64,000 bases of DNA from an uncultured Selenomonadaceae bacterium (lineage in GTDB: Bacteria; Bacillota; Negativicutes; Selenomonadales; Selenomonadaceae), in assembly GCA_905233135.1 (NCBI GenBank), contig CAJOCQ010000003.1:62001-126000 (forward strand), written 5' to 3'. Each line of letters begins with the position of its first letter. Position 1 is the first letter of the stretch. Below, one piece after another: positions 1-64,000 of the stretch. The translations under genes and the position numbers were made by a program. A model generated the notes under the pieces. That model was not told the origin of the DNA, did no database searches, and saw nothing but the letters and a program-made list of their open reading frames with translations.

Positions 1-259
1 TTTCCAAAAGTCTCATCAAGTCGGGATTATTTTTTTCAATAACGCCGTAAAGTGCATAAGTGCCGCTTTCTTTGGCGGAAGTTGACGCCAAAACGCGCGC
101 GCCTATTTCGGAAATTTTGCCTAAATTGCCCGGCGTTGCCTCGACAACTGCCCATTGTACGCGCGGAAAATTTCCTTCGGGCGTGCGAATTGATTTTGCG
201 CCCGCACTCCCTGAAAAAATTATCAGCAAGCTAAACATTATCGAAAAAATTTTCAACAT
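1..259 (-). CDS. Antibiotic-biosynthesis-monooxygenase-like exported protein (3' end off window)
   Basis: The 86 visible residues begin with a hydrophobic signal sequence (about residues 3-20, cleavage near GAKS) and continue into a segment resembling the ABM/YgiN dimeric alpha-beta-barrel family (stretch ATPGNLGKISEIG and a later YGVIEKN strand). ABM proteins are small, often cofactor-free oxygenases or quinol-handling enzymes. The start is an ATG at 257-259 with a GAGAGGGG ribosome site. The C-terminal part lies beyond base 1. It is the last visible gene of the leftward redox/electrophile cluster, directly after the tautomerase. The family assignment rests on half a protein; the secreted location is unusual for ABM proteins. 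Confidence 0.6.
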   Translation of the reverse strand, partial: MLKIFSIMFSLLIIFSGSAGAKSIRTPEGNFPRVQWAVVEATPGNLGKISEIGARVLASTSAKESGTYALYGVIEKNNPDLMRLLE

Positions 260-328
260 AAAAATTCCCCTCTCAAAAAAAATAGCCGACACAAAATTTA
301 CTGCGCCGGCTAAAAAGTTTTCAAAGAA

Positions 329-526
329 TTATTTTTTGTTCGCCATAAATTGTGCGAGAGTTTGCCCGCCAATTCCCCAATTATCAAGGTCATTTTCTTT
401 AACGAGGACATAGAAAAATTTTTCGTCAACGTTGAGAATTTTGCTTGCAGTTTTGGTAAGTTCGGCAACAAGTTGCTCCTTTTGTTCCTTTGTAGGGTGA
501 ACAGCGTCGATTGAAATTAACGGCAT
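329..526 (-). CDS. 4-oxalocrotonate tautomerase family protein
   Basis: The 65-residue length and the Met-Pro start (the Pro becomes the N-terminal catalytic base after Met removal) match the 4-OT superfamily. The segment PTKEQKEQLVAELT corresponds to the first helix, and WGIGGQ resembles the conserved FGIGG turn. The arginine usual near position 11 is replaced (HPTK), so the exact substrate is open. AAGGAG lies just ahead of the ATG and the gene follows the DJ-1-like gene by 12 bases, so it is probably co-transcribed. Family members isomerise unsaturated oxo-acids or act promiscuously on small electrophiles. Confidence 0.85.
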   Translation of the reverse strand: MPLISIDAVHPTKEQKEQLVAELTKTASKILNVDEKFFYVLVKENDLDNWGIGGQTLAQFMANKK

Positions 527-538
527 AAAAATTTCTCC

Positions 539-1213
539 TTAACCTAAAATTTTAATAACAGCGTCGCCGACACTTGCTGCGCTTGCGGGATTTTGCCCCG
601 TAACCAGCCGCCCGTCAACAACGACATTATCGCTCCAATTTGCGGCGGCGTGATGAATTGCGCCGCGTTCGTTTAACTTATCAGCCAACAAGAACGGTAC
701 AATTTTTGTAGCTTGCACTTCGTCCTCTTCGCCGTTGGTAAAACCTGTAACATTTTTGCCGGCAACCAAATAACTTCCGTCGCTAAGTTTAACGTTGACG
801 AGAGCGCAGGGACCGTGACAAACTGCTGAAACTACGCCGCCGTTTTCGTAAATTTCGCGCGTAACTTTTGCAACTGCGGGGCTGTCAGGAAAATCCCACA
901 TTACGCCGTGCCCGCCCGCAAAAAATATTGCGTCATAATCTTTAGCGTTGACTTCGCCGAGTTTCAAAGTGTTTTCAAATTTTTTCTGAAAATTGGCATC
1001 GTCCCAAAATTTTTTATTAACGGCGTCAGTAAAATCCAAGCTGTCCTTGTCAATGGGCGGCTTGCCGCCTTTAATCGACGCCAAAAAAGTTTCGTAACCT
1101 GCCGCTTCAAATTTCGCCATTGGGTGCGTAAGTTCGCTGAGCCAAAAACCTGTAGGAATACCCGTTGAGCCTTTAACGTTGTTGCTTGTAACGACGCACA
1201 AAATTTTCTTCAA
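539..1213 (-). CDS. DJ-1/PfpI family protein (Hsp31-like)
   Basis: DJ-1/PfpI (class I glutamine amidotransferase fold) proteins act as glyoxalases, deglycases, chaperones or proteases. The nucleophile elbow AVCHGPCALVNV holds the catalytic Cys, followed by family landmarks such as VTGFTNGEEDE. I chose a TTG start at 1211-1213: GGAG lies 8 bases upstream, the TTG overlaps the stop of the preceding aldo/keto reductase gene (TTGA), and homologues begin M-K-K-I-L. An in-frame ATG at 1238-1240 would add nine residues but has no ribosome site. The gene is translationally coupled in the leftward cluster. Methylglyoxal or quinone detoxification is inferred from family and context. Confidence 0.85.
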   Translation of the reverse strand: MKKILCVVTSNNVKGSTGIPTGFWLSELTHPMAKFEAAGYETFLASIKGGKPPIDKDSLDFTDAVNKKFWDDANFQKKFENTLKLGEVNAKDYDAIFFAGGHGVMWDFPDSPAVAKVTREIYENGGVVSAVCHGPCALVNVKLSDGSYLVAGKNVTGFTNGEEDEVQATKIVPFLLADKLNERGAIHHAAANWSDNVVVDGRLVTGQNPASAASVGDAVIKILG

Positions 1214-2160
1214 ATTAATCGCTCCATTTTCTTTTCCCATTCACGAATTGTTGAAACGTTGGCTTTATCTGCCAAACTTTCAAGCTTTTTAATTTCGTCC
1301 GCAGAAAGTTTAACGTTGAGAATTTTAGCGGCGTCTTCGACGTGATTAATTTTTGTAACGCCGATAATTGGCAAAGTGCCCTTGTTAATTGCCCACGCCG
1401 TGCCGATTTGCGCCGCGCTTAAATTGTGCGCCGAGCCAATTTCTTTCATTGCGTTTGTAAGTTCTTCCAACTGCGGCAAAATCGGATTATAAGCTTGCGC
1501 ACGCGCCGAGCCTTCGGGGAAGGGGTTTTTGGTATCATATTTGCCTGAAAGTGCGCCCTGTTCCAAAACCATATACGCAAAAAATGTTATATCGTTTTCC
1601 CTGCAATAATCCAGAATCCCCGAACTTTCCGAAGAACGATTTAACAAGCTGAAATGATTTTGTACCGCCGAAACTTTGAAACCTTCCGCTTGCAAAATTT
1701 CATTGGCGCGTTTCAATTCTGTAAGGTTATGATTCGATACGCCCGCAAATTTAATTTTGCCGCTTTTCAGCAACGGAATAAGTTGGGGCGTCCACCTTTC
1801 AACGTCGGCGGGATTGTGTATCCAATAAATATCAATGTAGTCAATGTTCAAGCGTTTCAAACTTGCGTCCGCCATTTTTTCCATTGAATTATCGTACATT
1901 TCGGCAATTTGCGGCGTGAATTTTGTTGAAACAATAATATCTTCGCGCTTTACGGTTTTTGCAAAAGTTCCAAGAATATCTTCAGAAGCTCCCATACCGT
2001 AAACAGTCGCAGTATCCCACAAATTTAAACCTGCCGCCGTTGCCGCGTCAAAGAGCGGCTTTAAATCTTTCGCCTCAAGATTATGACCAAAAATTTGATT
2101 TCCGCCGACAGTTCCTGAACCCCAAGCCCACGCGCCAAGTGCAATTTTCGGTAATTTCAT
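1210..2160 (-). CDS. Aldo/keto reductase
   Basis: This is a 316-residue AKR-family TIM barrel that reduces carbonyls with NAD(P)H. The catalytic tetrad context is visible: NLWDTATVYG (Asp and Tyr), VSTKF (Lys) and YWIHNP (His). The C-terminal NADP-binding region GVTKINHVEDAAKIL is present. The start ATG has GAGGTAG upstream. It lies 18 bases from the amidohydrolase gene and overlaps the DJ-1 gene by 4 bases, so it is part of one operon. The physiological substrate cannot be read from sequence; an aldehyde or quinone-derived electrophile is inferred from the neighbours. Confidence 0.92.
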   Translation of the reverse strand: MKLPKIALGAWAWGSGTVGGNQIFGHNLEAKDLKPLFDAATAAGLNLWDTATVYGMGASEDILGTFAKTVKREDIIVSTKFTPQIAEMYDNSMEKMADASLKRLNIDYIDIYWIHNPADVERWTPQLIPLLKSGKIKFAGVSNHNLTELKRANEILQAEGFKVSAVQNHFSLLNRSSESSGILDYCRENDITFFAYMVLEQGALSGKYDTKNPFPEGSARAQAYNPILPQLEELTNAMKEIGSAHNLSAAQIGTAWAINKGTLPIIGVTKINHVEDAAKILNVKLSADEIKKLESLADKANVSTIREWEKKMERLI

Positions 2161-2178
2161 AATTAACTACCTCGCTTT

Positions 2179-3219
2179 TTACAATAAATTTTTTGCATTA
2201 TCTATGTAAATTTTTTCTGTCAAATTTCGCTGCGCCAATTCGGCGTCAAGTGCAGATTTTTTCTTCAGCAAAATCGGTGCAAGTACGTAAGGAAAATCTG
2301 AACCGTAAACGAGCTGATTGACATTGACAATTTTTAAAAGAATGTCCATTTCTTCGGGCATTGGGTCGCCCGCCAAATCGAAGTACAAATTTTGCAAGCC
2401 GCTTGAAATATCTGTAGGCGGCATCATTTTCATTGACGCCAACATATGAAACATTGCGCCGGCGCGTTGTTTCATATACGGCAGGAAAGAGCCGCAGTGC
2501 GGGACGACTAATTTTATTTTGGAAAATTTTTCAAGCGTGCCGTTTGCCAAAAGATTTAAAACCGCGCGGGTTGTATCTGCGGGATATTCAAACAACGCCA
2601 TAACTTTGCCCGTTATGACTTTTTCGCGCGGTAACGTTCGCGCAGGACTCGGGTGCATAATTACCAAAGAATTTCTTTTATTAAGTTCTTCAAAGATTGG
2701 ATTTAAAATTTCGTTGCCCAAATACACGCCGTCAGAATTGCTTGCAACCTTGACGCCCAACGCGCCCAATTTTTCCATAGAATATTTAATTTCGTTTATT
2801 GAACCTTCAACGGCGGGCATTGGCAACACTGCAACAAAGCCGAATTTATCGGGATATTTTTTACAGAGCGCGGCGGTTTCTTCGTTAATTTGCCGTGCAA
2901 CTTCGCAGGAAAGTTTTTCATTTTTTGCGCCGTTGTAAATGTGCGGCGTAGGCATTGATAAAATTGTGAAATCTATTCCCGCGTCTTCCATAAATTTTAA
3001 ATGACTTTCAACCGACCATTTTGGCAGCGGAAAACCTTCCTCCGCCTGCGCGTCAATCCCCAACTTTTTTAAGCCTTCGACGTACGAATTTAACATTGCG
3101 TGCGCGTGGAAATCTATTTTTTTTGCTGAAAAATTTTTTGCCTCAACCAATTTAAAATCTCCCAAAAACATTGACATTGCCGCAAATGTTGACAACTTTA
3201 AAAATTCTCGACGATTCAT
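2179..3219 (-). CDS. Amidohydrolase-2 family metal-dependent hydrolase with Tat-like signal
   Basis: The 346 residues begin with NRREFLKLS plus a hydrophobic stretch, a Tat-type signal, so the protein is probably folded before export. The mature part has the TIM-barrel amidohydrolase-2 hallmarks: FHAHAM (first metal ligands), VVPHCGSFLPY (His) and YGSDFPYV (Asp). Members of this group include decarboxylases and hydrolases of aromatic or lactone substrates. The ATG overlaps the stop of the upstream carboxymuconolactone-decarboxylase-like gene (ATGA), implying translational coupling. Pairing with that gene and the tautomerase recalls aromatic-ring degradation, but no substrate can be named. Confidence 0.85.
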   Translation of the reverse strand: MNRREFLKLSTFAAMSMFLGDFKLVEAKNFSAKKIDFHAHAMLNSYVEGLKKLGIDAQAEEGFPLPKWSVESHLKFMEDAGIDFTILSMPTPHIYNGAKNEKLSCEVARQINEETAALCKKYPDKFGFVAVLPMPAVEGSINEIKYSMEKLGALGVKVASNSDGVYLGNEILNPIFEELNKRNSLVIMHPSPARTLPREKVITGKVMALFEYPADTTRAVLNLLANGTLEKFSKIKLVVPHCGSFLPYMKQRAGAMFHMLASMKMMPPTDISSGLQNLYFDLAGDPMPEEMDILLKIVNVNQLVYGSDFPYVLAPILLKKKSALDAELAQRNLTEKIYIDNAKNLL

Positions 3220-4013
3220 TTATTTTGCTCTGCAACTTTTTTTACAACTGCAAGCGCGTTCAAACTGCGCGGATAACCGATATACGGCTGAATTTCTGTA
3301 ATTACGTTGGTTAAAAATTGCGCGTCATTGCCCTGCACGAAATTTGCGGCAGTATGTGCGGTAAGTTGAGGCTCGCAGCCGCCCTGCGCCGCAATGTAGC
3401 AGAAAGTTATTAATTCCCTGTCCTTGTTTGAAAGACCCGTGCGCGTGTAGTAATCGCCGAAACAATTCGCCGCCAACATATAATTTATATCACTGCCCTT
3501 CCAAAAATCTTGCATTTGTGCGCCGAAAAGTTCAACTTGCTTTGCTGTACCCATTTCGCGGCGGTTTTCCAAAGTTGTTGTACCTTGAGGTTCAAGCGGC
3601 AATTTTATTTTTTTCGCCTTCATAACTTCATTTGTTGCAATTACAAAAGGTTTCGTTCTGCCAATTCCCAAATACGCCGTTGCTTGGTAAACAATTTCCT
3701 TTGCCTCGACAGGTTTCAAGCCGTTATCAAGTGCAACGTTCAACACGCTTTTAAATTCGTCAACGCCCTGACAGCCCAACAGCGCGGATAAAATTGACAT
3801 ATAGCGCGCGCGGTTGTCGAGCTTGCCGAGCGAAGGTACTTCTTCATTTGAAAAATAATCAAAGAACTTTGTAAATTCGGGGTCAGCCTTTCTTGTTTCT
3901 GCGTCAAAGTGCGTTGCAGATTTATCGACAGGCGCGGCTTCTGCGCCGCCCGTTCCTACCGCGCCGAAAATTCCCAACATCGCCGACATTAATAAAAGTT
4001 TTCTAGCCTTCAT
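3216..4013 (-). CDS. Carboxymuconolactone decarboxylase family protein, exported, two-domain
   Basis: The start is set at the ATG 4011-4013, which has AAAGGA nine bases upstream and begins a clear signal peptide (MKARKLLLMSAMLGIFGAV then AEAAP). An ATG 39 bases further upstream lacks these features. The mature part holds two CMD-like all-alpha repeats; the second has the GGCEPQLTAHTAANF segment, with a Cys and His near the positions used by AhpD-like CMD proteins. A CxxC thiol pair is not seen, so a peroxidase role is doubtful. CMD proteins act on lactones or serve in peroxide and thiol chemistry. It is coupled to the amidohydrolase by a 4-base overlap. Confidence 0.82.
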   Translation of the reverse strand: MKARKLLLMSAMLGIFGAVGTGGAEAAPVDKSATHFDAETRKADPEFTKFFDYFSNEEVPSLGKLDNRARYMSILSALLGCQGVDEFKSVLNVALDNGLKPVEAKEIVYQATAYLGIGRTKPFVIATNEVMKAKKIKLPLEPQGTTTLENRREMGTAKQVELFGAQMQDFWKGSDINYMLAANCFGDYYTRTGLSNKDRELITFCYIAAQGGCEPQLTAHTAANFVQGNDAQFLTNVITEIQPYIGYPRSLNALAVVKKVAEQNK

Positions 4014-4052
4014 TTTGTATTGTCCTTTCAAGTTAAATTTTTTCAAAATCAA

Positions 4053-4079
4053 AAATCCCTAGTGCCTAATGCCTAAAAA
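4053..4079 (-). repeat. Period-7 mini-repeat after a stop codon
   Basis: Read on the coding (minus) strand, the gap after the metallo-hydrolase stop contains TAGGCAT, TAGGCAC and TAGGGAT in exact 7-base phase (about 4058-4075). It is one of several such arrays in the window. Confidence 0.7.
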
Positions 4080-4895
4080 TTATTTTTTATTTAAAATAAA
4101 TTTTTCACCGGGAGCGAGCGCGTGAACTCTTTCAGGATTGACAACGGCGGCTGCAAGTTCGGCGGGGTTGCCGTTGAAAGTATTCATATTCGGCGCGTCA
4201 ACGCTGCCCCAATGTATGCAAATCAAATCTGCGCGAGGGTACGTATTCGCCAATTTTACCGCGCCTTCAAAAGTTATGTGCCAAGTGTTATCTGCAAAAT
4301 CCAATAAAATTACGTCGGGCGCGGGCATTTCCAAATGTTCCTTCAATAATCTTGAATCGCCCGGCAACCAAATTTTTCCATCCAAAGTCTCAATCCAAAA
4401 ACCGCAATAATCCTCCAATTTATAATCCCGCCAATGATGTTTTTGTGAAAAATTTTTCCAATTATGCTCGGCGGGCGTCAATGTTATTTTCATTTCGCCT
4501 ACCGAAAAAGTTTCGCCTATATCGTGTCCAATTCCATTCAAGCCTTCGTCACGAATTAAACCCGCTACAAATTGCGGCGCGTGAAATTCCTTGCAAACTT
4601 TTTCAACGTCGTGAATTGTCGGCTTGCTGAAGTGGTCGTTGTCATCGTGCGTGATTAAAAGCGCGTCAAGTGTCGGAATATCTTTTGGCAGAATCGGCAT
4701 TTCAATTAATAAATTCATATCGAAGCCTTCCAGCAACGGGTCAATCATAATATTTTTGCCGCGACTGTTAATGAAAATGCTTGCGTTGCCGAGCCAATAA
4801 ACCGCCGTGTTGTCGATTTTCTCAAAATCTTTTTTTGTAAGCGGGATTGTCGGTGCGGGAATTGCCTGCCCTTTTTCGTTTTTTGAAATGTTCAT
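4080..4895 (-). CDS. Metallo-beta-lactamase-fold hydrolase (UlaG-like)
   Basis: This 271-residue MBL-fold protein resembles the UlaG/L-ascorbate-6-phosphate lactonase-like group. The zinc motif appears as THDDNDHF in place of the classic HxHxDH, so the second His is an Asp, as in several UlaG-like proteins. Later ligands are in AEHNWKNF and PGDSRL, and IHWGS may supply a final His. The substrate is unknown. There is no signal peptide. AAGGAG precedes the ATG. The gene is separated from the upstream flavodoxin gene by 165 bases, so it may have its own promoter, but no convincing promoter was seen there. Confidence 0.8.
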   Translation of the reverse strand: MNISKNEKGQAIPAPTIPLTKKDFEKIDNTAVYWLGNASIFINSRGKNIMIDPLLEGFDMNLLIEMPILPKDIPTLDALLITHDDNDHFSKPTIHDVEKVCKEFHAPQFVAGLIRDEGLNGIGHDIGETFSVGEMKITLTPAEHNWKNFSQKHHWRDYKLEDYCGFWIETLDGKIWLPGDSRLLKEHLEMPAPDVILLDFADNTWHITFEGAVKLANTYPRADLICIHWGSVDAPNMNTFNGNPAELAAAVVNPERVHALAPGEKFILNKK

Positions 4896-5040
4896 TTTGC
4901 ACGCTCCTTAAAAATTTTCATTAAAAAATATTTTTAAAATGTACTTTCTTTTTCCGAAGCAAAAAAGAAGAGCAATGCTCCTACTCGTCGCATTGCAGGG
5001 CGAGTTGCACCGACCCTGCTTTTCTATTTTAATATTTTTT

Positions 5041-5064
5041 ACTATAACACTATCCCACTATCAA
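5041..5064 (+). repeat. Period-8 mini-repeat at a stop codon
   Basis: ACTATAAC, ACTATCCC and ACTATCAA follow one another in exact 8-base phase and run into the stop codon of the flavodoxin-like gene (minus strand). The same octamer array recurs at 28211-28250, next to the serA stop. Confidence 0.75.
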
Positions 5065-5723
5065 AGATTTGCGCCGATTTTAAAAGTCGCGTCGCCAAAT
5101 TCCGAACCTTCAACCGCCGAACGGTAGCCGCAACCTAACGCCCAAACTTGCCCTACGTCCTGCCATTCCATATAGCGCACCAAAGTTTCATAATGACTTT
5201 GCAACGCCGTAAAAGTCCAGTCCGCGCTGTTCCACGCCGTCGCCATAAATATTGACTTCTTGCCGTGCAATTTGCCCGTACGCGAATAAAATCTGTCAAC
5301 TATCGTTTTAAGTTGCGCACTCATTCCGTAATAATAAAGCGGCGTCACTAAAACCAACAAATCAGCCTCAAGCATTTTCGGCATTAAAGTTTTTGAAATT
5401 GCGTCGTCAAAAATGCAGTCGCCGTCCATCCCGCAATGGTTGCAACCTCTGCAAGGATTAATTTTTTCGTTCGCCGCGTCAAAAATAAAAACTTCGTGCC
5501 CCGCCGATTTTGCGCCTTCAGTGAATCTTTGCGCCAAATATTTTGACGTGGATTCTTTTTCAGAATGCGGACTGCTGTTGATAACTACGATTTTCATTTT
5601 TGCTCCCCCTGAAACACTTTTGCTAACTTCTTTTTTGTCAGCGGACGCCGCCAAGCCGCAACCGCTTAAAAATAAAGTTGCTGCGCCCGCTAACGCTACT
5701 TTTAAAAATTTTCGCCTGTCCAT
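5061..5723 (-). CDS. Flavodoxin-fold NAD(P)H:FMN reductase-like lipoprotein
   Basis: The start is placed at the ATG 5721-5723: GGGAG lies ten bases upstream, inside the end of tetR, and the product begins DRRKFLKVA plus a hydrophobic stretch ending LSGC. This reads as a Tat-like signal with a lipobox (Cys about residue 22), so the enzyme is probably anchored outside the cytoplasmic membrane. The mature part is a flavodoxin/NADPH-dependent FMN reductase domain: KIVVINSSPHSEKESTS (phosphate loop), CRGCNHCGMDGDC (cysteine-rich turn seen in iron-sulphur flavoproteins) and VTPLYYYGMSAQLK. A reductase of quinones or nitro-compounds is a reasonable guess. It follows tetR directly and is the first target gene of the regulator. 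Confidence 0.85.
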   Translation of the reverse strand: MDRRKFLKVALAGAATLFLSGCGLAASADKKEVSKSVSGGAKMKIVVINSSPHSEKESTSKYLAQRFTEGAKSAGHEVFIFDAANEKINPCRGCNHCGMDGDCIFDDAISKTLMPKMLEADLLVLVTPLYYYGMSAQLKTIVDRFYSRTGKLHGKKSIFMATAWNSADWTFTALQSHYETLVRYMEWQDVGQVWALGCGYRSAVEGSEFGDATFKIGANL

Positions 5724-5725
5724 AA

Positions 5726-6352
5726 TTATTTTTCTCCCAGAAGTTTTATAATGCAATTATATGCAAGTTCGTAAATCGAATGGTAAATAAAATTTGTGCC
5801 CGCCGCGTCCATTGCGTCAATTTGTTTTTGACTAACCACCGTGTAGGGATAAATTCCATAAATAAACGGAAAAAACGCATACAAGAAATTTTGCTTTTCG
5901 GCTTCGGATTTTGACGGAAAAAATTTATCCAAACAATTTTTGACGGTGCGTAAAGATTTACCGTAAACTTTTTTAAACTCAATCAAATTTTCTTGGCGGC
6001 TGTTCATTTCCATATCAAAGTGATTCATTGACAGCAATTTTAAAAGTTGGCGGCGATTTTCCAGCGACTTCGCCAACAACTTTGCAAATTCTTCCGCCTT
6101 CAAATTTTCATTTTCAGAAATAATTTTTTCGAGTTCGTCAATCCAAAGTTCATATTCTTTTTGGTGCAACGCCAAAAAAATTTCTTCTTTCGTGTTGAAA
6201 TAATTGTAAATTGAAGTGCGCGTAAACGAGGTTATTTTTCCAATTTCAATAATTGTAATATCTTTAAAATTCATCGTTTGGTAAAGTTTTTCGCAAGCCG
6301 AAATAATTTCTTCGCGCCGCGAAGTACTAAATTCTGCTGAAACTTTCGGCAT
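5726..6352 (-). CDS. TetR/AcrR family transcriptional regulator
   Basis: This 208-residue repressor has a canonical N-terminal helix-turn-helix: ITIIEIGKITSFTRTSIYNY followed by FNTKEEIFLAL (about residues 33-65). The C-terminal ligand domain is all-helical and diverged. The ATG has AGGAGGT at 6360-6366. Upstream lies a consensus promoter bracketed by two TGACA-N3-TGTCA palindromes, so autoregulation is very likely. The flavodoxin gene starts 3 bases downstream of its stop, so the regulator and reductase share a transcript. The inducer is unknown; the regulon suggests an electrophile or quinone. Confidence 0.93.
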   Translation of the reverse strand: MPKVSAEFSTSRREEIISACEKLYQTMNFKDITIIEIGKITSFTRTSIYNYFNTKEEIFLALHQKEYELWIDELEKIISENENLKAEEFAKLLAKSLENRRQLLKLLSMNHFDMEMNSRQENLIEFKKVYGKSLRTVKNCLDKFFPSKSEAEKQNFLYAFFPFIYGIYPYTVVSQKQIDAMDAAGTNFIYHSIYELAYNCIIKLLGEK

Positions 6353-6374
6353 TTCATCTACCTCCTAAAAAAAC

Positions 6375-6387
6375 TGACACGTTGTCA
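6375..6387. promoter_or_regulatory. Putative TetR operator O1
   Basis: TGACACGTTGTCA is a perfect 5+5 inverted repeat with a 3-base centre. It lies just downstream of the predicted transcription start of tetR, between promoter and ribosome site. A near-identical copy sits at 6411-6423, 36 bases away. Confidence 0.75.
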
Positions 6388-6395
6388 ATAATTGC

Positions 6396-6424
6396 ATTAT
6401 AAATTTAAACTGACACTTTGTCAA
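6396..6424 (-). promoter_or_regulatory. Consensus sigma-70 promoter of the tetR operon
   Basis: On the minus strand, TTGACA (6419-6424) and TATAAT (6396-6401) are both perfect hexamers, separated by exactly 17 bases. The -35 box is inside the upstream operator copy, and the second operator follows the -10, so repressor binding would block polymerase. Confidence 0.85.
6411..6423. promoter_or_regulatory. Putative TetR operator O2
   Basis: TGACACTTTGTCA has the same TGACA/TGTCA arms as O1 and overlaps the -35 hexamer of the tetR promoter. Confidence 0.75.
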
Positions 6425-6868
6425 CTTATTTTTTGGTAAGGTGTGTTTGAATTTTGAAACGTTGGCGATAATGGGGGCGCACACGGACGTGCGCCCCGTA
6501 AAAAGTCGCGCAGGACGCGCAGAACTTGCTGTTTGCTGAAATATAACTGCAACCAAATAAAAGCTAATGTAATCTCCGCCCGTCACTAAAGCCGCAGCTT
6601 ATCCTTTTTTACGAGCGTCGGAAAAAGTAGAGGCCCCAAAGGGGGCCGCCTGTTACTACGTGCGTACAGAAACCGAGCGGCCCTGACGGGCGATAAAAAG
6701 CACTTTTCTTTGGTTCTTTCTTTTTTGCAGGAGAGCACGCCTTGCTATGCAAGCCGCGCAGGAAAAAGAAAGAACATTCAATTTATAAAAACTAAAACAA
6801 AAAATTTGAAAGTACAATAATTTTTTTTGCTTGCAAATATGTTATAATCTGCCAAAGGAGTGAACGCA
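6425..6868. other. Intergenic region between tetR and the FIST kinase
   Basis: No credible gene is present. The stretch holds a strong GC-rich hairpin (GGGGCGCAC, 6-base loop, GTGCGCCCC; 6474-6497) without a T tract, then one copy of the dispersed structured element (6576-6783). An extended -10-like TGTTATAAT (6840-6848) lies so close to the kinase ribosome site that its use is doubtful. Confidence 0.6.
6576..6783 (+). repeat. Dispersed structured intergenic element, copy B
   Basis: Opens with CCGCCCGTCACTAAAGCCGC and matches the copies at 27437-27623 (minus) and 48285-48464 (plus). It contains an inner GCCCC/GGGGC hairpin and TGACGGGC, the inverse of the opening. The 3' pyrimidine-rich arm is interrupted here by about 35 bases (GCAGGAGAGCACGCC region) relative to the other copies. 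Confidence 0.75.
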
Positions 6869-9800
6869 TTGAAACAAATCACTTATAAATTTGAAGACAG
6901 AGAAAGCTTTATGCATTTTGCAACTAAACTAAAAAACAGTTCCTACTATAAAAATTCAAAAACAGTTTTGATAAAAGTTGCAACGGCGCATTTTTACGAA
7001 CACGAGGCAAAGGGCTTGTACCGAGACCTGCGAATGCTTTTCCCAAAAAATAAAGTCGTCGGAATATCAATGACGAATTTTCAAGTTAAAAATTTTGATT
7101 TCGACATTGACACGCCCGAATGGACGAAAAGATTTAACAAAAATATTAAAAATCACGTCATTGTAACTTGTTGCTTTTTTGAATGTACCGATATAAATAT
7201 TTTTGAAATTGACGCAATGGAAATTGATGATTTTGTTGCAATGACGCAGGATTTAAATAAGACTCTTAAAAAAATTCCAAACTTAAAGGGCGTAGAAATT
7301 TTTTACGGCAACGGCAGCGAAAGTGTCGGGCTTTTTACTGACCTTGTTTCAAAGGGGCTTGAAAAAATTCCTTTCTTCGGCGCAGAAGCCGGCGTTGCAA
7401 AAAAACTTGACGAGGACGACGGAACAGTTCACGAAACTATTTTTAAGCACGAATCGGTGCAATATGTAATGGGCGAACGTTACCACGATGAAGGCATTGT
7501 TGTAATTGCCTACAGCGGCGCGGATTTGAACATTTCTACAGAATACCATTTCGGCTGGAAACCGCTCGGCAAGGAAATGACTATTACAGAAACGCTCGGC
7601 ACAAATTGCATTGTTTCAATCGACAATCAGCCCGCCATTGAAATTTACAAAAAATATTTGGGCATTGAGCCGAATGAATTTTTAATTTTTAATGTAATGG
7701 AATTTCCGTTTGTGGTACAGCGTGGAAATTTGCCCGCGTCAAGAGTTGCAGTTTTCTATGACGAAGACGGCAAATTATATATGACGGGCGAAATTCGGCA
7801 GGGCGAAAAAATTCGATTGAGTTACGGCAACCCCGAAGAAATTTTGCTTGGTACGTGGAATGCAAGCGAACGCATAAGGCAATTTGACCCCGACGGAATT
7901 TTTATTTACATTTGCGCGGCGCGTACTGCTTATTTGGGCGAAGACGCCGAAAGAGAATTGAAAGACTTCAAACGCATAAGGCGCGATGTTTCATATTGTT
8001 TCGGCAACTGCGAAATTTATAAATATCGCGGGCAGGGCGGGCAACTTGCAACTTCAGTGCTTGCCGTTGCTCTGCGCGAAGGTACCGCCTGCGCTTGCGA
8101 AAAAATTTCTATTCCGCAATTTGAAAACAAGAAAAAAGAAGTTGTTGTACCGATTCAAAAACGCCTTGCAAATTTCCTTAGCGCGGTTGCAGTCGATTTA
8201 AAAGAATCCAACGCAAAATTTAAAGAAGCCGCGCTCGCCGCAGACGCCGCCAATAAAGCTAAATCTCAATTCCTTTCCAATATGAGTCACGAAATCAGAA
8301 CGCCGATTAACGCAATTTTGGGAATGAATGAAATGATTCTGCGCGAAGAGGCTAACTCAACTATTCTTGAATACGCCGAAAATATTCGCACGGCGGGAAA
8401 TACTTTGTTGGGGCTTGTCAATGATATTTTGGATTTTTCAAAGATTGAAGCCGGCAAAATGGAAATTATCCCCGTCGAATACGCGCTAAGTTCCCTGCTT
8501 AATGACTTGGTTAATATGATTCAGAAACGCGCCGAAAATAAAAATTTGACTTTTTATATTAATACCGATGAAAATCTCCCAAGCGAACTTTACGGCGACG
8601 AAATACGAATTAAGCAAGTTGTTACAAACATTCTTACCAACGCCGTAAAATACACCGAAAAGGGCAGCGTTACTTTAACCGTCAGTTATACCAAAATTGG
8701 CGATAACAAAATTAAACTTTTCTTCGGCGTCAACGATACGGGAATTGGAATTAAACCCGAAGATATTAAAAAACTTTACAGCGCGTTTGAACGTATCGAG
8801 GAAAAACGCAACCGCACTATCGAAGGCACCGGCTTAGGTATGAATATAACGCAACGCCTTTTGCATATGATGGGCAGCGAATTGGAAGTTAAAAGCGTGT
8901 ACGGCGAAGGCTCCGATTTCAGTTTTGAAATTGAACAGGGCGTGGTTAATTGGCACAAGCTCGGCGACTTTGAAGAAAATTTCAAACACGCGCTAAGCCA
9001 ACATAAAAAATACCGCGAAAAATTTACCGCGCCCAATGCAAAAATTTTGGTCGTCGATGATACTGTTATGAATTTAACAGTTGTAAAAGGCTTGCTGAAA
9101 CAAACTAAAATTCAAATTGACACGGCGGAAAGCGGCTACGAATGTTTGGGAATGGTTACCAAAAACAAGTACGATATAATTTTCTTGGATCACCGTATGC
9201 CGGGAATTGACGGGATTGAAACTTTGCACCGAATGCAGGAATTGCATAACAACATTAATCACGAAACGCCCGTTATTTCCTTGACGGCGAACGCTATAAG
9301 CGGTGCGCGTAAACAGTACATTGACGCGGGTTTTCAAGATTATTTGACAAAGCCGATTGACAGCCAAAAGCTTGAAGATATGCTGATTGAATATTTGCCT
9401 TCGGAAAAAGTTTTGTCTTCAGAAGAACATAATGACGCCGAAGAAAATATTTCAGAAACAACTTTGCCCGATTGGCTTACAAAAATTGAAAGTCTCAACA
9501 CGGCAGACGGCGTGAAACATTGCGGCAGTGTCGATTCTTACATTGACGCTTTAACAGTTTTTGCGCAATCTGTAATTTCGGGCGCGAAGGAAATTGCAAA
9601 CTTTTACAAAAAATCAGATTGGAAAAACTATACAACGAAGGTACACGCGCTTAAAAGTTCCGCGCGCGTCATTGGCGCAAATGAACTTTCTGAACGCGCT
9701 AAACGTTTGGAGGACGCGGGGAATTGCGGCTACATTGAAGAAATTAAAAATGATACTGACGGATTGCTGGAACTTTATATAAGTTTTGCGGATAAACTTT

Positions 9801-10042
9801 CGCCGCTGTTGGAAGTCGAAGAAGAAACTGACAAGCCGCTGATTGACGCGGACGGCTTGGCGGAAGCTTATGAGGCGTTGCAGGAAGCGGCGGCGAATTT
9901 CGATTTTGACACGGCAAATTTTGTGCTTGAATCTTTGGCAGAATATAAAATCCCCGCCGACGCGCAAGAAAAATTTTCAAAGATTAAAGCAGCGGCAAGC
10001 AAGCCTGATTGGGAAGAATTGGGGAGTTTGTTGGCGGGCTGA
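6869..10042 (+). CDS. FIST-domain hybrid sensor histidine kinase with receiver and HPt domains
   Basis: This 1057-residue hybrid kinase starts at TTG 6869-6871, with AAAGGAG eight bases upstream; an in-frame GTG at 6860 sits on the ribosome site itself. Order of domains: FIST N (about 30-225) and FIST C (about 240-400), sensory domains with no transmembrane segment, so the input is cytoplasmic; a short coiled coil; HisKA with NMSHEIRTP (phospho-His about 474); HATPase with NILTNAVKYT, DTGIGI and GTGLGM; a receiver with FLDHRMPG (Asp about 774) and LTKPID; and an HPt with KVHALKSSARVIG (His about 926). All phosphorelay modules are in one chain, but no response regulator with an output domain is adjacent. 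FIST domains are thought to bind small ligands such as amino acids. Confidence 0.93.
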   Translation: MKQITYKFEDRESFMHFATKLKNSSYYKNSKTVLIKVATAHFYEHEAKGLYRDLRMLFPKNKVVGISMTNFQVKNFDFDIDTPEWTKRFNKNIKNHVIVTCCFFECTDINIFEIDAMEIDDFVAMTQDLNKTLKKIPNLKGVEIFYGNGSESVGLFTDLVSKGLEKIPFFGAEAGVAKKLDEDDGTVHETIFKHESVQYVMGERYHDEGIVVIAYSGADLNISTEYHFGWKPLGKEMTITETLGTNCIVSIDNQPAIEIYKKYLGIEPNEFLIFNVMEFPFVVQRGNLPASRVAVFYDEDGKLYMTGEIRQGEKIRLSYGNPEEILLGTWNASERIRQFDPDGIFIYICAARTAYLGEDAERELKDFKRIRRDVSYCFGNCEIYKYRGQGGQLATSVLAVALREGTACACEKISIPQFENKKKEVVVPIQKRLANFLSAVAVDLKESNAKFKEAALAADAANKAKSQFLSNMSHEIRTPINAILGMNEMILREEANSTILEYAENIRTAGNTLLGLVNDILDFSKIEAGKMEIIPVEYALSSLLNDLVNMIQKRAENKNLTFYINTDENLPSELYGDEIRIKQVVTNILTNAVKYTEKGSVTLTVSYTKIGDNKIKLFFGVNDTGIGIKPEDIKKLYSAFERIEEKRNRTIEGTGLGMNITQRLLHMMGSELEVKSVYGEGSDFSFEIEQGVVNWHKLGDFEENFKHALSQHKKYREKFTAPNAKILVVDDTVMNLTVVKGLLKQTKIQIDTAESGYECLGMVTKNKYDIIFLDHRMPGIDGIETLHRMQELHNNINHETPVISLTANAISGARKQYIDAGFQDYLTKPIDSQKLEDMLIEYLPSEKVLSSEEHNDAEENISETTLPDWLTKIESLNTADGVKHCGSVDSYIDALTVFAQSVISGAKEIANFYKKSDWKNYTTKVHALKSSARVIGANELSERAKRLEDAGNCGYIEEIKNDTDGLLELYISFADKLSPLLEVEEETDKPLIDADGLAEAYEALQEAAANFDFDTANFVLESLAEYKIPADAQEKFSKIKAAASKPDWEELGSLLAG

Positions 10043-10106
10043 GTTTTTTTCTTAAAAAAATTTTTTTTAATTTTTTAGTTTGGAAGTTTTTTGAGGAGTT
10101 AAGATT

Positions 10107-10910
10107 ATGGAAAAAATTTGGACAAATTTGCAAATGAATATTAACGGCTTGACGCAGGAAGTTAAATTTTCAAAAACTGCGATTGACGAAATTTTTAACC
10201 CGTTGCTTAGGAAATTAACCGAGCTGCAGGGCTTAGCCGACAGAAAAATTGTAGTGTACCTTGCCGCGCCGCCCGCCGCCGGTAAAACTACCATTGCGCA
10301 ATGTTTGGAAAAGCTCAGCCGCGAAAATATTATGTTTACCAATGTACGCGCGTTGGGTATGGACGGCTTTCATTTCGATTCGGAATACTTGAAAAGTCAT
10401 AAAATCCTGCGCGAAGGCGAAGAAATTTTAATGAACGATATAAAGGGCGCGCCTGAAACTTTCGACGTTGATTCAATGCAAAATAAATTGCGCGAAGTGC
10501 GGCAGGAAGGCACGAATTGGAATATTTATGACAGAATTATTCACGATGTTGTACACGACGCGCTGAGCGTTGAGGACGATATAATTTTGGTCGAGGGAAA
10601 TTATTTACTGCTTGACGAGCCGCGCTGGACGAACATTCGGATTTTGGCGGATTATACGATTTTCATAAAAGCCGCGCCCGAACTTTTAACCGAACGCTTG
10701 ATAACGCGCAAAATGAAAAGCGGCTTGACGCGCGAACAGGCTGAAAATTTCTACCGTACAAGCGACGGCAAAAACGTTGAGCGCGTTTTGAAAAATTCCG
10801 CGCACGCCAACGAAACGTGGCAACTTCAACCTGACGGCGATTATATCAAGCTTGAGGACGAAGAAGAAAATTTTTGCGAAATAGTTTTTGAAGATGACGC
10901 TGAAAATTAA
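10107..10910 (+). CDS. P-loop nucleoside/nucleotide kinase family protein (uridine kinase-like)
   Basis: The 267 residues carry a Walker A motif AAPPAAGKTT (about residues 54-63), GMDGFHFD as in the uridine kinase/phosphoribulokinase/pantothenate kinase superfamily, VEGNYLLLD as the second acidic motif, and a lid rich in Arg (RLITRKMKSGLTREQA). GAGGAG precedes the ATG. The end overlaps the PduX-like gene by 17 bases, so the three genes 10107-12730 form an operon. The sugar or nucleoside substrate is not evident. A link to cobalamin side-chain synthesis is suggested only by position. Confidence 0.75.
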   Translation: MEKIWTNLQMNINGLTQEVKFSKTAIDEIFNPLLRKLTELQGLADRKIVVYLAAPPAAGKTTIAQCLEKLSRENIMFTNVRALGMDGFHFDSEYLKSHKILREGEEILMNDIKGAPETFDVDSMQNKLREVRQEGTNWNIYDRIIHDVVHDALSVEDDIILVEGNYLLLDEPRWTNIRILADYTIFIKAAPELLTERLITRKMKSGLTREQAENFYRTSDGKNVERVLKNSAHANETWQLQPDGDYIKLEDEEENFCEIVFEDDAEN

Positions 10911-11697
10911 AGTTTGCGGCAGTTGCGGCGAATTTGTGCAGGGCTTTTTCAACGGCGCACCAATTTTAATAACTTGCCCGATTGAAAAATTTTCGACGGT
11001 TGAAATTTCGGAAGAATTTTCGGGAATTGAAGGGCTCGGCGAAAAATCTTTATTAATGTTGCAAAAAACGCTTGAACTTTTTGAAATAAAAAATTTTGAC
11101 TGCGGAATAAAATTAACTTCAGAATTGCCGCGCGGCAAGGGTATGGCGTCAAGTTCTGCAGATTTGGCGGCGGTTGCAAAAGCCGTCGCCTTATTTTTTG
11201 GCAAAAATATTTCAGCTGAAGAAATTGCAAAGTTGGCAACTTCGATTGAGCCGACTGACGGAATTTTTTTTAGCGGAGTGGTTGCAATGAATCCCGTTAC
11301 GGGCGAACTTTTGAAAAAAATTTCCCTGCCTGAAAAATTTATCGTTGCAATTTTCGATTACGGCGGCGAAGTTGACACGCTGAAATTTAACAAGCGCAGT
11401 AACTTTCAAATTGCCGCGCTTGTTAATACTTTGAACTTTGAACTTGTCGAAAAATCCGCGCTTGCCAATCAAGAAATTTTGTACAAAAAAAATCTGCGCG
11501 AAATAATGACCTTTGCAAAAAGTCTCGGCGCAGTTACTGTAAATGTTGCACATTCGGGCACGGTTACGGGGATTTTTTTTCACAATGACGATAAAAACAT
11601 TGACACCAAAATTTTGGAAATTGCGCGGCGTTTTGACTTTATAAAATTTTTGACAAAAACAAAACTGATTGACGGGGGAATTTATGAAAAAATTTGA
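10894..11697 (+). CDS. pduX: GHMP kinase, probable L-threonine kinase (PduX-like)
   Basis: A GHMP-superfamily kinase of about 267 residues opening with VCGSCGEFVQGFF, the form typical of PduX. The ATP loop is PRGKGMASSSADLAAV (about residues 70-85), and AHSGTVTGIFF is the C-terminal GHMP motif. PduX phosphorylates L-threonine; the product is the substrate of CobD, whose gene follows with a 14-base overlap, which strongly supports the call. I chose the ATG at 10894; a TTG at 10888 is possible. Both overlap the upstream kinase gene and neither has a strong ribosome site, suggesting translational coupling. Confidence 0.75.
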   Translation: MTLKIKVCGSCGEFVQGFFNGAPILITCPIEKFSTVEISEEFSGIEGLGEKSLLMLQKTLELFEIKNFDCGIKLTSELPRGKGMASSSADLAAVAKAVALFFGKNISAEEIAKLATSIEPTDGIFFSGVVAMNPVTGELLKKISLPEKFIVAIFDYGGEVDTLKFNKRSNFQIAALVNTLNFELVEKSALANQEILYKKNLREIMTFAKSLGAVTVNVAHSGTVTGIFFHNDDKNIDTKILEIARRFDFIKFLTKTKLIDGGIYEKI

Positions 11698-12730
11698 ACA
11701 CGGCGGGCAAATTTACAACGCGGACGGTACAACGGGCGATTGGCTGGATTTTAGCGCGAATATTAACCCGTTGGGAATTTCGGAAAAAATCCGCGCGGCG
11801 ATTATCGAAAATCTTGACAGCGTTAAAAATTATCCCGACCCCAACGCCGCCGAATTAAAAGCCGCAATTTTTCAACGTTACAAAGTGCCGCCCGAAAATT
11901 TAATTTTGTTGAACGGCGCGGCGGAATTTTTTTACCTGTATTTGAACGTTACGCGCTCGCAAAAAATTTTAATCCCCGTGCCGAGCTTTTCCGAATATGA
12001 ACGCGCCGCCCGCGCAATTAACGCCGAAATAATTTATTTCTACACGCACGCAGAAGAGAATTTTCAAATCGACGCCGAAAAAATTTTGGCGCAAAACGCA
12101 GATTTAATAATTTTTGGACGCCCGCAAAATCCTACAGGCAATTTAATTTCTCTCGACGCAATTAAAAAAATTTCCGCCAACAAAAATATTTTGGTTGACG
12201 AATCTTTTATAGATTTTTTGAAAGTTGAATCCGCGCGGCAACTTGTTTCAGGAAAAATTTCTGTTGTACAATCCTTGACGAAAATTTTGGCAATTCCCGG
12301 CTTGCGCTTAGGTTTCGCCGTCGCCGAAAAAAATTTGGCAGAAAAACTTAACGCCGCAAAAGATGTTTGGAATGTAAATTTTTTGGCGCAAAAGGCGGGC
12401 GTTGCCGCGTTAGCTGACGAAAAATTTTTTGACGATACAAGAAATTGGTTGCAAGCAGAAAAAAATTTTTTTGTCGAAAGGCTGAAAAAAATTCCGCGCT
12501 TGCAAGTTTTTGAGCCTACTGCAAATTTTGTTTTGTTAAAATTCGACACGGCGGAAATTGCACAATCGATGCTTAAAAAATTGCGGCAAGAAAAAATTTT
12601 ATTGCGCAGTTGCGAAAATTTCGCAGGGCTTGACGGGCGATTTTTGCGCAGTGCAATTCGTTCGCACGAAGAAAATTTAAAACTGTTGAACGCTATGGAA
12701 AAAATTTTAAACCTTTATATTTCAAATTAA
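11684..12730 (+). CDS. cobD: Threonine-phosphate decarboxylase (CobD), PLP aminotransferase fold
   Basis: CobD decarboxylates L-threonine O-3-phosphate to aminopropanol phosphate for the lower-ligand arm of cobalamin. The product opens with FEHGGQIYNADG and DFSANINPLG, a signature that separates CobD from histidinol-phosphate aminotransferase in the same fold. The PLP lysine lies in SLTKILAIPGLRLGF (Lys about 200). Length of 348 residues is normal. Start ATG 11684 is preceded by GGGGGA; a GTG-type start 15 bases earlier is less likely. No other cobalamin genes are in view, so this may be a salvage or detached pair. HisC is the alternative but fits the N-terminus poorly. Confidence 0.82.
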   Translation: MKKFEHGGQIYNADGTTGDWLDFSANINPLGISEKIRAAIIENLDSVKNYPDPNAAELKAAIFQRYKVPPENLILLNGAAEFFYLYLNVTRSQKILIPVPSFSEYERAARAINAEIIYFYTHAEENFQIDAEKILAQNADLIIFGRPQNPTGNLISLDAIKKISANKNILVDESFIDFLKVESARQLVSGKISVVQSLTKILAIPGLRLGFAVAEKNLAEKLNAAKDVWNVNFLAQKAGVAALADEKFFDDTRNWLQAEKNFFVERLKKIPRLQVFEPTANFVLLKFDTAEIAQSMLKKLRQEKILLRSCENFAGLDGRFLRSAIRSHEENLKLLNAMEKILNLYISN

Positions 12731-12809
12731 AGGCAGGAAAAATTTTTTTATAAGCGAAATAACCTATGCTTAAAAATTATAATTGTTATTGCGTGGAGAG
12801 AAAAATTTT

Positions 12810-13664
12810 ATGGAACGAATGGGAATATTGGGACCGCGCGGCACTCATTCGGAGGCGGCGGCAGTCAAACTCAACGAAACTTTGACTGAAAAATTTGAAC
12901 TTGTGATTTACGGCGAAATTTTTGAGGCACTAAACGCCGTCGAAGAGAATAAAATTGACGCGGCGTTTGTACCGGTTGAAAATTCGCTTGAAGGCTCGAT
13001 AAATATCACGCTTGACACTTTGGCACACAGTGATAATTTTATTGTTACGCGCGAATTAATTTACCCCGTGCATAATTTTTTAATGTCAAAAGTTGGCGTT
13101 GAAATTTCAAGCGTTAAAAAAATTTTTTCGCACGCGCAACCAATTTCACAATGCAGGAAGTTTCTTCAAAAAAATTTTCCACACGCCGAAATAATTTCAA
13201 CTGCAAGCACTGCGCGCGCGGCTGAACTTGTTGCACAATCTGAAACTTTGGAAGGTTACGCGGCAATTTGCAGTGAACGCGCGGGCAAATTGAACGGCTT
13301 ACAAACTTTGGCAAAAGAAATTCAAGACAACCTTTCAAACAGTACAAGATTTTTGGAAGTACGCCGCCGCCCCGAAAATTTTAATGTTTTCGATTTGCAC
13401 GGCGATAAAAATTTAATTATCTGCCAAATTGACGGCTCTCGCGCAGGTGCGCTGTATGAAGTTTTGGGCGAATTTGCGCGCCGAAATATCAATATGACGC
13501 GCATTGAATCCCGCCCCGCGCGGACTGAATTGGGCGCATATATTTTTTTCTTTGATCTGGAAGTTGATAATTTTCGGCGGTTGCTTTTTGAATCGGTTGA
13601 GGCTGTTCGCCGCAAAAGTATTTGGCTAAAGAATTTGGGGATTTTTCCTGTTATCAAAGGCTAA
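12810..13664 (+). CDS. pheA: Prephenate dehydratase
   Basis: Converts prephenate to phenylpyruvate in phenylalanine synthesis. The 284 residues show the N-terminal GILGPRGTHSEAA, the NSLEGSIN segment and the STRF motif needed for activity. They are followed by a C-terminal ACT domain (GALYEVLGEFARRNINMTRIESRP) for feedback control. This is a monofunctional form without a chorismate mutase domain. Start ATG 12810 has GGAGAG upstream. It lies 120 bases ahead of the DAHP synthase gene, so first and last committed steps of the aromatic pathway are adjacent. Confidence 0.95.
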   Translation: MERMGILGPRGTHSEAAAVKLNETLTEKFELVIYGEIFEALNAVEENKIDAAFVPVENSLEGSINITLDTLAHSDNFIVTRELIYPVHNFLMSKVGVEISSVKKIFSHAQPISQCRKFLQKNFPHAEIISTASTARAAELVAQSETLEGYAAICSERAGKLNGLQTLAKEIQDNLSNSTRFLEVRRRPENFNVFDLHGDKNLIICQIDGSRAGALYEVLGEFARRNINMTRIESRPARTELGAYIFFFDLEVDNFRRLLFESVEAVRRKSIWLKNLGIFPVIKG

Positions 13665-13784
13665 AAAATTTTTTAATTTAATTTGAAAATTTGGCTGAAA
13701 TTTGCGCGGCGAAGGTTGCAAAAATTTCGGCTTAAAATTTTAATTTTCCTACACTGCGTTAAACTCGAAAGGAGAAAATTTTTT

Positions 13785-14816
13785 ATGGTAATTATTATGC
13801 GCCCTGAGGCAACACTTGAAAATATTGTCGAGGTTACGCGGGTAATTGAATCCGCAGGCTTGCAGGCAAAAATTATGGAAGGTGCGCAACAAAAAATTGT
13901 CGGTGTCATCGGCGACAAAACTAAACTTGTATCAGTAGCTATTGACGCTTTGCCCGGCGTTGAAAGCAGCGTCGCAATTTCAAAAAGTTACAAACTTGCA
14001 AGCCGTGAATTTCATCCGCAGTCAACAATTATTGAAGTCGGCGGCGTGAAAATCGGCGGCAATGAACCCGCAATAATGGCGGGACCTTGTGCCGTTGAAT
14101 CACGCGAACAACTTTTCGCAGCGGCTGAAATTGTCAAAGAAGGCGGCGCACAATTCCTGCGCGGCGGCGCATACAAACCCCGCACTTCGCCTTATTCTTT
14201 TCAAGGGCTCGAAGTCGAAGGCTTGAAAATTCTTGCAGAGGCGCGCGAACGTACCGGCTTAAAAATTATTACCGAAGTTACAACCGTTGAAGGAATTGCG
14301 CCCGTTGCCGAGTATTCGGATATTTTACAAATTGGCGCGCGCAATATGCAAAATTTCGGCTTGCTGAAGGAAGTCGGCAAGTGCGGTAAACCCGTTATGC
14401 TCAAGCGCGGGCTCGCTGCAACTATCGACGAATGGCTCAACGCCGCCGAATATATTATGAATGATAATCCCGACGTTATTTTGTGCGAACGCGGAATTAG
14501 AACCTATGAAACTTACACGCGCAATACTTTAGATTTATCAGCGGTTGCCGCCGTCAAACATTTATCACATTTGCCGATAATAGTTGACCCTTCGCACGGC
14601 ACGGGCAAATGGCGTATGATTAAACCAATGGCTTTTGCGGCAATAGCGGCGGGCGCGGACGGCTTAATGATGGAAATTCACCCTAACCCCGCGAAGGCAC
14701 TTTCTGACGGCTCGCAGTCTTTGACGCGCGAACATTATTTAGATTTAATGAACGGCGTTAAAAAACTTTCAAAATTTATGCAAGAAGAAAATTTAAACCC
14801 TATCGTCATTGATTGA
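13785..14816 (+). CDS. aroF: 3-deoxy-7-phosphoheptulonate (DAHP) synthase, type I-beta
   Basis: Catalyses the first step of the shikimate pathway from PEP and erythrose 4-phosphate. The 343 residues comprise an N-terminal ferredoxin-like regulatory domain (about 1-70, VIIMRPEATLENIVEVTRVI) and the catalytic barrel: GPCAVESREQ, GGAYKPRTSPYSFQG, VMLKRGLAATIDEWLNAAEY and DPSHGTGK. Start ATG 13785 has AAAGGAG upstream; the longer frame back to 13683 has no ribosome site. It ends at a bidirectional terminator shared with the giant RTX-like gene on the other strand. Confidence 0.96.
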   Translation: MVIIMRPEATLENIVEVTRVIESAGLQAKIMEGAQQKIVGVIGDKTKLVSVAIDALPGVESSVAISKSYKLASREFHPQSTIIEVGGVKIGGNEPAIMAGPCAVESREQLFAAAEIVKEGGAQFLRGGAYKPRTSPYSFQGLEVEGLKILAEARERTGLKIITEVTTVEGIAPVAEYSDILQIGARNMQNFGLLKEVGKCGKPVMLKRGLAATIDEWLNAAEYIMNDNPDVILCERGIRTYETYTRNTLDLSAVAAVKHLSHLPIIVDPSHGTGKWRMIKPMAFAAIAAGADGLMMEIHPNPAKALSDGSQSLTREHYLDLMNGVKKLSKFMQEENLNPIVID

Positions 14817-14835
14817 CAAAAAATTTTAAATAAAA

Positions 14836-14868
14836 AAAAGGCAGCAGGGAAAATCCCTGTTGCCTTTT
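14836..14868. terminator. Bidirectional intrinsic terminator
   Basis: A 15-bp stem (14836-14850 with 14854-14868, one G-T wobble) around an AAA loop. A run of eight T follows on the minus strand and four T on the plus strand. It serves aroF and the converging giant gene. The stem core GGCAG resembles the terminator at 20251-20285. Confidence 0.88.
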
Positions 14869-14891
14869 AGTTTGCCCAAAAAGTTTAGAAA

Positions 14892-17800
14892 TTATTTTTC
14901 TTTGGCAAAAGTTAAAATGTTTTCGTCCTGCGCGAAAGTATCTGCATTATTATCTTGAATATCAGTAACAGTAAATTTCGCTTCGGTAATTGAATCCAAG
15001 TTTGTATCGTCAGTCATAAAATTATTATCTTCAAACAAATCTAAAGTGCGTGCGTTGGCATTTGAATAAAGTTGCGTGGTAGTTTTGCCGCTTGAATTTA
15101 TAATAGAAATCTTTTTGCCGTTGCCGTCCTTGACAGTCAAAGTATCGCCGTCAATCGTGAAAATAACGTCGTCGCCGTCATAGGTTGTATTTGTAATTTC
15201 GGCAGAAAGTTTAATTTTATCTTTGCTTGCGGTGTAATCTGTAATAACGTCATTGCCGCCTTCAAAAACAAAAATATCGTTGCCGTTGCCGCCCGTCAAA
15301 GTGTCGTTGCCGTCGCCGCCGTTCAAGGTATCGTTGCCGTCGCCGCCCAAAATTATATCCGCGCCTGCTTCGCCAAAAAGTTTATCATTGCCTGCGCCGC
15401 CGTCAATATAATCTGCGTCCGCGCCGCCGTACATTGAATCGTTGCCCGCGTCGCCGTAAAGGCTGTCAGCACCTGCGCCGCCTTCGATATAATCTGTACC
15501 TGCGCCGCCCAAAATTATATCTGCGCCGTCTTCGCCGTAAAGTCTGTCATTGCCTGCGCCGCCGTTGATATAATCTGCGTCTGCGCCGCCGTAAATTGAA
15601 TCGTTTCCCGCGTCGCCGTAAAGACTGTCAGCACCTGCGCCGCCTTCAATATAATCATTGCCGCTTGCGCCCAAAATTGAATCCGCGCCGTCTTCGCCGT
15701 AAAGTTTGTCATTGCCCGCGCCGCCGTTAATATAATCGTCATCTGCGCCGCCGTAAATTGAATCGTTGCCCGCGTCGCCGTAAAGTTTATCTGCGCCGTC
15801 ATTTCCAATGATTGAATCATTGCCGCTGCCGCCGTAAATTGTATCAACGCCGCTGCCGCCAAGAATCGTATTTGCTTTACTGTTGCCTGTAATTTTTAAA
15901 TCTTCGGTTCTGCTTGAGGCGTCAATGAGCAATGCATTTGCATCGACTTTGACAGAAGATTTATCGGCGTCAGTTATCGTTACTTCGGTATAAACGCCGC
16001 TTATAATTGTACTGAAAGAATTTCCGTCCGCGTCGATAAGGTGGATAGTTTTATTTTTCGCGCTCTTAATGGTAATGTTATCTTCGCCGACAGTGAAAAT
16101 AACGTTGGAGCCGCTAACAGTATCTTTTGTAATTTCGCCGCTTGCAATTTGAATTGTATCTGTAGTTTTGTAAGCAGAAATATAATCGTTGCCGCCCGCG
16201 TACACGAATAAATTATTTCCGCCGCCGCCAATAATTGAATCGTCGCCTTCGCCCGCGTAGATTGTATTATTTTTCGCCGCGCTTGAAAGTGAAATTTTAT
16301 CGTCGCCTGCAACCGCTTCAATAGTAACATTTTTGGCGGAGCTTTTAATTGTATCGTTGTAGATTGTGCCGCGAATTAATTTTTCGGCGGTAGAATTTTT
16401 AATTGACGCGCCAATTTCTTCATTTGCAACGCCAATAAGCGTAGCAGCTTTTGCCAAATAGGAAAGCGGGTCTTTAGTAATGGATTTAGCGTGCCCTGCG
16501 CCTTCGACTGTCCAAAGTTCTTTGATAGTTGCGCCGCTTGCGTCATAAAGTGTTTGAGCGTCTTCAACAGGAACCAAAGTATCTGCCGTGCCGTGAATGA
16601 ACATTGAAGGAACAGTAACTTCTGAAATACTGTCAAGCGGTACGGCGTCTGCGACATTGTAGCCTGTTAAAGTTTCTGTAGCGTCTGCAACTTTATCAAA
16701 TAATTCTTCAGTAGTACCTGTCCAACCGAACGATTCTGCAAAGTAAGGGGCGAGGTTTTCAAAAATTGAATAAATATTTGCGTAGCCGCAATCTTCAACC
16801 AATGAAGTAACATTTGTAGTTTTAGAAAGTGCCGCCGCCATCATAACAGTAGCCGCGCCCATTGAAATTCCGTAAAGTGTAATTTGCGCGTTAGAATTTG
16901 TTTCTGCAATTTTTTGAGTCCATAAAGCCACGTCAACACATTCTGCAACGCCCATTGTCAACCAATCGCCTTCAGAATTTCCGCTTGAACGCGGTTCAAC
17001 AACCAAAACATCATAATCCATTGCAAGAAGTACAGCTGCAGGAAGATTCATTGTCGCGCCAACTTGCCCGTAACCTGTAACAAGTACAACCCATTGCCCT
17101 TTCGGATTTTTGGGACCGTAATGAACGCCGCAGAGTTTGAGATTGTCCGCAGATTCGATTGTCCAATTTTCCGTCAAATAGGCGTCAGGAGCTGCAGAGC
17201 CGACTGTATCAGGTTCAAACAGCCCTGTTTCGCACAATGCAGGATAACCTTTTTCTGTTCTCTTCAACATAAATTCTGCAAATGCTGCGCCGATTGTTTC
17301 GTTGTCGGCAGAAATGACACTTTCTACGCCGTTAATATTCAAAGTTTCGCCCGCGCCGTCAAGAATCGTTAAAGTGCCGTTTGAGCTTGTCAAAATGACA
17401 TTATCGCCGCTTACGCTTGAACTTGTGAAAGTGCCCTGCAAAGTAACAACGCTGCTGTAATTTTTAATAGTATCATTTCCCGCGCTTACTTCGATAACTT
17501 GTCCTTCATAATCGCCCGTATCTTCTCTAAGATTATTTGTAAATTCAATATAATCATTGCCTGCGCCGCCGTTAATGGTGGTATTTTCGCCGTTGTTAAT
17601 GATAGTATCGTTGCCTGCGCCGCCGAAAATTGAAGAATTGCCGCTGTAATGCAGAGAAATATAATCATTGCCTGCGCCTGCGTCAATAGTAGCATAGCTG
17701 CCAAAAGCCCAATTATCAAAATCATCTGTTTGAATTGTTGCCAAGTGCCCAATGATAGAATCGTTGCCTGCGCCGCTGTAAACGCCCAAAGAGCCGCCGC

Positions 17801-20108
17801 GCGCCACGTCAATTAAATCTGCGCCGCTGCCTGTTATAAATGTGCTGTTGTAGCTGTGATAAATCAAAATAGAGTTACTGCCGTTGCCCGCGTCAACGGA
17901 AGCGTTGTAAATTCCCTGATTAACAATAGTATCTTTGCCTGAACCTGCAAGAATGGTTGAACTTGCATTAGCGGCTAATGTTTCGTGGTCAACAAAATTA
18001 TTATCGTCGTCGTAATAAACATAGCCGTTGAAAATATAATTATTGCCGCCGCCTGTGTTTATGGAAACATTTTCAGACTCAAGCGCGGTAATAGAATCAT
18101 TGCCTGCGCCGCCGCTTATCGTAACATTTGCGCCGGTGTTTTTGATAGAATCTGCACCTGCGTTGCCGTAAATTGAAACATTATCGCCGCTGTTAGAAAT
18201 AATATCATTGCCCGCGCCGCTGTCGATTGTTACACTGTCGCCCGTGTTAGTAATAGTATCTGCGCCGCCGCCCGTGCTAATCATTACGCCGCTCAAAGTA
18301 TTTGAAATATTATCCGCGCCTGAAGTACCGCTTATTAAAGTTTCCATTTCCTCTTCACCGCCTATAACGCTTTCTTCGCCGTTAATATTTAAAGTTTCGC
18401 CCGCGCCGTCAACAACTGTTAAAGTGCCGTTTGAACTTGTCAAAATAACATTATCGCCGCTGACGCTTGAGCCTGTGAAAGTGCCCTGCAAATACGTTGT
18501 AGAATTAACGCCTTCGATTGAATCTTTGCCCATGCTTGCAAGAATTGTAACATTTTCTGCCGCGCTTAAAAGAGAAATATAATCGTTGCCTGCGCCGCCG
18601 TAAATTGAAACATTATCGCCGCTGTTTGTAACAGAATCATTGCCCGCGCCCGCGTCAATAATTACACTGTCGCCCGTGTTTGTAACAGTATCTGCGCCGC
18701 CGCTCGTGCTAATCATTACGCTGCTTTCAGAATTGTAAATACTGTCGGCAGATGAAGTGCCGCTGATTAAAGTTGAATTTTCGTCTTTGCCGCCGTCATC
18801 TGAAGTTGACGTGCCGTCGAGTGCAACATTATTAACATAGAGCGTATATTCGCCCGTGATAACATTTGACGCAGCGCCGCTGAAACTTGAAATGTAAGTA
18901 TCGCCCGTCAAATACCATTTAGAATCTTCATCGAGCGTAACATTAACGGTGCCAATCGAAGTTGAAACACTGCTGCCGCTTGCGTTTGTAATGTTGCCTG
19001 AAATATTTCCCGTGAAAGTCGAAGAATCTTCAAGCGTAAGCGTCAAAGTTGAATCGTCGCCAACTAAAATATCGCCCTCAAGCGTTTGGTTACTTGCATT
19101 TAAAGTTGCAATGTTGCTTGCGCCGCTCCAGCCGTCATCACAAACAGAAAGTAAAATATTTTCAGAATCTGTATTGTTGATTGTAACATTTTCCAGCGTG
19201 ATAATTGCGCTTGTGTTTGTAACGTGGAAAACGTGCCCGCTTTTACTGTTAAGCGTGCCGCCCGTCATTGTAAATTGGCTTGTACCGTCGGAGGCGTCGC
19301 CCGATTGACTTTGATAAATCATAATCGTATCAAGGAAAGTTGCATTACCGTTTGTTGAAGTGTTATTCGCCGTCAAGGTACAATTTGAAAGGGCAATGGA
19401 ACCTGTACCTTCAATGCAGACGCCTTCGGAAAGTTCGGAATTTAAAGTAGCGTCATTAACTTTAACATCTGCAGTTGAATAAATTGCAGGCGAACCCAAG
19501 CCGCTTGAAGTGTAAGAGCCGCCATTAACAGTAACCCAACCGCCGCCTCTGTCAGTACGAATTGGCGCGGAAGAGCCGCCGCTTGTAGTGATTGTCAAAT
19601 TTTCTGCAACGGTTGTACCGCCGTAAGTTGTCATAATGCCGCCGCTGCCTTGACCCGTCGTGTTAATCGTAACATTTTTAACATAAACGGTTGTGCCGTC
19701 GCCCGTAGCGTTGGTAGTGCCGTTATTTGCGCCGTAGGAAAAAATTCCGTTCGCGCCCGCCGCCGAAGTTGTGACAGTGCCGCCGCTGATTGAAGTTGTA
19801 CCGCCGCCCATACACATTACCGCCGAGTTAATCCCGTAAAAAGAATAATTATCTGAAGCTGAAGTGCCGCCGCTTTTCGTAACGGTTGCATTTGATAAAT
19901 TAACTTTGCCTGTTGTCGAAATTAAAACTGCGTTTTCGTCTGCTGAAGTTGAAGTGTAAGTTTTATTTGAATAAGTGCCGGCTGAAGTGATTGAAGTTGC
20001 GCCGCTCCAACTTACAGAACTTGAAGAAGAACCGCCGCCGCTGCCGGGAGGAGTTCCGCCGCCGCCCGGTCCGTCAAATAATTGTAAATCGAAAATAATT
20101 TCTGCCAT
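14892..20108 (-). CDS. Giant RTX-like repeat protein with an embedded alpha/beta-hydrolase domain
   Basis: 1738 residues. It opens MAEIIFDLQLFDG and a Gly/Pro/Ser-rich linker, with no ordinary signal peptide. Then come a beta-helix-like Ser/Thr/Gly-rich region (about 30-430), loose RTX-like repeats (about 430-950, units such as GGAGNDYI) and an alpha/beta-hydrolase (about 965-1245). The hydrolase has LYGISMGAA (nucleophile Ser about 1082), HGTADTLVP (Asp about 1176) and GAGHAKS (His about 1206), a complete triad in the right order. After a spacer, tight calcium-binding nonapeptides GGxGxDxLY fill about 1412-1620, and a tail with FMTDD and TVTDIQDN ends the protein. RTX repeats usually fold on calcium outside the cell after type I secretion. 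No transporter genes are in the window. AAAAGGAG precedes the ATG. Confidence 0.88.
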   Translation of the reverse strand: MAEIIFDLQLFDGPGGGGTPPGSGGGSSSSSVSWSGATSITSAGTYSNKTYTSTSADENAVLISTTGKVNLSNATVTKSGGTSASDNYSFYGINSAVMCMGGGTTSISGGTVTTSAAGANGIFSYGANNGTTNATGDGTTVYVKNVTINTTGQGSGGIMTTYGGTTVAENLTITTSGGSSAPIRTDRGGGWVTVNGGSYTSSGLGSPAIYSTADVKVNDATLNSELSEGVCIEGTGSIALSNCTLTANNTSTNGNATFLDTIMIYQSQSGDASDGTSQFTMTGGTLNSKSGHVFHVTNTSAIITLENVTINNTDSENILLSVCDDGWSGASNIATLNASNQTLEGDILVGDDSTLTLTLEDSSTFTGNISGNITNASGSSVSTSIGTVNVTLDEDSKWYLTGDTYISSFSGAASNVITGEYTLYVNNVALDGTSTSDDGGKDENSTLISGTSSADSIYNSESSVMISTSGGADTVTNTGDSVIIDAGAGNDSVTNSGDNVSIYGGAGNDYISLLSAAENVTILASMGKDSIEGVNSTTYLQGTFTGSSVSGDNVILTSSNGTLTVVDGAGETLNINGEESVIGGEEEMETLISGTSGADNISNTLSGVMISTGGGADTITNTGDSVTIDSGAGNDIISNSGDNVSIYGNAGADSIKNTGANVTISGGAGNDSITALESENVSINTGGGNNYIFNGYVYYDDDNNFVDHETLAANASSTILAGSGKDTIVNQGIYNASVDAGNGSNSILIYHSYNSTFITGSGADLIDVARGGSLGVYSGAGNDSIIGHLATIQTDDFDNWAFGSYATIDAGAGNDYISLHYSGNSSIFGGAGNDTIINNGENTTINGGAGNDYIEFTNNLREDTGDYEGQVIEVSAGNDTIKNYSSVVTLQGTFTSSSVSGDNVILTSSNGTLTILDGAGETLNINGVESVISADNETIGAAFAEFMLKRTEKGYPALCETGLFEPDTVGSAAPDAYLTENWTIESADNLKLCGVHYGPKNPKGQWVVLVTGYGQVGATMNLPAAVLLAMDYDVLVVEPRSSGNSEGDWLTMGVAECVDVALWTQKIAETNSNAQITLYGISMGAATVMMAAALSKTTNVTSLVEDCGYANIYSIFENLAPYFAESFGWTGTTEELFDKVADATETLTGYNVADAVPLDSISEVTVPSMFIHGTADTLVPVEDAQTLYDASGATIKELWTVEGAGHAKSITKDPLSYLAKAATLIGVANEEIGASIKNSTAEKLIRGTIYNDTIKSSAKNVTIEAVAGDDKISLSSAAKNNTIYAGEGDDSIIGGGGNNLFVYAGGNDYISAYKTTDTIQIASGEITKDTVSGSNVIFTVGEDNITIKSAKNKTIHLIDADGNSFSTIISGVYTEVTITDADKSSVKVDANALLIDASSRTEDLKITGNSKANTILGGSGVDTIYGGSGNDSIIGNDGADKLYGDAGNDSIYGGADDDYINGGAGNDKLYGEDGADSILGASGNDYIEGGAGADSLYGDAGNDSIYGGADADYINGGAGNDRLYGEDGADIILGGAGTDYIEGGAGADSLYGDAGNDSMYGGADADYIDGGAGNDKLFGEAGADIILGGDGNDTLNGGDGNDTLTGGNGNDIFVFEGGNDVITDYTASKDKIKLSAEITNTTYDGDDVIFTIDGDTLTVKDGNGKKISIINSSGKTTTQLYSNANARTLDLFEDNNFMTDDTNLDSITEAKFTVTDIQDNNADTFAQDENILTFAKEK
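15317..15803 (-). repeat. Three tandem 162-bp units in the RTX region
   Basis: Identical or near-identical stretches recur exactly 162 bases apart (for example near 15429, 15591 and 15753; and near 15466 and 15628). Each unit encodes six nonapeptides (54 residues), so the array grew by duplication of a six-repeat block. The third copy (gene-proximal) is more diverged. Confidence 0.8.
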
Positions 20109-20125
20109 TATGTTTTCTCCTTTTC

Positions 20126-20157
20126 AAGTTTCTATTTATTTTATCGAAAGTTTCTAT
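20126..20157 (-). promoter_or_regulatory. Direct repeat flanking a possible promoter of the hydrolase-RTX gene
   Basis: ATAGAAACTT (minus strand) occurs at 20126-20135 and 20148-20157, 22 bases apart, about two helical turns. The copies flank a possible -10 TAAAAT (20138-20143) whose -35 would be TTACAA (20160-20165) with a 16-base spacer. Either a regulator site or chance in AT-rich DNA. Confidence 0.35.
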
Positions 20158-20250
20158 CATTGTAATTAATTTATAATTTTTTTTGATAGTTGTTGAAAGT
20201 TTTTTGGTTTTAAAAATAATTTGCGTGCCCTGTTTTTATTTATATTGAAT

Positions 20251-20285
20251 AAAAAAAGGCAGTAGCGAAAATCCCTACTGCCTTT
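20251..20285 (-). terminator. Intrinsic terminator of the second giant gene
   Basis: Stem AAAGGCAGTAG/CTACTGCCTTT of 11 bp (20255-20265 with 20275-20285) with a 9-base loop. On the minus strand it is followed by seven T. Its sequence is closely related to the terminator at 14836-14868, downstream of the paralogous giant gene. Confidence 0.85.
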
Positions 20286-20309
20286 CAGTTTGCAAAAAAG
20301 TTTTAAAAA

Positions 20310-23300
20310 TTATTTATCTTCGCCGTAAGTTAAAATGGTGGAATCCTGCGCGAGTTTTTCAACTTTATTATCTTGAATATCAGTAACAGAATATTTAGCT
20401 TCTGTAATATCGTCCAATGCCGTGTCATCTGTCATAAAGTTGTTATCGTACAGCAAATCTAAAGTGCGTGAACCCCAATGGATTTGATCTGAATAAGTTT
20501 CAGTAGTTTCATTGCCGCTTGAATCAATAATTGTAATATCTTTGCCGTTGCCGTTTTGTACAGTCAAAGAGCCTGTGCCAATCTTGAAAATAACGTCGTC
20601 GCCGTCGTAACTTGTATCAGAAATTTTGCCTTTGGAAATTTGAATTTTATCTGCGCCCGCCGTGTAATCGGTGATAACATCTTTACCCGCGCTGTAAACA
20701 AATAAATCGTGACCTGCGCCGCCCGTCAAAGTATCAGCCGCCGCGCCGCCGTCCAAAGTATCATTGCCCGCGCCGCCTTCGAGGTAATCTTTGCCGCTGT
20801 TGCCTTCAAGATAATCTGCGCCTGCGCCGCCGTACATTGAATCATTGCCTGCGCCGCCTGAAATTTTATCTGCGCCGTCATTACCCAAAATTGAATCAGA
20901 GCCTGCGCCGCCGTCAATCGTATCATTGCCGCTGCCGCCATAAATTGTATTTGCCTTGCTGTTGCCTGTAATTTGCAAATCTTCTGTCCTGTCTGAAGCG
21001 TCAATAACCAAAGCGTTTCTGTCTGCTTTAATAATCGATTGGTCAGAATCAGTTATTGTTGCTTCTGTAGAAGTGCCGCCGATTAACGTACTGAAAGAAT
21101 TTCCGTCCGCGTCGATAAGGTTAATAGTTCTATTCTTCGCGCCTTTGAGGGTAATGTTGTTTTCGCCGACAGTGAAAATGACGTTGGAGCCGCTCAAAGT
21201 AGCATTGGAAATTTCGCCGCTTTCAATTTGAATTGTATCAGTAGTTTTGTAGGCAGAAATATAATCGTTGCCGCCTTCATACACGAACAAATTATTTCCG
21301 CCGCTGCCAATAATTGAATCGTCGCCTTCGCCCGCGTAGATTGTATTATTTTTCGCCGCGCTTGAAAGTGAAATTTTATCGTTGCCTTCGTCGCCGTAAA
21401 TTAAAGCATTTGCGCCGCTGTTTTTGATAGAATCGTTGCCGCTGTATCCTTGAATTGTAACATTTGCGCCGCTGTTTTTAACAGTATCATCCAAACTACT
21501 GCCGCTGATTAAAGTATTTGCGGTATGGTTAATGATATTTTGCGCGGCAATTTTTTCACCGACGACACTTTCTACGCCGTTAAGGTTAAGAGTTTCGCCT
21601 GCGCCGTCAAGAATTGTCAAAGTGCCATGCGAAGTTTTCAAAACAACGTCATTGCCGCTGACGCTTGAATTTTTGAAAGTACCCTGCAAAGTAACAACGC
21701 TGCTGTAATTTTTAATTGTATCGTGGCCGAGACTTGTAACAAAAATTGCACTTTCATAATCGCCCGTGTCTTCTTTGAGCTTGTTGGTAAATTCGATATA
21801 ATCGTTGCCTGCGCCGCCGTTAATCGTGGTATTTTTTCCGTTGTGAATGATAGTATCATTGCCCGCGCCGCCGTAAATCGAAGAGTTATCGCTGTACCAC
21901 GTGTCGATATAATCATTGCCTTTGCCCGCGTCAACTGTATTATAGCCGCCAAAAGTCCAATCGCTGGTTTCAACGTTCGCCAAAGTTCCTTGAATTGTAT
22001 CGTTGCCTGCGCCCGTTGAAAGGCTTAATTTATGTCCTCTGCCGACAATAACCGAATCATCGCCCGCGCCTGTTGTAACTGTATTTTCGTAGCTGTGATA
22101 AAGTCCAATAACATTATCGCCTTCGCCCGCGTCAACTGAACTTTGGTACATTCCCTCGTTGGCAATGGTATCGTTGCCTGCGCCCGTGATAATTGTTGAG
22201 GCTGTATCTGAATCGTAATTTACGTAAGCTTGTTTTTCTTCGTCATATTTAACATAAGTATTATAAATGTAGTTATCGCCGTCGCCCGTTGTAATGTTAA
22301 TTTGTTTTGATTCAACGCCGTAAACAGTATTGTTGCCGTCGCCTGTATTGATTGAAACATTATCGGCAATAACAGAAATTGAATCATTGCCCGAGCCGCT
22401 GTCAATCGTTACATTATCGCCCGTGTTAGAAATTGTATCGTTTAATTCTGTACCTTCAATCAAAGTATTTGCAACGCTATTGTTAATGTTAAGGGCAGTC
22501 ATATTTTCGTCAATGGTAGTTTCTGCGCCGTTAATGTAGAAAGTTTCGCCCTTGCCGTCAATAATTGTTAAAGTACCTTCCGCGCTTGTCAAAATGACGT
22601 TATCGCCGTCAACGCTGGAATTTGTGAAAGTGCCGACAATGGAAGTATTTTCGTTGACGCCCAAAAGTGTATCATTTCCCGCGCTTACTTCGATAACTTG
22701 TCCTTCATAATCGCCCGTGTTTGCTCTTAAATTATTTGTAAGTTCAATATAATCGTTGCCCGCGCCGCCGTTAATGGTTGTATTTTCGCCGTTGTTAATG
22801 ATAGTGTCATTGCCTGCGCCGCCGTAAATTGAAGAATTGTCGCTGTAATGCGGCGAAATATAATCGTTGCCTGCGCCGCCGTCGATAATTGCGTTACTGC
22901 CGAAAGTCCAATTATCTTCGCCTGCCGCAGGTGACAAAACGCCCAAAATTGTATCGTTGCCTGCGCCCGTTGAAATATTCATATTTGAACCGCGCGTAAC
23001 TTCAACAAGATCATTACCGTTGCCGCTTGTAATTGTATTTTTGTAGCCAAAGTCAAGTTTAATATAATTATCGCCTTCGCCCGCGTCAACTGAAACTTTT
23101 GATTCATTTGAAGATATTGAATCAGAAACTGCATTGATATAAATTGAATCATTGCCCGCGCCGAGACTTATTGAAACACTTCCAAGCTCTACAAAACCTA
23201 TTGAAACTTTGTCGGCGTCTTCGCCGCCCGTAATTTCAACGTTGGAACCTGCTTTAACAGTTGAAATTGTTAAATCTATTGCATTTGTTTCAGCGGTACT

Positions 23301-26300
23301 TTCAATACTTTCTGCGGTAATTCCGGGATTGCGCAAAGTATCGACGCGATTTATATGTTTAGGTTCGCCTGAAGTTACAGTTACATTTCCATAAATATCA
23401 TTAAATTCAAAAGTATCTGCGCCGCCGCCGCCGTCAACAGTAACGTTGCTTTTCTTGCCGACATCTCCAATTTTTACATTGTCGTTGCCGTCTTGCAATT
23501 CTGCGTAGAAAGAAACGGACGCGCCCAAATTTCCTGTTGTAATATTATTTTCTGCGTTGCCGCCAAGAAAAGTAATATGCCCGCCGTTAGAAATATCTCC
23601 AACTTCGGCAGTAAGAGAATTAATTGCAACTGCGCCTATATTTACTTTTTTGCCGACTTCGCCAATAGTAACATTATCGTTGCCGCCGTCAAGCCACATA
23701 TGAAATCCATTTGACGCGGCAATATCGCCAATAGTTATAGAATCATTGTTTGAACCGAAATTTGCATTGCCGGGACCAAACTCAATCGCAACGAAATTAT
23801 TTTTGCCGTTAATATCGCCCAAAACAACATTGTTTGCAACTGCGCCCGAAACACTTTCAAAGAAAATATTTTTGTTGCCTTCAAAACTTCCGACAGAAAC
23901 ATTATTGCTGCCTTCGCCGCTTGTGTTGTTTAAATAAAGCATTAAGCCCGCGCCGTGCATTTTGTCGATAGAAATATTTGCGGCGTCTTCGTTGGTAAGA
24001 TTGATAGTGTTAAAAGTACGCGAAGAATTTTTAATAGGACTTCTAAGCGTGCCAATATTAATATCGTTGGTAGCACCCGCGCCCGTGATTGTAACTTGAT
24101 TTAAAATGCCTGCGAAATCAACAACATCTTCGCCTTCTCCGAGATTTATCGTAGAATTTGAAATGCTGACAGAGGAATTTGCTGCAACAAGAGAATCGTT
24201 GCCTTCCCCCGCGTCAATACTCAAATTTCTGCCCGAAGCGGTAATTAAATCATTGCCCGCGTTGCCGTAAATCGTTACGTTATGCCCCGTGCTTGTAATT
24301 GTATCGTCTTCATCTGTACCGATAATTTGAACAGCTTTTGCAGAATTTATAACAACGCCACTGCTCAAAATGCTGTCGCCAATTTGAATATTGCCTTCAT
24401 CAGACAAATCTCCAATCGCACCTAAAAAAGCCGTGCCGTCATTTGCAAAGAAAACTCTCAATCTAACGCTGTCATCGTCTGAAATGGTGTAAGTTTTATC
24501 GCCAAAAGTAAATTTGCCCGTAGAATCAGTTACAATGTCAAAATTTGTACCGTCTTCATAAGTTTCGCCGTCCAATTCGGCACTTGCCGTAACAGTTACG
24601 CCTTTTGAAATATTCTGCAACTCTTTAACGCCAAAAGAAGTTAAAGTAACAGTATAATCTTTGTCGCCGCTTACAGAAACATTTTCTACAAAAGTTTTTC
24701 CAATTTCAGATTCATCAGTTTCATAATAAGCAACTTCTTCAGCAGTTACAACGTGCGAAACTTCAAAGCCGCTGTCAGTCAATGTAACAGTTACGCCACT
24801 TTCAACGTCTTCAGTAAGTTCAAAAGTTTTATCGCCGTAAGAAATTTCCCCTGCTTCAGTCATAACAAAAGAAATTTCGCCGTTTGTAATTGAAACAGTG
24901 CCTTCGCCTGAAAATTCTTTGCCGTCGAAAGTTACGCCCGCGCCCGCGTCAAATGAAACTGTATCGCCGTTTGGAAGATAAACTTCAACGTTATCTGCAG
25001 TTGTAGTAATTTCATTGCCGTTCAAAGTGTAAGTGCCTGCAGTTTCCAAAATGTAAATTGGATCAAAGTCATTTGTTTTGAAAATAGAGCCTGCGGTAAT
25101 TGTAGCGGTATTGCCATAGTTATCAATAAATGTACCGTTTTGGAGTTCCAAAGTTTCGCCGTCTTGACAATCCAAAACAAACTGCGCGTTTTCGCTTGCA
25201 ATATAAGAAGTGCCGCCTGCGCCAAATTTAATGGAACTTTCGCCGCCGTTAGTGGACATAATCATTTCATTTTCATCGAAGAAATAATTTGTAAAGCGAA
25301 TTTCGGAGCCGTCAGAAGCCGTAACAGTGCCGCCTTGGTAAGAAATAGAACCTTTAATTGAAGTAATGTTGAAAATTTCAATTTCGCCGTCAGTCAAAAC
25401 AACGTTTAAAGCGTCCGAGCTTGAAGGCGTAATTGTTAAGCCGCCTTCAGGATTGAAAGTAATGGTGCCGCTTGCGTCAGTGTTGGCAGTAATTGTTAAT
25501 TCGTTGCCGTTTTCAAAAACATTTTTAACAACCGTACCTTCTGCAAGTTCAATATTGCCGTCGAATGTATAAGTAACGGTGCCTGTCATTTCCAAACTTG
25601 CAGTGCGCGTAGTATCGCCGTTGGTTACGGTTAATTCTAAATGTCCGTCTTCTTCGGCGGGCGTGAAAGTAATTCCGCCGTCAAGAAGTGCAAGAGTGCC
25701 GCCGGTGTCGTTGGTTGTTTTGAAAGAAATTGAATAAGTATCGCTGAATGTAAGTTTTAATTCAGTATCTTTTGCAATGGAAATGGTGCTGTCGGGATTC
25801 AAAGTGAAAGAGCCGCTTAAAGCCTCAAGAGCTACATTTTCAAATTGACTGTCGCCCGTGCCTTCAACAGTAATTGTTAAACCGCCGTCATCGCTATCGG
25901 GCGTGTAAGTAATTCCGCCTTCGTCAGTAAATGAAATTGTGCCGCCCGCGTTTTTACTGTTGGAAGTTGTAAAGACATAATCGCCCATTGTAAGTTTTGT
26001 TACAGTGCCTGCTGCAACGTCCAAATGGAAAGTTGAAAGATTGAAACTTATGGAGCCGCTTACAACTTCAATATCTGCGTCCAAAGTTGTTTCATAATCA
26101 GAATCATCAGAAGAGGCGGCTAACAATCTCTTGGATGAGGACTTAGATTTTAACAATTTAAAATTTAAAGTACCGTCGCCTTCATTAGGCGTAAGAGTAA
26201 TAGTGCCGTCGGAAGCAATTTCAAATTTTGAAGTTGCATCGTCATTTGCGGTAATTTGAGCAACCGTGCCGCTCGGCAATGTAACTTTTGCAACAGTATT

Positions 26301-27287
26301 TTTTGTAAAAGTAATTGCGTGGTTGGCAATGTCAATTTTGACTGTGCCTTTGATATTAATCGGAATTGCAGCTAAACTGCCAATAGAAACGTTTACGCCG
26401 TTATCATCGCTTGTTGTTAAAGAAACTACGTTGTTTGCCATAGAAATTGATGTGGTAGCATCATTAGTCGCGCTAATATTGACAGAAAGTCCTTGAATAG
26501 TTGTAGTAAGAGTTGTGCCTGCTGAAAGTGTAAATTCACTGATTTGCCCTGTAAGAAGATACAACAAGCCAAAAGATAAATCGCCGCCGCTTAATGTTAC
26601 GTCGCCTGAAAGTCCAAAAGTACTGCCGCTAATGTTGACTGACGCGCCGTCCTTAAATACAAAGTAAAGCCCGTCAATCGCCAAAGTAGAATCGGAATTC
26701 GCGGTAATTCCAAAATTCAGCGCAGTTGAATATTCAGTAAGTTTTAAGTTATTAACAGAAACTGCCGCGTCTTTCGCAAGTGTAATAGCTTTATTTTCTG
26801 CGTTATAAGTAATGCTGCCGCTAAGAGAAATTGAACCGCTTGCAGTACCGCCGCTTACAGTTGCAGTTAATGTATCAGTCAAATTAAATACAGTTGCGCC
26901 GCTTGAATTAAACGGTACATCCAAACCGCCTGAAGGAACTGTTACAGTTATTGTGCCCAAAATTGAGGAGAAAATTGCGTTGTTTAATTTTACGCCGACA
27001 TTGCCCGCAGGGAAATTAATTTTGTCTGCGCTGTAAGTTGCTTTACCTGAAACATAGTTAAAAGAATGGCTGTCTTTAACAATTCTCAAAGTGCCGTCAG
27101 TTGACTCCGCAGTGAAACTAAATGCAGTCGAGCCGTCCAAAGTAATTTTTGGGTCTGTAGAATTTTCAAGCGTAACTTCAACAGTGCCTTTTGAAATTCC
27201 CGTGACGTTGCCCGAAGAATCATAAGTTAAAGCCGCGTCATCGCTTGTTGGGGTATAAGTTACGCCGTTTTTAGTTACAGTTTCCAT
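20310..27287 (-). CDS. Giant repeat protein with beta-rich N-terminal repeats and RTX-like C-terminal half
   Basis: 2325 residues, among the longest genes expected in such a genome. About residues 1-980 are Ser/Thr/Gly-rich beta-type repeats with a recurring GxTxTPxxxDGxL motif (for example ITYTPDSDDGGL, ITFTPAEEDGHL). No lipobox, LPXTG or FDLQLF start is seen. From about 985 on, loose RTX-like units appear in modules of 200-260 residues that closely resemble modules of the neighbouring giant gene. Tight nonapeptides lie at about 2114-2210. The last hundred residues (FMTDDTALDDITEAKYSVTD region) match the tail of the neighbour, consistent with a shared C-terminal secretion signal. Start ATG has GGAGG ten bases upstream. 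Likely a secreted adhesin or surface-layer-type protein; function inferred only. Confidence 0.85.
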   Translation of the reverse strand: METVTKNGVTYTPTSDDAALTYDSSGNVTGISKGTVEVTLENSTDPKITLDGSTAFSFTAESTDGTLRIVKDSHSFNYVSGKATYSADKINFPAGNVGVKLNNAIFSSILGTITVTVPSGGLDVPFNSSGATVFNLTDTLTATVSGGTASGSISLSGSITYNAENKAITLAKDAAVSVNNLKLTEYSTALNFGITANSDSTLAIDGLYFVFKDGASVNISGSTFGLSGDVTLSGGDLSFGLLYLLTGQISEFTLSAGTTLTTTIQGLSVNISATNDATTSISMANNVVSLTTSDDNGVNVSIGSLAAIPINIKGTVKIDIANHAITFTKNTVAKVTLPSGTVAQITANDDATSKFEIASDGTITLTPNEGDGTLNFKLLKSKSSSKRLLAASSDDSDYETTLDADIEVVSGSISFNLSTFHLDVAAGTVTKLTMGDYVFTTSNSKNAGGTISFTDEGGITYTPDSDDGGLTITVEGTGDSQFENVALEALSGSFTLNPDSTISIAKDTELKLTFSDTYSISFKTTNDTGGTLALLDGGITFTPAEEDGHLELTVTNGDTTRTASLEMTGTVTYTFDGNIELAEGTVVKNVFENGNELTITANTDASGTITFNPEGGLTITPSSSDALNVVLTDGEIEIFNITSIKGSISYQGGTVTASDGSEIRFTNYFFDENEMIMSTNGGESSIKFGAGGTSYIASENAQFVLDCQDGETLELQNGTFIDNYGNTATITAGSIFKTNDFDPIYILETAGTYTLNGNEITTTADNVEVYLPNGDTVSFDAGAGVTFDGKEFSGEGTVSITNGEISFVMTEAGEISYGDKTFELTEDVESGVTVTLTDSGFEVSHVVTAEEVAYYETDESEIGKTFVENVSVSGDKDYTVTLTSFGVKELQNISKGVTVTASAELDGETYEDGTNFDIVTDSTGKFTFGDKTYTISDDDSVRLRVFFANDGTAFLGAIGDLSDEGNIQIGDSILSSGVVINSAKAVQIIGTDEDDTITSTGHNVTIYGNAGNDLITASGRNLSIDAGEGNDSLVAANSSVSISNSTINLGEGEDVVDFAGILNQVTITGAGATNDINIGTLRSPIKNSSRTFNTINLTNEDAANISIDKMHGAGLMLYLNNTSGEGSNNVSVGSFEGNKNIFFESVSGAVANNVVLGDINGKNNFVAIEFGPGNANFGSNNDSITIGDIAASNGFHMWLDGGNDNVTIGEVGKKVNIGAVAINSLTAEVGDISNGGHITFLGGNAENNITTGNLGASVSFYAELQDGNDNVKIGDVGKKSNVTVDGGGGADTFEFNDIYGNVTVTSGEPKHINRVDTLRNPGITAESIESTAETNAIDLTISTVKAGSNVEITGGEDADKVSIGFVELGSVSISLGAGNDSIYINAVSDSISSNESKVSVDAGEGDNYIKLDFGYKNTITSGNGNDLVEVTRGSNMNISTGAGNDTILGVLSPAAGEDNWTFGSNAIIDGGAGNDYISPHYSDNSSIYGGAGNDTIINNGENTTINGGAGNDYIELTNNLRANTGDYEGQVIEVSAGNDTLLGVNENTSIVGTFTNSSVDGDNVILTSAEGTLTIIDGKGETFYINGAETTIDENMTALNINNSVANTLIEGTELNDTISNTGDNVTIDSGSGNDSISVIADNVSINTGDGNNTVYGVESKQINITTGDGDNYIYNTYVKYDEEKQAYVNYDSDTASTIITGAGNDTIANEGMYQSSVDAGEGDNVIGLYHSYENTVTTGAGDDSVIVGRGHKLSLSTGAGNDTIQGTLANVETSDWTFGGYNTVDAGKGNDYIDTWYSDNSSIYGGAGNDTIIHNGKNTTINGGAGNDYIEFTNKLKEDTGDYESAIFVTSLGHDTIKNYSSVVTLQGTFKNSSVSGNDVVLKTSHGTLTILDGAGETLNLNGVESVVGEKIAAQNIINHTANTLISGSSLDDTVKNSGANVTIQGYSGNDSIKNSGANALIYGDEGNDKISLSSAAKNNTIYAGEGDDSIIGSGGNNLFVYEGGNDYISAYKTTDTIQIESGEISNATLSGSNVIFTVGENNITLKGAKNRTINLIDADGNSFSTLIGGTSTEATITDSDQSIIKADRNALVIDASDRTEDLQITGNSKANTIYGGSGNDTIDGGAGSDSILGNDGADKISGGAGNDSMYGGAGADYLEGNSGKDYLEGGAGNDTLDGGAAADTLTGGAGHDLFVYSAGKDVITDYTAGADKIQISKGKISDTSYDGDDVIFKIGTGSLTVQNGNGKDITIIDSSGNETTETYSDQIHWGSRTLDLLYDNNFMTDDTALDDITEAKYSVTDIQDNKVEKLAQDSTILTYGEDK

Positions 27288-27354
27288 AAAAAATTAGCCT
27301 CCAATAAACATATACATTTATTTTACCATTGAATTTTTTAGATTATTTTCAAGA

Positions 27355-27383
27355 ATTGTAATAGAAATGTTGGCGTTTGTCAA
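27355..27383 (-). promoter_or_regulatory. Sigma-70 promoter of the 2325-residue giant gene
   Basis: On the minus strand TTGACA (27378-27383) and TACAAT (27355-27360) are 17 bases apart, placing the transcript start about 60 bases ahead of the ATG. A small inverted repeat GTCA-AAA-TGAC (27379-27389) overlaps the -35 and could be an operator. Confidence 0.65.
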
Positions 27384-27436
27384 AATGACGTTAAAATATT
27401 TGCCTTTGTTAAAAACTTTTTATCTTAAATTTTATT

Positions 27437-27623
27437 TTGAATGTACTTTCTTTCTTTTTGGAAAAAGAAAAAAAGTACCAAAGAAAGAAAAACTTTCCGC
27501 CCGTCAGTGCCGCTCGGATACTGGACGCACTTAGTAACAGGTGGCCCCCTTTGGGGCCTCAACTTTTTCCGACGCTCGTAAAAAAAGGTCAAGCTGCGGC
27601 TTTAGTGACGGGCGGCTTTTTCA
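27437..27623 (-). repeat. Dispersed structured intergenic element, copy C
   Basis: On the minus strand it opens GCCGCCCGTCACTAAAGCCG just after comEA and ends in a pyrimidine-rich inverted repeat that closes with GAAAGAAAGTACATT. It is near-identical over most of its length to copies at 6576-6783 and 48285-48464, including the GGCCCCAAAGGGGGCC hairpin. Confidence 0.85.
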
Positions 27624-27633
27624 GTTTCAGATT

Positions 27634-28209
27634 TTAATTCACGGTAATTGAGTCTTTCATTTTCTCAAAAGTTTTTGGACCTATACCCTTAACTTTTTTT
27701 ATGTCTTCAATATTTTCAAACGTGCCGTTATTCGTGCGGTATTCTAAAATTCTATCGGCAATGACGGGACCGACGCCTCTAAGTTTTGTTAATTCGTCTT
27801 TGTCGGCGGTATTAATGTTTATCAAAGAATTATTCTGCGCGAATTTTGCAGATTTATTAGGCGCGGAATTTTCAGCGGCTGGAATTTCTTGGAAAATAAT
27901 TTCTTTGGCGGGTATGTGAATATGTTGTCCGTCAACAAGCGGCTCGGCAAGATTTATAATTTCAGTGTCAGCCAAATCAGTAAGCCCGCCCGCCGCGTTT
28001 ACCGCATCGACGCCGCGCAAATTTCCCGTATCTTCCAAAGTTACAACTGCAGGCGTTTTCACTTGCCCTGAAACGTACACGCTTATTTCTTTTTTGGCGG
28101 GCTCAATATTTTCTGCAACTTCAATTTCTTTGGAATTTTCGCCGTAAAGAAAAAAAGCCGCCAATATTACGGCGACTAAAATGCAACTTAAAATTATTTT
28201 GTTTCTCAT
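27634..28209 (-). CDS. comEA: ComEA family helix-hairpin-helix DNA-binding protein
   Basis: ComEA binds incoming DNA at the membrane during natural transformation. The 191 residues have an N-terminal membrane anchor (about 4-23), a SLBB domain (about 40-115, ISVYVSGQVKTPAVVTL), a linker, and a C-terminal double helix-hairpin-helix (ININTADKDELTKLRGVGP and IEDIKKVKGIGPKTFEKM). Length and order are typical of Firmicute ComEA. No ribosome site is obvious; the 34-base gap from serA is filled by an octamer repeat, so translation may depend on coupling. Confidence 0.93.
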   Translation of the reverse strand: MRNKIILSCILVAVILAAFFLYGENSKEIEVAENIEPAKKEISVYVSGQVKTPAVVTLEDTGNLRGVDAVNAAGGLTDLADTEIINLAEPLVDGQHIHIPAKEIIFQEIPAAENSAPNKSAKFAQNNSLININTADKDELTKLRGVGPVIADRILEYRTNNGTFENIEDIKKVKGIGPKTFEKMKDSITVN

Positions 28210-28210
28210 A

Positions 28211-28250
28211 ACTATAACACTATCACACTATTCAACTATCACACTACTCC
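28211..28250 (+). repeat. Period-8 mini-repeat between serA and comEA
   Basis: ACTATAAC, ACTATCAC, ACTATTCA, ACTATCAC and ACTACTCC follow in exact 8-base phase; the last overlaps the serA stop. The same unit occurs at 5041-5064. Confidence 0.85.
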
Positions 28251-29818
28251 GCGTCATCAAATGCAACCAGCGTAACGTCAAAAATTGCTTCCAAACTTTT
28301 AACTTTGTCAATGACAGCTTTTGAAATTGGATTATCGACAGTCAACACCATTAAATTTGTGCCGCCGATGTCAGTTTTGCCGACTTGCATACTTGAAATA
28401 TTTATGTCAAAGTCAGCCAAAATCGTTCCGACTGTACCGATAACGCCGGGCTTGTTTGTATGCGGGCAAATTAAAATTCTTGAATGCGGGTCAACGTCAA
28501 CGCGGAAATTATTTATTTCGACAATGCGCCCTTCGTTGCCGAAAAGTGCGCCCGTTACAGAATTTTTATTCGCCGTAACTGTAACGGTGTTTGCAAAATT
28601 ATCTGCAACGTTGGAAGTAATTTCAGAAAGTTTAATTCCCCTGTCCTGCGCGAGCAAATTTGCATTAACCAAATTAACGTGCTCCAACGCGCGGGACAAA
28701 ACGCCCTTCAATACGGCGGTTGAAATTAGGGAAGTATTGTCTTCAGCAATTTTGCCGTTAATTTTTACTTCAACATTTGAAATTGGTTCTTTGCTGAGCG
28801 CGGTAATTGTTCTGCCCAATCTTTCTGCAAGCGTAAGATAAGGCGCAAGTTTTTTAAGAATGTGCGCGGGAATGTGCGGCATATTAACGGCGGTTGCAAC
28901 AGGGCGATTATTCAGCGCGTCAACAATCCCGTTTGCAACATCCACTGAAACGCTTATTTGCGCCTCAATCGTGGACGCTCCCAAATGTGGCGTTAAAATT
29001 AAATTGTCAATTTCGCGCAACGGCGAATTTTCTGCCAGCGGTTCACTTGTGAAAACGTCAACAGCCGCGCCCGCAATAATTTTTTCTTTCAGTGCAACTG
29101 CCAAATCATTTTCGTTAATGATACCGCCGCGTGCGCAGTTTATAAGGCGCGTGGTAGGTTTCATCATTTTCATTTTCTCAAGCGTTATCATATTTTCGGT
29201 TTGTTTAGTAAGCGGCATATGCACTGTAATAAAATCAGCAGTTTTAAAAAGTTCGTCAAGTTCCATAAGTTTAACGCCCAAAGATTCTGCGCGCTCCGCA
29301 CTTACAAACGGGTCATAAGCAATAACATTCATTTCAAAAGCTTGAGCGCGTTTAGCAACGCCCGCACCTATTCTTCCCAAGCCGATAACCGCCAAAGTTT
29401 TATTGCGCAATTCCACGCCGACAAATTTTTTTCTGTCCCAACCGCCCGCGTGCATAGTTTTATTTGCTTGCGGAATATTTCTTGAAAGAGACGCCATCAT
29501 TGCGAAAGTATGTTCAGTTGCGGCGATAGTATTTCCGTCGGGCGAATTTATAACAATAATTCCGCGTTCGGTTGCGGCTTTAACGTCAATGTTATCAACG
29601 CCGACTCCTGCGCGCCCGATTATTTTTAAATTTTCGGCGCGGCTGATAACTTCAGCAGTAACTTTTGACGCGGAGCGAACTATAAGCGCGTCAAACTTCG
29701 GAATAATTTCCAAAAGTTCGTCCGCAGAAATTTTATCGTGAACTTCGACGCTAAAATTTTTTTTAAGAATTTCGATACCTTCGGCAGCTATGCCGTCAAC
29801 GGCTAAAATATTGTACAA
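28244..29818 (-). CDS. serA: D-3-phosphoglycerate dehydrogenase
   Basis: First enzyme of serine synthesis, oxidising 3-phosphoglycerate with NAD. The start is the TTG at 29816-29818, with AAAGGAAG upstream; it gives 525 residues, the normal long-form length. The longest frame runs 29 codons further into the upstream gene. Visible are VIGLGRIGAGVAKRA (NAD loop), NCARGGIINE (catalytic Arg region), a Glu in DVFTSEP and HLGAST (His). An ASB domain (about 320-440) and a C-terminal ACT domain (ILICPHTNKPGVIGTVGTIL) follow. Probably co-transcribed with the GT9 gene 19 bases upstream. Confidence 0.96.
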   Translation of the reverse strand: MYNILAVDGIAAEGIEILKKNFSVEVHDKISADELLEIIPKFDALIVRSASKVTAEVISRAENLKIIGRAGVGVDNIDVKAATERGIIVINSPDGNTIAATEHTFAMMASLSRNIPQANKTMHAGGWDRKKFVGVELRNKTLAVIGLGRIGAGVAKRAQAFEMNVIAYDPFVSAERAESLGVKLMELDELFKTADFITVHMPLTKQTENMITLEKMKMMKPTTRLINCARGGIINENDLAVALKEKIIAGAAVDVFTSEPLAENSPLREIDNLILTPHLGASTIEAQISVSVDVANGIVDALNNRPVATAVNMPHIPAHILKKLAPYLTLAERLGRTITALSKEPISNVEVKINGKIAEDNTSLISTAVLKGVLSRALEHVNLVNANLLAQDRGIKLSEITSNVADNFANTVTVTANKNSVTGALFGNEGRIVEINNFRVDVDPHSRILICPHTNKPGVIGTVGTILADFDINISSMQVGKTDIGGTNLMVLTVDNPISKAVIDKVKSLEAIFDVTLVAFDDAE

Positions 29819-29837
29819 GGTAAAACTTCCTTTCAAT

Positions 29838-31034
29838 TTAATTAAAGTCAAGTTTAAAAAATAATTCTTCAACAGATTTATCGTCTGTAAGAACAGGCGG
29901 CGCACCCGTTTTTCTGATTTTTGAAAACTTCATAAAGTACGCCATTTCTTCAAAGGCTTTGACAATTTCAGCGGGATTTATTTGAGTGATACAATGCGGC
30001 TTGTATTCTGCGCAACCCGAATAAATCAAAGCTTCTTTGCACTTGTCAAGGGGATGTTCGGGGCGCAAAACTATTGCAAGATTTTGCCAAGGATGATATT
30101 GGGCAAATTGGCTTAAACCTCTTTCAAAAAATAATTCCCTGTCTTTAGCTTCGGGGCTTAAAGTTATGGTAGGAATTTTCGCCGCCGCCGCGCAATGCGC
30201 AGTTCCCGTATCGTTGCCGATATATAATTCTGTCAGCGAAATTAACGCCGCTGTTTCGCGCCAATTTAATTTCAGCGTTGTAATATTTTTTACAAATTCA
30301 GCGGGCAAATTATCCTGTAAAAATTTTGCGTCTTCAGCTTCGGCAGATCCGCCGAAAATTATTAAAGCGGCTCCCTTTGCAATTATTTTTTGATATGCCT
30401 CAAGATATTTTTCAACGGGATAATGTCGCGCAGGATGACCGCCGCCCAATCCTACCGTAATTTTCATTCTGCCGGGCGCAAAATCTTTTAAAAAATTTTC
30501 AGCTTTGTATAAATCTTCCGCGCCGTACCACAATTCGCAATTAGTGCGTTGAATTTTCAAGCCGTAAGAGTGCAGAACAAATAAACTTCTTGCAACGTCA
30601 TTTATAATTTTTTTCGGCTGAATAACTTGATGCGTCAATAAAAAATATCCTATGTCCTTTTGGGCGTCTTCGGGCGAAATATTTCGGTAATATGTCCCGT
30701 TTGCTCCGCGAAAGTAGCCGATTCTTTCTTTTGCGCCGCTCAAATAAAGCAACGTCATTTCTTTAATATCTGTCCAATATCTGAAACTGAATGCAATATT
30801 ATAACGTTTCTTCCAAAGATTTTTCCGCGCAAAATCTACGCTTCTTTCAAAATTTTCAAGTATATCTTCAGAAAAATTAAAAGTTAAAATTTCGTTGACA
30901 TAGTGGCAAAATTCCGCCAAAGGGTAAATTATTTTCCGTACAACCAAAGTAATATGAGCCGCAGGATAATTCGCCCTAAGTTCACGAATTGCCGCGCTTG
31001 TCAAAACAAAATCTCCAACTGCGTCAAGGCGCAA
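29838..31034 (-). CDS. GT9 family glycosyltransferase (heptosyltransferase-like), main frame of a frame-interrupted gene
   Basis: ADP-heptose:LPS heptosyltransferase-like proteins transfer sugars to lipopolysaccharide or similar acceptors. Motifs are LRLDAVGDFVLTSAAIREL at the N-terminal nucleotide-sugar fold and YIGNDTGTAHCAAA in the C-terminal fold. This frame is open only from a TTG at 31034. Its true beginning (TTG 31219, AAGGGGGTGA upstream) lies in another frame, and the two join at a run of seven G (31053-31059). Adding one G would give a continuous protein of about 460 residues aligned with the next gene. The current state is therefore off, or yields an N-terminally truncated protein. 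A fixed frameshift is the simpler alternative. Confidence 0.8.
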   Translation of the reverse strand: MRLDAVGDFVLTSAAIRELRANYPAAHITLVVRKIIYPLAEFCHYVNEILTFNFSEDILENFERSVDFARKNLWKKRYNIAFSFRYWTDIKEMTLLYLSGAKERIGYFRGANGTYYRNISPEDAQKDIGYFLLTHQVIQPKKIINDVARSLFVLHSYGLKIQRTNCELWYGAEDLYKAENFLKDFAPGRMKITVGLGGGHPARHYPVEKYLEAYQKIIAKGAALIIFGGSAEAEDAKFLQDNLPAEFVKNITTLKLNWRETAALISLTELYIGNDTGTAHCAAAAKIPTITLSPEAKDRELFFERGLSQFAQYHPWQNLAIVLRPEHPLDKCKEALIYSGCAEYKPHCITQINPAEIVKAFEEMAYFMKFSKIRKTGAPPVLTDDKSVEELFFKLDFN

Positions 31035-31048
31035 AATTAATATATTGA

Positions 31049-31219
31049 CTAACCCCCCCTGTGGATAGGGGCGCGGAAATTTTCTGCCGCAAAAGCGGGC
31101 TCCATTTTTTTATACAATTCATAGTAATTAAATTTGCTTGTTTGAATGACGCCCGCTTTAAATTCTTCAACGGCTTTGTTCAAATTAGAAAATCTGTCTT
31201 CGGAAAAATTTTCTTCCAA
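31049..31219 (-). pseudogene. Out-of-frame 5' part of the GT9 gene
   Basis: TTG start with AAGGGGGTGA ahead, 56 codons, stop directly after the seven-G tract. The peptide (start EENFSEDRFSNLNKAVEEF, end NFRAPIHRGG) aligns with the first 55 residues of the intact GT9 paralogue (RTPRRGG at the same spot), showing that it is the displaced N-terminus of the gene at 29838-31034. Confidence 0.85.
31053..31059 (-). repeat. Poly-G tract (7), out-of-frame GT9 gene
   Basis: Seven G on the coding strand at the junction of the N-terminal segment and the GT9 domain. Eight would restore the frame. On the plus strand the C run is followed eight bases later by GGGG (31068-31071), forming a small hairpin. 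Confidence 0.9.
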
Positions 31220-31251
31220 TTCGTCACCCCCTTAAAAAAATTTAATTGACG

Positions 31252-32508
31252 TTAAGAGATTTTCTTGATTCTTGAAAACATTTTGAAGTAAATCATTTCG
31301 TCAAACGCTTTAACAATTTCAGCGGGATTTATTTGAGTGATACAATGCGGCTTGCCCGCATAGCAATTACCAAATTTTTCGCAACCTTCCAGCGGGCGTT
31401 CGCAAAGAAGAACTATAGCTTCAGTTTGATACGGGAAAAAATTGTAGTACTCGCCTTTTTTTAGTATTTCTACCATTTCTTTTGAATTACGGTTTACAAC
31501 AATGACGGGAATTTTTAATGCCGCTGCGCAATGTGCAGTTCCTGTATCGTTGCCGATATATAAATTTGTTTGAGCGATAACCGCCGCAGTTACGCGCCAA
31601 TTTAATTTCAATTCTGCAATATTTTTTACAGAATCAGCGGGCAAATTTTCCTGTAAAAATTTTGCGTCTTTGACTTCGGCAGGTCCGCCGAGAATAACCA
31701 AACTTGCGCCCTTGTCAATAATTTTTTTGAAAGCCTCAAGATACTTTTCAACGGGATATTTTCGCTCGGGAAAATTTGCGCCAATTCCTACTGCAACTTT
31801 TATTTTGCCGGGCGCAAAATCTTTCAACAAATTTTCGGCAGTATAAAAATCTTCATTGCCGAACCAAATTTCTACATCCTTGCGATTTACTTTCAGCCCG
31901 CTTGCTTCCAAAAGATGTAAATCTATCAAGCATGAATGCAAAATATTTTTATCACCTGAAACAGGGTGATTCAAAAAAATACCGCTCCAATCATTTTTTT
32001 CTGCGCTATGACCTATACGTTCACGTGCACCGCTTATGTACGACATAAAAATATGCGTAGCATCAGCAGGAGATGTAAAGCTTAAATCATAACGTTTGCT
32101 CCAAAAATTTTCCCGCGCAAATTCAAAAGAATTTTTTATTATATCCAATAAATTCCTGTTATATATTGGACTTACAAAAGGCGTATCAAAGGGAATTACT
32201 TCATTGACATACGGGCAAAATTCCGCCAAAGGATAAACGCGACGATTGACAACCAAAGTAATAAAAGCTGAAGGATAATTCGCCCTAAGTTCACGAATTG
32301 CCGCGCTTGTCAAAATAAAATCCCCAACTGCGTCAAGGCGCAAAATGAGAATCCTTTCTACCCCCCCCCTTCGGGGTGTACGGAAACCGAGCCTTGCAAA
32401 TTCCTGTTCCATTTCTTGCAGAAATAAACCGAAATTAATTTGAGAAGTTTTTAAAGCTTGTTCAACGGTTTCTTCGCCGATTTTATAAAGTGATTCAAAA
32501 TTTTCCAT
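31252..32508 (-). CDS. GT9 family glycosyltransferase (heptosyltransferase-like), in-frame paralogue
   Basis: The intact tandem paralogue of the preceding entry, 418 residues. A short helical N-terminal segment (about 1-50) precedes a poly-G-encoded Gly-Gly, then the GT9 domain: ILILRLDAVGDFILTSAAI, GIGANFPERKYPVEKYLEAF and YIGNDTGTAHCAAALKIPVI. The C-terminal GKPHCITQINPAEIVKAF is nearly identical in the two copies. Start ATG 32506-32508 has AGGTG six bases upstream; a GTG nine bases earlier is possible. It follows lysS closely and is probably on the greA-lysS transcript. Because its G run is nine long and in frame, the protein is predicted to be made in this sequenced state. Confidence 0.9.
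   Translation of the reverse strand: MENFESLYKIGEETVEQALKTSQINFGLFLQEMEQEFARLGFRTPRRGGVERILILRLDAVGDFILTSAAIRELRANYPSAFITLVVNRRVYPLAEFCPYVNEVIPFDTPFVSPIYNRNLLDIIKNSFEFARENFWSKRYDLSFTSPADATHIFMSYISGARERIGHSAEKNDWSGIFLNHPVSGDKNILHSCLIDLHLLEASGLKVNRKDVEIWFGNEDFYTAENLLKDFAPGKIKVAVGIGANFPERKYPVEKYLEAFKKIIDKGASLVILGGPAEVKDAKFLQENLPADSVKNIAELKLNWRVTAAVIAQTNLYIGNDTGTAHCAAALKIPVIVVNRNSKEMVEILKKGEYYNFFPYQTEAIVLLCERPLEGCEKFGNCYAGKPHCITQINPAEIVKAFDEMIYFKMFSRIKKIS
32361..32369 (-). repeat. Poly-G tract (9), in-frame GT9 gene
   Basis: Nine G on the coding strand, at the same position relative to the GT9 domain as the seven-G tract of the paralogue. The plus-strand C run is followed after TTC by GGGG (32373-32376), so a tight hairpin is possible. 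Confidence 0.92.
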
Positions 32509-32517
32509 AGCGTACAC

Positions 32518-34017
32518 CTATTCGATAACTTTCATTGTCGGGAAAAGTAAAACGTCACGGATTGACGGCGAATCCGTCAGCAACATTACTAAACGGTCAA
32601 CGCCGATACCGAGCCCTCCCGTCGGCGGCAAGCCGTATTCAAGCGCACAAATAAAATCAGTGTCCATAACGTGCGCTTCAGCGTCGCCGGCTTCACGCGC
32701 CTTTAATTGTTCCTCAAAGCGTGCCTTTTGGTCAATAGGGTCATTCAATTCTGTAAAGCCGTTGGCAAGTTCGCGCCCGTAAACATAAAATTCAAATCTG
32801 TCAGTAATGCGCGGGTCATTGGGATTTTTTTTGGCAAGCGGCGAAATTTCTGTTGGATGCCCTGTAATAAAAATTGGTTGAATTAAATCTTCTTCGACTT
32901 TCGCTTCAAACGCCGCGTTCAAAATTCCGCCAATTCCAAAACGCTGTTCATAGGCAACGCCAATTTCATCAGCCATAGCGCGCGCCTCTTCAACAGTTTT
33001 GCAGGAAAGAAAATCTTTGCCCGTTTTATTTTTTACGGCGTCATTCATAGAAATTCTCGGCGGGTTCTTTAAATCAAGTTCCACGCCCTGATAAGTAATT
33101 TTTGTCGTACCCAAAACTTTTTCGGCGGCAAGGCAACAAATACCCTCCGTCACGTCAATTAAATCATTGTAATCGCCGTACGCTTGATAAATTTCAACGC
33201 TTGTAAATTCGGGGTTATGGCGGTTATCCATACCTTCATTTCTGAAAATCCTGCCAATTTCGTAAACGCGCTCAAAGCCGCCGACAATCAAACGTTTCAA
33301 ATTTAATTCGGTTGCAATTCTCAAATATAAATCAATGTCCAAAGTGTTATGGTGCGTAATGAAAGGACGAGCCGCCGCGCCGCCCGCAATCGTTGAAAGA
33401 ATCGGCGTTTCAACTTCAATAAAATTTCTTTCGTCCAAATATTGGCGAATAGCTTGAATAATTTTTGTACGCTTTAAAAAAGTTTCGCGCACTTCGGGAT
33501 TAACAATCAAATCTAAATAGCGTTGACGGTAACGAATTTCAACATCTTTCAAGCCGTGAAATTTTTCAGGCAACGGGCGAAGAGACTTCGCCAATAAATC
33601 AAAATCTTCAACGCGGACGGTTAATTCACCGCGCTTGGTTTTGAAAACTTGCCCGCGCAGTCCTATAATATCGCCAATATCCAAAAGTTTAAACTGCGAA
33701 TATTTTTCTTCGCCCAAAATGTCAAGCTTGAAATAAATTTGAATGTTGCCTGTTCTGTCCGCCAAAGTGCCGAAACTTGCTTTACCGTGCCCGCGAATTG
33801 CCATTAAACGCCCCGCAATTTGAACTTCGCCCGCGTCTTCTTCGTTTTCAATTTCTCCGAACTCTGTGCGAATATCTGCGGCGTGGTGCGTGACTTCGTA
33901 ACGGTGCCCGAAGGGTGCAACGCCTTTTTCAATGAAGGCGTTTAATTTATCGTGGCGCGCCTGTATCAAAATATTTTCGTCAACAGGCGGTGTTTGTTCC
34001 TGTACATTTTTAGCCAT
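32518..34017 (-). CDS. lysS: Lysyl-tRNA synthetase, class II
   Basis: Charges tRNA-Lys. 499 residues with an N-terminal OB-fold anticodon domain ([21 protein letters not shown]) and the class II catalytic core: motif 2 [18 protein letters not shown] and motif 3 [15 protein letters not shown]. Length is normal. GAGGAG precedes the ATG. It lies 15 bases downstream of greA, a pairing common in Firmicutes. Confidence 0.98.
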
Positions 34018-34032
34018 ATAAAAACTCCTCTG

Positions 34033-34500
34033 CTACTTAACAATTTCAAGAATAGTATATTGTAAAATTCCTGCGGGCGCGTGGACGGGAACAGTACTGC
34101 CTGCACTTTGTCCAATCAACGCAGAACCTAGCGGCGATTCGTCAGAAATTCTTTTTTCGTCAGGATCCGCTTCAGTTGAGCCGACAATCATATAAGTATC
34201 TTCCGCGCCGTCGGGGAAACGAATTTTTACGGTACTTCCGAGCGCAACGGTATCGCTTTTTTCTTCGTGAATGATAACGCTGTTGCGAATTTGCTTTTCA
34301 AGGTCAACAATTTCGCCTTCAAGAAAAGCTTGTTCGTTTTTGGCGTCAACGTACTCGGAATTTTCGCTGAGGTCGCCGAGCGCAATAGCCGCTTTCAATC
34401 TGTTTGCAATTTCAATGCGGCGAACGCTTTTCAAATAATTAACTTTTTCAACAAGTTTGTCGTAGCCTTCCTGCGTCAGCATTACTTTTTTTTCAGCCAT
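34033..34500 (-). CDS. greA: Transcription elongation factor GreA
   Basis: Rescues backtracked RNA polymerase by stimulating transcript cleavage. 155 residues: N-terminal coiled coil with the acidic tip ALGDLSENSEY that enters the polymerase channel, then the C-terminal FKBP-like domain (SDESPLGSALIGQSAGSTV). AAAGGAG lies upstream of the ATG. First gene of the greA-lysS unit. Confidence 0.97.
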   Translation of the reverse strand: MAEKKVMLTQEGYDKLVEKVNYLKSVRRIEIANRLKAAIALGDLSENSEYVDAKNEQAFLEGEIVDLEKQIRNSVIIHEEKSDTVALGSTVKIRFPDGAEDTYMIVGSTEADPDEKRISDESPLGSALIGQSAGSTVPVHAPAGILQYTILEIVK

Positions 34501-34580
34501 ATAAAAAAGCTCCTTTCAGTCGCTTTTTAGGGTTCCAGGGTTCCAAGGATTAAGGAAGATGGATTACAAAAATTTCAATT

Positions 34581-34604
34581 CCCTATTCCCTTTGCCCTAT
34601 TCCC
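34581..34604 (-). repeat. Perfect four-run G-quadruplex motif, period 7
   Basis: CCC on the plus strand at 34581, 34588, 34595 and 34602. On the minus strand this reads GGG-N4-GGG-N4-GGG-N4-GGG, 43 bases past the stop of the metallo-hydrolase gene transcribed in that direction and upstream of greA. Confidence 0.85.
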
Positions 34605-34647
34605 TAATTTAAAAATTTTTTGTAAATTAAATTTTGGGCGTTTAAAT

Positions 34648-35385
34648 CTAATCTTTAGCTTCAGAAAATTTATTGTCAATCAAAAAGCGTTTTTCGCCCG
34701 GCTTAACAGGCGACCAAATTGGCAAAGGTTCCACTTCCAATTTAAATTTATAGGAAGGAATCCACGCGGGATAACCTGCGCGATGCATTGCAACCAAAGA
34801 TTTTGCTTCGGTGTTTCTTGCAAATTCGGTAATTCCAAATTCTTGCGAATTTTCCAGTCTGCCGTCAACGGGGAAAAATGCAACGTCAACTTCAAGCCCT
34901 TTCATCCGCTTTAATTGCTTGTCAAAAACTTTCTTTGCCAAATTTTTATTTTCGTCAGTGTCGTTTTCCCAATACCACCAATTAAAATCGCCCGCGTGAA
35001 AAATTCTTGCGCCCGAATCAGTTTCAACCAAAAACGAAACTCCAACGTCCGTTGAATCGTACGTCCAAACTTTAATATTTTCGTCGCGCCATTCGCTGTA
35101 TTTTTTTATGAAAGTAATATCGTCGGCAGGAAAAATTTTAACGCGCTTTGTGCGTTTAATGTCGCTGCTGAAAATATAGCGCGTGACTTGGTCGGCGTAC
35201 GCCCTTATATGCGTGTCGAAGTGGTCAAAATGCGCGTGGCTTGCGAAAATATATAAATATTCAAAATTGCCTTTAGTAACTGCGCGGTCAACGATTTTTG
35301 CGGGGTCGTCGTAGTCATCGAAAACCAGCAACGTTTGGTTATCTCTAATCATAAATCCGCTGTTCAGCAGATAAACAATTTCCAA
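34648..35385 (-). CDS. Metallo-beta-lactamase-fold hydrolase
   Basis: 245 residues with the canonical zinc motif ASHAHFDHFDTH (about residues 49-60) and HAGDFNWWYW (second His/Asp set). A late His may come from VAMHRAGYPAW. It looks like a compact MBL-fold protein of the group that includes UlaG- and RNase-Z-related hydrolases; the substrate is unknown. There is no signal peptide. The start is a TTG at 35383-35385 with AAAGGAAG upstream. Confidence 0.85.
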   Translation of the reverse strand: MEIVYLLNSGFMIRDNQTLLVFDDYDDPAKIVDRAVTKGNFEYLYIFASHAHFDHFDTHIRAYADQVTRYIFSSDIKRTKRVKIFPADDITFIKKYSEWRDENIKVWTYDSTDVGVSFLVETDSGARIFHAGDFNWWYWENDTDENKNLAKKVFDKQLKRMKGLEVDVAFFPVDGRLENSQEFGITEFARNTEAKSLVAMHRAGYPAWIPSYKFKLEVEPLPIWSPVKPGEKRFLIDNKFSEAKD

Positions 35386-35465
35386 GTTAAAACTTCCTTT
35401 CAGTCAGTTTTTATGGGATAAAGCCTAGTGAAGAAATTAGGATTTTTTTCCCTAGTCTTTAACCC

Positions 35466-36344
35466 TTATTTAAATTCCTTAGTCATACGCGGCATAGTAA
35501 AACCGCGACCCATTACTTCACTAGCCGACATCATAATTAAAAAAGCATTTTTATCCAAAAAATTAACAATCATTTTAAGTTTTGCAACTTCAGTTAAACT
35601 AACAACAACCATAATAACATTTCTTTCGTTGCCGCTGAAAGCTCCTTGTCCGTGCAGAAAAGTTACGCCGCGTTTGAGTTCGTGCATTATCGCTTCAGCA
35701 ATATCAGCCGAGTTTTCCGAAATTATCAGCACTGCTTTTTTTCTGTTTAAACCTGCAATAACTTTATCCGTAACGTGCGAATTAACGTACATACAAATTA
35801 AAGTAAAAAGCGCGGGCTGAATCCCGAATAAAAATCCCGCAATGCCGACAATGCAACAGTTAAACGCAAAAATCGTAGAGCCCATATTCATTGAATAAAA
35901 TTTTTTTACAATCGCGCCCAAAATGTCAAAGCCGCCCGTACTTCCATTCATTCTGAAAACAATCCCGTAACCCAAGCCGTTGAAAACACCGCCGTAAATC
36001 GAGGCTAACATTATATCATTAACCGGCGCGTACGCTTGTAAAAATTTCGTGGCGTCAAGGCAAATTGAAAAAATTACCGTGCCAATTACCACGTCAACAG
36101 TATAATCTTTGCCCAAAAGTTTGTACGAGGCAATCAGCAACGGAACATTATAAATAAAAGTTTGTACGCCAATCGGCAAATCTGCCAAATAATAAATAAT
36201 CATTGCAATGCCGGTTACGCCGCCCGTCAAAAGGTGGCTAGGTACTACGAACAAATTTATTGAACACGCGGCAATTAAACAGCCGATAATTACGCCGCAA
36301 TGTCGGAAAATATTTGACTTTACAATTACGGCGGTTAATCTCAA
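35466..36344 (-). CDS. YitT family membrane protein
   Basis: 292 residues with about five N-terminal membrane segments (for example GVIIGCLIAACSINLFVV and AIVKKFYSMNMGSTIFAF) and a soluble C-terminal DUF2179 domain (about 210-290, RGVTFLHGQGAFSGNERNVI). The conserved LLTGGVTGIAMIIYYL and GSTGGFDILGAIVKK turns identify the YitT/DUF161 family, whose transport role is not firmly established. The start is a TTG with GGGGAGGG upstream. Confidence 0.92.
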   Translation of the reverse strand: MRLTAVIVKSNIFRHCGVIIGCLIAACSINLFVVPSHLLTGGVTGIAMIIYYLADLPIGVQTFIYNVPLLIASYKLLGKDYTVDVVIGTVIFSICLDATKFLQAYAPVNDIMLASIYGGVFNGLGYGIVFRMNGSTGGFDILGAIVKKFYSMNMGSTIFAFNCCIVGIAGFLFGIQPALFTLICMYVNSHVTDKVIAGLNRKKAVLIISENSADIAEAIMHELKRGVTFLHGQGAFSGNERNVIMVVVSLTEVAKLKMIVNFLDKNAFLIMMSASEVMGRGFTMPRMTKEFK

Positions 36345-36516
36345 ATAAATCCCTCCCCTGCAAACAGCGCGCCTATTATACCACTGTTTTTAATTTTGGG
36401 AAATTAATTTTTTTTAATAATCTTGTCGTTGTTTTCACTGCCTGAACAAAAATATTTTTTTAGAAATTGTCAGCATAAATGTTATTGGGATTGATAAAAA
36501 TGATTAACAATAAAAA

Positions 36517-36548
36517 ACCCGTCGAAAATTCGGCGGGTGATTTTTTTT
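36517..36548. terminator. Bidirectional intrinsic terminator
   Basis: Stem ACCCGTCG/CGGCGGGT (8 bp, one wobble) with a 6-base loop, eight T on the plus strand and six T on the minus strand. It ends the membrane-protein gene at 36576 on the minus strand. Confidence 0.82.
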
Positions 36549-36575
36549 ACTATGGATTGTTTATAGATAAAAAAT

Positions 36576-37403
36576 TTACATTTCCATAAATTTTTGCACC
36601 AAATACCCCAAAACAACTGTAATTGTCAAAACGTCCGTTCCATTTAAAATAATATATCCCCATATTTCCATTGCAGACCTTTCCAAAATTTGACTTTGTG
36701 ACGCAATAAATATTCCCTGATTTATAATAGCCGTAATATCGCCAAAAATTGAAGTATCCTCTATAAAATTATGCTTGTACCATTTCAGCCCGCCAAAAAA
36801 TCCAATCCCGTAATAAGTTATAAATTCCAGCGTCGTCAGCATTATCATTCCCAATAAAATTATTTCTTCCTTCGATAAATCTCTCTCCATAAATCTTCGT
36901 AAAGTTGCTATACAAATTATGTATGAAATTACCGTAACAATGTAGCCGTACAGCCACATATCCTCTTTATAAGAATGAATTATGTACGAAATTTCAAAGA
37001 CCAACAAGCCCGAACAGTAAAACATAAATATTATAGAATAGATAAAGCCGAAAATTTCAACGGGAAATTCTTTGTTCGCGGGGTTGTCTTGCGGCGCAAA
37101 AACTATTACCAACAGCAAAAATATCAGCACACAAAAAGCGTCTTGAATAACGTTCTTAACGTCAATATGAAGCGGCAGCAGCGGCAAAATAATACTTACC
37201 GCAATAAGACCTAATATAACTTTGAATATTTTGGAATGGGATAAAATTATTTGTTTAACGTAAGCGTAAAGAATGACAAAATCATTTTTAACCGCGTGAG
37301 CTAAATTGTCACGGGAACTTTTTTGGGGCAAGATATGATAAAAAAACCGTACAACCAAAAATAGCAAGCCCATTATAAAATATCCGAACATTAATATAAA
37401 CAT
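36576..37403 (-). CDS. Unknown polytopic membrane protein
   Basis: I do not recognise a family. The 275 residues are dominated by about seven hydrophobic segments (for example FILMFGYFIMGLLFLVVRFF near the N-terminus and ITVVLGYLVQKF at the C-terminus), with charged loops KQIILSHSK and RRFMERDLSKEE between them. No catalytic motif or transporter signature is evident. The start is taken as ATG 37401-37403 with AAGGAG nine bases upstream; a TTG one codon earlier is equally possible. It lies between two terminators, so it may be transcribed by read-through or from an unseen promoter. Confidence 0.7.
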   Translation of the reverse strand: MFILMFGYFIMGLLFLVVRFFYHILPQKSSRDNLAHAVKNDFVILYAYVKQIILSHSKIFKVILGLIAVSIILPLLPLHIDVKNVIQDAFCVLIFLLLVIVFAPQDNPANKEFPVEIFGFIYSIIFMFYCSGLLVFEISYIIHSYKEDMWLYGYIVTVISYIICIATLRRFMERDLSKEEIILLGMIMLTTLEFITYYGIGFFGGLKWYKHNFIEDTSIFGDITAIINQGIFIASQSQILERSAMEIWGYIILNGTDVLTITVVLGYLVQKFMEM

Positions 37404-37420
37404 CAAAAGTTGCTCCTTCT

Positions 37421-37449
37421 AAAAAAAAACACCTCCTAAAATTGGAGGT
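37421..37449 (-). terminator. Intrinsic terminator after the SYLF gene
   Basis: ACCTCC and GGAGGT pair around a 7-base loop, followed on the minus strand by nine T. The stem is only six bp, so efficiency is uncertain. Confidence 0.6.
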
Positions 37450-37477
37450 ATTTTATTTGCCGTTAAATGGAATTGTA

Positions 37478-38047
37478 TCAGTTGAGATTTTTGTACGGGG
37501 AAATTTTCGCGCCTTTAAATGACAATTCAACCGCCAAGCCTTTTTTGTCAAGCTGATAAACCCAAACGCCGTTTGCAATAATAGTTGCATTGGCAAAAGT
37601 TCCGCCCGTTACGCCGTCGCTTGCCTGCGCTGAAACTTCACTGCCGAATTTTATATTGCCTGAAATAAATCTCTCCCAAGCGGCTTTATTGGTAATAAGA
37701 AACAATAAATCGTATTCCTTCGCGCCGAAATTTACGCCGACGCTGGCTTCTTTCATTTTTACATAAATTCTCTTGCCCGTGTCATTGTTTACAACAACGC
37801 CGCGTCCGTGATCGTCGCCGAAAAGCCCCAATTTAACACCGGAGGCACTGATTGTACAATAAGCGTAAGAATTTCTAACCGCCGCATTTGTTTCAGGATA
37901 TTTTTCATACATACGAGTTAAAACTTGTTTGCTCATATCATTTAATTTTGTACGCAGTTGGTCGGGCGTTTCTTTAGCGGCGCATATACTGCTTGTCATC
38001 ATTAAGGCAAGCGCGAATACTATAAATTGAAAAAATTTTTTCCTCAT
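37478..38047 (-). CDS. Exported SYLF (YSC84/Ysc84-type) lipid-binding domain protein
   Basis: 189 residues: a signal peptide (MRKKFFQFIVFALALMMTSS, cleavage after CAA), then a SYLF domain with GVKLGLFGDDHGRGVVV, EASVGVNFGAKEYDLLFLI and SAQASDGVTGG. SYLF domains bind membranes or phosphoinositides in eukaryotes and are secreted or periplasmic of unknown role in bacteria. The ATG at 38045-38047 has GGAGGTG upstream; the longer open frame to 38317 lacks one. Transcription is predicted from 38130-38158 and ends at 37421. Confidence 0.9.
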   Translation of the reverse strand: MRKKFFQFIVFALALMMTSSICAAKETPDQLRTKLNDMSKQVLTRMYEKYPETNAAVRNSYAYCTISASGVKLGLFGDDHGRGVVVNNDTGKRIYVKMKEASVGVNFGAKEYDLLFLITNKAAWERFISGNIKFGSEVSAQASDGVTGGTFANATIIANGVWVYQLDKKGLAVELSFKGAKISPYKNLN

Positions 38048-38129
38048 AAAAGTACACCTCCATAAGTTTTGGGAAATAAACAAGTGTGAAAATAATTCGG
38101 CGATACACTTTTTATAATAATTATTATTA

Positions 38130-38158
38130 ATTTTATTATCATTTGTTGTATTAGTCAA
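38130..38158 (-). promoter_or_regulatory. Sigma-70 promoter of the SYLF gene
   Basis: On the minus strand TTGACT (38153-38158) and TAAAAT (38130-38135) are spaced by 17 bases, about 80 bases ahead of the ATG. Confidence 0.5.
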
Positions 38159-38201
38159 TGGAAAATTTTCAAATATTTGCGACAGAAAAATTCTCAACAC
38201 T

Positions 38202-40094
38202 TTAATTATCGTCAGAAAGTTTGTATTGCCCGAGCATAGTTGTAAGGTTAGCGCGGTTAAATTTATATTCGGCGGCGGAAAAATCCTGCGCGGCGTCATA
38301 GTTATTTGACTTTGCATTTATCAGCCCGCAAATTGTATCGTACATTAAATCGTTGGTAAAATATTCCGCGCGACGGCTTTTTAAAATTTCAGTTTGCGCG
38401 GGGAAAACTTTTTCGTAATTCGGCGAAAGGTAAATAAAAAACGGTATCCTTACCATATCGAAACTAAAAACATCGGGATTATGAGAAATTTTTAAATCTT
38501 CGCCGTGATCCGAAAAATAAACCATTGCCTGCAAGTTCAACTTTTCGGCGGCGTAGTCAAAAATTTTCGACAGCACAAAATCAGTATAAAGAATCGTATT
38601 TGCGTAGGAAGGCGCGGCGTTCATCATCCCCGTGCCGTCTTCGGTCAGCCACTTTTTAAAGCTGCGCGGGTAGCGATTGTTATAATAAATGTGGCTGCCC
38701 ATCAAGTGCAGTACAACAAAATTATTTTCGGCGGGGTTGAGTTTGTCCAAAAAATTTATCAAAATTTCGTCGTCTTTGTCCGAAAAGTCAAAAGTGTCGT
38801 CCGTCCATTCGGCAACGTCGGCAGTTTTTGCAACGAGAGTAATTGCGCTGTCATATTCGCCATAACGCCCTTGATTGCTGAACCAAAAAGTTTTGTAGCC
38901 GGCTTTTTTCGCCGCGTCGATTATCGAAATTGATTCATAAAATTCTTTGGTGTTGTATTGGCTCTGCTCGGTCAAAGCACGTTGAAGAACGGGAACAGTT
39001 TGACTCCAGCAAGCGTAAGCATTTTCAAAAATTATAAAATTGCCGTTCGCAGGTTTTAAATTGGGCGTATTTTTTTCTGTCGCCTGATAATCTTCATTGA
39101 CTTTAAATTTAATATCAAAAACTTTTTCCTTTGCACTTTCTCCTGTATCCTGTTTCCTACTCTCAAGCCACGGGGTATTTTCAAAGGGGAAATTTTTATT
39201 ATAGGCGTGCATAAAAGTTCGGCTTGCAGATTCGCCGATAACAAAAATAACAGTGCCCCGCGCCTGCGCCGCCAAAGTTTTTTCCGCGTCGATTTGAAGG
39301 TTGTTAAATCGTTCTGCGTAATTTTTAGAATACAGTTGAGTTTCTGCAACGTAATCAGTAACAGTTTTAAAAAGTCCCGCAATGGAAGTTTGCGGCACGA
39401 AGTAAATTAAAGTTGCCGCCGCGCCAATTACTGAAATTATCGTCGCGCAGATTCTATAAAAATTGAAATTTTCGGCTGAAACTTTTTCGATAAAAATTTT
39501 GTGCACTTTGTACGCGCGGTACAGCAAAAAAAATATTGCCGCAAAAATTATCAGCAGTACGGGCAAGCCTAAATTTGCCTGCAAGAAATTTATTGATTCT
39601 TTCCAATTCGTCAAGTACAACGCCATTAACGACGCGGGCGAAAGGCAATGCCAAAACATACAATAATAAACCGCTTGCACGAACGGCACCGCGCAAAATA
39701 AAAAATTCAGCGCACAGGAAAAAAGCGCGGAAATTCGCACGTGTAAAAATTTCGCCGCCAAAATTTCCGCGCTCGTCAAAAATATAAATATCGCCGTCCC
39801 AACAAGAAAATCGTACCATATCAGCGACATAAACCACGGCTTTTGATACGTCCACGTATAAACCAAAATGAACGTCACGCACCACGCAAGCCCCGTTATT
39901 AAATTCGGCAAAATTTTTCTTGAGAAAATATTTTCGCCCCAAGAAATCTGCGCGAGCGTTAAAAGTAAGACCGTCGGCAAAAAGTACGGTACAAAATAAT
40001 TTGAGCCGACAACTTGCCCGATGTCCAAATAAAATACATTCATTAGATAAAAGTACAGCAACGCCAAGCCGCCGTACTTTTTTATTTGCGCCAA
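38202..40094 (-). CDS. Sulfatase-fold phosphoethanolamine transferase
   Basis: Transfers phosphoethanolamine from phospholipid to lipid A, LPS core or another envelope sugar. 630 residues: about five N-terminal membrane segments (1-190), then an extracytoplasmic alkaline-phosphatase-like domain. VIFVIGESASR carries the nucleophile Ser (about 289) in place of the Thr of EptA; WSQTVPVLQRAL and YFSDHGEDL supply further metal and substrate contacts. An insert of about 35 residues (about 305-340) rich in Lys/Glu follows the nucleophile. The start is a TTG at 40094 with GAGGA ahead. Together with the GT9 genes it supports an outer-membrane LPS. Confidence 0.88.
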   Translation of the reverse strand: MAQIKKYGGLALLYFYLMNVFYLDIGQVVGSNYFVPYFLPTVLLLTLAQISWGENIFSRKILPNLITGLAWCVTFILVYTWTYQKPWFMSLIWYDFLVGTAIFIFLTSAEILAAKFLHVRISALFSCALNFLFCAVPFVQAVYYCMFWHCLSPASLMALYLTNWKESINFLQANLGLPVLLIIFAAIFFLLYRAYKVHKIFIEKVSAENFNFYRICATIISVIGAAATLIYFVPQTSIAGLFKTVTDYVAETQLYSKNYAERFNNLQIDAEKTLAAQARGTVIFVIGESASRTFMHAYNKNFPFENTPWLESRKQDTGESAKEKVFDIKFKVNEDYQATEKNTPNLKPANGNFIIFENAYACWSQTVPVLQRALTEQSQYNTKEFYESISIIDAAKKAGYKTFWFSNQGRYGEYDSAITLVAKTADVAEWTDDTFDFSDKDDEILINFLDKLNPAENNFVVLHLMGSHIYYNNRYPRSFKKWLTEDGTGMMNAAPSYANTILYTDFVLSKIFDYAAEKLNLQAMVYFSDHGEDLKISHNPDVFSFDMVRIPFFIYLSPNYEKVFPAQTEILKSRRAEYFTNDLMYDTICGLINAKSNNYDAAQDFSAAEYKFNRANLTTMLGQYKLSDDN

Positions 40095-40140
40095 AATTTT
40101 TCCTCTTTCAAATTAAGTTTAAGGCAGTAGTTTTTTTCAC

Positions 40141-40165
40141 TAGTGCCTTTTGCCTTTTGCCTATA
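40141..40165 (-). repeat. Period-7 mini-repeat after argD
   Basis: On the minus strand, five bases after the argD stop, TAGGCAA-AAGGCAA-AAGGCAC-TAG repeats in 7-base phase. Confidence 0.7.
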
Positions 40166-40168
40166 AAA

Positions 40169-41368
40169 CTATTCGCTCAAAACTTCGTCCAAAATTCTTG
40201 TAACTTCGTCAACGTGTTCATTGGTAATAATCAGCGGCGGGATAAATCTTAAAACAGTGCCGACAGTACAATTTATAATTGCGCCGCGTTTCATACATTC
40301 GTTGACAATTTCAACGCCGCTTTTTTTGGAATTGGAAAGTTGCAAGCCCAAAATTAATCCTTCGCCGCGCACTTCCGAAATTTGCGCAGAATGTTTTTGT
40401 TGCAATTCCACAAGTTTATTTTTGAAATAATTTCCGACTTCTTCGACGTGCGCCAAAAATTTTTCATTCGGTACTGTATCAAGTATAACATTCGCCGCCG
40501 CACAAGCCAAAGGATTTCCGCCAAAAGTTGTACCGTGATCTCCCGCGTGAAAAGCGTTTGCAACTTTTTCAGTGCAGATAAACGCGCCGATTGGTACGCC
40601 GCCCGCCAAGCCTTTTGCAAGCGTTACAATGTCAGGCTTAATGCCGTATTTTTCATAGGCGAAAAATTTCCCGCTGCGCCCAATCCCCGCTTGAATTTCG
40701 TCAAGTATCAATAACGCGCCGTGTTTATCGCAGAGTTCACGAACTTTTTTCAAGTAGTCATTTTTTGGCGGATAAACGCCGCCCTCGCCTTGAATCGTTT
40801 CCAACATAACCGCGCAAGTTTTATCAGAAATTTTTCCTGCAAGTTCGTCAATGTCATTATAATTTACGTAATCAAAACCTGCCGGCAAAGGTTCAAAGCC
40901 TTTATGATATTTCGGCTGTCCCGTCGCCGTCAATGTTGCCAATGTGCGCCCGTGAAAACTTTGCCACGCCGTTATTATTTCTGACTTTTCGGCGTCGAAT
41001 TGGTGCGCGTACTTGCGAGCAATTTTTATTGCGCCTTCATTTGCCTCCGCGCCCGAATTGCCGAAAAATGCTCTGTCGAGCCCGCTGAGCTTTACCAATT
41101 TTTCAGCGGCGGCGGCTTGCGGCTCCGTGTAATACAAATTTGAAACGTGAATAACTTTTGCCGCCTGTTTTGAAATTGCATTGACGAGCGGCGCGTAGTT
41201 GTAACCTAAAACATTTACCGCTATGCCCGCCAAAAAATCTGTGTAACGCTTGCCGTTTATATCGTACAAGTACGCCCCTTCGCCGCGCTCCAATACTATT
41301 TTGTAACGATTGAACACCGGCAAATAATTTTTGTCATCCTGCGAAAAAATTTTTTCTTGATTCTTCAT
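40169..41368 (-). CDS. argD: Acetylornithine aminotransferase
   Basis: PLP enzyme of arginine synthesis (acetylornithine/succinyldiaminopimelate transamination). 399 residues with FFGNSGAEANEGAIKIARKY, LLILDEIQAGIGRSG and the PLP lysine in VTLAKGLAGGVPIGAF. I moved the start to ATG 41366-41368, because GGAGG lies eight bases ahead; a longer frame starts at the ATG that is itself part of that site. The ribosome site overlaps the last codons of the PIN-domain gene, so argD translation may be coupled to it. No other arginine genes are nearby. Confidence 0.93.
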   Translation of the reverse strand: MKNQEKIFSQDDKNYLPVFNRYKIVLERGEGAYLYDINGKRYTDFLAGIAVNVLGYNYAPLVNAISKQAAKVIHVSNLYYTEPQAAAAEKLVKLSGLDRAFFGNSGAEANEGAIKIARKYAHQFDAEKSEIITAWQSFHGRTLATLTATGQPKYHKGFEPLPAGFDYVNYNDIDELAGKISDKTCAVMLETIQGEGGVYPPKNDYLKKVRELCDKHGALLILDEIQAGIGRSGKFFAYEKYGIKPDIVTLAKGLAGGVPIGAFICTEKVANAFHAGDHGTTFGGNPLACAAANVILDTVPNEKFLAHVEEVGNYFKNKLVELQQKHSAQISEVRGEGLILGLQLSNSKKSGVEIVNECMKRGAIINCTVGTVLRFIPPLIITNEHVDEVTRILDEVLSE

Positions 41369-41372
41369 TTTA

Positions 41373-41789
41373 TCAACCTCCATATATTTGCAAAAAATCT
41401 TCAGGCGTTACGGCGGGAACCTTGCCGCCTTCAAAATCTTTAACATTGCGCGTAACAATAAAATCTGCGCAAACTGCCGCCGCGCATTCGTCCTGCACGC
41501 AGTCTTCAAAATCTTTAAAGTCAAAATTTATTATCGCTGACAAAAGTTTTTCAAAATCAACCGAGACAATTTTAAAAACTGTAAATAAATCAAAAATCAT
41601 TTCGCGACGTTCAACCTGCGTAAATTCTTTTCTCAAAACGTAAAACAAAGTTGTAATAGTATGCGCTGCCGCGTAGCCTTCAATTTCCCTGTCAGAGCAA
41701 AGTCTTATGACGCGGTAAGAATCTGAAAGGACGCCTTCACGCATTAACAATACGTCCAAAATAACGTTTGAATCAACCAAGATTTTCAT
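41373..41789 (-). CDS. PIN-domain protein, probable toxin of a type II pair
   Basis: 138 residues from ATG 41787-41789. PIN ribonuclease acidic residues are visible in MKILVDSNVILDVLL (Asp 6 and Asp 12), in NFDFKDFEDCVQDECAAAV and in FIVTRNVKDF. PIN toxins of the VapC kind cleave tRNA or other RNA. The gene overlaps the upstream small gene by 17 bases, the usual arrangement of antitoxin then toxin. GGAG lies in the end of that gene. It is likely a toxin-antitoxin pair, though a solitary PIN nuclease is possible. Confidence 0.8.
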   Translation of the reverse strand: MKILVDSNVILDVLLMREGVLSDSYRVIRLCSDREIEGYAAAHTITTLFYVLRKEFTQVERREMIFDLFTVFKIVSVDFEKLLSAIINFDFKDFEDCVQDECAAAVCADFIVTRNVKDFEGGKVPAVTPEDFLQIYGG

Positions 41790-42021
41790 AGCGGCGGCGT
41801 CTCTCCTCCCTGAATTCTTCGAGTTCTTTTTTGTAGTCAAAATCGGCGGGCAAACGTCCAATGTATTTATGCAAATTTTGGAACGCTGCCTGCGCTCTGC
41901 GCTTGTCTTCTTCCGGGTCAACCGGCGTTGCTTTTTTGCGCAATGTTTCCATTAACGGTATTAATTCATTTTCCGGCATTTTCAGAATCAGCCGAATTGC
42001 CTCTGCTTTTAATTCTGTCAT
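41773..42021 (-). CDS. Small protein, probable antitoxin partner of the PIN protein
   Basis: 82 residues, highly charged, with an N-terminal segment TELKAEAIRLILKMPENEL and an Arg/Glu-rich end. I recognise no DNA-binding fold with certainty. It is called an antitoxin from size, charge, the order ahead of a PIN gene and the 17-base overlap. GGGAGCG precedes the ATG. The lack of a clear AbrB, RHH or Phd motif leaves the operator-binding mode open. Confidence 0.6.
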   Translation of the reverse strand: MTELKAEAIRLILKMPENELIPLMETLRKKATPVDPEEDKRRAQAAFQNLHKYIGRLPADFDYKKELEEFREERRRRYENLG

Positions 42022-42069
42022 TTCTTTTCGCTCCCTTCGGTTTCAGGTTTCAGGGATTAGGGGAAAATT

Positions 42070-42094
42070 CCTAACACCTAACACCTAACACCTA
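42070..42094 (-). repeat. Exact heptamer array starting in a stop codon
   Basis: CCTAACA occurs three times in a row (plus strand 42070-42090) followed by CCTA. On the coding strand the TAG stop of the restriction-modification gene is itself the first TAG of TAGGTGT repeats. Confidence 0.9.
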
Positions 42095-45000
42095 TTCCAT
42101 TGCCCGCACTTTTGTTTCGATAAAATCAATTTCTTCCTGCGACAAATTATATTTCTGATAGAGTTGCAAGTCAATTTCTGCAACGCTGCGCGACCAATCT
42201 ATATCTGAATCGTTGGTAAAATCTTGCAGCGGAACATATTTCCAAGTTGCGGGCGGATTATCTTGCGTAATTTTCAAAATGCCCAATAAAACCCTTGCAA
42301 ATTTAGTTTTGATATATTTTAAGCAATGATCAGTTTCCGCCGCGCTATCGAACGCTCCAACGCTTATATAAGTCTGTGTGCAGCCGACAAGCGGCAAGCC
42401 GACAAGCGGAGTTACCAATGTTTCACCCAAATTTCCGACGTTATTAGACTTTGCAATAAAAACTTTGTACTTATGCAAAATAAATATATCAATAATATAA
42501 TCACGGCGAACAAATCTTTTAACTCTTCGATTATCAAAACGCCCTTCAAATATAACATATTCGTTGCCGTCATTCGGTTTTTCTGTTAAAAAAATATCAG
42601 GCATAACTTCAAAGGCATTTGTTCTCAAAGCTGTATCAGTTCTTCTTGGCAAACGTTCAGGCAAATCAGGGAAATCTTCATAAGCTTTTTCAGAAAGTTG
42701 ATATGACATTTGACCATACATAATTTCGCTAAAAGATTTAAAATCTTTTCTATGAAAAACTTTTTGCCAAATAGATTTCAATTCGGGGAAGGGTATAAAA
42801 ACTTCAATCTTGCCGAAAATTTTATTTTGGTCGCGGTAGGTAACGGCAACGCCGCCTTTAATATCGGCGTCGGGAAAAATATTTTTGCAGTTGGGTTCGT
42901 AGAGAATAACTTTAATATGTTCGTCATTGAGCAACTTTTTATTAAAAGCGTTGGGAGTTGCGCCGGCGTTGAAGAGGCAACGGGCGGGGTGAATCATCAT
43001 AACGCGGTTGCAAGCTTGCCAAAAACTTTCAAGGAACAAATTATAAACGGGCTTTGCAAAAGTTTTATTATCGCCCGAAGTTTCGCCTTGATAGGGCGGA
43101 TTGCCAATGACAACGATATTTTTTAAGTCTTTGGCAATTTGAGAATCCAATTTTTCAAAGGGATTATCTTCAAAAAGCGGGCGGGTATTGTTGAAAAATT
43201 CGAGCGCGTCGCCTTGCACAATATTTTTAAAAAGAATTTGCCACATTAAATTTTTATCGAAGTCGCCAAAAATTTTTTCGTGGTACGCGGTAAAAGTATC
43301 TGCAACATTTTTTCGGGCGTAGGCTAAATTGTCGAATTGAATTTCAATGCCGTAAATCGAAGAAAGGGCGGTAAAGGCGTCCGCAGAATTTTTTGCAAGT
43401 TTCAATTTGCGTTGCAAAATTCCAACTAAAAAAGCTCCGTCGCCTGCGGTAGGTTCCAAAATTTTTGCGTCGAGCGTTTCAAAAACGTCAGCAATATTTT
43501 CATCGTCAAGCATTTTATTGACAATTTCGGGCGGCGTGAAAACTTCGCCGAATTTTTTAACGCGGTCTTTGTTCAAAATAATCACCTTAACCGAAAAAAT
43601 ATTTTTGAGTAAATCTGAAATGTTGCCTTCGCGCAGAGTTGCAAGAGTATCAATTTTATAAAAATTTTTTTGAGAAATATTTTGCGCGTTGCCGAAAATG
43701 TAGCGCGTAGCAATGCGGAAAATAATTTCATTGGGCGCGCAGCCGAAAACTTGATTTTCTAAAATGTGCTTGAGGCGTTTTTGGTTATCGGGGAAGGCGG
43801 CACAAATTTTATCATTTTTGTAAAGGCGTTTTACAATTTCGGCAATGTACAAGCCGCTTTTAATGTGCGGGTCAAAAAATATTTGCGCGGGGTTGTCGAA
43901 AATATTTGGGTTCTGAAATTGTAAAGCGTCAACCATTTTTTGAACGATAAAGCGCGGCGTAAAAACTTGGCTTGTCTTTTGCGGCGGTATGAAGTCGAAA
44001 ATATCTTTGTCCAAAGTTTCGTCGAAATAATCGGCGTATTTTTGCATACGCGCCAAAAATTCTGCAACGGCGGCGTTGAAAACATTTTCGCTAAAAATTT
44101 CTTCTTCGCGCAGGAGCCGAAATTCTTCCAAAGTAATTCCCGTAACCTGCAAAAAAGTTTCAGCGTCAATGTAAGAATCGAAATTCGCAAGTGTCAAAAG
44201 TTCGTCGCCGTAAGCCATAATAAAACTTGGAATTGTAGCGGCAAAAGTGCGCAGTTTGGCGCGGAAATCGTTTTCAGTTTGATTCTTGATAATTTCGTTG
44301 ATGACAGTTTCTTGAATAATTTCGGCGTCAACATTTTGTTTGACGAGCTCGGCAATTTTCTTTTTGAGCGCGGCAGAAACTTTGTAGCCGTTATCGGCAA
44401 GATTTTTAATAATTTCAGCAACAATTTCATTCGACGGCGTGTCAGGTTTAGGACGCGGCGGGCGCGTCGATTTTTTCGGCGGAGCTTCGCCGCCTGTTTT
44501 AATTTTATTATTGTCGCTGTCGCTGTTATCGCCGTGCATTTTGTTAATAATTTTTTTTACGGCGTCGCTGTTAAAAACGCGGTCAATATTGAAAAGCCCG
44601 TTGTACATAAAGCAACAATCAACCGCTTGTTTGGCGGCGATTTTTTGCGGCAGGGACATAATTTCTTTGGCGTCGAGTTCAACCATTCGCCCGTTGTCAT
44701 TTTCAGCGAAGACGGGGAAAATTTTCAGCAACTTTTTAAGAATATTTGTAGCGTTATAACTTTCGCCGCCGTTCAAACTTTGCGCAAATTCGTTATAAAT
44801 TTTGAGAGTGCGCACGGGCGAAAAGTCGAAAACGTAGCAATTAGTTTTGTGAAAAATTTCTTTGTCAGTTTCGTAACGGTGCGGATTTTGGCAACGAAAG
44901 GCAGTTTGAAAATAAAGCGCGGCACTTTTAAAATCGCTGAGCATTAAGACAGCAGACCATTCTTTGACGGTTACGCCGGTTGTAAGTTGCCCAACGCTCA

Positions 45001-46465
45001 ATGTAATAGTTTTGTCAAATTCTGCAACGGCGTTTTTAACTTTCGTCAAACTTTTTTCATTTTGCTTTTCGTCAGATTCGGAAATTGTGCCGTCGCCCGC
45101 CGCAATAATAATTTTGTAGTCTTTGAAAATTTTGTGCGCCTGCAAAAGTTTCGCCATAGCTTTAACGCCGTCAACGCGATACATCAGCCAAAAAGTATGC
45201 TTGAGTTCTGCGCGAAGTTCTTTTGTTGAAAATGGAAATTTTTCCTGCATTGTAAGTGCGTCAAGAAATTTTTTAATTTCTTCCTTGTGCAAAAAATTTC
45301 CTTTGCCGTCCGTCTCAAAAAAATCATTCAAGCTGAAAAAATAATTTGAATCTTCGGCGGCAGAAATTTTATCTGCAAAAATTTTTGAAAGTTGGTAAGA
45401 AAATAAATTCATACGCGGCAAATCTGCATAGGGGTTGGGCGCGTCCGAATTTTTGTACCAATTAATTTTGGCGTTTTGTTCGTCCGCGTACGACCAATTA
45501 AAAATTTGTGCGGCGTTGAATTTTTTATTGGCAATGGCTTTAAAGGGAGTCCCTGACAAATACAAAGTAAAATCCCGCCGAATATTTTTAAAAGCCGCGC
45601 CTGTTTTATCGGTGTCAACGCCTTCGTGGCTTTCATCTATCACCAACAAATCAAAATGCAAATATAAAAGCCAATCAAGTTTATCTGTATCGCCGCCGAA
45701 ATATTTTGAGCCCTTCAAATCCTGCAGGCTTATAAAAAAAATTTCTGCAGGGTTTTCAACTTCAAATAAATTAACAGATTCTGCGCGGCTGTAAACCGTA
45801 GCGTTGGGAATGAGCGAATTTTTTTTGGAAATGACGAATTTATAATTGCCGCCGTTTTGCCCCGTGAACTTTTTAAAATCGTTGTACCAAGAATCGGCAA
45901 TGCTCGGGCGGTTGGTAAGGATTAAAATTTTTTTTGCGTCGAGTTGTTTAACAAGTTCGTAAACGGCAAGATTTTTACCAAAACGCGGCTTGGCGTTCCA
46001 AAGAAATTCGCGCGGCTTTTTTTCTTCCAAAAAATATTCCAGCGTCGAATCAACGGCTTTAATTTGTTCTTCGCGCAGGCTATAACTTTCTGAAATAAAT
46101 TCCTGCGGCTTTTTGGTAGATTTACCCGCGCTAAATTCGTAAAAATATTTTCGTGCAAGTTCAGGCGAAATTTTAAACCATTCGCGCCCTTCTTCATCGC
46201 GCGGAATTTTATATTTCGTCGTCAAGAATTTGTGAAAGTCAACATCGATTAAAAATTTGCCGTTGCAGTAGGGCGAAAGTTCCACCCATTCAATTTTTGC
46301 CGCAATTCGGGCGGTGTAAGTTTGCTGTTTAATTCGTTCTTCGACAGTTTGAGTTGAGGTGTAACCAATTTTCAACCAGCCGAAATTTGGAGCGTAATTC
46401 GGGGTAGTGTAGGCGTAAATTCTGGGGTTAATTGTTTCGTATGAACTAAGATTAATTTCAGCCAT
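42092..46465 (-). CDS. GIY-YIG / superfamily 2 helicase / N6-adenine methylase fusion (single-chain restriction-modification protein)
   Basis: 1457 residues. About 1-115: GIY-YIG/T5orf172-like nuclease (IYAYTTPNYAPNFGWLKIGYT). About 130-560: DEAD-like helicase with KPRFGKN (Lys about 164), VIDESHEG (Asp about 277) and YLSGTPFKAI. About 640-680: a Pro/Lys-rich linker. About 834-935: a degenerate methylase-like copy with VFTPRFIVQKMVD and DPHIKSG in place of a motif I glycine loop. About 970-1250: an intact N6-adenine methylase with VFTPPEIVNKM, LEPTAGDGAFLVG (about 1004) and catalytic NPPY (about 1122). About 1250-1457: a presumed target-recognition region. One polypeptide could cut, translocate and methylate, in the manner of type IIG or ISP systems. 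No separate specificity subunit is present. Confidence 0.88.
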   Translation of the reverse strand: MAEINLSSYETINPRIYAYTTPNYAPNFGWLKIGYTSTQTVEERIKQQTYTARIAAKIEWVELSPYCNGKFLIDVDFHKFLTTKYKIPRDEEGREWFKISPELARKYFYEFSAGKSTKKPQEFISESYSLREEQIKAVDSTLEYFLEEKKPREFLWNAKPRFGKNLAVYELVKQLDAKKILILTNRPSIADSWYNDFKKFTGQNGGNYKFVISKKNSLIPNATVYSRAESVNLFEVENPAEIFFISLQDLKGSKYFGGDTDKLDWLLYLHFDLLVIDESHEGVDTDKTGAAFKNIRRDFTLYLSGTPFKAIANKKFNAAQIFNWSYADEQNAKINWYKNSDAPNPYADLPRMNLFSYQLSKIFADKISAAEDSNYFFSLNDFFETDGKGNFLHKEEIKKFLDALTMQEKFPFSTKELRAELKHTFWLMYRVDGVKAMAKLLQAHKIFKDYKIIIAAGDGTISESDEKQNEKSLTKVKNAVAEFDKTITLSVGQLTTGVTVKEWSAVLMLSDFKSAALYFQTAFRCQNPHRYETDKEIFHKTNCYVFDFSPVRTLKIYNEFAQSLNGGESYNATNILKKLLKIFPVFAENDNGRMVELDAKEIMSLPQKIAAKQAVDCCFMYNGLFNIDRVFNSDAVKKIINKMHGDNSDSDNNKIKTGGEAPPKKSTRPPRPKPDTPSNEIVAEIIKNLADNGYKVSAALKKKIAELVKQNVDAEIIQETVINEIIKNQTENDFRAKLRTFAATIPSFIMAYGDELLTLANFDSYIDAETFLQVTGITLEEFRLLREEEIFSENVFNAAVAEFLARMQKYADYFDETLDKDIFDFIPPQKTSQVFTPRFIVQKMVDALQFQNPNIFDNPAQIFFDPHIKSGLYIAEIVKRLYKNDKICAAFPDNQKRLKHILENQVFGCAPNEIIFRIATRYIFGNAQNISQKNFYKIDTLATLREGNISDLLKNIFSVKVIILNKDRVKKFGEVFTPPEIVNKMLDDENIADVFETLDAKILEPTAGDGAFLVGILQRKLKLAKNSADAFTALSSIYGIEIQFDNLAYARKNVADTFTAYHEKIFGDFDKNLMWQILFKNIVQGDALEFFNNTRPLFEDNPFEKLDSQIAKDLKNIVVIGNPPYQGETSGDNKTFAKPVYNLFLESFWQACNRVMMIHPARCLFNAGATPNAFNKKLLNDEHIKVILYEPNCKNIFPDADIKGGVAVTYRDQNKIFGKIEVFIPFPELKSIWQKVFHRKDFKSFSEIMYGQMSYQLSEKAYEDFPDLPERLPRRTDTALRTNAFEVMPDIFLTEKPNDGNEYVIFEGRFDNRRVKRFVRRDYIIDIFILHKYKVFIAKSNNVGNLGETLVTPLVGLPLVGCTQTYISVGAFDSAAETDHCLKYIKTKFARVLLGILKITQDNPPATWKYVPLQDFTNDSDIDWSRSVAEIDLQLYQKYNLSQEEIDFIETKVRAME

Positions 46466-46549
46466 AAAAAAACTCCTTTCCGCGCAATTTTTTTAATTAT
46501 ATTTTTTGCGCGTTGGGAGTGTCAATTTAAAATTTTTATTAAAAAAACC

Positions 46550-46578
46550 TTGCATAAAAAATTAAATGTTGCTATAAT
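46550..46578 (+). promoter_or_regulatory. Promoter of the rpsF-ssb-rpsR operon
   Basis: TTGCAT (46550-46555), 17-base spacer, TATAAT (46573-46578) preceded by TGC, an extended -10. The predicted transcript has a leader of about 70 bases. Confidence 0.8.
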
Positions 46579-46609
46579 TCAAATTCGGTTAGTTTAAAAA
46601 AACTTCCCT

Positions 46610-46628
46610 GCGCGGAGCGAAGCCGCGC
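46610..46628 (+). promoter_or_regulatory. Leader hairpin upstream of rpsF
   Basis: GCGCGG and CCGCGC pair around AGCGAAG in the rpsF leader. Many bacteria have an S6:S18-binding RNA here; the GC-rich stem and CCG fit loosely, but a covariance model is needed. Confidence 0.35.
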
Positions 46629-46654
46629 CAAAGACCAAAGAGGAGGTGTGTTTT

Positions 46655-46948
46655 GTGAGAAAATACGAAATCGTTTTTATCGTGAAACCGCTTGAGGAAG
46701 AGGCAAACAACGCAGTTATTGAAAAGTTTTCAAAACTCATTGCGGCGAACGGCGGCACTATCGACAAAGAAGACCGTTGGGGTAAACGCCGCCTTGCGTA
46801 CGAAATCAAAAAGGAAATTGAAGGCTTTTACGTAATTTTTTATGTAACTTGCCCGCCCGCTTGCGTTGACGAATGCGACCGCGTTATGAAAATTACTGAC
46901 GAAATTCTCAAGCATATGATTGTACGCGCTGACGAAAAAGAGGCTTAA
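46655..46948 (+). CDS. rpsF: Small-subunit ribosomal protein bS6
   Basis: 97 residues with the S6 landmarks RKYEIVFIVKP, the Trp-Gly-Lys-Arg turn DRWGKRRLAYEI and FYVIFYV. Start GTG 46655-46657 has AGGAGG eight bases upstream; the open frame extends to a GTG inside the ribosome site. It leads the conserved rpsF-ssb-rpsR operon with gaps of 2 and 27 bases. Confidence 0.97.
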   Translation: MRKYEIVFIVKPLEEEANNAVIEKFSKLIAANGGTIDKEDRWGKRRLAYEIKKEIEGFYVIFYVTCPPACVDECDRVMKITDEILKHMIVRADEKEA

Positions 46949-46950
46949 TT

Positions 46951-47373
46951 ATGAACAAAGTTATTTTAAGCGGAAATTTGACGCGCGACCCCGAAGTTCG
47001 CTACACCCAAAGCGGAACTGCTTATGCTAAAATGGGAATAGCGGTTAATCGCCCCTACACTTCAAAAAATACCGAAGGACAGCCAACAGTTGATTTTTTC
47101 AATATGACTTCATGGGGCAAGCAAGCCGAATTTTGCGGACGTTACTTGAAAAAAGGCTCTTCGGTTATTCTTGAAGGGCGCGTAGAAAATGACAACTACG
47201 AAGATAAAAACGGCGTCAAACATTACAGCGTAAATATTATGGTTGAACGCATCGAATTTGCCGGTAAAAAAGCTTCAAGCGGCGAAGGCGGCGGCAGTTA
47301 TAATTCAGGCGGCGAATCGAATACCAATTCAAATTATGACGATAACAGCGAAGATGTTGACGTTCCATTCTAA
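46951..47373 (+). CDS. ssb: Single-stranded DNA-binding protein
   Basis: 140 residues: an OB fold (MNKVILSGNLTRDPEVRYTQSG to about residue 105), a Gly/Ser/Asn-rich linker and the acidic tail ending DVDVPF that docks repair proteins. It lies between rpsF and rpsR, the standard location. Confidence 0.97.
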   Translation: MNKVILSGNLTRDPEVRYTQSGTAYAKMGIAVNRPYTSKNTEGQPTVDFFNMTSWGKQAEFCGRYLKKGSSVILEGRVENDNYEDKNGVKHYSVNIMVERIEFAGKKASSGEGGGSYNSGGESNTNSNYDDNSEDVDVPF

Positions 47374-47400
47374 TTAAAATTACCCGTAGGAGGGTTGAAA

Positions 47401-47631
47401 ATGCGTAGAGAAAGAGGAAGACGCCCGCGCAGAAAAGTTTGTACTTTTTGCGTGGATAAAGTCGAACAAATAGATTACAAAGACGCGGCGAAATTGCGCC
47501 GTTTCATTACCGAACGCGGAAAAATTTTGCCGCGCCGTATCAGCGGCAACTGCGCAAAGCATCAGCGTCAAGTTACACTTGCGATTAAACGCGCGCGTAA
47601 CATTGCGCTTTTGCCTTTTACAGCCGAATAA
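47401..47631 (+). CDS. rpsR: Small-subunit ribosomal protein bS18
   Basis: 76 residues with [22 protein letters not shown] and [15 protein letters not shown], typical of S18. It keeps cysteines (VCTFC, NCAKH) that may bind zinc. Start ATG 47401 has AGGAGGG six bases upstream. Its transcript ends at a strong terminator (47652-47677). Confidence 0.97.
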
Positions 47632-47651
47632 TTTTACATTCGATAAAACAG

Positions 47652-47677
47652 AAGGGAGTCTGCGGACTCCCTTTTTT
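47652..47677 (+). terminator. Terminator of the rpsF operon
   Basis: Nine-bp stem AAGGGAGTC/GACTCCCTT with a TGCG loop followed by six T. It ends 13 bases before the PilO-like start. Confidence 0.9.
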
Positions 47678-47689
47678 GTTGGGAAAAAT

Positions 47690-48223
47690 ATGAGTAACAG
47701 AAAATTTTTGCCGCCAATAATTTTAATAATCTGCGCGACGGCGTTATTTTTATATTGGCAACTGATTTACATACCGGTTCAAAGTGAAATTGCGAAGTTT
47801 GACGCGGAAACAAAAAAATTTCAAGTCGCCGAAAAAGAATTAAACTATTTGCAAACGCGCTACAAAAATTTTGAAGAAATTGCAGAATTAACCGCCGAAA
47901 GGTTAGCCGCCGCGCAGGAACTTTTACCTGCCGAAATGAATGACGAAAAATTTGTTGACGCACTGTACACTTTGGCGGCTGATAAAAAAATTTTAATAAA
48001 TTCGGTGCAAGTCGGCGAAATTTCGGAAAATGATTCGGTGCAACGCCAATCGATAAAAATTCGGCTGGACGCAGATTATATTTCACTGTTAAATTTTATC
48101 AGAGAAATTTTGGATGGTGAACGGCTTGCAAAATTGGAAAATTATTCAATCTCAAGCGACGGAGAAAGTAACATTTTAAATTGCGAATTGGACTTAATAA
48201 TTTTCGCCGCAAATACAAATTGA
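47690..48223 (+). CDS. PilO-like membrane protein
   Basis: 177 residues: a membrane anchor (about 6-25), a coiled coil (about 30-80, QSEIAKFDAETKKFQVAEKE) and a ferredoxin-like C-terminal part (INSVQVGEISENDSVQRQSI, then ISLLNFIREILD). This order matches PilO/GspM-type inner-membrane alignment proteins of type IV pili or type II secretion. No other pilus genes are adjacent, so the call rests on architecture. GGGA lies upstream of the ATG. Since it starts just after the rpsR terminator, expression may depend on read-through. Confidence 0.6.
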   Translation: MSNRKFLPPIILIICATALFLYWQLIYIPVQSEIAKFDAETKKFQVAEKELNYLQTRYKNFEEIAELTAERLAAAQELLPAEMNDEKFVDALYTLAADKKILINSVQVGEISENDSVQRQSIKIRLDADYISLLNFIREILDGERLAKLENYSISSDGESNILNCELDLIIFAANTN

Positions 48224-48242
48224 AAAAACTGCTGCGCAATTT

Positions 48243-48277
48243 TAGGGGCTAAAGCCTAAAGACTAGGGATTGGGGAA
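48243..48277 (+). repeat. Period-7 mini-repeat after the PilO-like gene
   Basis: TAGGGGC, TAAAGCC, TAAAGAC, TAGGGAT, TGGGGAA in exact 7-base phase, 20 bases after the stop codon. Confidence 0.75.
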
Positions 48278-48284
48278 AAGAAAA

Positions 48285-48464
48285 ACCCGCCCGTCATTAA
48301 AGCCGCAGCTTGACCTTTTTTAGAAGCGTCGGAAAAAGTTTGCGCCCCAAAGGGGGCGTACGGAATACGAGCGTATTTGAACCGAGCGGCCCTGACGGGC
48401 GGGAAGTTTTTCTTTCTTTGGTACTTTTTTTCTTTTTTCAAAAAGAAAGAAAGTACATTTAAAA
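48285..48464 (+). repeat. Dispersed structured intergenic element, copy A
   Basis: From CCCGCCCGTCATTAAAGCCG to GAAAGAAAGTACATT. Outer arms CCCGTCA/TGACGGG, inner GCCCC/GGGGGC hairpin, and a terminal GTACTTT/AAAGTAC inverted repeat. Matches copies B and C. Confidence 0.85.
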
Positions 48465-48605
48465 CTTTAAAATAAAAAGTATTATCAAACAAACAAGAAA
48501 TTTTAATTTTATCTAAAAATAAGAAAATTTGAGTTGCAATTTTTTTGTAGTTGTGATAACCTATGCAAGGTTCTAAAAACGTTTCTTTTAAGGAGGAATT
48601 TTTTT

Positions 48606-49184
48606 ATGGCAGTAAGCTTGGCAAAAGGACAGAAAGTTGATTTGACGAAAACCAATCCCGGCTTGAAAGAAGTTTTAATCGGGCTTGGTTGGGACACAAA
48701 CAAATATGACGGCGGAAAAGATTTCGACTTGGATGCATCAGTTTTTATGCTTGCAGGCAACGGCAAAGTTCGCAGCGACGCTGATTTTGTTTTCTACGGC
48801 AACTTGAAACACGAAAGCGGCTCCGTTGAACATTTGGGCGATAACCTTACCGGTCAAGGCGAAGGCGACGACGAAGAAATTAAAGTTTTCCTCGATAAAG
48901 TTCCCGCTGATGTTGAAAAAATCGATTTTACAGTTACAATTTATGAAGCCGAACAACGCAAACAAAATTTCGGGCAAGTTGAAAATGCTTTTATCCGCGT
49001 TATGAATGCGGCGAACGGCGAAGAATTAATTCGCTACGATTTGGGCGAAGATTTTTCGATTGAAACCGCAGTTGTTGTTGGTGAACTTTACCGCAATAAA
49101 GGCGAATGGAAATTTAACGCGATAGGCAGCGGATTTGAAGGCGGACTTGCCTCACTCGGGCGCAATTTCGGCGTTAATGTGTAA
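48606..49184 (+). CDS. TerD family protein (first copy)
   Basis: TerD proteins belong to tellurium and general stress clusters and bind calcium. 192 residues with the family core: [44 protein letters not shown] (acidic calcium site), [16 protein letters not shown] and [23 protein letters not shown] precedes the ATG at 48606. The second copy follows after a 147-base gap with heptamer arrays. A calcium P-type ATPase is encoded 4 kb downstream in the same direction, fitting calcium-linked stress handling. Confidence 0.95.
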
Positions 49185-49225
49185 TTTAATTTTTTAAATA
49201 AAATTTTTTGTATGGAGCAGGATTT

Positions 49226-49302
49226 TAGGGAATAGGGATTAGGAAATAGGGAATAGTAAATAACTAATCCCTGACGCCTAACGCCTGACACCTGAAACCC
49301 TG
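49226..49302 (+). repeat. Two opposed period-7 arrays between the terD genes
   Basis: 49226-49256: TAGGGAA, TAGGGAT, TAGGAAA, TAGGGAA, TAG, in 7-base phase. 49264-49302: CTAATCC, CTGACGC, CTAACGC, CTGACAC, CTGAAAC, also in 7-base phase but of inverse sense, so the pair can fold on itself. Confidence 0.85.
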
Positions 49303-49331
49303 CTCAATTTTTTTGGAAAGGAAAATTTAAA

Positions 49332-49943
49332 ATGGCTGTAAATCTTCAAAAGGGGCAGAAAGTTAGCCTCGTAAAATCCAACGGCGCAAAACTTACAAAA
49401 TTAATGGTAGGGCTCGGCTGGGACGCTATTGAAGAAGAAGAAAAAGGCGGCTTCTTGAGCCGTATTTTCGGCGGCGGCAAAAAAGATTTTGACTGCGACG
49501 CTTCAGTTTTCGTTTGCAAAAACGGCAAAATTTCAAGCGTCGACGACATTGTTTATTTCGGCAACCTTGAACATGACAGCGGCGCAATTAAACATATGGG
49601 CGATAATTTGACGGGCGAAGGCGAAGGCGACGATGAACAGATTTTCGTTGACTTGAATAAAATCCCCGCAGATTATGATAAATTGGTTTTCGTCGTCAAC
49701 ATTTATAAAGCTGTCGACAGAAAACAGGATTTCGGCATTATCAAAAATGCTTATATCAGAATTATCGACAACGATAACGGCGAAGAACTTTGCCGTTACA
49801 ATTTAAGCGGCGGCGATTATAACGGAATGCTTGCAATGATTGTCGGCGAAGTTTACCGCTACAAAGGCGAATGGAAATTTAACGCTGTCGGCAACGGTAC
49901 AACTGACCCGGGACTCCAAGAATTAAGCAGACGTTATGCATAA
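49332..49943 (+). CDS. TerD family protein (second copy)
   Basis: 203 residues, a diverged paralogue of the first terD with the same core ([58 protein letters not shown]). It differs by an insert of about 13 residues rich in Glu, Gly and Phe ahead of the DCDAS strand (around residues 35-50), near the predicted metal site. GGAAAGGA precedes the ATG. Its stop overlaps the start of the GT2 gene, so the two are translationally linked. Confidence 0.94.
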   Translation: MAVNLQKGQKVSLVKSNGAKLTKLMVGLGWDAIEEEEKGGFLSRIFGGGKKDFDCDASVFVCKNGKISSVDDIVYFGNLEHDSGAIKHMGDNLTGEGEGDDEQIFVDLNKIPADYDKLVFVVNIYKAVDRKQDFGIIKNAYIRIIDNDNGEELCRYNLSGGDYNGMLAMIVGEVYRYKGEWKFNAVGNGTTDPGLQELSRRYA

Positions 49944-51015
49944 AATGTCAGAAAAAATCCCCGCAGTTTCAGTTATTATTCCGCTGTACAACGCAGAAAA
50001 TTTTATTGGCGAATGTTTGACAAGCCTTTTGAATCAGACGTTGAAAAATATTGAAGTTATCGCAGTTGACGATTTCAGCACCGATAATTCTTTGGAAGTT
50101 GCAGAAAAATTTATTCCCGCCTTTGAAGAACAAAATAAAAATTTGGTAACAATTACATTGACGCAAAATAGCGGTTGTCCCGGTATTCCAAGAAATTTTG
50201 CGCTTGATTATGCGAAGGGCAAATATATTTATTTCCTTGACAGCGACGATTTTTTGGACGATACCGCGCTGGAAAATTTTTTCAACGTTGCAGAAAAATT
50301 TAACGCAGATGTTGTTCACGCCGAAAAAGCTTTTTCGTACGAAGAAATTAACGGCGAATTTCAAGACAAAATTTTCAGCACTCAAACGGGCGAATTTGTC
50401 GATAAGCCGACGCTTGAAACTTTCGACATTGCCGCGCGTGTTACTGATTTTATAAAGGGGCGTTATCTTTGGTGGGGGTGCAATAAACTTTTCCGCCGAG
50501 AATTTTTGTTGGAAAATGAAATTAAATTTCCGCCGATAACAACTTTTGAGGATTTGATTTTTACTTTTCCCTGCGTTGTCAATGCCAAAAATTATGTGCG
50601 CGTGCCCTTCGTCAACTATCATTACAGAATACGCAAGGGTTCACTTTCGCACGGCGCGCCCTCAACTGTTTCAACGTCATTAAATTTGCTTGAGGCTTTT
50701 TATACGCTTGACAATTTTATGGCGGGCAAAAATTTTTTTGTCGAAAATCCGAAATACCGCTATTCAATGCTGGACTTCTTCGCGCAGATTTTCTTAAACG
50801 CAATTTCAGAAAATCTTTTTATAATAAAAAATTTAACGCCCGCCGAAGTTTACGAATTTTACTGCAGGGAAATTTTTTCTCTCAATCCGCAAAAAAATAT
50901 TCCGCTTACCACGTACCTTTTTACTTTGACGAACATTTATAAATTGGTAATACAACGGCAGGCGGGCGAAATTGCGCAGTTGAAAAAAACTTTAGCCGAA
51001 TTGCAAGGGAGTTAA
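49936..51015 (+). CDS. GT2 family glycosyltransferase (first copy)
   Basis: 359 residues with the GT-A fold: VSVIIPLYNAENFIGECLTS, VDDFSTDNS and FLDSDDF (the DxD metal site), then an extended C-terminal part with FEDLIFTF and a final helix. There is no membrane anchor. It overlaps the terD stop by 8 bases (an ATG at 49945 is an alternative). The paralogue at 51977 shares nearly the same layout, including QNSGCPGIPRN/QNSGFPGIPRN. The acceptor may be a surface glycan or protein; unknown. Confidence 0.92.
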   Translation: MHKMSEKIPAVSVIIPLYNAENFIGECLTSLLNQTLKNIEVIAVDDFSTDNSLEVAEKFIPAFEEQNKNLVTITLTQNSGCPGIPRNFALDYAKGKYIYFLDSDDFLDDTALENFFNVAEKFNADVVHAEKAFSYEEINGEFQDKIFSTQTGEFVDKPTLETFDIAARVTDFIKGRYLWWGCNKLFRREFLLENEIKFPPITTFEDLIFTFPCVVNAKNYVRVPFVNYHYRIRKGSLSHGAPSTVSTSLNLLEAFYTLDNFMAGKNFFVENPKYRYSMLDFFAQIFLNAISENLFIIKNLTPAEVYEFYCREIFSLNPQKNIPLTTYLFTLTNIYKLVIQRQAGEIAQLKKTLAELQGS

Positions 51016-51019
51016 TTTT

Positions 51020-51964
51020 GTGTTAAAAAATTTTTCAATTTTGGCGGTGATATTTTTTATTATGTGTAGCTTTACAAATTCAAATTATGCGAATGCTGAA
51101 AATAAGTTTTCTGAAACTGATTCTGCGGATAAAATTGTTTACAATACCACCAAAAATCTTGAAAAATATTTTTCCGCGTTGCCGCAAAAAAATTTTTTTG
51201 AAGTTAATCAACGCCCGCTGTTGATTGAAGGCGCAAATAATATCGAAATTGAAAAACTCGTCCGCGCGTTGAAAAATCCTGTTGCGTACAGATTTTCTAA
51301 TTATTTGTACATTGCGGGAACCTTAAAAGATTATCCCGTTGTTATTGTGCGCACCGAACAGGGCTTGGCAAACTCGGCGGCATCAACTGTCATTGCGCTT
51401 GAGAAATTTAATCCTTGCGCCGTAATTAATCAGGGAATTGCAGGCGGGCATTTTCAAAATTTGCACGTCAACGATATTGTTATTGGCGAAAAATCAATTA
51501 ATATCGGCACGTACAAAACAGAATTTTTGCCCGCAGGCGCAGGTATTGACATAACCGCGCAGGAGTTACGCGGCACTTTTTCTTTTGACGCGGCAGAAAA
51601 TATTTTTAAACTTTTCCCCGAATATTGCGCGGATTTAAAAATTTTGGAAATTGCAAAAAGCGTTGCAACTTCGCACAAAGAATTTAAAACCGTAACAGGC
51701 ACTATAAGCTCGGCGGATTCTTGGAATAACGAAATTGACCACATAAATTTTTTGCACGAAAAATACGGCTCACTTTGCGAAGATATGGAGACCAACGCTG
51801 CCGCGTCGATTTGCAAAAGTGCGGGCGTTCCTTTCATTGGTATTCGCGCAATTTCCAACAACATTACCAACGGCGAAAATTTTTCTGTTGAAACCGCTGC
51901 AACTTGCCAAAATTTCGTTTTGCTCGTTGCAGAAAAATTTATTAATACTCTTCCGAAAAAGTAA
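51020..51964 (+). CDS. Exported nucleosidase of the MTA/SAH nucleosidase (PNP) superfamily
   Basis: 314 residues starting at GTG 51020 with AAGGGAG upstream. A signal peptide (ILAVIFFIMCSFTNS, cleavage after ANA) precedes a purine-nucleoside-phosphorylase-fold domain: INQGIAGGHF (Gly loop), GTISSADSW, and CEDMETNAAASICKSAGVPF with GIRAISNN, equivalent to the catalytic MEGAA and RxISD segments of MTAN. The change of MEG to MET and the export signal are atypical, since MTAN is cytoplasmic. It sits between the two GT2 genes. Substrate uncertain. Confidence 0.82.
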   Translation: MLKNFSILAVIFFIMCSFTNSNYANAENKFSETDSADKIVYNTTKNLEKYFSALPQKNFFEVNQRPLLIEGANNIEIEKLVRALKNPVAYRFSNYLYIAGTLKDYPVVIVRTEQGLANSAASTVIALEKFNPCAVINQGIAGGHFQNLHVNDIVIGEKSINIGTYKTEFLPAGAGIDITAQELRGTFSFDAAENIFKLFPEYCADLKILEIAKSVATSHKEFKTVTGTISSADSWNNEIDHINFLHEKYGSLCEDMETNAAASICKSAGVPFIGIRAISNNITNGENFSVETAATCQNFVLLVAEKFINTLPKK

Positions 51965-51976
51965 AGGGGTATTTTC

Positions 51977-53044
51977 GTGGATGAAATAAAGCTCCCTGCC
52001 GTTTCAGTGATTATTCCAATGTACAACGCGGAAAAATATCTTGAAGAATGTTTAACAAGCCTTGTAAATCAGACGCTGAAAAATATTGAAATTATCTTGG
52101 TTGACGATTTCAGCACCGATAATTCTTTGGAAATTGCCCAAAATTTTGTTCCGAAGTTTGAAGCTGAAAATAAAAATTTGGTAATAATTAAATTGACGCA
52201 AAACAGCGGCTTTCCCGGTATTCCGCGTAATGTTGCTTTAAATATTGCAAAAGGTAAATATATTTTTTTTATGGACAGCGATGATTTTTTATCTGACGAC
52301 GCGTTGGAAATTTTTTACAATGCGGCAGAAAGTTTTAACGCTGATGTTGTTGACGCTTATATGACTTTTGAATATAAAGAAATTGACGGCAAATTTAAAA
52401 CTACAGGCAAAATAATGCAAAACAGCAAGCTTATAGAAAAACCTGCGCTTGAAACTTTTGACATTGCCAAACGCATTGAAAATATTATCGAAATAAAATA
52501 TTTAAATACGGTATGGAGCAAATTTTTCAACCGTGATTTTTTGGTTAAGAACAATATAAAATTTCCGGCTATGACAATTACGGAAGATTTAGTTTTTACA
52601 TTTGAGAGCATTGTGCTTGCCAAAAATTATGTGCGCATTCCTTTTGTCGGTTATTTTTACAGAAAATATGACGACTCAACTTCGAATAGTCCGCGCAATA
52701 TGAAACGGATTTCATTGGATTTAATTGAAGGCGTTAATTGCTTGGATAATTTTATGCAAAGTCAAAAATTTTTTATCGAAAATCCAAAGTATCAATACAG
52801 AGTGCTTGATTTTTTTAACCAATGGTTTTCTGATAAAATTTTTAAAATCGTCTTTTTCAATATGAATTTGACAGTTGAAGAAGTTTATGATTTTTACCGC
52901 AAAGAAATTTTTTCTCTCAATCTGCAAAAAAATATTCCGTTGACGGCGTATCTTTTTGTTTCGACGAACATTTATAAAATGCTTGTCAAACAGCAGTCAA
53001 AAGAAATTGAACAGCTGAAAAAACTTCTGCAGGACAAGCAATAA
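51977..53044 (+). CDS. GT2 family glycosyltransferase (second copy)
   Basis: 355 residues from GTG 51977 (AAAGGGG upstream), a tandem paralogue of the gene at 49936. Motifs: VSVIIPMYNAEKYLEECLTS, LVDDFSTDNS and FMDSDDF. The C-terminal segment IFSLNLQKNIPLTAYLF matches IFSLNPQKNIPLTTYLF in the first copy, while the middle third has diverged, suggesting the same donor but a different acceptor. The nucleosidase gene between them is within the same operon. Confidence 0.92.
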   Translation: MDEIKLPAVSVIIPMYNAEKYLEECLTSLVNQTLKNIEIILVDDFSTDNSLEIAQNFVPKFEAENKNLVIIKLTQNSGFPGIPRNVALNIAKGKYIFFMDSDDFLSDDALEIFYNAAESFNADVVDAYMTFEYKEIDGKFKTTGKIMQNSKLIEKPALETFDIAKRIENIIEIKYLNTVWSKFFNRDFLVKNNIKFPAMTITEDLVFTFESIVLAKNYVRIPFVGYFYRKYDDSTSNSPRNMKRISLDLIEGVNCLDNFMQSQKFFIENPKYQYRVLDFFNQWFSDKIFKIVFFNMNLTVEEVYDFYRKEIFSLNLQKNIPLTAYLFVSTNIYKMLVKQQSKEIEQLKKLLQDKQ

Positions 53045-53060
53045 TTTTGGAGGTATCAAA

Positions 53061-55715
53061 TTGAAAATTACAGGTTTAACCGACGCGCAAGTTAAAGAAA
53101 ATAAAGCCAAGTACGGCGATAACTCAATTACCGAACAGGCGCGCGAAGGTTTTTGGGACAAACTCAAAGGCAACTTCGACGACCCGATTATAAAAATTTT
53201 GATATTCGCCCTTGCGCTGAATGTCTTTTTTGCATTTATGGGCAAATCCGAATGGTATGAATCAGTTGGTATTGCAATGGCTGTTTTGCTTGCAACTTTT
53301 GTATCGACTTTTTCAGAGTTTAAAAATGAAAGCGCGTTCCAAAAATTGCAAGGCGAGGCGTCTTTGATAAAATGTAAAGTTTATCGTAACGGCGCGGTTG
53401 TTGAAATTCCGATTAACGATATAACTTTTGGCGATTGCGTATTATTGCAGAGCGGCGATAAAATTCCCGCTGACGGCGTAATTATCGACGGCTCAATTAC
53501 AGTTGACCAAAGTATTTTAAACGGCGAGGCGAAGGAAGAAACCAAAACGCCGCCGCCTGACGCTGCAACTGATGAAGAATCCGCCAAAAGCGACGATTTA
53601 TTGAACCCGCACAAAGTTTTCAGAGGCGCGGTTGTTGCAGGCGGCAACGCTGTTATGCGTACCGTAACTTTAGGCGACAATACTTTCTACGGCAAAATTG
53701 CTGAAGAACTTCAAATTGACGAAGACAGAGACACGCCTTTAAAATTGAAACTCGGCGACCTTGCAGGGCAAATTTCAAAATTCGGCTATATCGGCGGCGT
53801 ATTAATTGCGGTTGCCTTTATGTTCCAAAGAATTTTTATTCACAATAATTTTGATTGGGTGCAAATTTCGGCGTACTGCTCCGACTGGATGAACGTTGTA
53901 AACAGTTTGGTTGAAGCGGTTATGCTTGCCGTTATAATTATCGTTATGGCGGTTCCCGAAGGCTTGCCGCTGATGATTGCGATTGTATCTGCGCAGAATA
54001 TGGGCAAAATGCTTAAGGACAATGTTTTGGTTCGCAAAATTTCAGGTATTGAAACGGCGGGCAGTTTGAATCTTTTATTCAGCGATAAAACCGGTACGAT
54101 TACCAAAGGACAACTTGAGGCTGTAAGTTTTCTTGACGGCACGGCGGCAAGTTTCAAAAGTTATTCGGATATTCCGAAAAAGCTCGGCGAATTAATTTCA
54201 CTCGTTGTACGCTACAACACTTCTGCAGTTATCAACGGCGATAAAGCAGTTGGCGGCAACGCTACCGAGCGCGCGTTGTTGGGATTCGTACTCGGCAAGG
54301 ACGGCGGCGAATTAAATATTAAAATTGGTGATACCGTACCTTTCAACAGCAAAAATAAATATTCGCTTGCGGCAGTTACGGGCGATTATAATTTAACGCT
54401 TGCAAAGGGTGCGCCTGAACGTTTGCTTGACAGGTGCAGTTATTACTACGACGGCGACGGCAACAAGCAACCTTTGAACGGCGTTGACCACATTAACGCG
54501 GAAATTGATAAACTTGCTGAACGCGCAATAAGAGTTTTGGCGTTGGCGACTTACGACGGCGAAATTGAAAATGAAGAACTTCCCGAAAAAGGTTTAACAT
54601 TTGTCGGCGCGGTTGGTATTCGTGATGAAGTTCGCGCAGAATCTCCCGCCGCACTCGCGCAGGTTAGAGAAGCGGGCGTTCAAGTCATTATGATTACCGG
54701 CGACAGAAAAGAAACCGCTATGGCTATTGCGAAGGACGCGGGCTTATTGCGCAGCGATGATGAAGTTGTTATGACTTCGCCCGAACTTAATGCAATGAGC
54801 GATGACGAAGTTAAAAAAGTTTTGCCGAAAATCAGAGTTATTGCGCGCGCGTTGCCGACTGATAAAAGCCGCCTCGTACGAATTGCGCAAGAATTAAATA
54901 TGGTTGTCGGAATGACTGGCGACGGCGTCAACGATTCGCCCGCACTCAAAAAGGCTGACGTCGGTTTTGCAATGGGCGACGGTACCGAAGTTGCGAAGGA
55001 AGCCAGCGAAATTGTTATTTTGGATAATAATTTCAGCTCCATTGGCAAGGCGATTTTGTACGGGCGCACAATTTTTAACAGTATCAGAAAATTTATCATT
55101 TTCCAACTTACAATCAATGTTAGCGCGGTTTTAATTTCTTTTGTTTGTCCTTTGATTGGTATTGAAAATCCTTTGTCGATAACGCAAATTTTATGGGTCA
55201 ACTTGGTAATGGATACATTGGCGGCGTTAGCGTTCGGCGGTGAACCTGCGCTTGCTCGATATATGGAAGAGCAACCTAAAAAGCGTGACGAAAAAATTAT
55301 TAACGGCTATATGAAAAGCGCAATAGGCGTCGGCGCGTTGTGGTGTTTTGCAATGGGCTTGGTATTTTTGCTAACTTCATTTTCGCACGAACATTTCAGA
55401 ACCGGCGAAGAAGATGCAAATATGTATTTAATGACGGGCTATTTTGCATTCTTCATATTTATGGCGGTGTTCAACGCCTTCAACGCGCGTACTGACAGAA
55501 TGAATTTGCTGGACAATATCGGAGGTAACACGGGCTTTTTAAAAGTTATGGCGTTAATCGTCGTTGTACAAGTTGCAATGACGTATTTGGGCGGCGTAAT
55601 TTTGCGCTGTTTCGGTTTGACGGGTCAAGAATGGCTCTTCGTAATTGCAATGGCGTTTACAATTATTCCTATTGACTTAATCAGAAAAGCAGTTACAGGC
55701 GGCTCTTCAAAATAA
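53061..55715 (+). CDS. Calcium-translocating P-type ATPase (P2B/PMCA-like)
   Basis: 884 residues from TTG 53061 (TTGGAGG upstream). N-terminal cation-ATPase segment, DGSITVDQSILNGEAKEETK (actuator, with NGE in the TGE position), MAVPEGLPLMIAIV (fourth membrane helix, PEGL calcium motif), FSDKTGTITKG (phosphorylated Asp about 342), MITGDRKETAMAIAKDAG and MTGDGVNDSPALKKADVGFAMG. About ten membrane segments. It pumps calcium or a similar cation out of the cytoplasm. It follows the second GT2 gene by 16 bases and ends at a terminator. Confidence 0.96.
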   Translation: MKITGLTDAQVKENKAKYGDNSITEQAREGFWDKLKGNFDDPIIKILIFALALNVFFAFMGKSEWYESVGIAMAVLLATFVSTFSEFKNESAFQKLQGEASLIKCKVYRNGAVVEIPINDITFGDCVLLQSGDKIPADGVIIDGSITVDQSILNGEAKEETKTPPPDAATDEESAKSDDLLNPHKVFRGAVVAGGNAVMRTVTLGDNTFYGKIAEELQIDEDRDTPLKLKLGDLAGQISKFGYIGGVLIAVAFMFQRIFIHNNFDWVQISAYCSDWMNVVNSLVEAVMLAVIIIVMAVPEGLPLMIAIVSAQNMGKMLKDNVLVRKISGIETAGSLNLLFSDKTGTITKGQLEAVSFLDGTAASFKSYSDIPKKLGELISLVVRYNTSAVINGDKAVGGNATERALLGFVLGKDGGELNIKIGDTVPFNSKNKYSLAAVTGDYNLTLAKGAPERLLDRCSYYYDGDGNKQPLNGVDHINAEIDKLAERAIRVLALATYDGEIENEELPEKGLTFVGAVGIRDEVRAESPAALAQVREAGVQVIMITGDRKETAMAIAKDAGLLRSDDEVVMTSPELNAMSDDEVKKVLPKIRVIARALPTDKSRLVRIAQELNMVVGMTGDGVNDSPALKKADVGFAMGDGTEVAKEASEIVILDNNFSSIGKAILYGRTIFNSIRKFIIFQLTINVSAVLISFVCPLIGIENPLSITQILWVNLVMDTLAALAFGGEPALARYMEEQPKKRDEKIINGYMKSAIGVGALWCFAMGLVFLLTSFSHEHFRTGEEDANMYLMTGYFAFFIFMAVFNAFNARTDRMNLLDNIGGNTGFLKVMALIVVVQVAMTYLGGVILRCFGLTGQEWLFVIAMAFTIIPIDLIRKAVTGGSSK

Positions 55716-55740
55716 ATTTTTTACCGTAAAAATTTTTCAG

Positions 55741-55767
55741 GCGGCAGGAATTGCCGCTATTTTTTTT
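55741..55767 (+). terminator. Terminator of the terD-ATPase transcript
   Basis: GCGGCA/TGCCGC stem with a GGAAT loop and eight T. The same GGCGGCAGG head is seen in the terminator at 60023. Confidence 0.85.
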
Positions 55768-55786
55768 AGGCAGGAGAAAATATTTT

Positions 55787-58700
55787 ATGCAAAAATTCAG
55801 CAGTTCATATGGCGGCACTAAAGAAAATTTTATAGTGAAAATTTCGGCAAGCAAAAAAGTTGATGTTGACGAAAAAATTAACGCGGTTTTCTGCGTGGTA
55901 CAAAATATTTTACAGCGCGGCACTCCTACTTTGCCGAGTGATTTTTTAATTTCAAAGTTCAAAAATTTTGACGCGCCGCCGCTTTATCTTGTTGACGATT
56001 CAAAAATTGTTTGGAACAACATTAAGGGCGACGACGAAAATTTTTATTATCCCGCAAAAAATTTCTATGAAAAAATTTTGCCGGAAATTCTGGGCGAATA
56101 TTCCTTTGTAAAAAATTTAATTTTGCCCGAAGTGGATTTTGCGGAAATTCTAAACAAAAATTCAGAATTTGACGGGCAAGCAGTAGATTTTTATTTTCCG
56201 CAGTTGAAAATTGTTTTTGAAATTGACGGCACAAGCCACGAAGATTTTTCCCAACGCCGAAAAGATAATCTGCGCGACGCCGCCTTAAAAGCGGAAGGCG
56301 TGGAAGTTTTCAGGATTAAAACTTTTGACTTGGAAAATCAAACGCCCGCCTTTCAAGCCGTTATGCAAAATTTTAAAAGCAAAGTCCTTGCAAGTGATTT
56401 GATTCAAGAATATAAAGCCGCGCTGAAAATTTCCCCCGCTGCCGTAAATTTGAAATATGAAAGCGTTATGCGCCTGCAAATTGCTCTGTTGCAATGTTTC
56501 AAAAAAGGTGTAATTGATTTAAAAAATTCCACTCTGAATATTAATATTGTCAATTCTGATATTTCCGCGCCGGACGAAATTTTGGAAATTGCCTACGAAG
56601 ATTTAAGCGCGTGGATTTTGAACATTGCGCAACTTGCAAAAATTAAAATAGAATTGCCGAAACTCAAAATTTCCGCCGCCAAAAATTCTCTTGCGTTGGA
56701 TTTTTCGATTTTAAAACGTTATGCTGACGGCGATAAAAATTTCAACGCCAAAAATATAATTTATATTCGCACGGATTATTTTTTTGATAAAGATTATTTC
56801 AAAGTTGCTGCCGCAAAAAAAATTTGCTACAAATTTACCGCCGCCGAAGAAAAAAACGACGATAAAAGCTTAAAATTTCTGCTGAAAAATATTTTCGGCT
56901 ACAGCGAATTTCGCACAGGACAAATGTCAATTATCAAAAATATTTTAAACTGCAACGACACGATAGGAATTTTGCCGACGGGAACTGGGAAATCTTTGTG
57001 TTATCAACTTGCCGCGCTCTTGCAGCCGGGCGTTACGCTTGTGATTGTACCGATAATTTCGCTGATGGAAGACCAAAAGCGCGTTATGGATAACAAGGGT
57101 ATTAATCGCGCAGATTTTATTTCAAGCAACGTGCTCGGCGCAGAAAGGGAAAAAATTACAAATGAATTTAAGCGCGGAAAATTTCAATTTATGGTTGTTT
57201 CGCCCGAACGCCTGCAAAGTGACGAATTTAGAATTTCTCTCGGCGAAATTAACCGCACGCTTGAATTTTCTTTAGCGGTAATTGACGAAGTGCACTGCCT
57301 TTCAGAATGGGGGCACGATTTCAGAATTTCTTATCTTCGCTTAATTTCGACGATTCGCCAATATTGCCCGAATGCAAATTTGTTGGGCTTGACTGCCACC
57401 GCCTCGCAAGCCGTGTTGAATGATTTGAAGGCGGAATTTGAAATTGACGGCAGCGGCATTAAAGCGTTGCAGTCAATGGACAGGGAAGAATTAATTTTTC
57501 ACAGAATAACCGTTGCAAGCGATTTTGAACGCGATAAAAATATTTTTGAAATTATTCGGCAAAATGACGGCACATACAAGGCAGGCGTCGTTGAAAAAAA
57601 TTCTGTAGGCTTAATTTTCTGCCAAACTGTCAAAAGAAGTAACGGCTGCATAAAATTGCAAGAAAAAATTTTGGCGGCGCAAGTTTTAAAAAAGGGAAAT
57701 GTTGAACTTTTTCACGGGCAATTAAACCCCGACGTTAAAAGTAAAACGCAGGCAAAGTTTATGGAAACAAATTTTGCGGGGCTTATGGTCTGCACAACTG
57801 CTTTTGGTATGGGAATCGACAAGGAAAATATTAAATACACAATTCATAATTCTTTACCAAAATCTATTGAGGCTTTTTATCAAGAGGCGGGGCGCGCCGG
57901 GCGTGATAAAGATAAAAAAACAAAATCTCATTGCTATATCATACATAAGCCTGAAAAAGTTAACACCGCAATTATTGAAAAAATTTTTGACAAAAATACA
58001 AGCATTATTGAACGTCAGGAACTTTCGCAAAAGTGGTTGCACAGCGATTTAAGCACGGTAATGTATTTTTTGAATCTTGACAAAGACGCGCCCGAAGTCG
58101 AAGGAAATAAAATTCTTGAAGTACTGAAAGAATTGTACTTTGCGCCGCTTGAGGACGGGCGAAAAATTATTAATTGGAACGATTCGGATTTTTCTTTGAA
58201 GAGTCGGCAAATGGCTTTGTACAAGCTCGCAATTTTGGGAATTGTAAAAGATTGGACAGTTAAATATTTTACTTTTCAGCAGGGAATTTTGAGCGTTGAA
58301 TTTGCGGGTGTTGACGCCGAAAACGTCAAAAAATCTTTGTTGCATTATATTCGCAAACACGATGCAGAATTTTCGCTTGACGGCAAATTGACAGATTATA
58401 AAATTTATTATGATTTGCTGGAAAAATTTAAAGGAAAACCGGTACGCGCTTTTTTGCTGATATTGATAATTTGGACAAACAACACGATTCTTTATAACCG
58501 CTTGCAGTCGAGCAAGAATATGTTGGATTTTTGTTCGCCCGAAGTTACGGACGCCGAATTTCGCAAAAATATTATTGACTTTTTCAAGTACACCGAGCAA
58601 ACTGTTATTTTTGATTCGATAGTTGAAGAGCCGCGCAATTTTCAAAATTGGTTTGCAATTTTAACTTACAGACAAGACAACGTAAATTATTTAATTACGA

Positions 58701-59110
58701 AGGAAAAGGCTCAAAGTATTTCAAGTTCATTGCGGCGTTATCTTGAATCTTACGCCAATAACACCGGCTTAAATTATTTAAGCGGTATGCTTGCTTTAAT
58801 TTGCGGCAACTTTGAAGGGCTTGACGGCGCGGGGAGACTTTTTGACAGTTTCAGAAATATCAAAGAAAGTTTTGAACAGGACGCGCAACAGAAAATTATT
58901 TTAAAAACTTTACAGATTGTGCCGTTGCTTGCCGAGAAAGAAAAAAATTTATTCAGCGAAACTTTTTTAAAAATTTATCCCGAACTTGCCGCGCTTGTTC
59001 ACGAAACGCTGAAAGATTTTTATTCACTGTCATTCATTATCAACAAAAAAACTTTAAAGATAAAAAATTTATTGGAGGCTAATGCAGGTGGATTATTTAA
59101 AAAAGCTTGA
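55787..59110 (+). CDS. PD-(D/E)xK nuclease - RecQ helicase fusion
   Basis: 1107 residues from ATG 55787 (GGAG upstream). N-terminal domain (about 50-210) has a DUF559/Vsr-like endonuclease core: AVDFYFPQLKIVFEIDGTSH (Asp about 134, Glu about 145, Asp about 147), then RKDNLRDAALKAEGVEVFRI. A middle helical region (about 215-370) is unassigned. RecQ motor (about 375-750): ILPTGTGKSLCYQ (Lys about 402), VIDEVHCLSEWGHDFR (Asp about 500), LTATAS, TTAFGMGIDKENI, SIEAFYQEAGRAGRD. The C-terminal third has no clear HRDC domain. It overlaps the coiled-coil gene by 23 bases. An anti-phage or repair role is plausible. Confidence 0.87.
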   Translation: MQKFSSSYGGTKENFIVKISASKKVDVDEKINAVFCVVQNILQRGTPTLPSDFLISKFKNFDAPPLYLVDDSKIVWNNIKGDDENFYYPAKNFYEKILPEILGEYSFVKNLILPEVDFAEILNKNSEFDGQAVDFYFPQLKIVFEIDGTSHEDFSQRRKDNLRDAALKAEGVEVFRIKTFDLENQTPAFQAVMQNFKSKVLASDLIQEYKAALKISPAAVNLKYESVMRLQIALLQCFKKGVIDLKNSTLNINIVNSDISAPDEILEIAYEDLSAWILNIAQLAKIKIELPKLKISAAKNSLALDFSILKRYADGDKNFNAKNIIYIRTDYFFDKDYFKVAAAKKICYKFTAAEEKNDDKSLKFLLKNIFGYSEFRTGQMSIIKNILNCNDTIGILPTGTGKSLCYQLAALLQPGVTLVIVPIISLMEDQKRVMDNKGINRADFISSNVLGAEREKITNEFKRGKFQFMVVSPERLQSDEFRISLGEINRTLEFSLAVIDEVHCLSEWGHDFRISYLRLISTIRQYCPNANLLGLTATASQAVLNDLKAEFEIDGSGIKALQSMDREELIFHRITVASDFERDKNIFEIIRQNDGTYKAGVVEKNSVGLIFCQTVKRSNGCIKLQEKILAAQVLKKGNVELFHGQLNPDVKSKTQAKFMETNFAGLMVCTTAFGMGIDKENIKYTIHNSLPKSIEAFYQEAGRAGRDKDKKTKSHCYIIHKPEKVNTAIIEKIFDKNTSIIERQELSQKWLHSDLSTVMYFLNLDKDAPEVEGNKILEVLKELYFAPLEDGRKIINWNDSDFSLKSRQMALYKLAILGIVKDWTVKYFTFQQGILSVEFAGVDAENVKKSLLHYIRKHDAEFSLDGKLTDYKIYYDLLEKFKGKPVRAFLLILIIWTNNTILYNRLQSSKNMLDFCSPEVTDAEFRKNIIDFFKYTEQTVIFDSIVEEPRNFQNWFAILTYRQDNVNYLITKEKAQSISSSLRRYLESYANNTGLNYLSGMLALICGNFEGLDGAGRLFDSFRNIKESFEQDAQQKIILKTLQIVPLLAEKEKNLFSETFLKIYPELAALVHETLKDFYSLSFIINKKTLKIKNLLEANAGGLFKKA

Positions 59111-60014
59111 AAATTCGGTAGAAAATTTTGAGGCGGAAATTTCAAAACTTACAAGGATTGACAAATTAATTACAGATACAGAAACTTTACTTGACGCGGT
59201 TGCAGATGAAAAAGTACTTTTAAAAAATTCCGTCGTACAGCTGGAAAATCTGCGGGAGCAGATAGAAAAAGATTGTGCAACGCTTGCCGAATTTACCAAA
59301 AATGAATCTGCCGCCCGTCAAAAGTTGCTTGATGATATTCATAAAAATATTTTGGCTGATTCAAAAATTATAATTGAAAATTTAGCCGCGCCGCTCGGTA
59401 ATTCTGCAACTCAAATTGAAATTGCTGTCGAAGAAAATAAAAAGGCGCAAGAAAAATTTTTTGCAAGTGTAGAAAAAGATTGTGCAACCCTCGCAGAATT
59501 TGCCGCCAATGAAGAAGCCGCCCGTCAAAAGTTGCTTGCTGACATTCATAAAAATATTTTGGCTGATTCAAAAGTTATAATTGAAGATTTAGCCGCGCCG
59601 CTCGATAATTCCCGCTCGCAACTTGCCGAAACTTGCGAATTACTTAAAAAGTTAATCGAAGTTCATCAAAAATCGCAGGAAAATTTTTTGGCGAGCATTG
59701 AAACAATTTTAATAAAGTACAACACCAAAAATCTTGAAGTTTACAACAACATTACCGGCACTCTCTCAAACAAATTTGAACTTGCCGAAAATAATATTTC
59801 CACAAATTTAAATTTGAAATTTAACAACATCGCGCAGGACTTTTCAAATTTAAACACTCAACTTGAAAAAAATTCTAAAGAACTCAGCGCAGAAATCGGC
59901 GGCATTGCCGAAGAATTTAAATCGCTAAAAGAAACTCTTGCAACAATCAAAACGGCGGCTTTTATAGCAGTCGGAACGGGCGCAGCAGCTTGCATTGTTC
60001 ATTTCATTAAATAA
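59088..60014 (+). CDS. Coiled-coil protein with C-terminal membrane anchor
   Basis: About 308 residues, almost wholly helical. An internal duplication of roughly 67 residues is obvious (EKDCATLAEFTKNESAARQ and EKDCATLAEFAANEEAARQ; both continue KLL-D-IHKNILADSK). A single hydrophobic segment closes the protein (AAFIAVGTGAAACIVHF), so it is tail-anchored. I prefer GTG 59088 (GGAGG nine bases upstream); the ATG at 59082 is only three bases from that site. The start is nested in the end of the nuclease-helicase gene, so the two are translationally coupled. No known family. Confidence 0.72.
   Translation: MDYLKKLENSVENFEAEISKLTRIDKLITDTETLLDAVADEKVLLKNSVVQLENLREQIEKDCATLAEFTKNESAARQKLLDDIHKNILADSKIIIENLAAPLGNSATQIEIAVEENKKAQEKFFASVEKDCATLAEFAANEEAARQKLLADIHKNILADSKVIIEDLAAPLDNSRSQLAETCELLKKLIEVHQKSQENFLASIETILIKYNTKNLEVYNNITGTLSNKFELAENNISTNLNLKFNNIAQDFSNLNTQLEKNSKELSAEIGGIAEEFKSLKETLATIKTAAFIAVGTGAAACIVHFIK
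59266..59670 (+). repeat. Tandem duplication of about 200 bp in the coiled-coil gene
   Basis: The block starting AAAGATTGTGCAACGCTTGC near 59266 recurs near 59473 with few changes, including CGTCAAAAGTTGCTTG and the following ATTCATAAAAATATTTTGGC. It encodes two consecutive copies of the same helical unit. Confidence 0.85.
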
Positions 60015-60022
60015 AAAATTCC

Positions 60023-60048
60023 GGCGGCAGGTATAGCCGCTTTTTTTT
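60023..60048 (+). terminator. Terminator after the coiled-coil gene
   Basis: GCGGC/GCCGC stem with a 7-base loop (AGGTATA) followed by eight T. Confidence 0.82.
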
Positions 60049-60084
60049 AGAATTAATGATATATTTTTAGGAGGTGCAGAAAAT

Positions 60085-61770
60085 ATGGGGCTCAAGCAAA
60101 AAGTTATTATTGCGGTAAATGTTGCAATAATTTTAGTTTGTATTTGTATGGGATTTCTCGGCTATAAAAGCGCAAATGACGGCTTTGCAAAGGCTTTGGA
60201 AATGAAAGCGAAAAGTGACGCCTTTGCTTTAATGGAACTTATAGATTACAGGTACGCGGGAGAATGGAACCTGCGCGACGGCGTGTTATATAAAGGCGAT
60301 ACGAAAATTAACGGCGCAGATGAAATTGTTGACGAATTGGCGGAAGTTACGCACGGCAAAGTAACATTTTTTGACGGCGATACGCGCGTTGCAACCAACG
60401 TAAAAGACGCAAGCGGCGCACGGCAAGTCGGCACAAAAGCTTCAGAAACAGTTATCAGCCACGTTTTGAAAAACGGCGAAGATTTTTTGGGCACTGCAAA
60501 TGTTATGGGCGAAGAACACCACTCCGCCTATTTGCCGATAAAAAATAACAGCGGGCAAATTATCGGAATGTTTTTTGTCGGCGTCAGCGTCCACGAAATG
60601 GACGAAGTTGTTAATAGCTTGATAATGTCAATAATTGTTGTAATGGCGATTATAATTGCAGCTTGCATTGTTTTGTCCGGTATTTTTGTAGGGAAATTGC
60701 TCGGCGCACTTGATGAAGTTGTTAAAGCTACAGATAACATTGCCAATGGTAATTTGCGCATTGACGACTTGCAGATTAATTCAAATGACGAAATAGGAAC
60801 TTTGGCGAAAAAAATTAATTTAATGAAACAAAAATTAAAAATGTTGCTTTCAAACATTGCGCAAAGTTCCGCGCGCGTCGCCTCCGCAGCCGAAGAATTA
60901 ACTGCCTCAACTTCGCAAGGCGCAGATTCAATTAACAATATGGCGCAAAACGCCGCCGAAATGTCCGAAGAATCCAATGAACAAATGCAAAATATTAATT
61001 CATTGCAGAAACAACTTGAAAATATGCGCGGCAAAATGGCTGAACTTTATCAGGGCGCAATGGATTTAGATATGGTCGCCGCGTCAAGCGCAGAAAGTAC
61101 AGTAGTTGGGCAGGAAAAAGTTGGCGTTGCTATTGAAGTTATGAATGACATTGCCGCGCAGGTTAATAATTCGGTTGAAGTTGTTGGGAAATTGGGCAAA
61201 CGCTCCGACGAAATCGGCGAAATTGTTAAAACCATTTCAGAAATTGCAGACCAAACAAATTTGCTTGCGTTGAACGCGGCTATCGAAGCGGCGCGCGCAG
61301 GTGCAAACGGGCGCGGCTTCGCGGTTGTTGCAGATGAAGTCAGAAAACTTGCCGAACAGTCAAGCATTGCCGCCGAAAATATCACGCAGTTAATTAAATC
61401 GATTCAAGAAGAAACTGCGGCGGCAGTCAAAACTATCAGCAACAGTACCGAAGGCGTACATTCGGGAGTTGAATCAGTCGAGGCAACGGGCAACGCTTTT
61501 AAGAGCATTGGTGAACAAGTTGAAAAGCTTGCAATGAATATCGTAAACAGTATGGTAAATATTGACGAAGTTAACGCCGGTACAGATGAAGTTGTAACCG
61601 CCGTCAATCGCACGCACGAGGTTACGCAAAAAGCAAACGAAACTGCAACTTCAATGAGTGCCGTTGCCGAAGAACAAACTGCTATGATCAGCGAAATTTC
61701 CGCGTCAAGCAAAACTCTTGCTGAACTTGCAGACGAAATGCAAAATGAAGTTTCAAAATTTAAATTGTAA
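60085..61770 (+). CDS. Methyl-accepting chemotaxis protein
   Basis: 561 residues: membrane segment (about 7-26), an extracytoplasmic single-Cache-like sensor (about 35-175, with [10 protein letters not shown] and [20 protein letters not shown]), a second membrane segment (about 183-208), HAMP (about 209-262) and a cytoplasmic signalling hairpin with [19 protein letters not shown] at the tip region. There is no C-terminal CheR-binding pentapeptide. The Cache type is that seen in many anion or organic-acid receptors, but the ligand is unknown. AGGAGGTG lies upstream of the ATG. Monocistronic between two terminators. Confidence 0.95.
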
Positions 61771-61861
61771 GATTTGGAATATATAAAAAAGTATGCGCAC
61801 GAATTTTTTTAAGAAAGAACATTTTAAAATATAAATTTTAAAAATTTATTTAAGAACTAAA

Positions 61862-61886
61862 AAAGCCCGCCAAATTGACGGGCTTT
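61862..61886. terminator. Terminator shared by the chemoreceptor and zinc-ribbon genes
   Basis: AAAGCCCGCC/GACGGGCTTT stem (10 bp with one wobble) around AAATT. Six T follow on the minus strand; the plus side ends in a weaker AT run. Confidence 0.8.
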
Positions 61887-61931
61887 AAATTTTTATCGGC
61901 AAAATATATGTATAACTCGTATACCGCCGAA

Positions 61932-62228
61932 TTAATTTTGAACGCGGGCGGGACGGTGTTTGGAGAAGCAATCACGGCAATAAACCGGACGCTCGTTTCT
62001 GGGTTCGAAAGGAACTTCAGTTTCTTTGCCGCAATCTGCACAAACGACAGTGAACATTTGACGGTGCTCGCTGCCGTCGCGGTTACGGCGGCGTTTGTCG
62101 CGGCAATCGCGGCAACGTGTAGGTTCGTTTTCAAAACCCTTTTCTGCGTAGAATTCTTGCTCGCCTGCGCTGAATACGAATTCTTTGCCGCAGTCCTTAC
62201 ATACGAGTGTTTTGTCTTCAAAAGCCAT
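61932..62228 (-). CDS. Small double zinc-ribbon protein
   Basis: 98 residues with four CxxC pairs: CKDC (about 10-13), CRDC (about 39-42), CADC and CRDC. Between the two ribbons lies a very basic stretch (DKRRRNRDG), and FSAGEQEFYAEKGF is typical of the zinc-ribbon family found beside cold-shock or primase-like proteins. Nucleic-acid binding is inferred from the basic patch. AAGGAG precedes the ATG. It is transcribed from 62291-62318 on the minus strand. Confidence 0.88.
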   Translation of the reverse strand: MAFEDKTLVCKDCGKEFVFSAGEQEFYAEKGFENEPTRCRDCRDKRRRNRDGSEHRQMFTVVCADCGKETEVPFEPRNERPVYCRDCFSKHRPARVQN

Positions 62229-62290
62229 TAAAACAATCTCCTTACATACTAAAAAACTTCCACGCTTAAGCGATTAACTCAAGCTTGCGT

Positions 62291-62318
62291 ATTATAACAT
62301 AATTCGGAAAAAAATCAA
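62291..62318 (-). promoter_or_regulatory. Promoter of the zinc-ribbon gene
   Basis: On the minus strand TTGATT (62313-62318), 16-base spacer, TATAAT (62291-62296) with an upstream TG (extended -10). The short leader contains the perfect palindrome CGCTTAAGCG (62263-62272). Confidence 0.75.
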
Positions 62319-62431
62319 GCAATTCAAAATTTTAAAACAGCACTTATTAAAATTATCTGGGAACTGTTGGTAAATTAATCAAATTTGAATGTTTATTTGC
62401 GTTATTACAAATTTAAAGCGTTGAAAAAATT

Positions 62432-62465
62432 TCTGCTACGGTTTAAAATACGTGGCAGATTTTTT
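62432..62465 (+). terminator. Terminator-like hairpin immediately ahead of valS
   Basis: TCTGCTACG/CGTGGCAGA stem (9 bp, one wobble) with a 10-base loop and six T, ending only 16 bases before the valS start. No T-box consensus was found in the 200 bases upstream. Either an attenuator of valS or the end of a short upstream transcript. Confidence 0.7.
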
Positions 62466-62480
62466 ATTGAGGTGAACAAA

Positions 62481-64000
62481 TTGGAAAATATTTCAAAAGT
62501 GTATGAGCCGCAAAATTTTGAAAGTGAAATTTACGCGCAATGGGAAAAAGATAAAAATTTTCATACAGAGGCAAGCCGAGCGGGCGAACCTTACAGCATA
62601 GTAATTCCGCCGCCGAATGTTACGGGGCAACTTCATATGGGGCACGCGCTGGACGAAACGCTCCAAGATATTTTGATTAGGTATCACCGTATGAAAGGTT
62701 ATAATACTTTGTGGATGCCCGGCACTGACCACGCTGGAATTGCAACGCAAGCGCGCGTTGAGGCAAGCCTGCGCGAAGAAGGTACTGACAGATATAAACT
62801 CGGCAGGGAAAAATTTTTAAAGCGCGTTTGGCAGTGGAAAGAAAAATACGGCAACCGAATTACTCAACAACTTAGAATTTTGGGCGCAAGTTGTGATTGG
62901 GAACGTGAACGCTTTACAATGGACGCGGGTTGCTCCGCCGCCGTACGAAAAGTTTTTGTAACTTTGTACAATGAGGGCTTAATCTATCGCGGCAATAGAA
63001 TCACGAATTGGTGTCCGCACTGCAACACCGCCCTTTCAGATATTGAAGTTGAACACGTTACAGAGCAAGGGCATTTGTGGCATTTGCGCTACAAGTTCAA
63101 AGACAGCGACGAATACGTTGAAGTTGCAACCACGCGCCCTGAAACAATGTTGGGCGATACAGGCGTTGCTGTTCACCCCGACGACGAACGCTATAAAAAT
63201 TTAGTTGGAAGAACTTTAATTTTGCCGCTTGTAAATCGTGAAATTCCTTTGTTTGCTGATGAATACGTTGATAAAGAATTTGGAACAGGCGCGGTAAAAG
63301 TTACGCCCGCGCACGACCCCAACGATTTTGAAATGGGCTTGCGTCACAACCTCGCGCAGGTTAAAGTTATCGAAAACAACGGCACAATGTCTCAAGGATT
63401 GGGAAAATATTCCGGGCTTGACAGGTACGAATGCAGAAAAATTATTATCGAAGATTTGAAGGCGGCGGGCGTTTTGGTTTCAACCGAAAACCACGAACAC
63501 GCTGTCGGGCATTGTTCGCGCTGCAATACAACCGTTGAACCTTTGGTTAGCCGTCAATGGTTCGTCAAAATGGAAAGTTTAGCCGCGCCCGCCATTGCCG
63601 CTGTTAAAAACGGCGAAACTAAATTTATTCCCGACCGCTTTACAAAAATTTATATTAATTGGCTTGAAAATATCCGCGATTGGTGCATTAGCCGCCAACT
63701 TTGGTGGGGACACAGAATCCCCGCTTGGTACTGCGACGATTGCGGCAAAATGACTGTTTCAGAAAATGACGTTACAGAATGTTCACATTGTCACGGCAAA
63801 AATATTCACCAAGACGAAGACGTTTTAGATACGTGGTTTTCAAGTGCGTTATGGCCTTTTTCAACTATGGGCTGGCCAAACAACACGCCCGAACTTAAAA
63901 AATTTTATCCGACGTCAACGCTTGTTACGGGCTACGATATAATTTTCTTTTGGGTAGCGCGTATGATTATGATGGGCTTAAAGTTTCAGGGCAAAGTTCC
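62481..64000 (+). CDS. valS: Valyl-tRNA synthetase (3' end off window)
   Basis: Class I synthetase that charges tRNA-Val and edits threonine. About 506 codons are in view from TTG 62481 (GAGGTG upstream). Visible are the N-terminal [15 protein letters not shown], the HIGH-type motif [27 protein letters not shown], and the editing domain with [17 protein letters not shown]. The KMSKS end lies outside the window. A terminator-like hairpin just ahead of the ribosome site suggests attenuation. Confidence 0.97.

Follow-up and report, generated by a model that had tools for sequence, protein, structure and literature searches.

Two adjacent glycosyltransferase family 9 (GT9) genes of an uncultured rumen bacterium carry G-tracts at the same position, and both tracts are very probably simple-sequence contingency loci, subject to slipped-strand phase variation and belonging to a genome-wide set of about 30 poly-G switches. 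The window analysed is a 64-kb stretch (contig 3, positions 62001–126000) of a 2.45-Mb MAG (35 contigs, 86% complete), here called the host genome. Homopolymer phase variation had been proposed from the window alone, and this proposal gained support from an excess of nine-base runs, an enrichment of sugar genes among those with tracts, length differences between orthologues, and the presence of in-frame and off-frame GT9 copies (five of each) among the ten with a tract at this site.

As judged from the sequence, slipped-strand mispairing during replication would add or remove G units, and because the run is coding and lies between an N-terminal extension and the catalytic family core, only some run lengths would yield a complete GT9 enzyme. 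The switches of the set would be of two classes. One would act on the reading frame, mostly of genes that build or decorate glycans, while in the other the tract separates the −35 from the −10 box of a promoter, a position in which its length should set promoter strength and so would be expected to affect transcription. Within a population, switching is predicted to be reversible and to occur at a high rate, and its benefit would probably be escape from phages, grazing protists or host antibodies.

The GT9 gene pair

The features of the region are given in Table 1. Copies A and B are 56% identical (residues 47–419 of copy A), are each other's nearest neighbours on the GT9 core tree (support 88/60), and both score well above the PF01075 cut-off of 22 bits. 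They match the GT9 family (PF01075, heptosyltransferase family) but have some 50 additional residues at the N-terminus, an extension that ends in the tract; in both paralogues the tract stands immediately before xxILILRLDAVGDF.

Table 1. Features of the GT9 region, in window coordinates.
Feature	Position	Strand	Remarks
D-3-phosphoglycerate dehydrogenase	28244..29905	−	listed ORF downstream of the pair; first codons overlap the end of the copy B ORF
GT9 copy B, core	29838..31034	−	ORF from TTG 31034, in another frame; PF01075, 48.6 bits
GT9 copy B, N-terminal frame	31049..31219	−	56 codons from TTG 31219; stop directly after the tract
7-G tract, copy B	31053..31059	−	out of frame
7-G tract with preceding CCCC	31053..31071	−	possible hairpin, ordinary by shuffles
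GT9 copy A	31252..32508	−	complete frame from ATG 32508; PF01075, 51.7 bits
9-G tract, copy A	32361..32369	−	in frame
9-G tract with CCCC four bases before	32361..32376	−	possible hairpin, ordinary by shuffles
Class II aminoacyl-tRNA synthetase (D/K/N type)	32518..34017	−	directly upstream of the pair

In the present assembly, the 9-G gene (copy A) is in the on state and the 7-G gene (copy B) in the off state. The short frame of copy B stops at a TAG (31051–31049), and the open frame of its core extends beyond the TTG start up to the tract. The original prediction had described two paralogues with 7 and 9 G at one position, an intact 9-G gene, a 7-G gene broken after the tract with its GT9 domain continuing in a different frame, and the lack of comparable runs elsewhere in the window; all of this was confirmed, and no other G/C run of at least six exists in the 64-kb window. 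The available text of a Campylobacter study (PMC6321876) takes a run of at least seven G/C within a frame or promoter as the cut-off for a phase-variable locus, and the 9-G and 7-G tracts, each inside a frame, both reach this length.

The same prediction had placed the tracts in hairpins, both being followed by GGGG on the plus strand. The GGGG is present in each case, but the hairpins proved unexceptional, the folding energies of both being no better than those of shuffled sequences (z −1.1 and −0.8). A hairpin was also rejected as a general driver, on account of this ordinary folding energy and because CCC occurs within 12 nt upstream in 21 of 116 genus tracts, the adjoining 12 nt containing it in 6 of 116.

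The GT9 pair is flanked by housekeeping genes, and these neighbours give no pointer to the substrate. A GreA-type gene precedes the aminoacyl-tRNA synthetase, and the synthetase, the GT9 pair and the dehydrogenase all lie on one strand.

The host

Named relatives of the GT9 genes come mostly from MAGs of Selenomonadaceae or Selenomonadales, many of them labelled as from goat, sheep, deer, reindeer or buffalo stomach, in agreement with an earlier guess of a Negativicute host. Each of the six tracts listed for a genome of the host genus (G067) has a counterpart at the same contig position in the genome 'Quinella sp. 1Q7' (G380, L147), and therefore the host genus includes that Quinella genome. 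The host is thus an uncultured rumen member of the Selenomonadaceae, congeneric with 'Quinella sp. 1Q7'. According to the available text of the Quinella genome paper, GTDB r207 classes its three bins with less than 10% contamination as Quinella. A mutator state was considered and set aside: MutS, the one mismatch-repair component looked for, is present in the host genome, and so no such state is indicated.

Excess of long G-runs in the genome and genus

The string GGGGGGG gave 104 overlapping matches in the host genome, which were resolved, using 22 exact nine-runs, into 39 runs of at least seven: nine of 7, two of 8, twenty-two of 9, five of 10 and one of 11. Thirty of these are eight or longer. 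By comparison, a 400-kb sample of the genome (stretches taken at round coordinates) contained no run of seven or more, and its counts fell steeply with length, from 633 runs of four to 76 of five and 6 of six. Markov extrapolation of orders 2, 3 and 4 predicts 1.09, 0.15 and 0.06 nine-runs genome-wide, and the 22 seen exceed even the highest of these expectations (1.09; Poisson p = 2e-21), so that the nine-runs are longer than base composition would predict. Seven-runs as a class are not above chance, with 9 seen against 31, 8.6 and 5.1 expected (Markov orders 2–4). From the sample counts and the Markov expectations, runs of eight or more constitute a separate population and seven-runs do not, and the 7-G tract of copy B is therefore convincing by its position only.

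The excess is shared by the genus. The median number of exact nine-runs per genome is 6.5 in 66 genus genomes and 1 in 53 other Negativicutes, six of which are from the same family but different genera (Mann-Whitney p = 2e-15, uncorrected for base composition). At least one nine-run was found in 65 of the 66 genus genomes sampled, with a maximum of 25.

Genes carrying the tracts

Of the 30 tracts of at least eight in the host genome, 29 were read, all but one nine-run. Eighteen fall within a gene recognised by Pfam (E 0.01 or better) or at its end, four are in promoters, and the remaining seven are intergenic or in ORFs that Pfam does not clearly recognise. Thirteen of the 18 recognised genes belong to sugar or polysaccharide families. 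Sugar transfer is represented by GT9, GT8, GT92, GT17 and (twice) GT2, and other glycan functions by an FkbM methyltransferase, an NAD-dependent epimerase, a polysaccharide pyruvyl transferase, a WcbI protein and a hexapeptide transferase. Two further cases are a CDP-glycerol glycerophosphotransferase followed by a capsular synthesis protein in another frame, and a DltD-like protein that falls slightly below its Pfam cut-off. Outside these families are five genes: MaoC, SDR, KAS III, GNAT and citrate lyase ligase. The coding strand carries C in three of the 18. Among the eight seven-runs read, three occur in genes of glycan type, namely GT9 copy B, an FkbM gene and a GT92 gene. Twenty control ORFs from the sample, scanned at a stricter threshold than the tract genes (E 1e-5 versus 0.01), included no glycosyltransferase, one LpxD and one RTX protein, and three had no match.

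The gene families point to surface glycans as the probable targets of the switches. LPS, the target named originally, is a guess from the family name, and capsule or another glycan is equally likely.

Tracts in promoter spacers

The four promoter tracts of the host genome are situated between −35 and −10 boxes. A pattern describing this layout (TTGACN, 6–14 bases, at least 7 G, 0–4 bases, TATNNT) gave 67 matches across 119 genomes. Of these, 65 come from 35 genomes of the genus; the reversed pattern, used as a control, gave two in the same 119. Although the N positions were free, the genus matches read TTGACA in 60 of 65 and TATAAT in 38 of 65. Their spacers range from 13 to 23, the commonest being 19 (29 of 65), and the tract adjoins the −10 box in 46 of 65. 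When the −35 box was fixed as TTGACA, a match was found in 32 of 66 genus genomes and in 9 of 314 other Negativicutes (p = 3e-20; reversed control, 1). The arrangement, with a homopolymer flanked by recognisable −35 and −10 boxes close to a gene start, is that of a porA-type promoter-spacer switch.

Forty-eight distinct promoters were followed up, 31 of which have a downstream ORF by the rule applied and 17 do not. The genes downstream include an AAA ATPase in three species (one being in the host genome itself), a radical-SAM protein in two species, and an OB-fold protein in two, where the promoters are orthologous and carry 9 G in one (L084) and 8 G in the other (L217). Eleven mutually similar RTX-repeat-like proteins were found downstream of such tracts in eight genus genomes. 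When eight of the RTX-like and related proteins were compared with Pfam, four matched the RTX repeat, one of these under the cut-off; the other RTX-like proteins are linked through BLAST only.

The GT9 hinge in related genomes

The junction between N-terminal extension and core, referred to here as the hinge, was inspected in 59 GT9 copies, 58 from the same genus and one from another family, a selection from the GT9 matches. A run of at least seven is present at the hinge in ten copies from nine species; the run density of the host genome predicts about 0.2% per copy by chance. The runs are 9 and 7 G in the window, 8, 9, 9, 7, 9 and 8 G elsewhere, and 9 and 10 C on the coding strand in two further copies. 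Both coding states thus occur among homologues at one tract position: the frame is maintained in five copies, four with 9 G and one with 9 C, and is lost in the other five (7, 8, 7 and 8 G, and 10 C, the last in G019, L063). The hinge tract lies in a variable linker. The other 49 of the 59 copies have no tract and yet function, or are at any rate present, which was counted against the switch reading.

A tree was reconstructed from the cores downstream of the tract (56 rows, nine with a tract; the G023 copy and two others failed the filters). The tract label requires eight changes on this tree, at least six of them forced by well-supported branches, and it is not more clustered than in shuffles, of which 181 of 500 were as low. 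The tract was therefore gained or lost repeatedly at the hinge. Poly-C tracts at the hinge cannot derive from poly-G by slippage.

Tract length between relatives and copies

Tract lengths were compared between sister species only, and the sequences come from MAG assemblies or genus genomes whose read quality is uncertain. Between the sister species G002 and G011, whose aligned loci (10.8 kb) share 93% identity, four of the five orthologous tracts with both flanks aligned differ in length (9/8, 9/8, 7/9, 8/7 and 9/9). One of the 9/8 pairs is in the nucleotide-binding loop of an IspD-type gene (by Pfam), which is open at 9 and off at 8. In a second pair (G017 and G035, 89% identical), 11 orthologous tracts comprise six that differ, four that agree and one that is ambiguous, and the differences include some of two or more with clean flanks (10/12 and 9/11). 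Together, 10 of the 16 orthologous tracts of the two pairs differ in length. Copies within a genome also vary: G017 has three tandem copies with near-identical flanks and tracts of 10, 8 and 13, and in a genome from another genus of the family (G236) four copies of one promoter carry 8, 9, 9 and 10.

Tracts vary in length more than other sequence does when differences are scored by alignment gaps, the measure relied on here. When only gaps were counted, 6 of 17 G/C runs differed compared with 1 of 31 A/T runs (Fisher p = 0.005), a result that is supportive rather than decisive because some rows are paralogous and the A/T runs are shorter (7–8). A loose criterion applied to G017 and G035 did not discriminate, A/T runs differing in 17 of 33 cases and G/C runs in 5 of 11 (one row doubled).

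Alternative explanations

If copy B were a degenerating pseudogene, and the run in copy A simply encoded a tolerated Gly-Gly linker, no switching need be invoked, and the broken frame of copy B, the chance frequency of seven-runs and the siting of the run in a variable linker would all be consistent with this. However, ordinary decay would be scattered, whereas the off-frame copies, from five species, are all broken at the same tract and otherwise retain a GT9 core long enough to align. The occurrence of both polarities at the hinge also speaks against a decaying gene and a tolerated linker, as does an excess of nine-runs that is genome-wide and extends to promoters, where no linker is encoded. 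We consider this explanation unlikely. Programmed transcriptional slippage or ribosomal frameshifting at the G-runs, with one DNA length giving a mixture of products, would suit the 56-codon frame of copy B, which runs directly into the tract, and a GC-rich stem near the G-runs could favour slippage. Sites of this kind pair a conserved run with a stimulatory structure, a combination that was not found here: the stems are no stronger than those of shuffles, most homologues (49 of 59) are without the tract, which is sometimes poly-C, and tract lengths differ between orthologues. It would also leave the promoter-spacer tracts unexplained, and appears very improbable.

Errors of sequencing or MAG assembly would be another source of odd tract lengths, homopolymer errors being possible in all of the genomes compared. 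Yet A/T runs of 7–8 in the same alignments are gap-different in only 1 of 31 cases, several G/C differences amount to two or more with clean flanks (10/12, 9/11; 10/8/13), and such errors cannot create the excess of long runs, the gene classes or the surrounding promoter boxes; error is scarcely credible as the explanation. Slipped-strand phase variation at both GT9 tracts is the reading preferred here.

A wider reading, which we regard as evenly poised, is that this rumen genus, which is not known to be pathogenic, has a genus-wide poly-G phasome, made up of frame switches in surface-glycan genes and promoter-spacer switches before, for example, RTX-repeat-like proteins, that the GT9 hinge is a hot spot for the evolution of switches, and that phage or protist predation rather than disease is the driver. 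Since switches seem to have arisen there repeatedly and in both polarities, the hinge itself would be the hot spot.

Variation of surface sugars through such switches is best known from disease-causing bacteria, and this genus, known from rumen metagenomes and represented by at least 66 species genomes, is a counter-candidate. With its many gains or losses of tracts, the GT9 hinge offers a natural experiment on which sites evolve homopolymer switches. A further prediction concerns the rumen: Quinella, which the available text of PMC9585023 associates with low-methane sheep, would consist of a mixture of surface variants, a point relevant to its targeting by phages or antibodies.

Comparison with known systems

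The findings would represent a known mechanism in an apparently new host group. Among titles and opening lines of abstracts, a partial coverage of the literature, no report was found of poly-G switching in Negativicutes, Selenomonas or Selenomonadaceae, nor any on homopolymers in Firmicutes MAGs, and the terms phase variation, phase-variable, homopolymer and poly-G are all absent from the main text of the Quinella genome paper. The same coverage included, for phase variation and Negativicutes, a survey of gut invertons (PMC11892184) and, for phase-variable poly-G and the rumen, a paper on Helicobacter canadensis.

Slipped-strand switching of surface structures outside strict pathogens has precedents, as far as the available texts describe them, in a homopolymer switch of Bifidobacterium breve pili in a commensal (PMC9187656) and in the phasomes of commensal Neisseria (PMC5953494). 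Unlike the Quinella genus, these bacteria belong to other phyla, and the cases concern pilus clusters or close relatives of pathogens. The nearest parallel for the promoter class is the porA promoter of Neisseria meningitidis, in which a poly-G run lies in the −35/−10 spacer and a change of one base either way alters transcription (available text of PMC3899988). The genus promoters have a poly-G run in the same location, but here the layout is common to many promoters and species, drives other genes, and is known from sequence alone. As a whole, the set resembles the Campylobacter phasome, which, in the available text of PMC6321876, has tens of poly-G/C tracts per genome, mostly with G on the coding strand, both in frames and between genes. 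The length distributions peak alike at 9 (53% in Campylobacter, 22 of 39 in the host genome) and next at 10 (26% in Campylobacter, 5 of 39 here). The present set differs in its host, a rumen Negativicute rather than a member of the Campylobacterota, in being recognised from genome data only, and in having a distinct class of tracts enclosed by TTGACA and TATAAT.

Poly-G tracts within genes

Two tracts lie in coding contexts (see the table). The tract shared by the sister species G002 and G011 encodes the glycine-rich loop with which an IspD-type cytidylyltransferase binds its nucleotide, so that the putative switch would sit inside an active-site motif. At the 11-G tract of locus L078, in the genome that holds the window, the glycerophosphotransferase frame enters the capsular-synthesis gene, which is read in another frame, and whether fused or separate products are made could depend on run length.

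Among the 29 tracts of at least 8 G in this genome, the run is directly followed by T in 18 tracts and by C in 10; TA occupies the next two positions in 17. Even where the tract is coding, the bases following these runs look like the beginning of a -10 box.

Features of the window and of tract-bearing loci
Feature	Location	Strand	Length and domains
Giant RTX ORF 1	window 14892-20108	-	1738 aa; RTX calcium-binding repeats, alpha/beta-hydrolase domain
Giant RTX ORF 2	window 20310-27287	-	2325 aa; RTX calcium-binding repeats
Restriction-modification-like protein	window 42092-46465	-	1457 aa; ResIII, Eco57I methylase, T5orf172
IspD-type loop tract	L283 1500-1724 and L259 (G002, G011)
11-G tract, glycerophosphotransferase/capsular-synthesis junction	L078 920-2904 (own genome, contig 13)

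From its domains, the ResIII/Eco57I methylase/T5orf172 protein looks like a single-chain restriction-modification enzyme.

Poly-G promoters in related genomes

Genomes of the same genus carry poly-G promoters before RTX-type proteins similar to the two giant RTX ORFs of the window; no G-run is found near these ORFs among the G/C runs of at least 6 in the 64-kb window. G236, from a different genus of the family, carries one promoter (TTGACA to TATACT) in four copies (L304-L307), with tracts of 8, 9, 9 and 10 G; one of the copies lies ahead of a large protein that has no Pfam match. Other Selenomonadaceae may also be rich in poly-G tracts, as in the 3.1 Mb genome G385 (uncultured Selenomonas sp. 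SRR8387716_bin.17, the source of L194), which has 42 G runs of at least 8.
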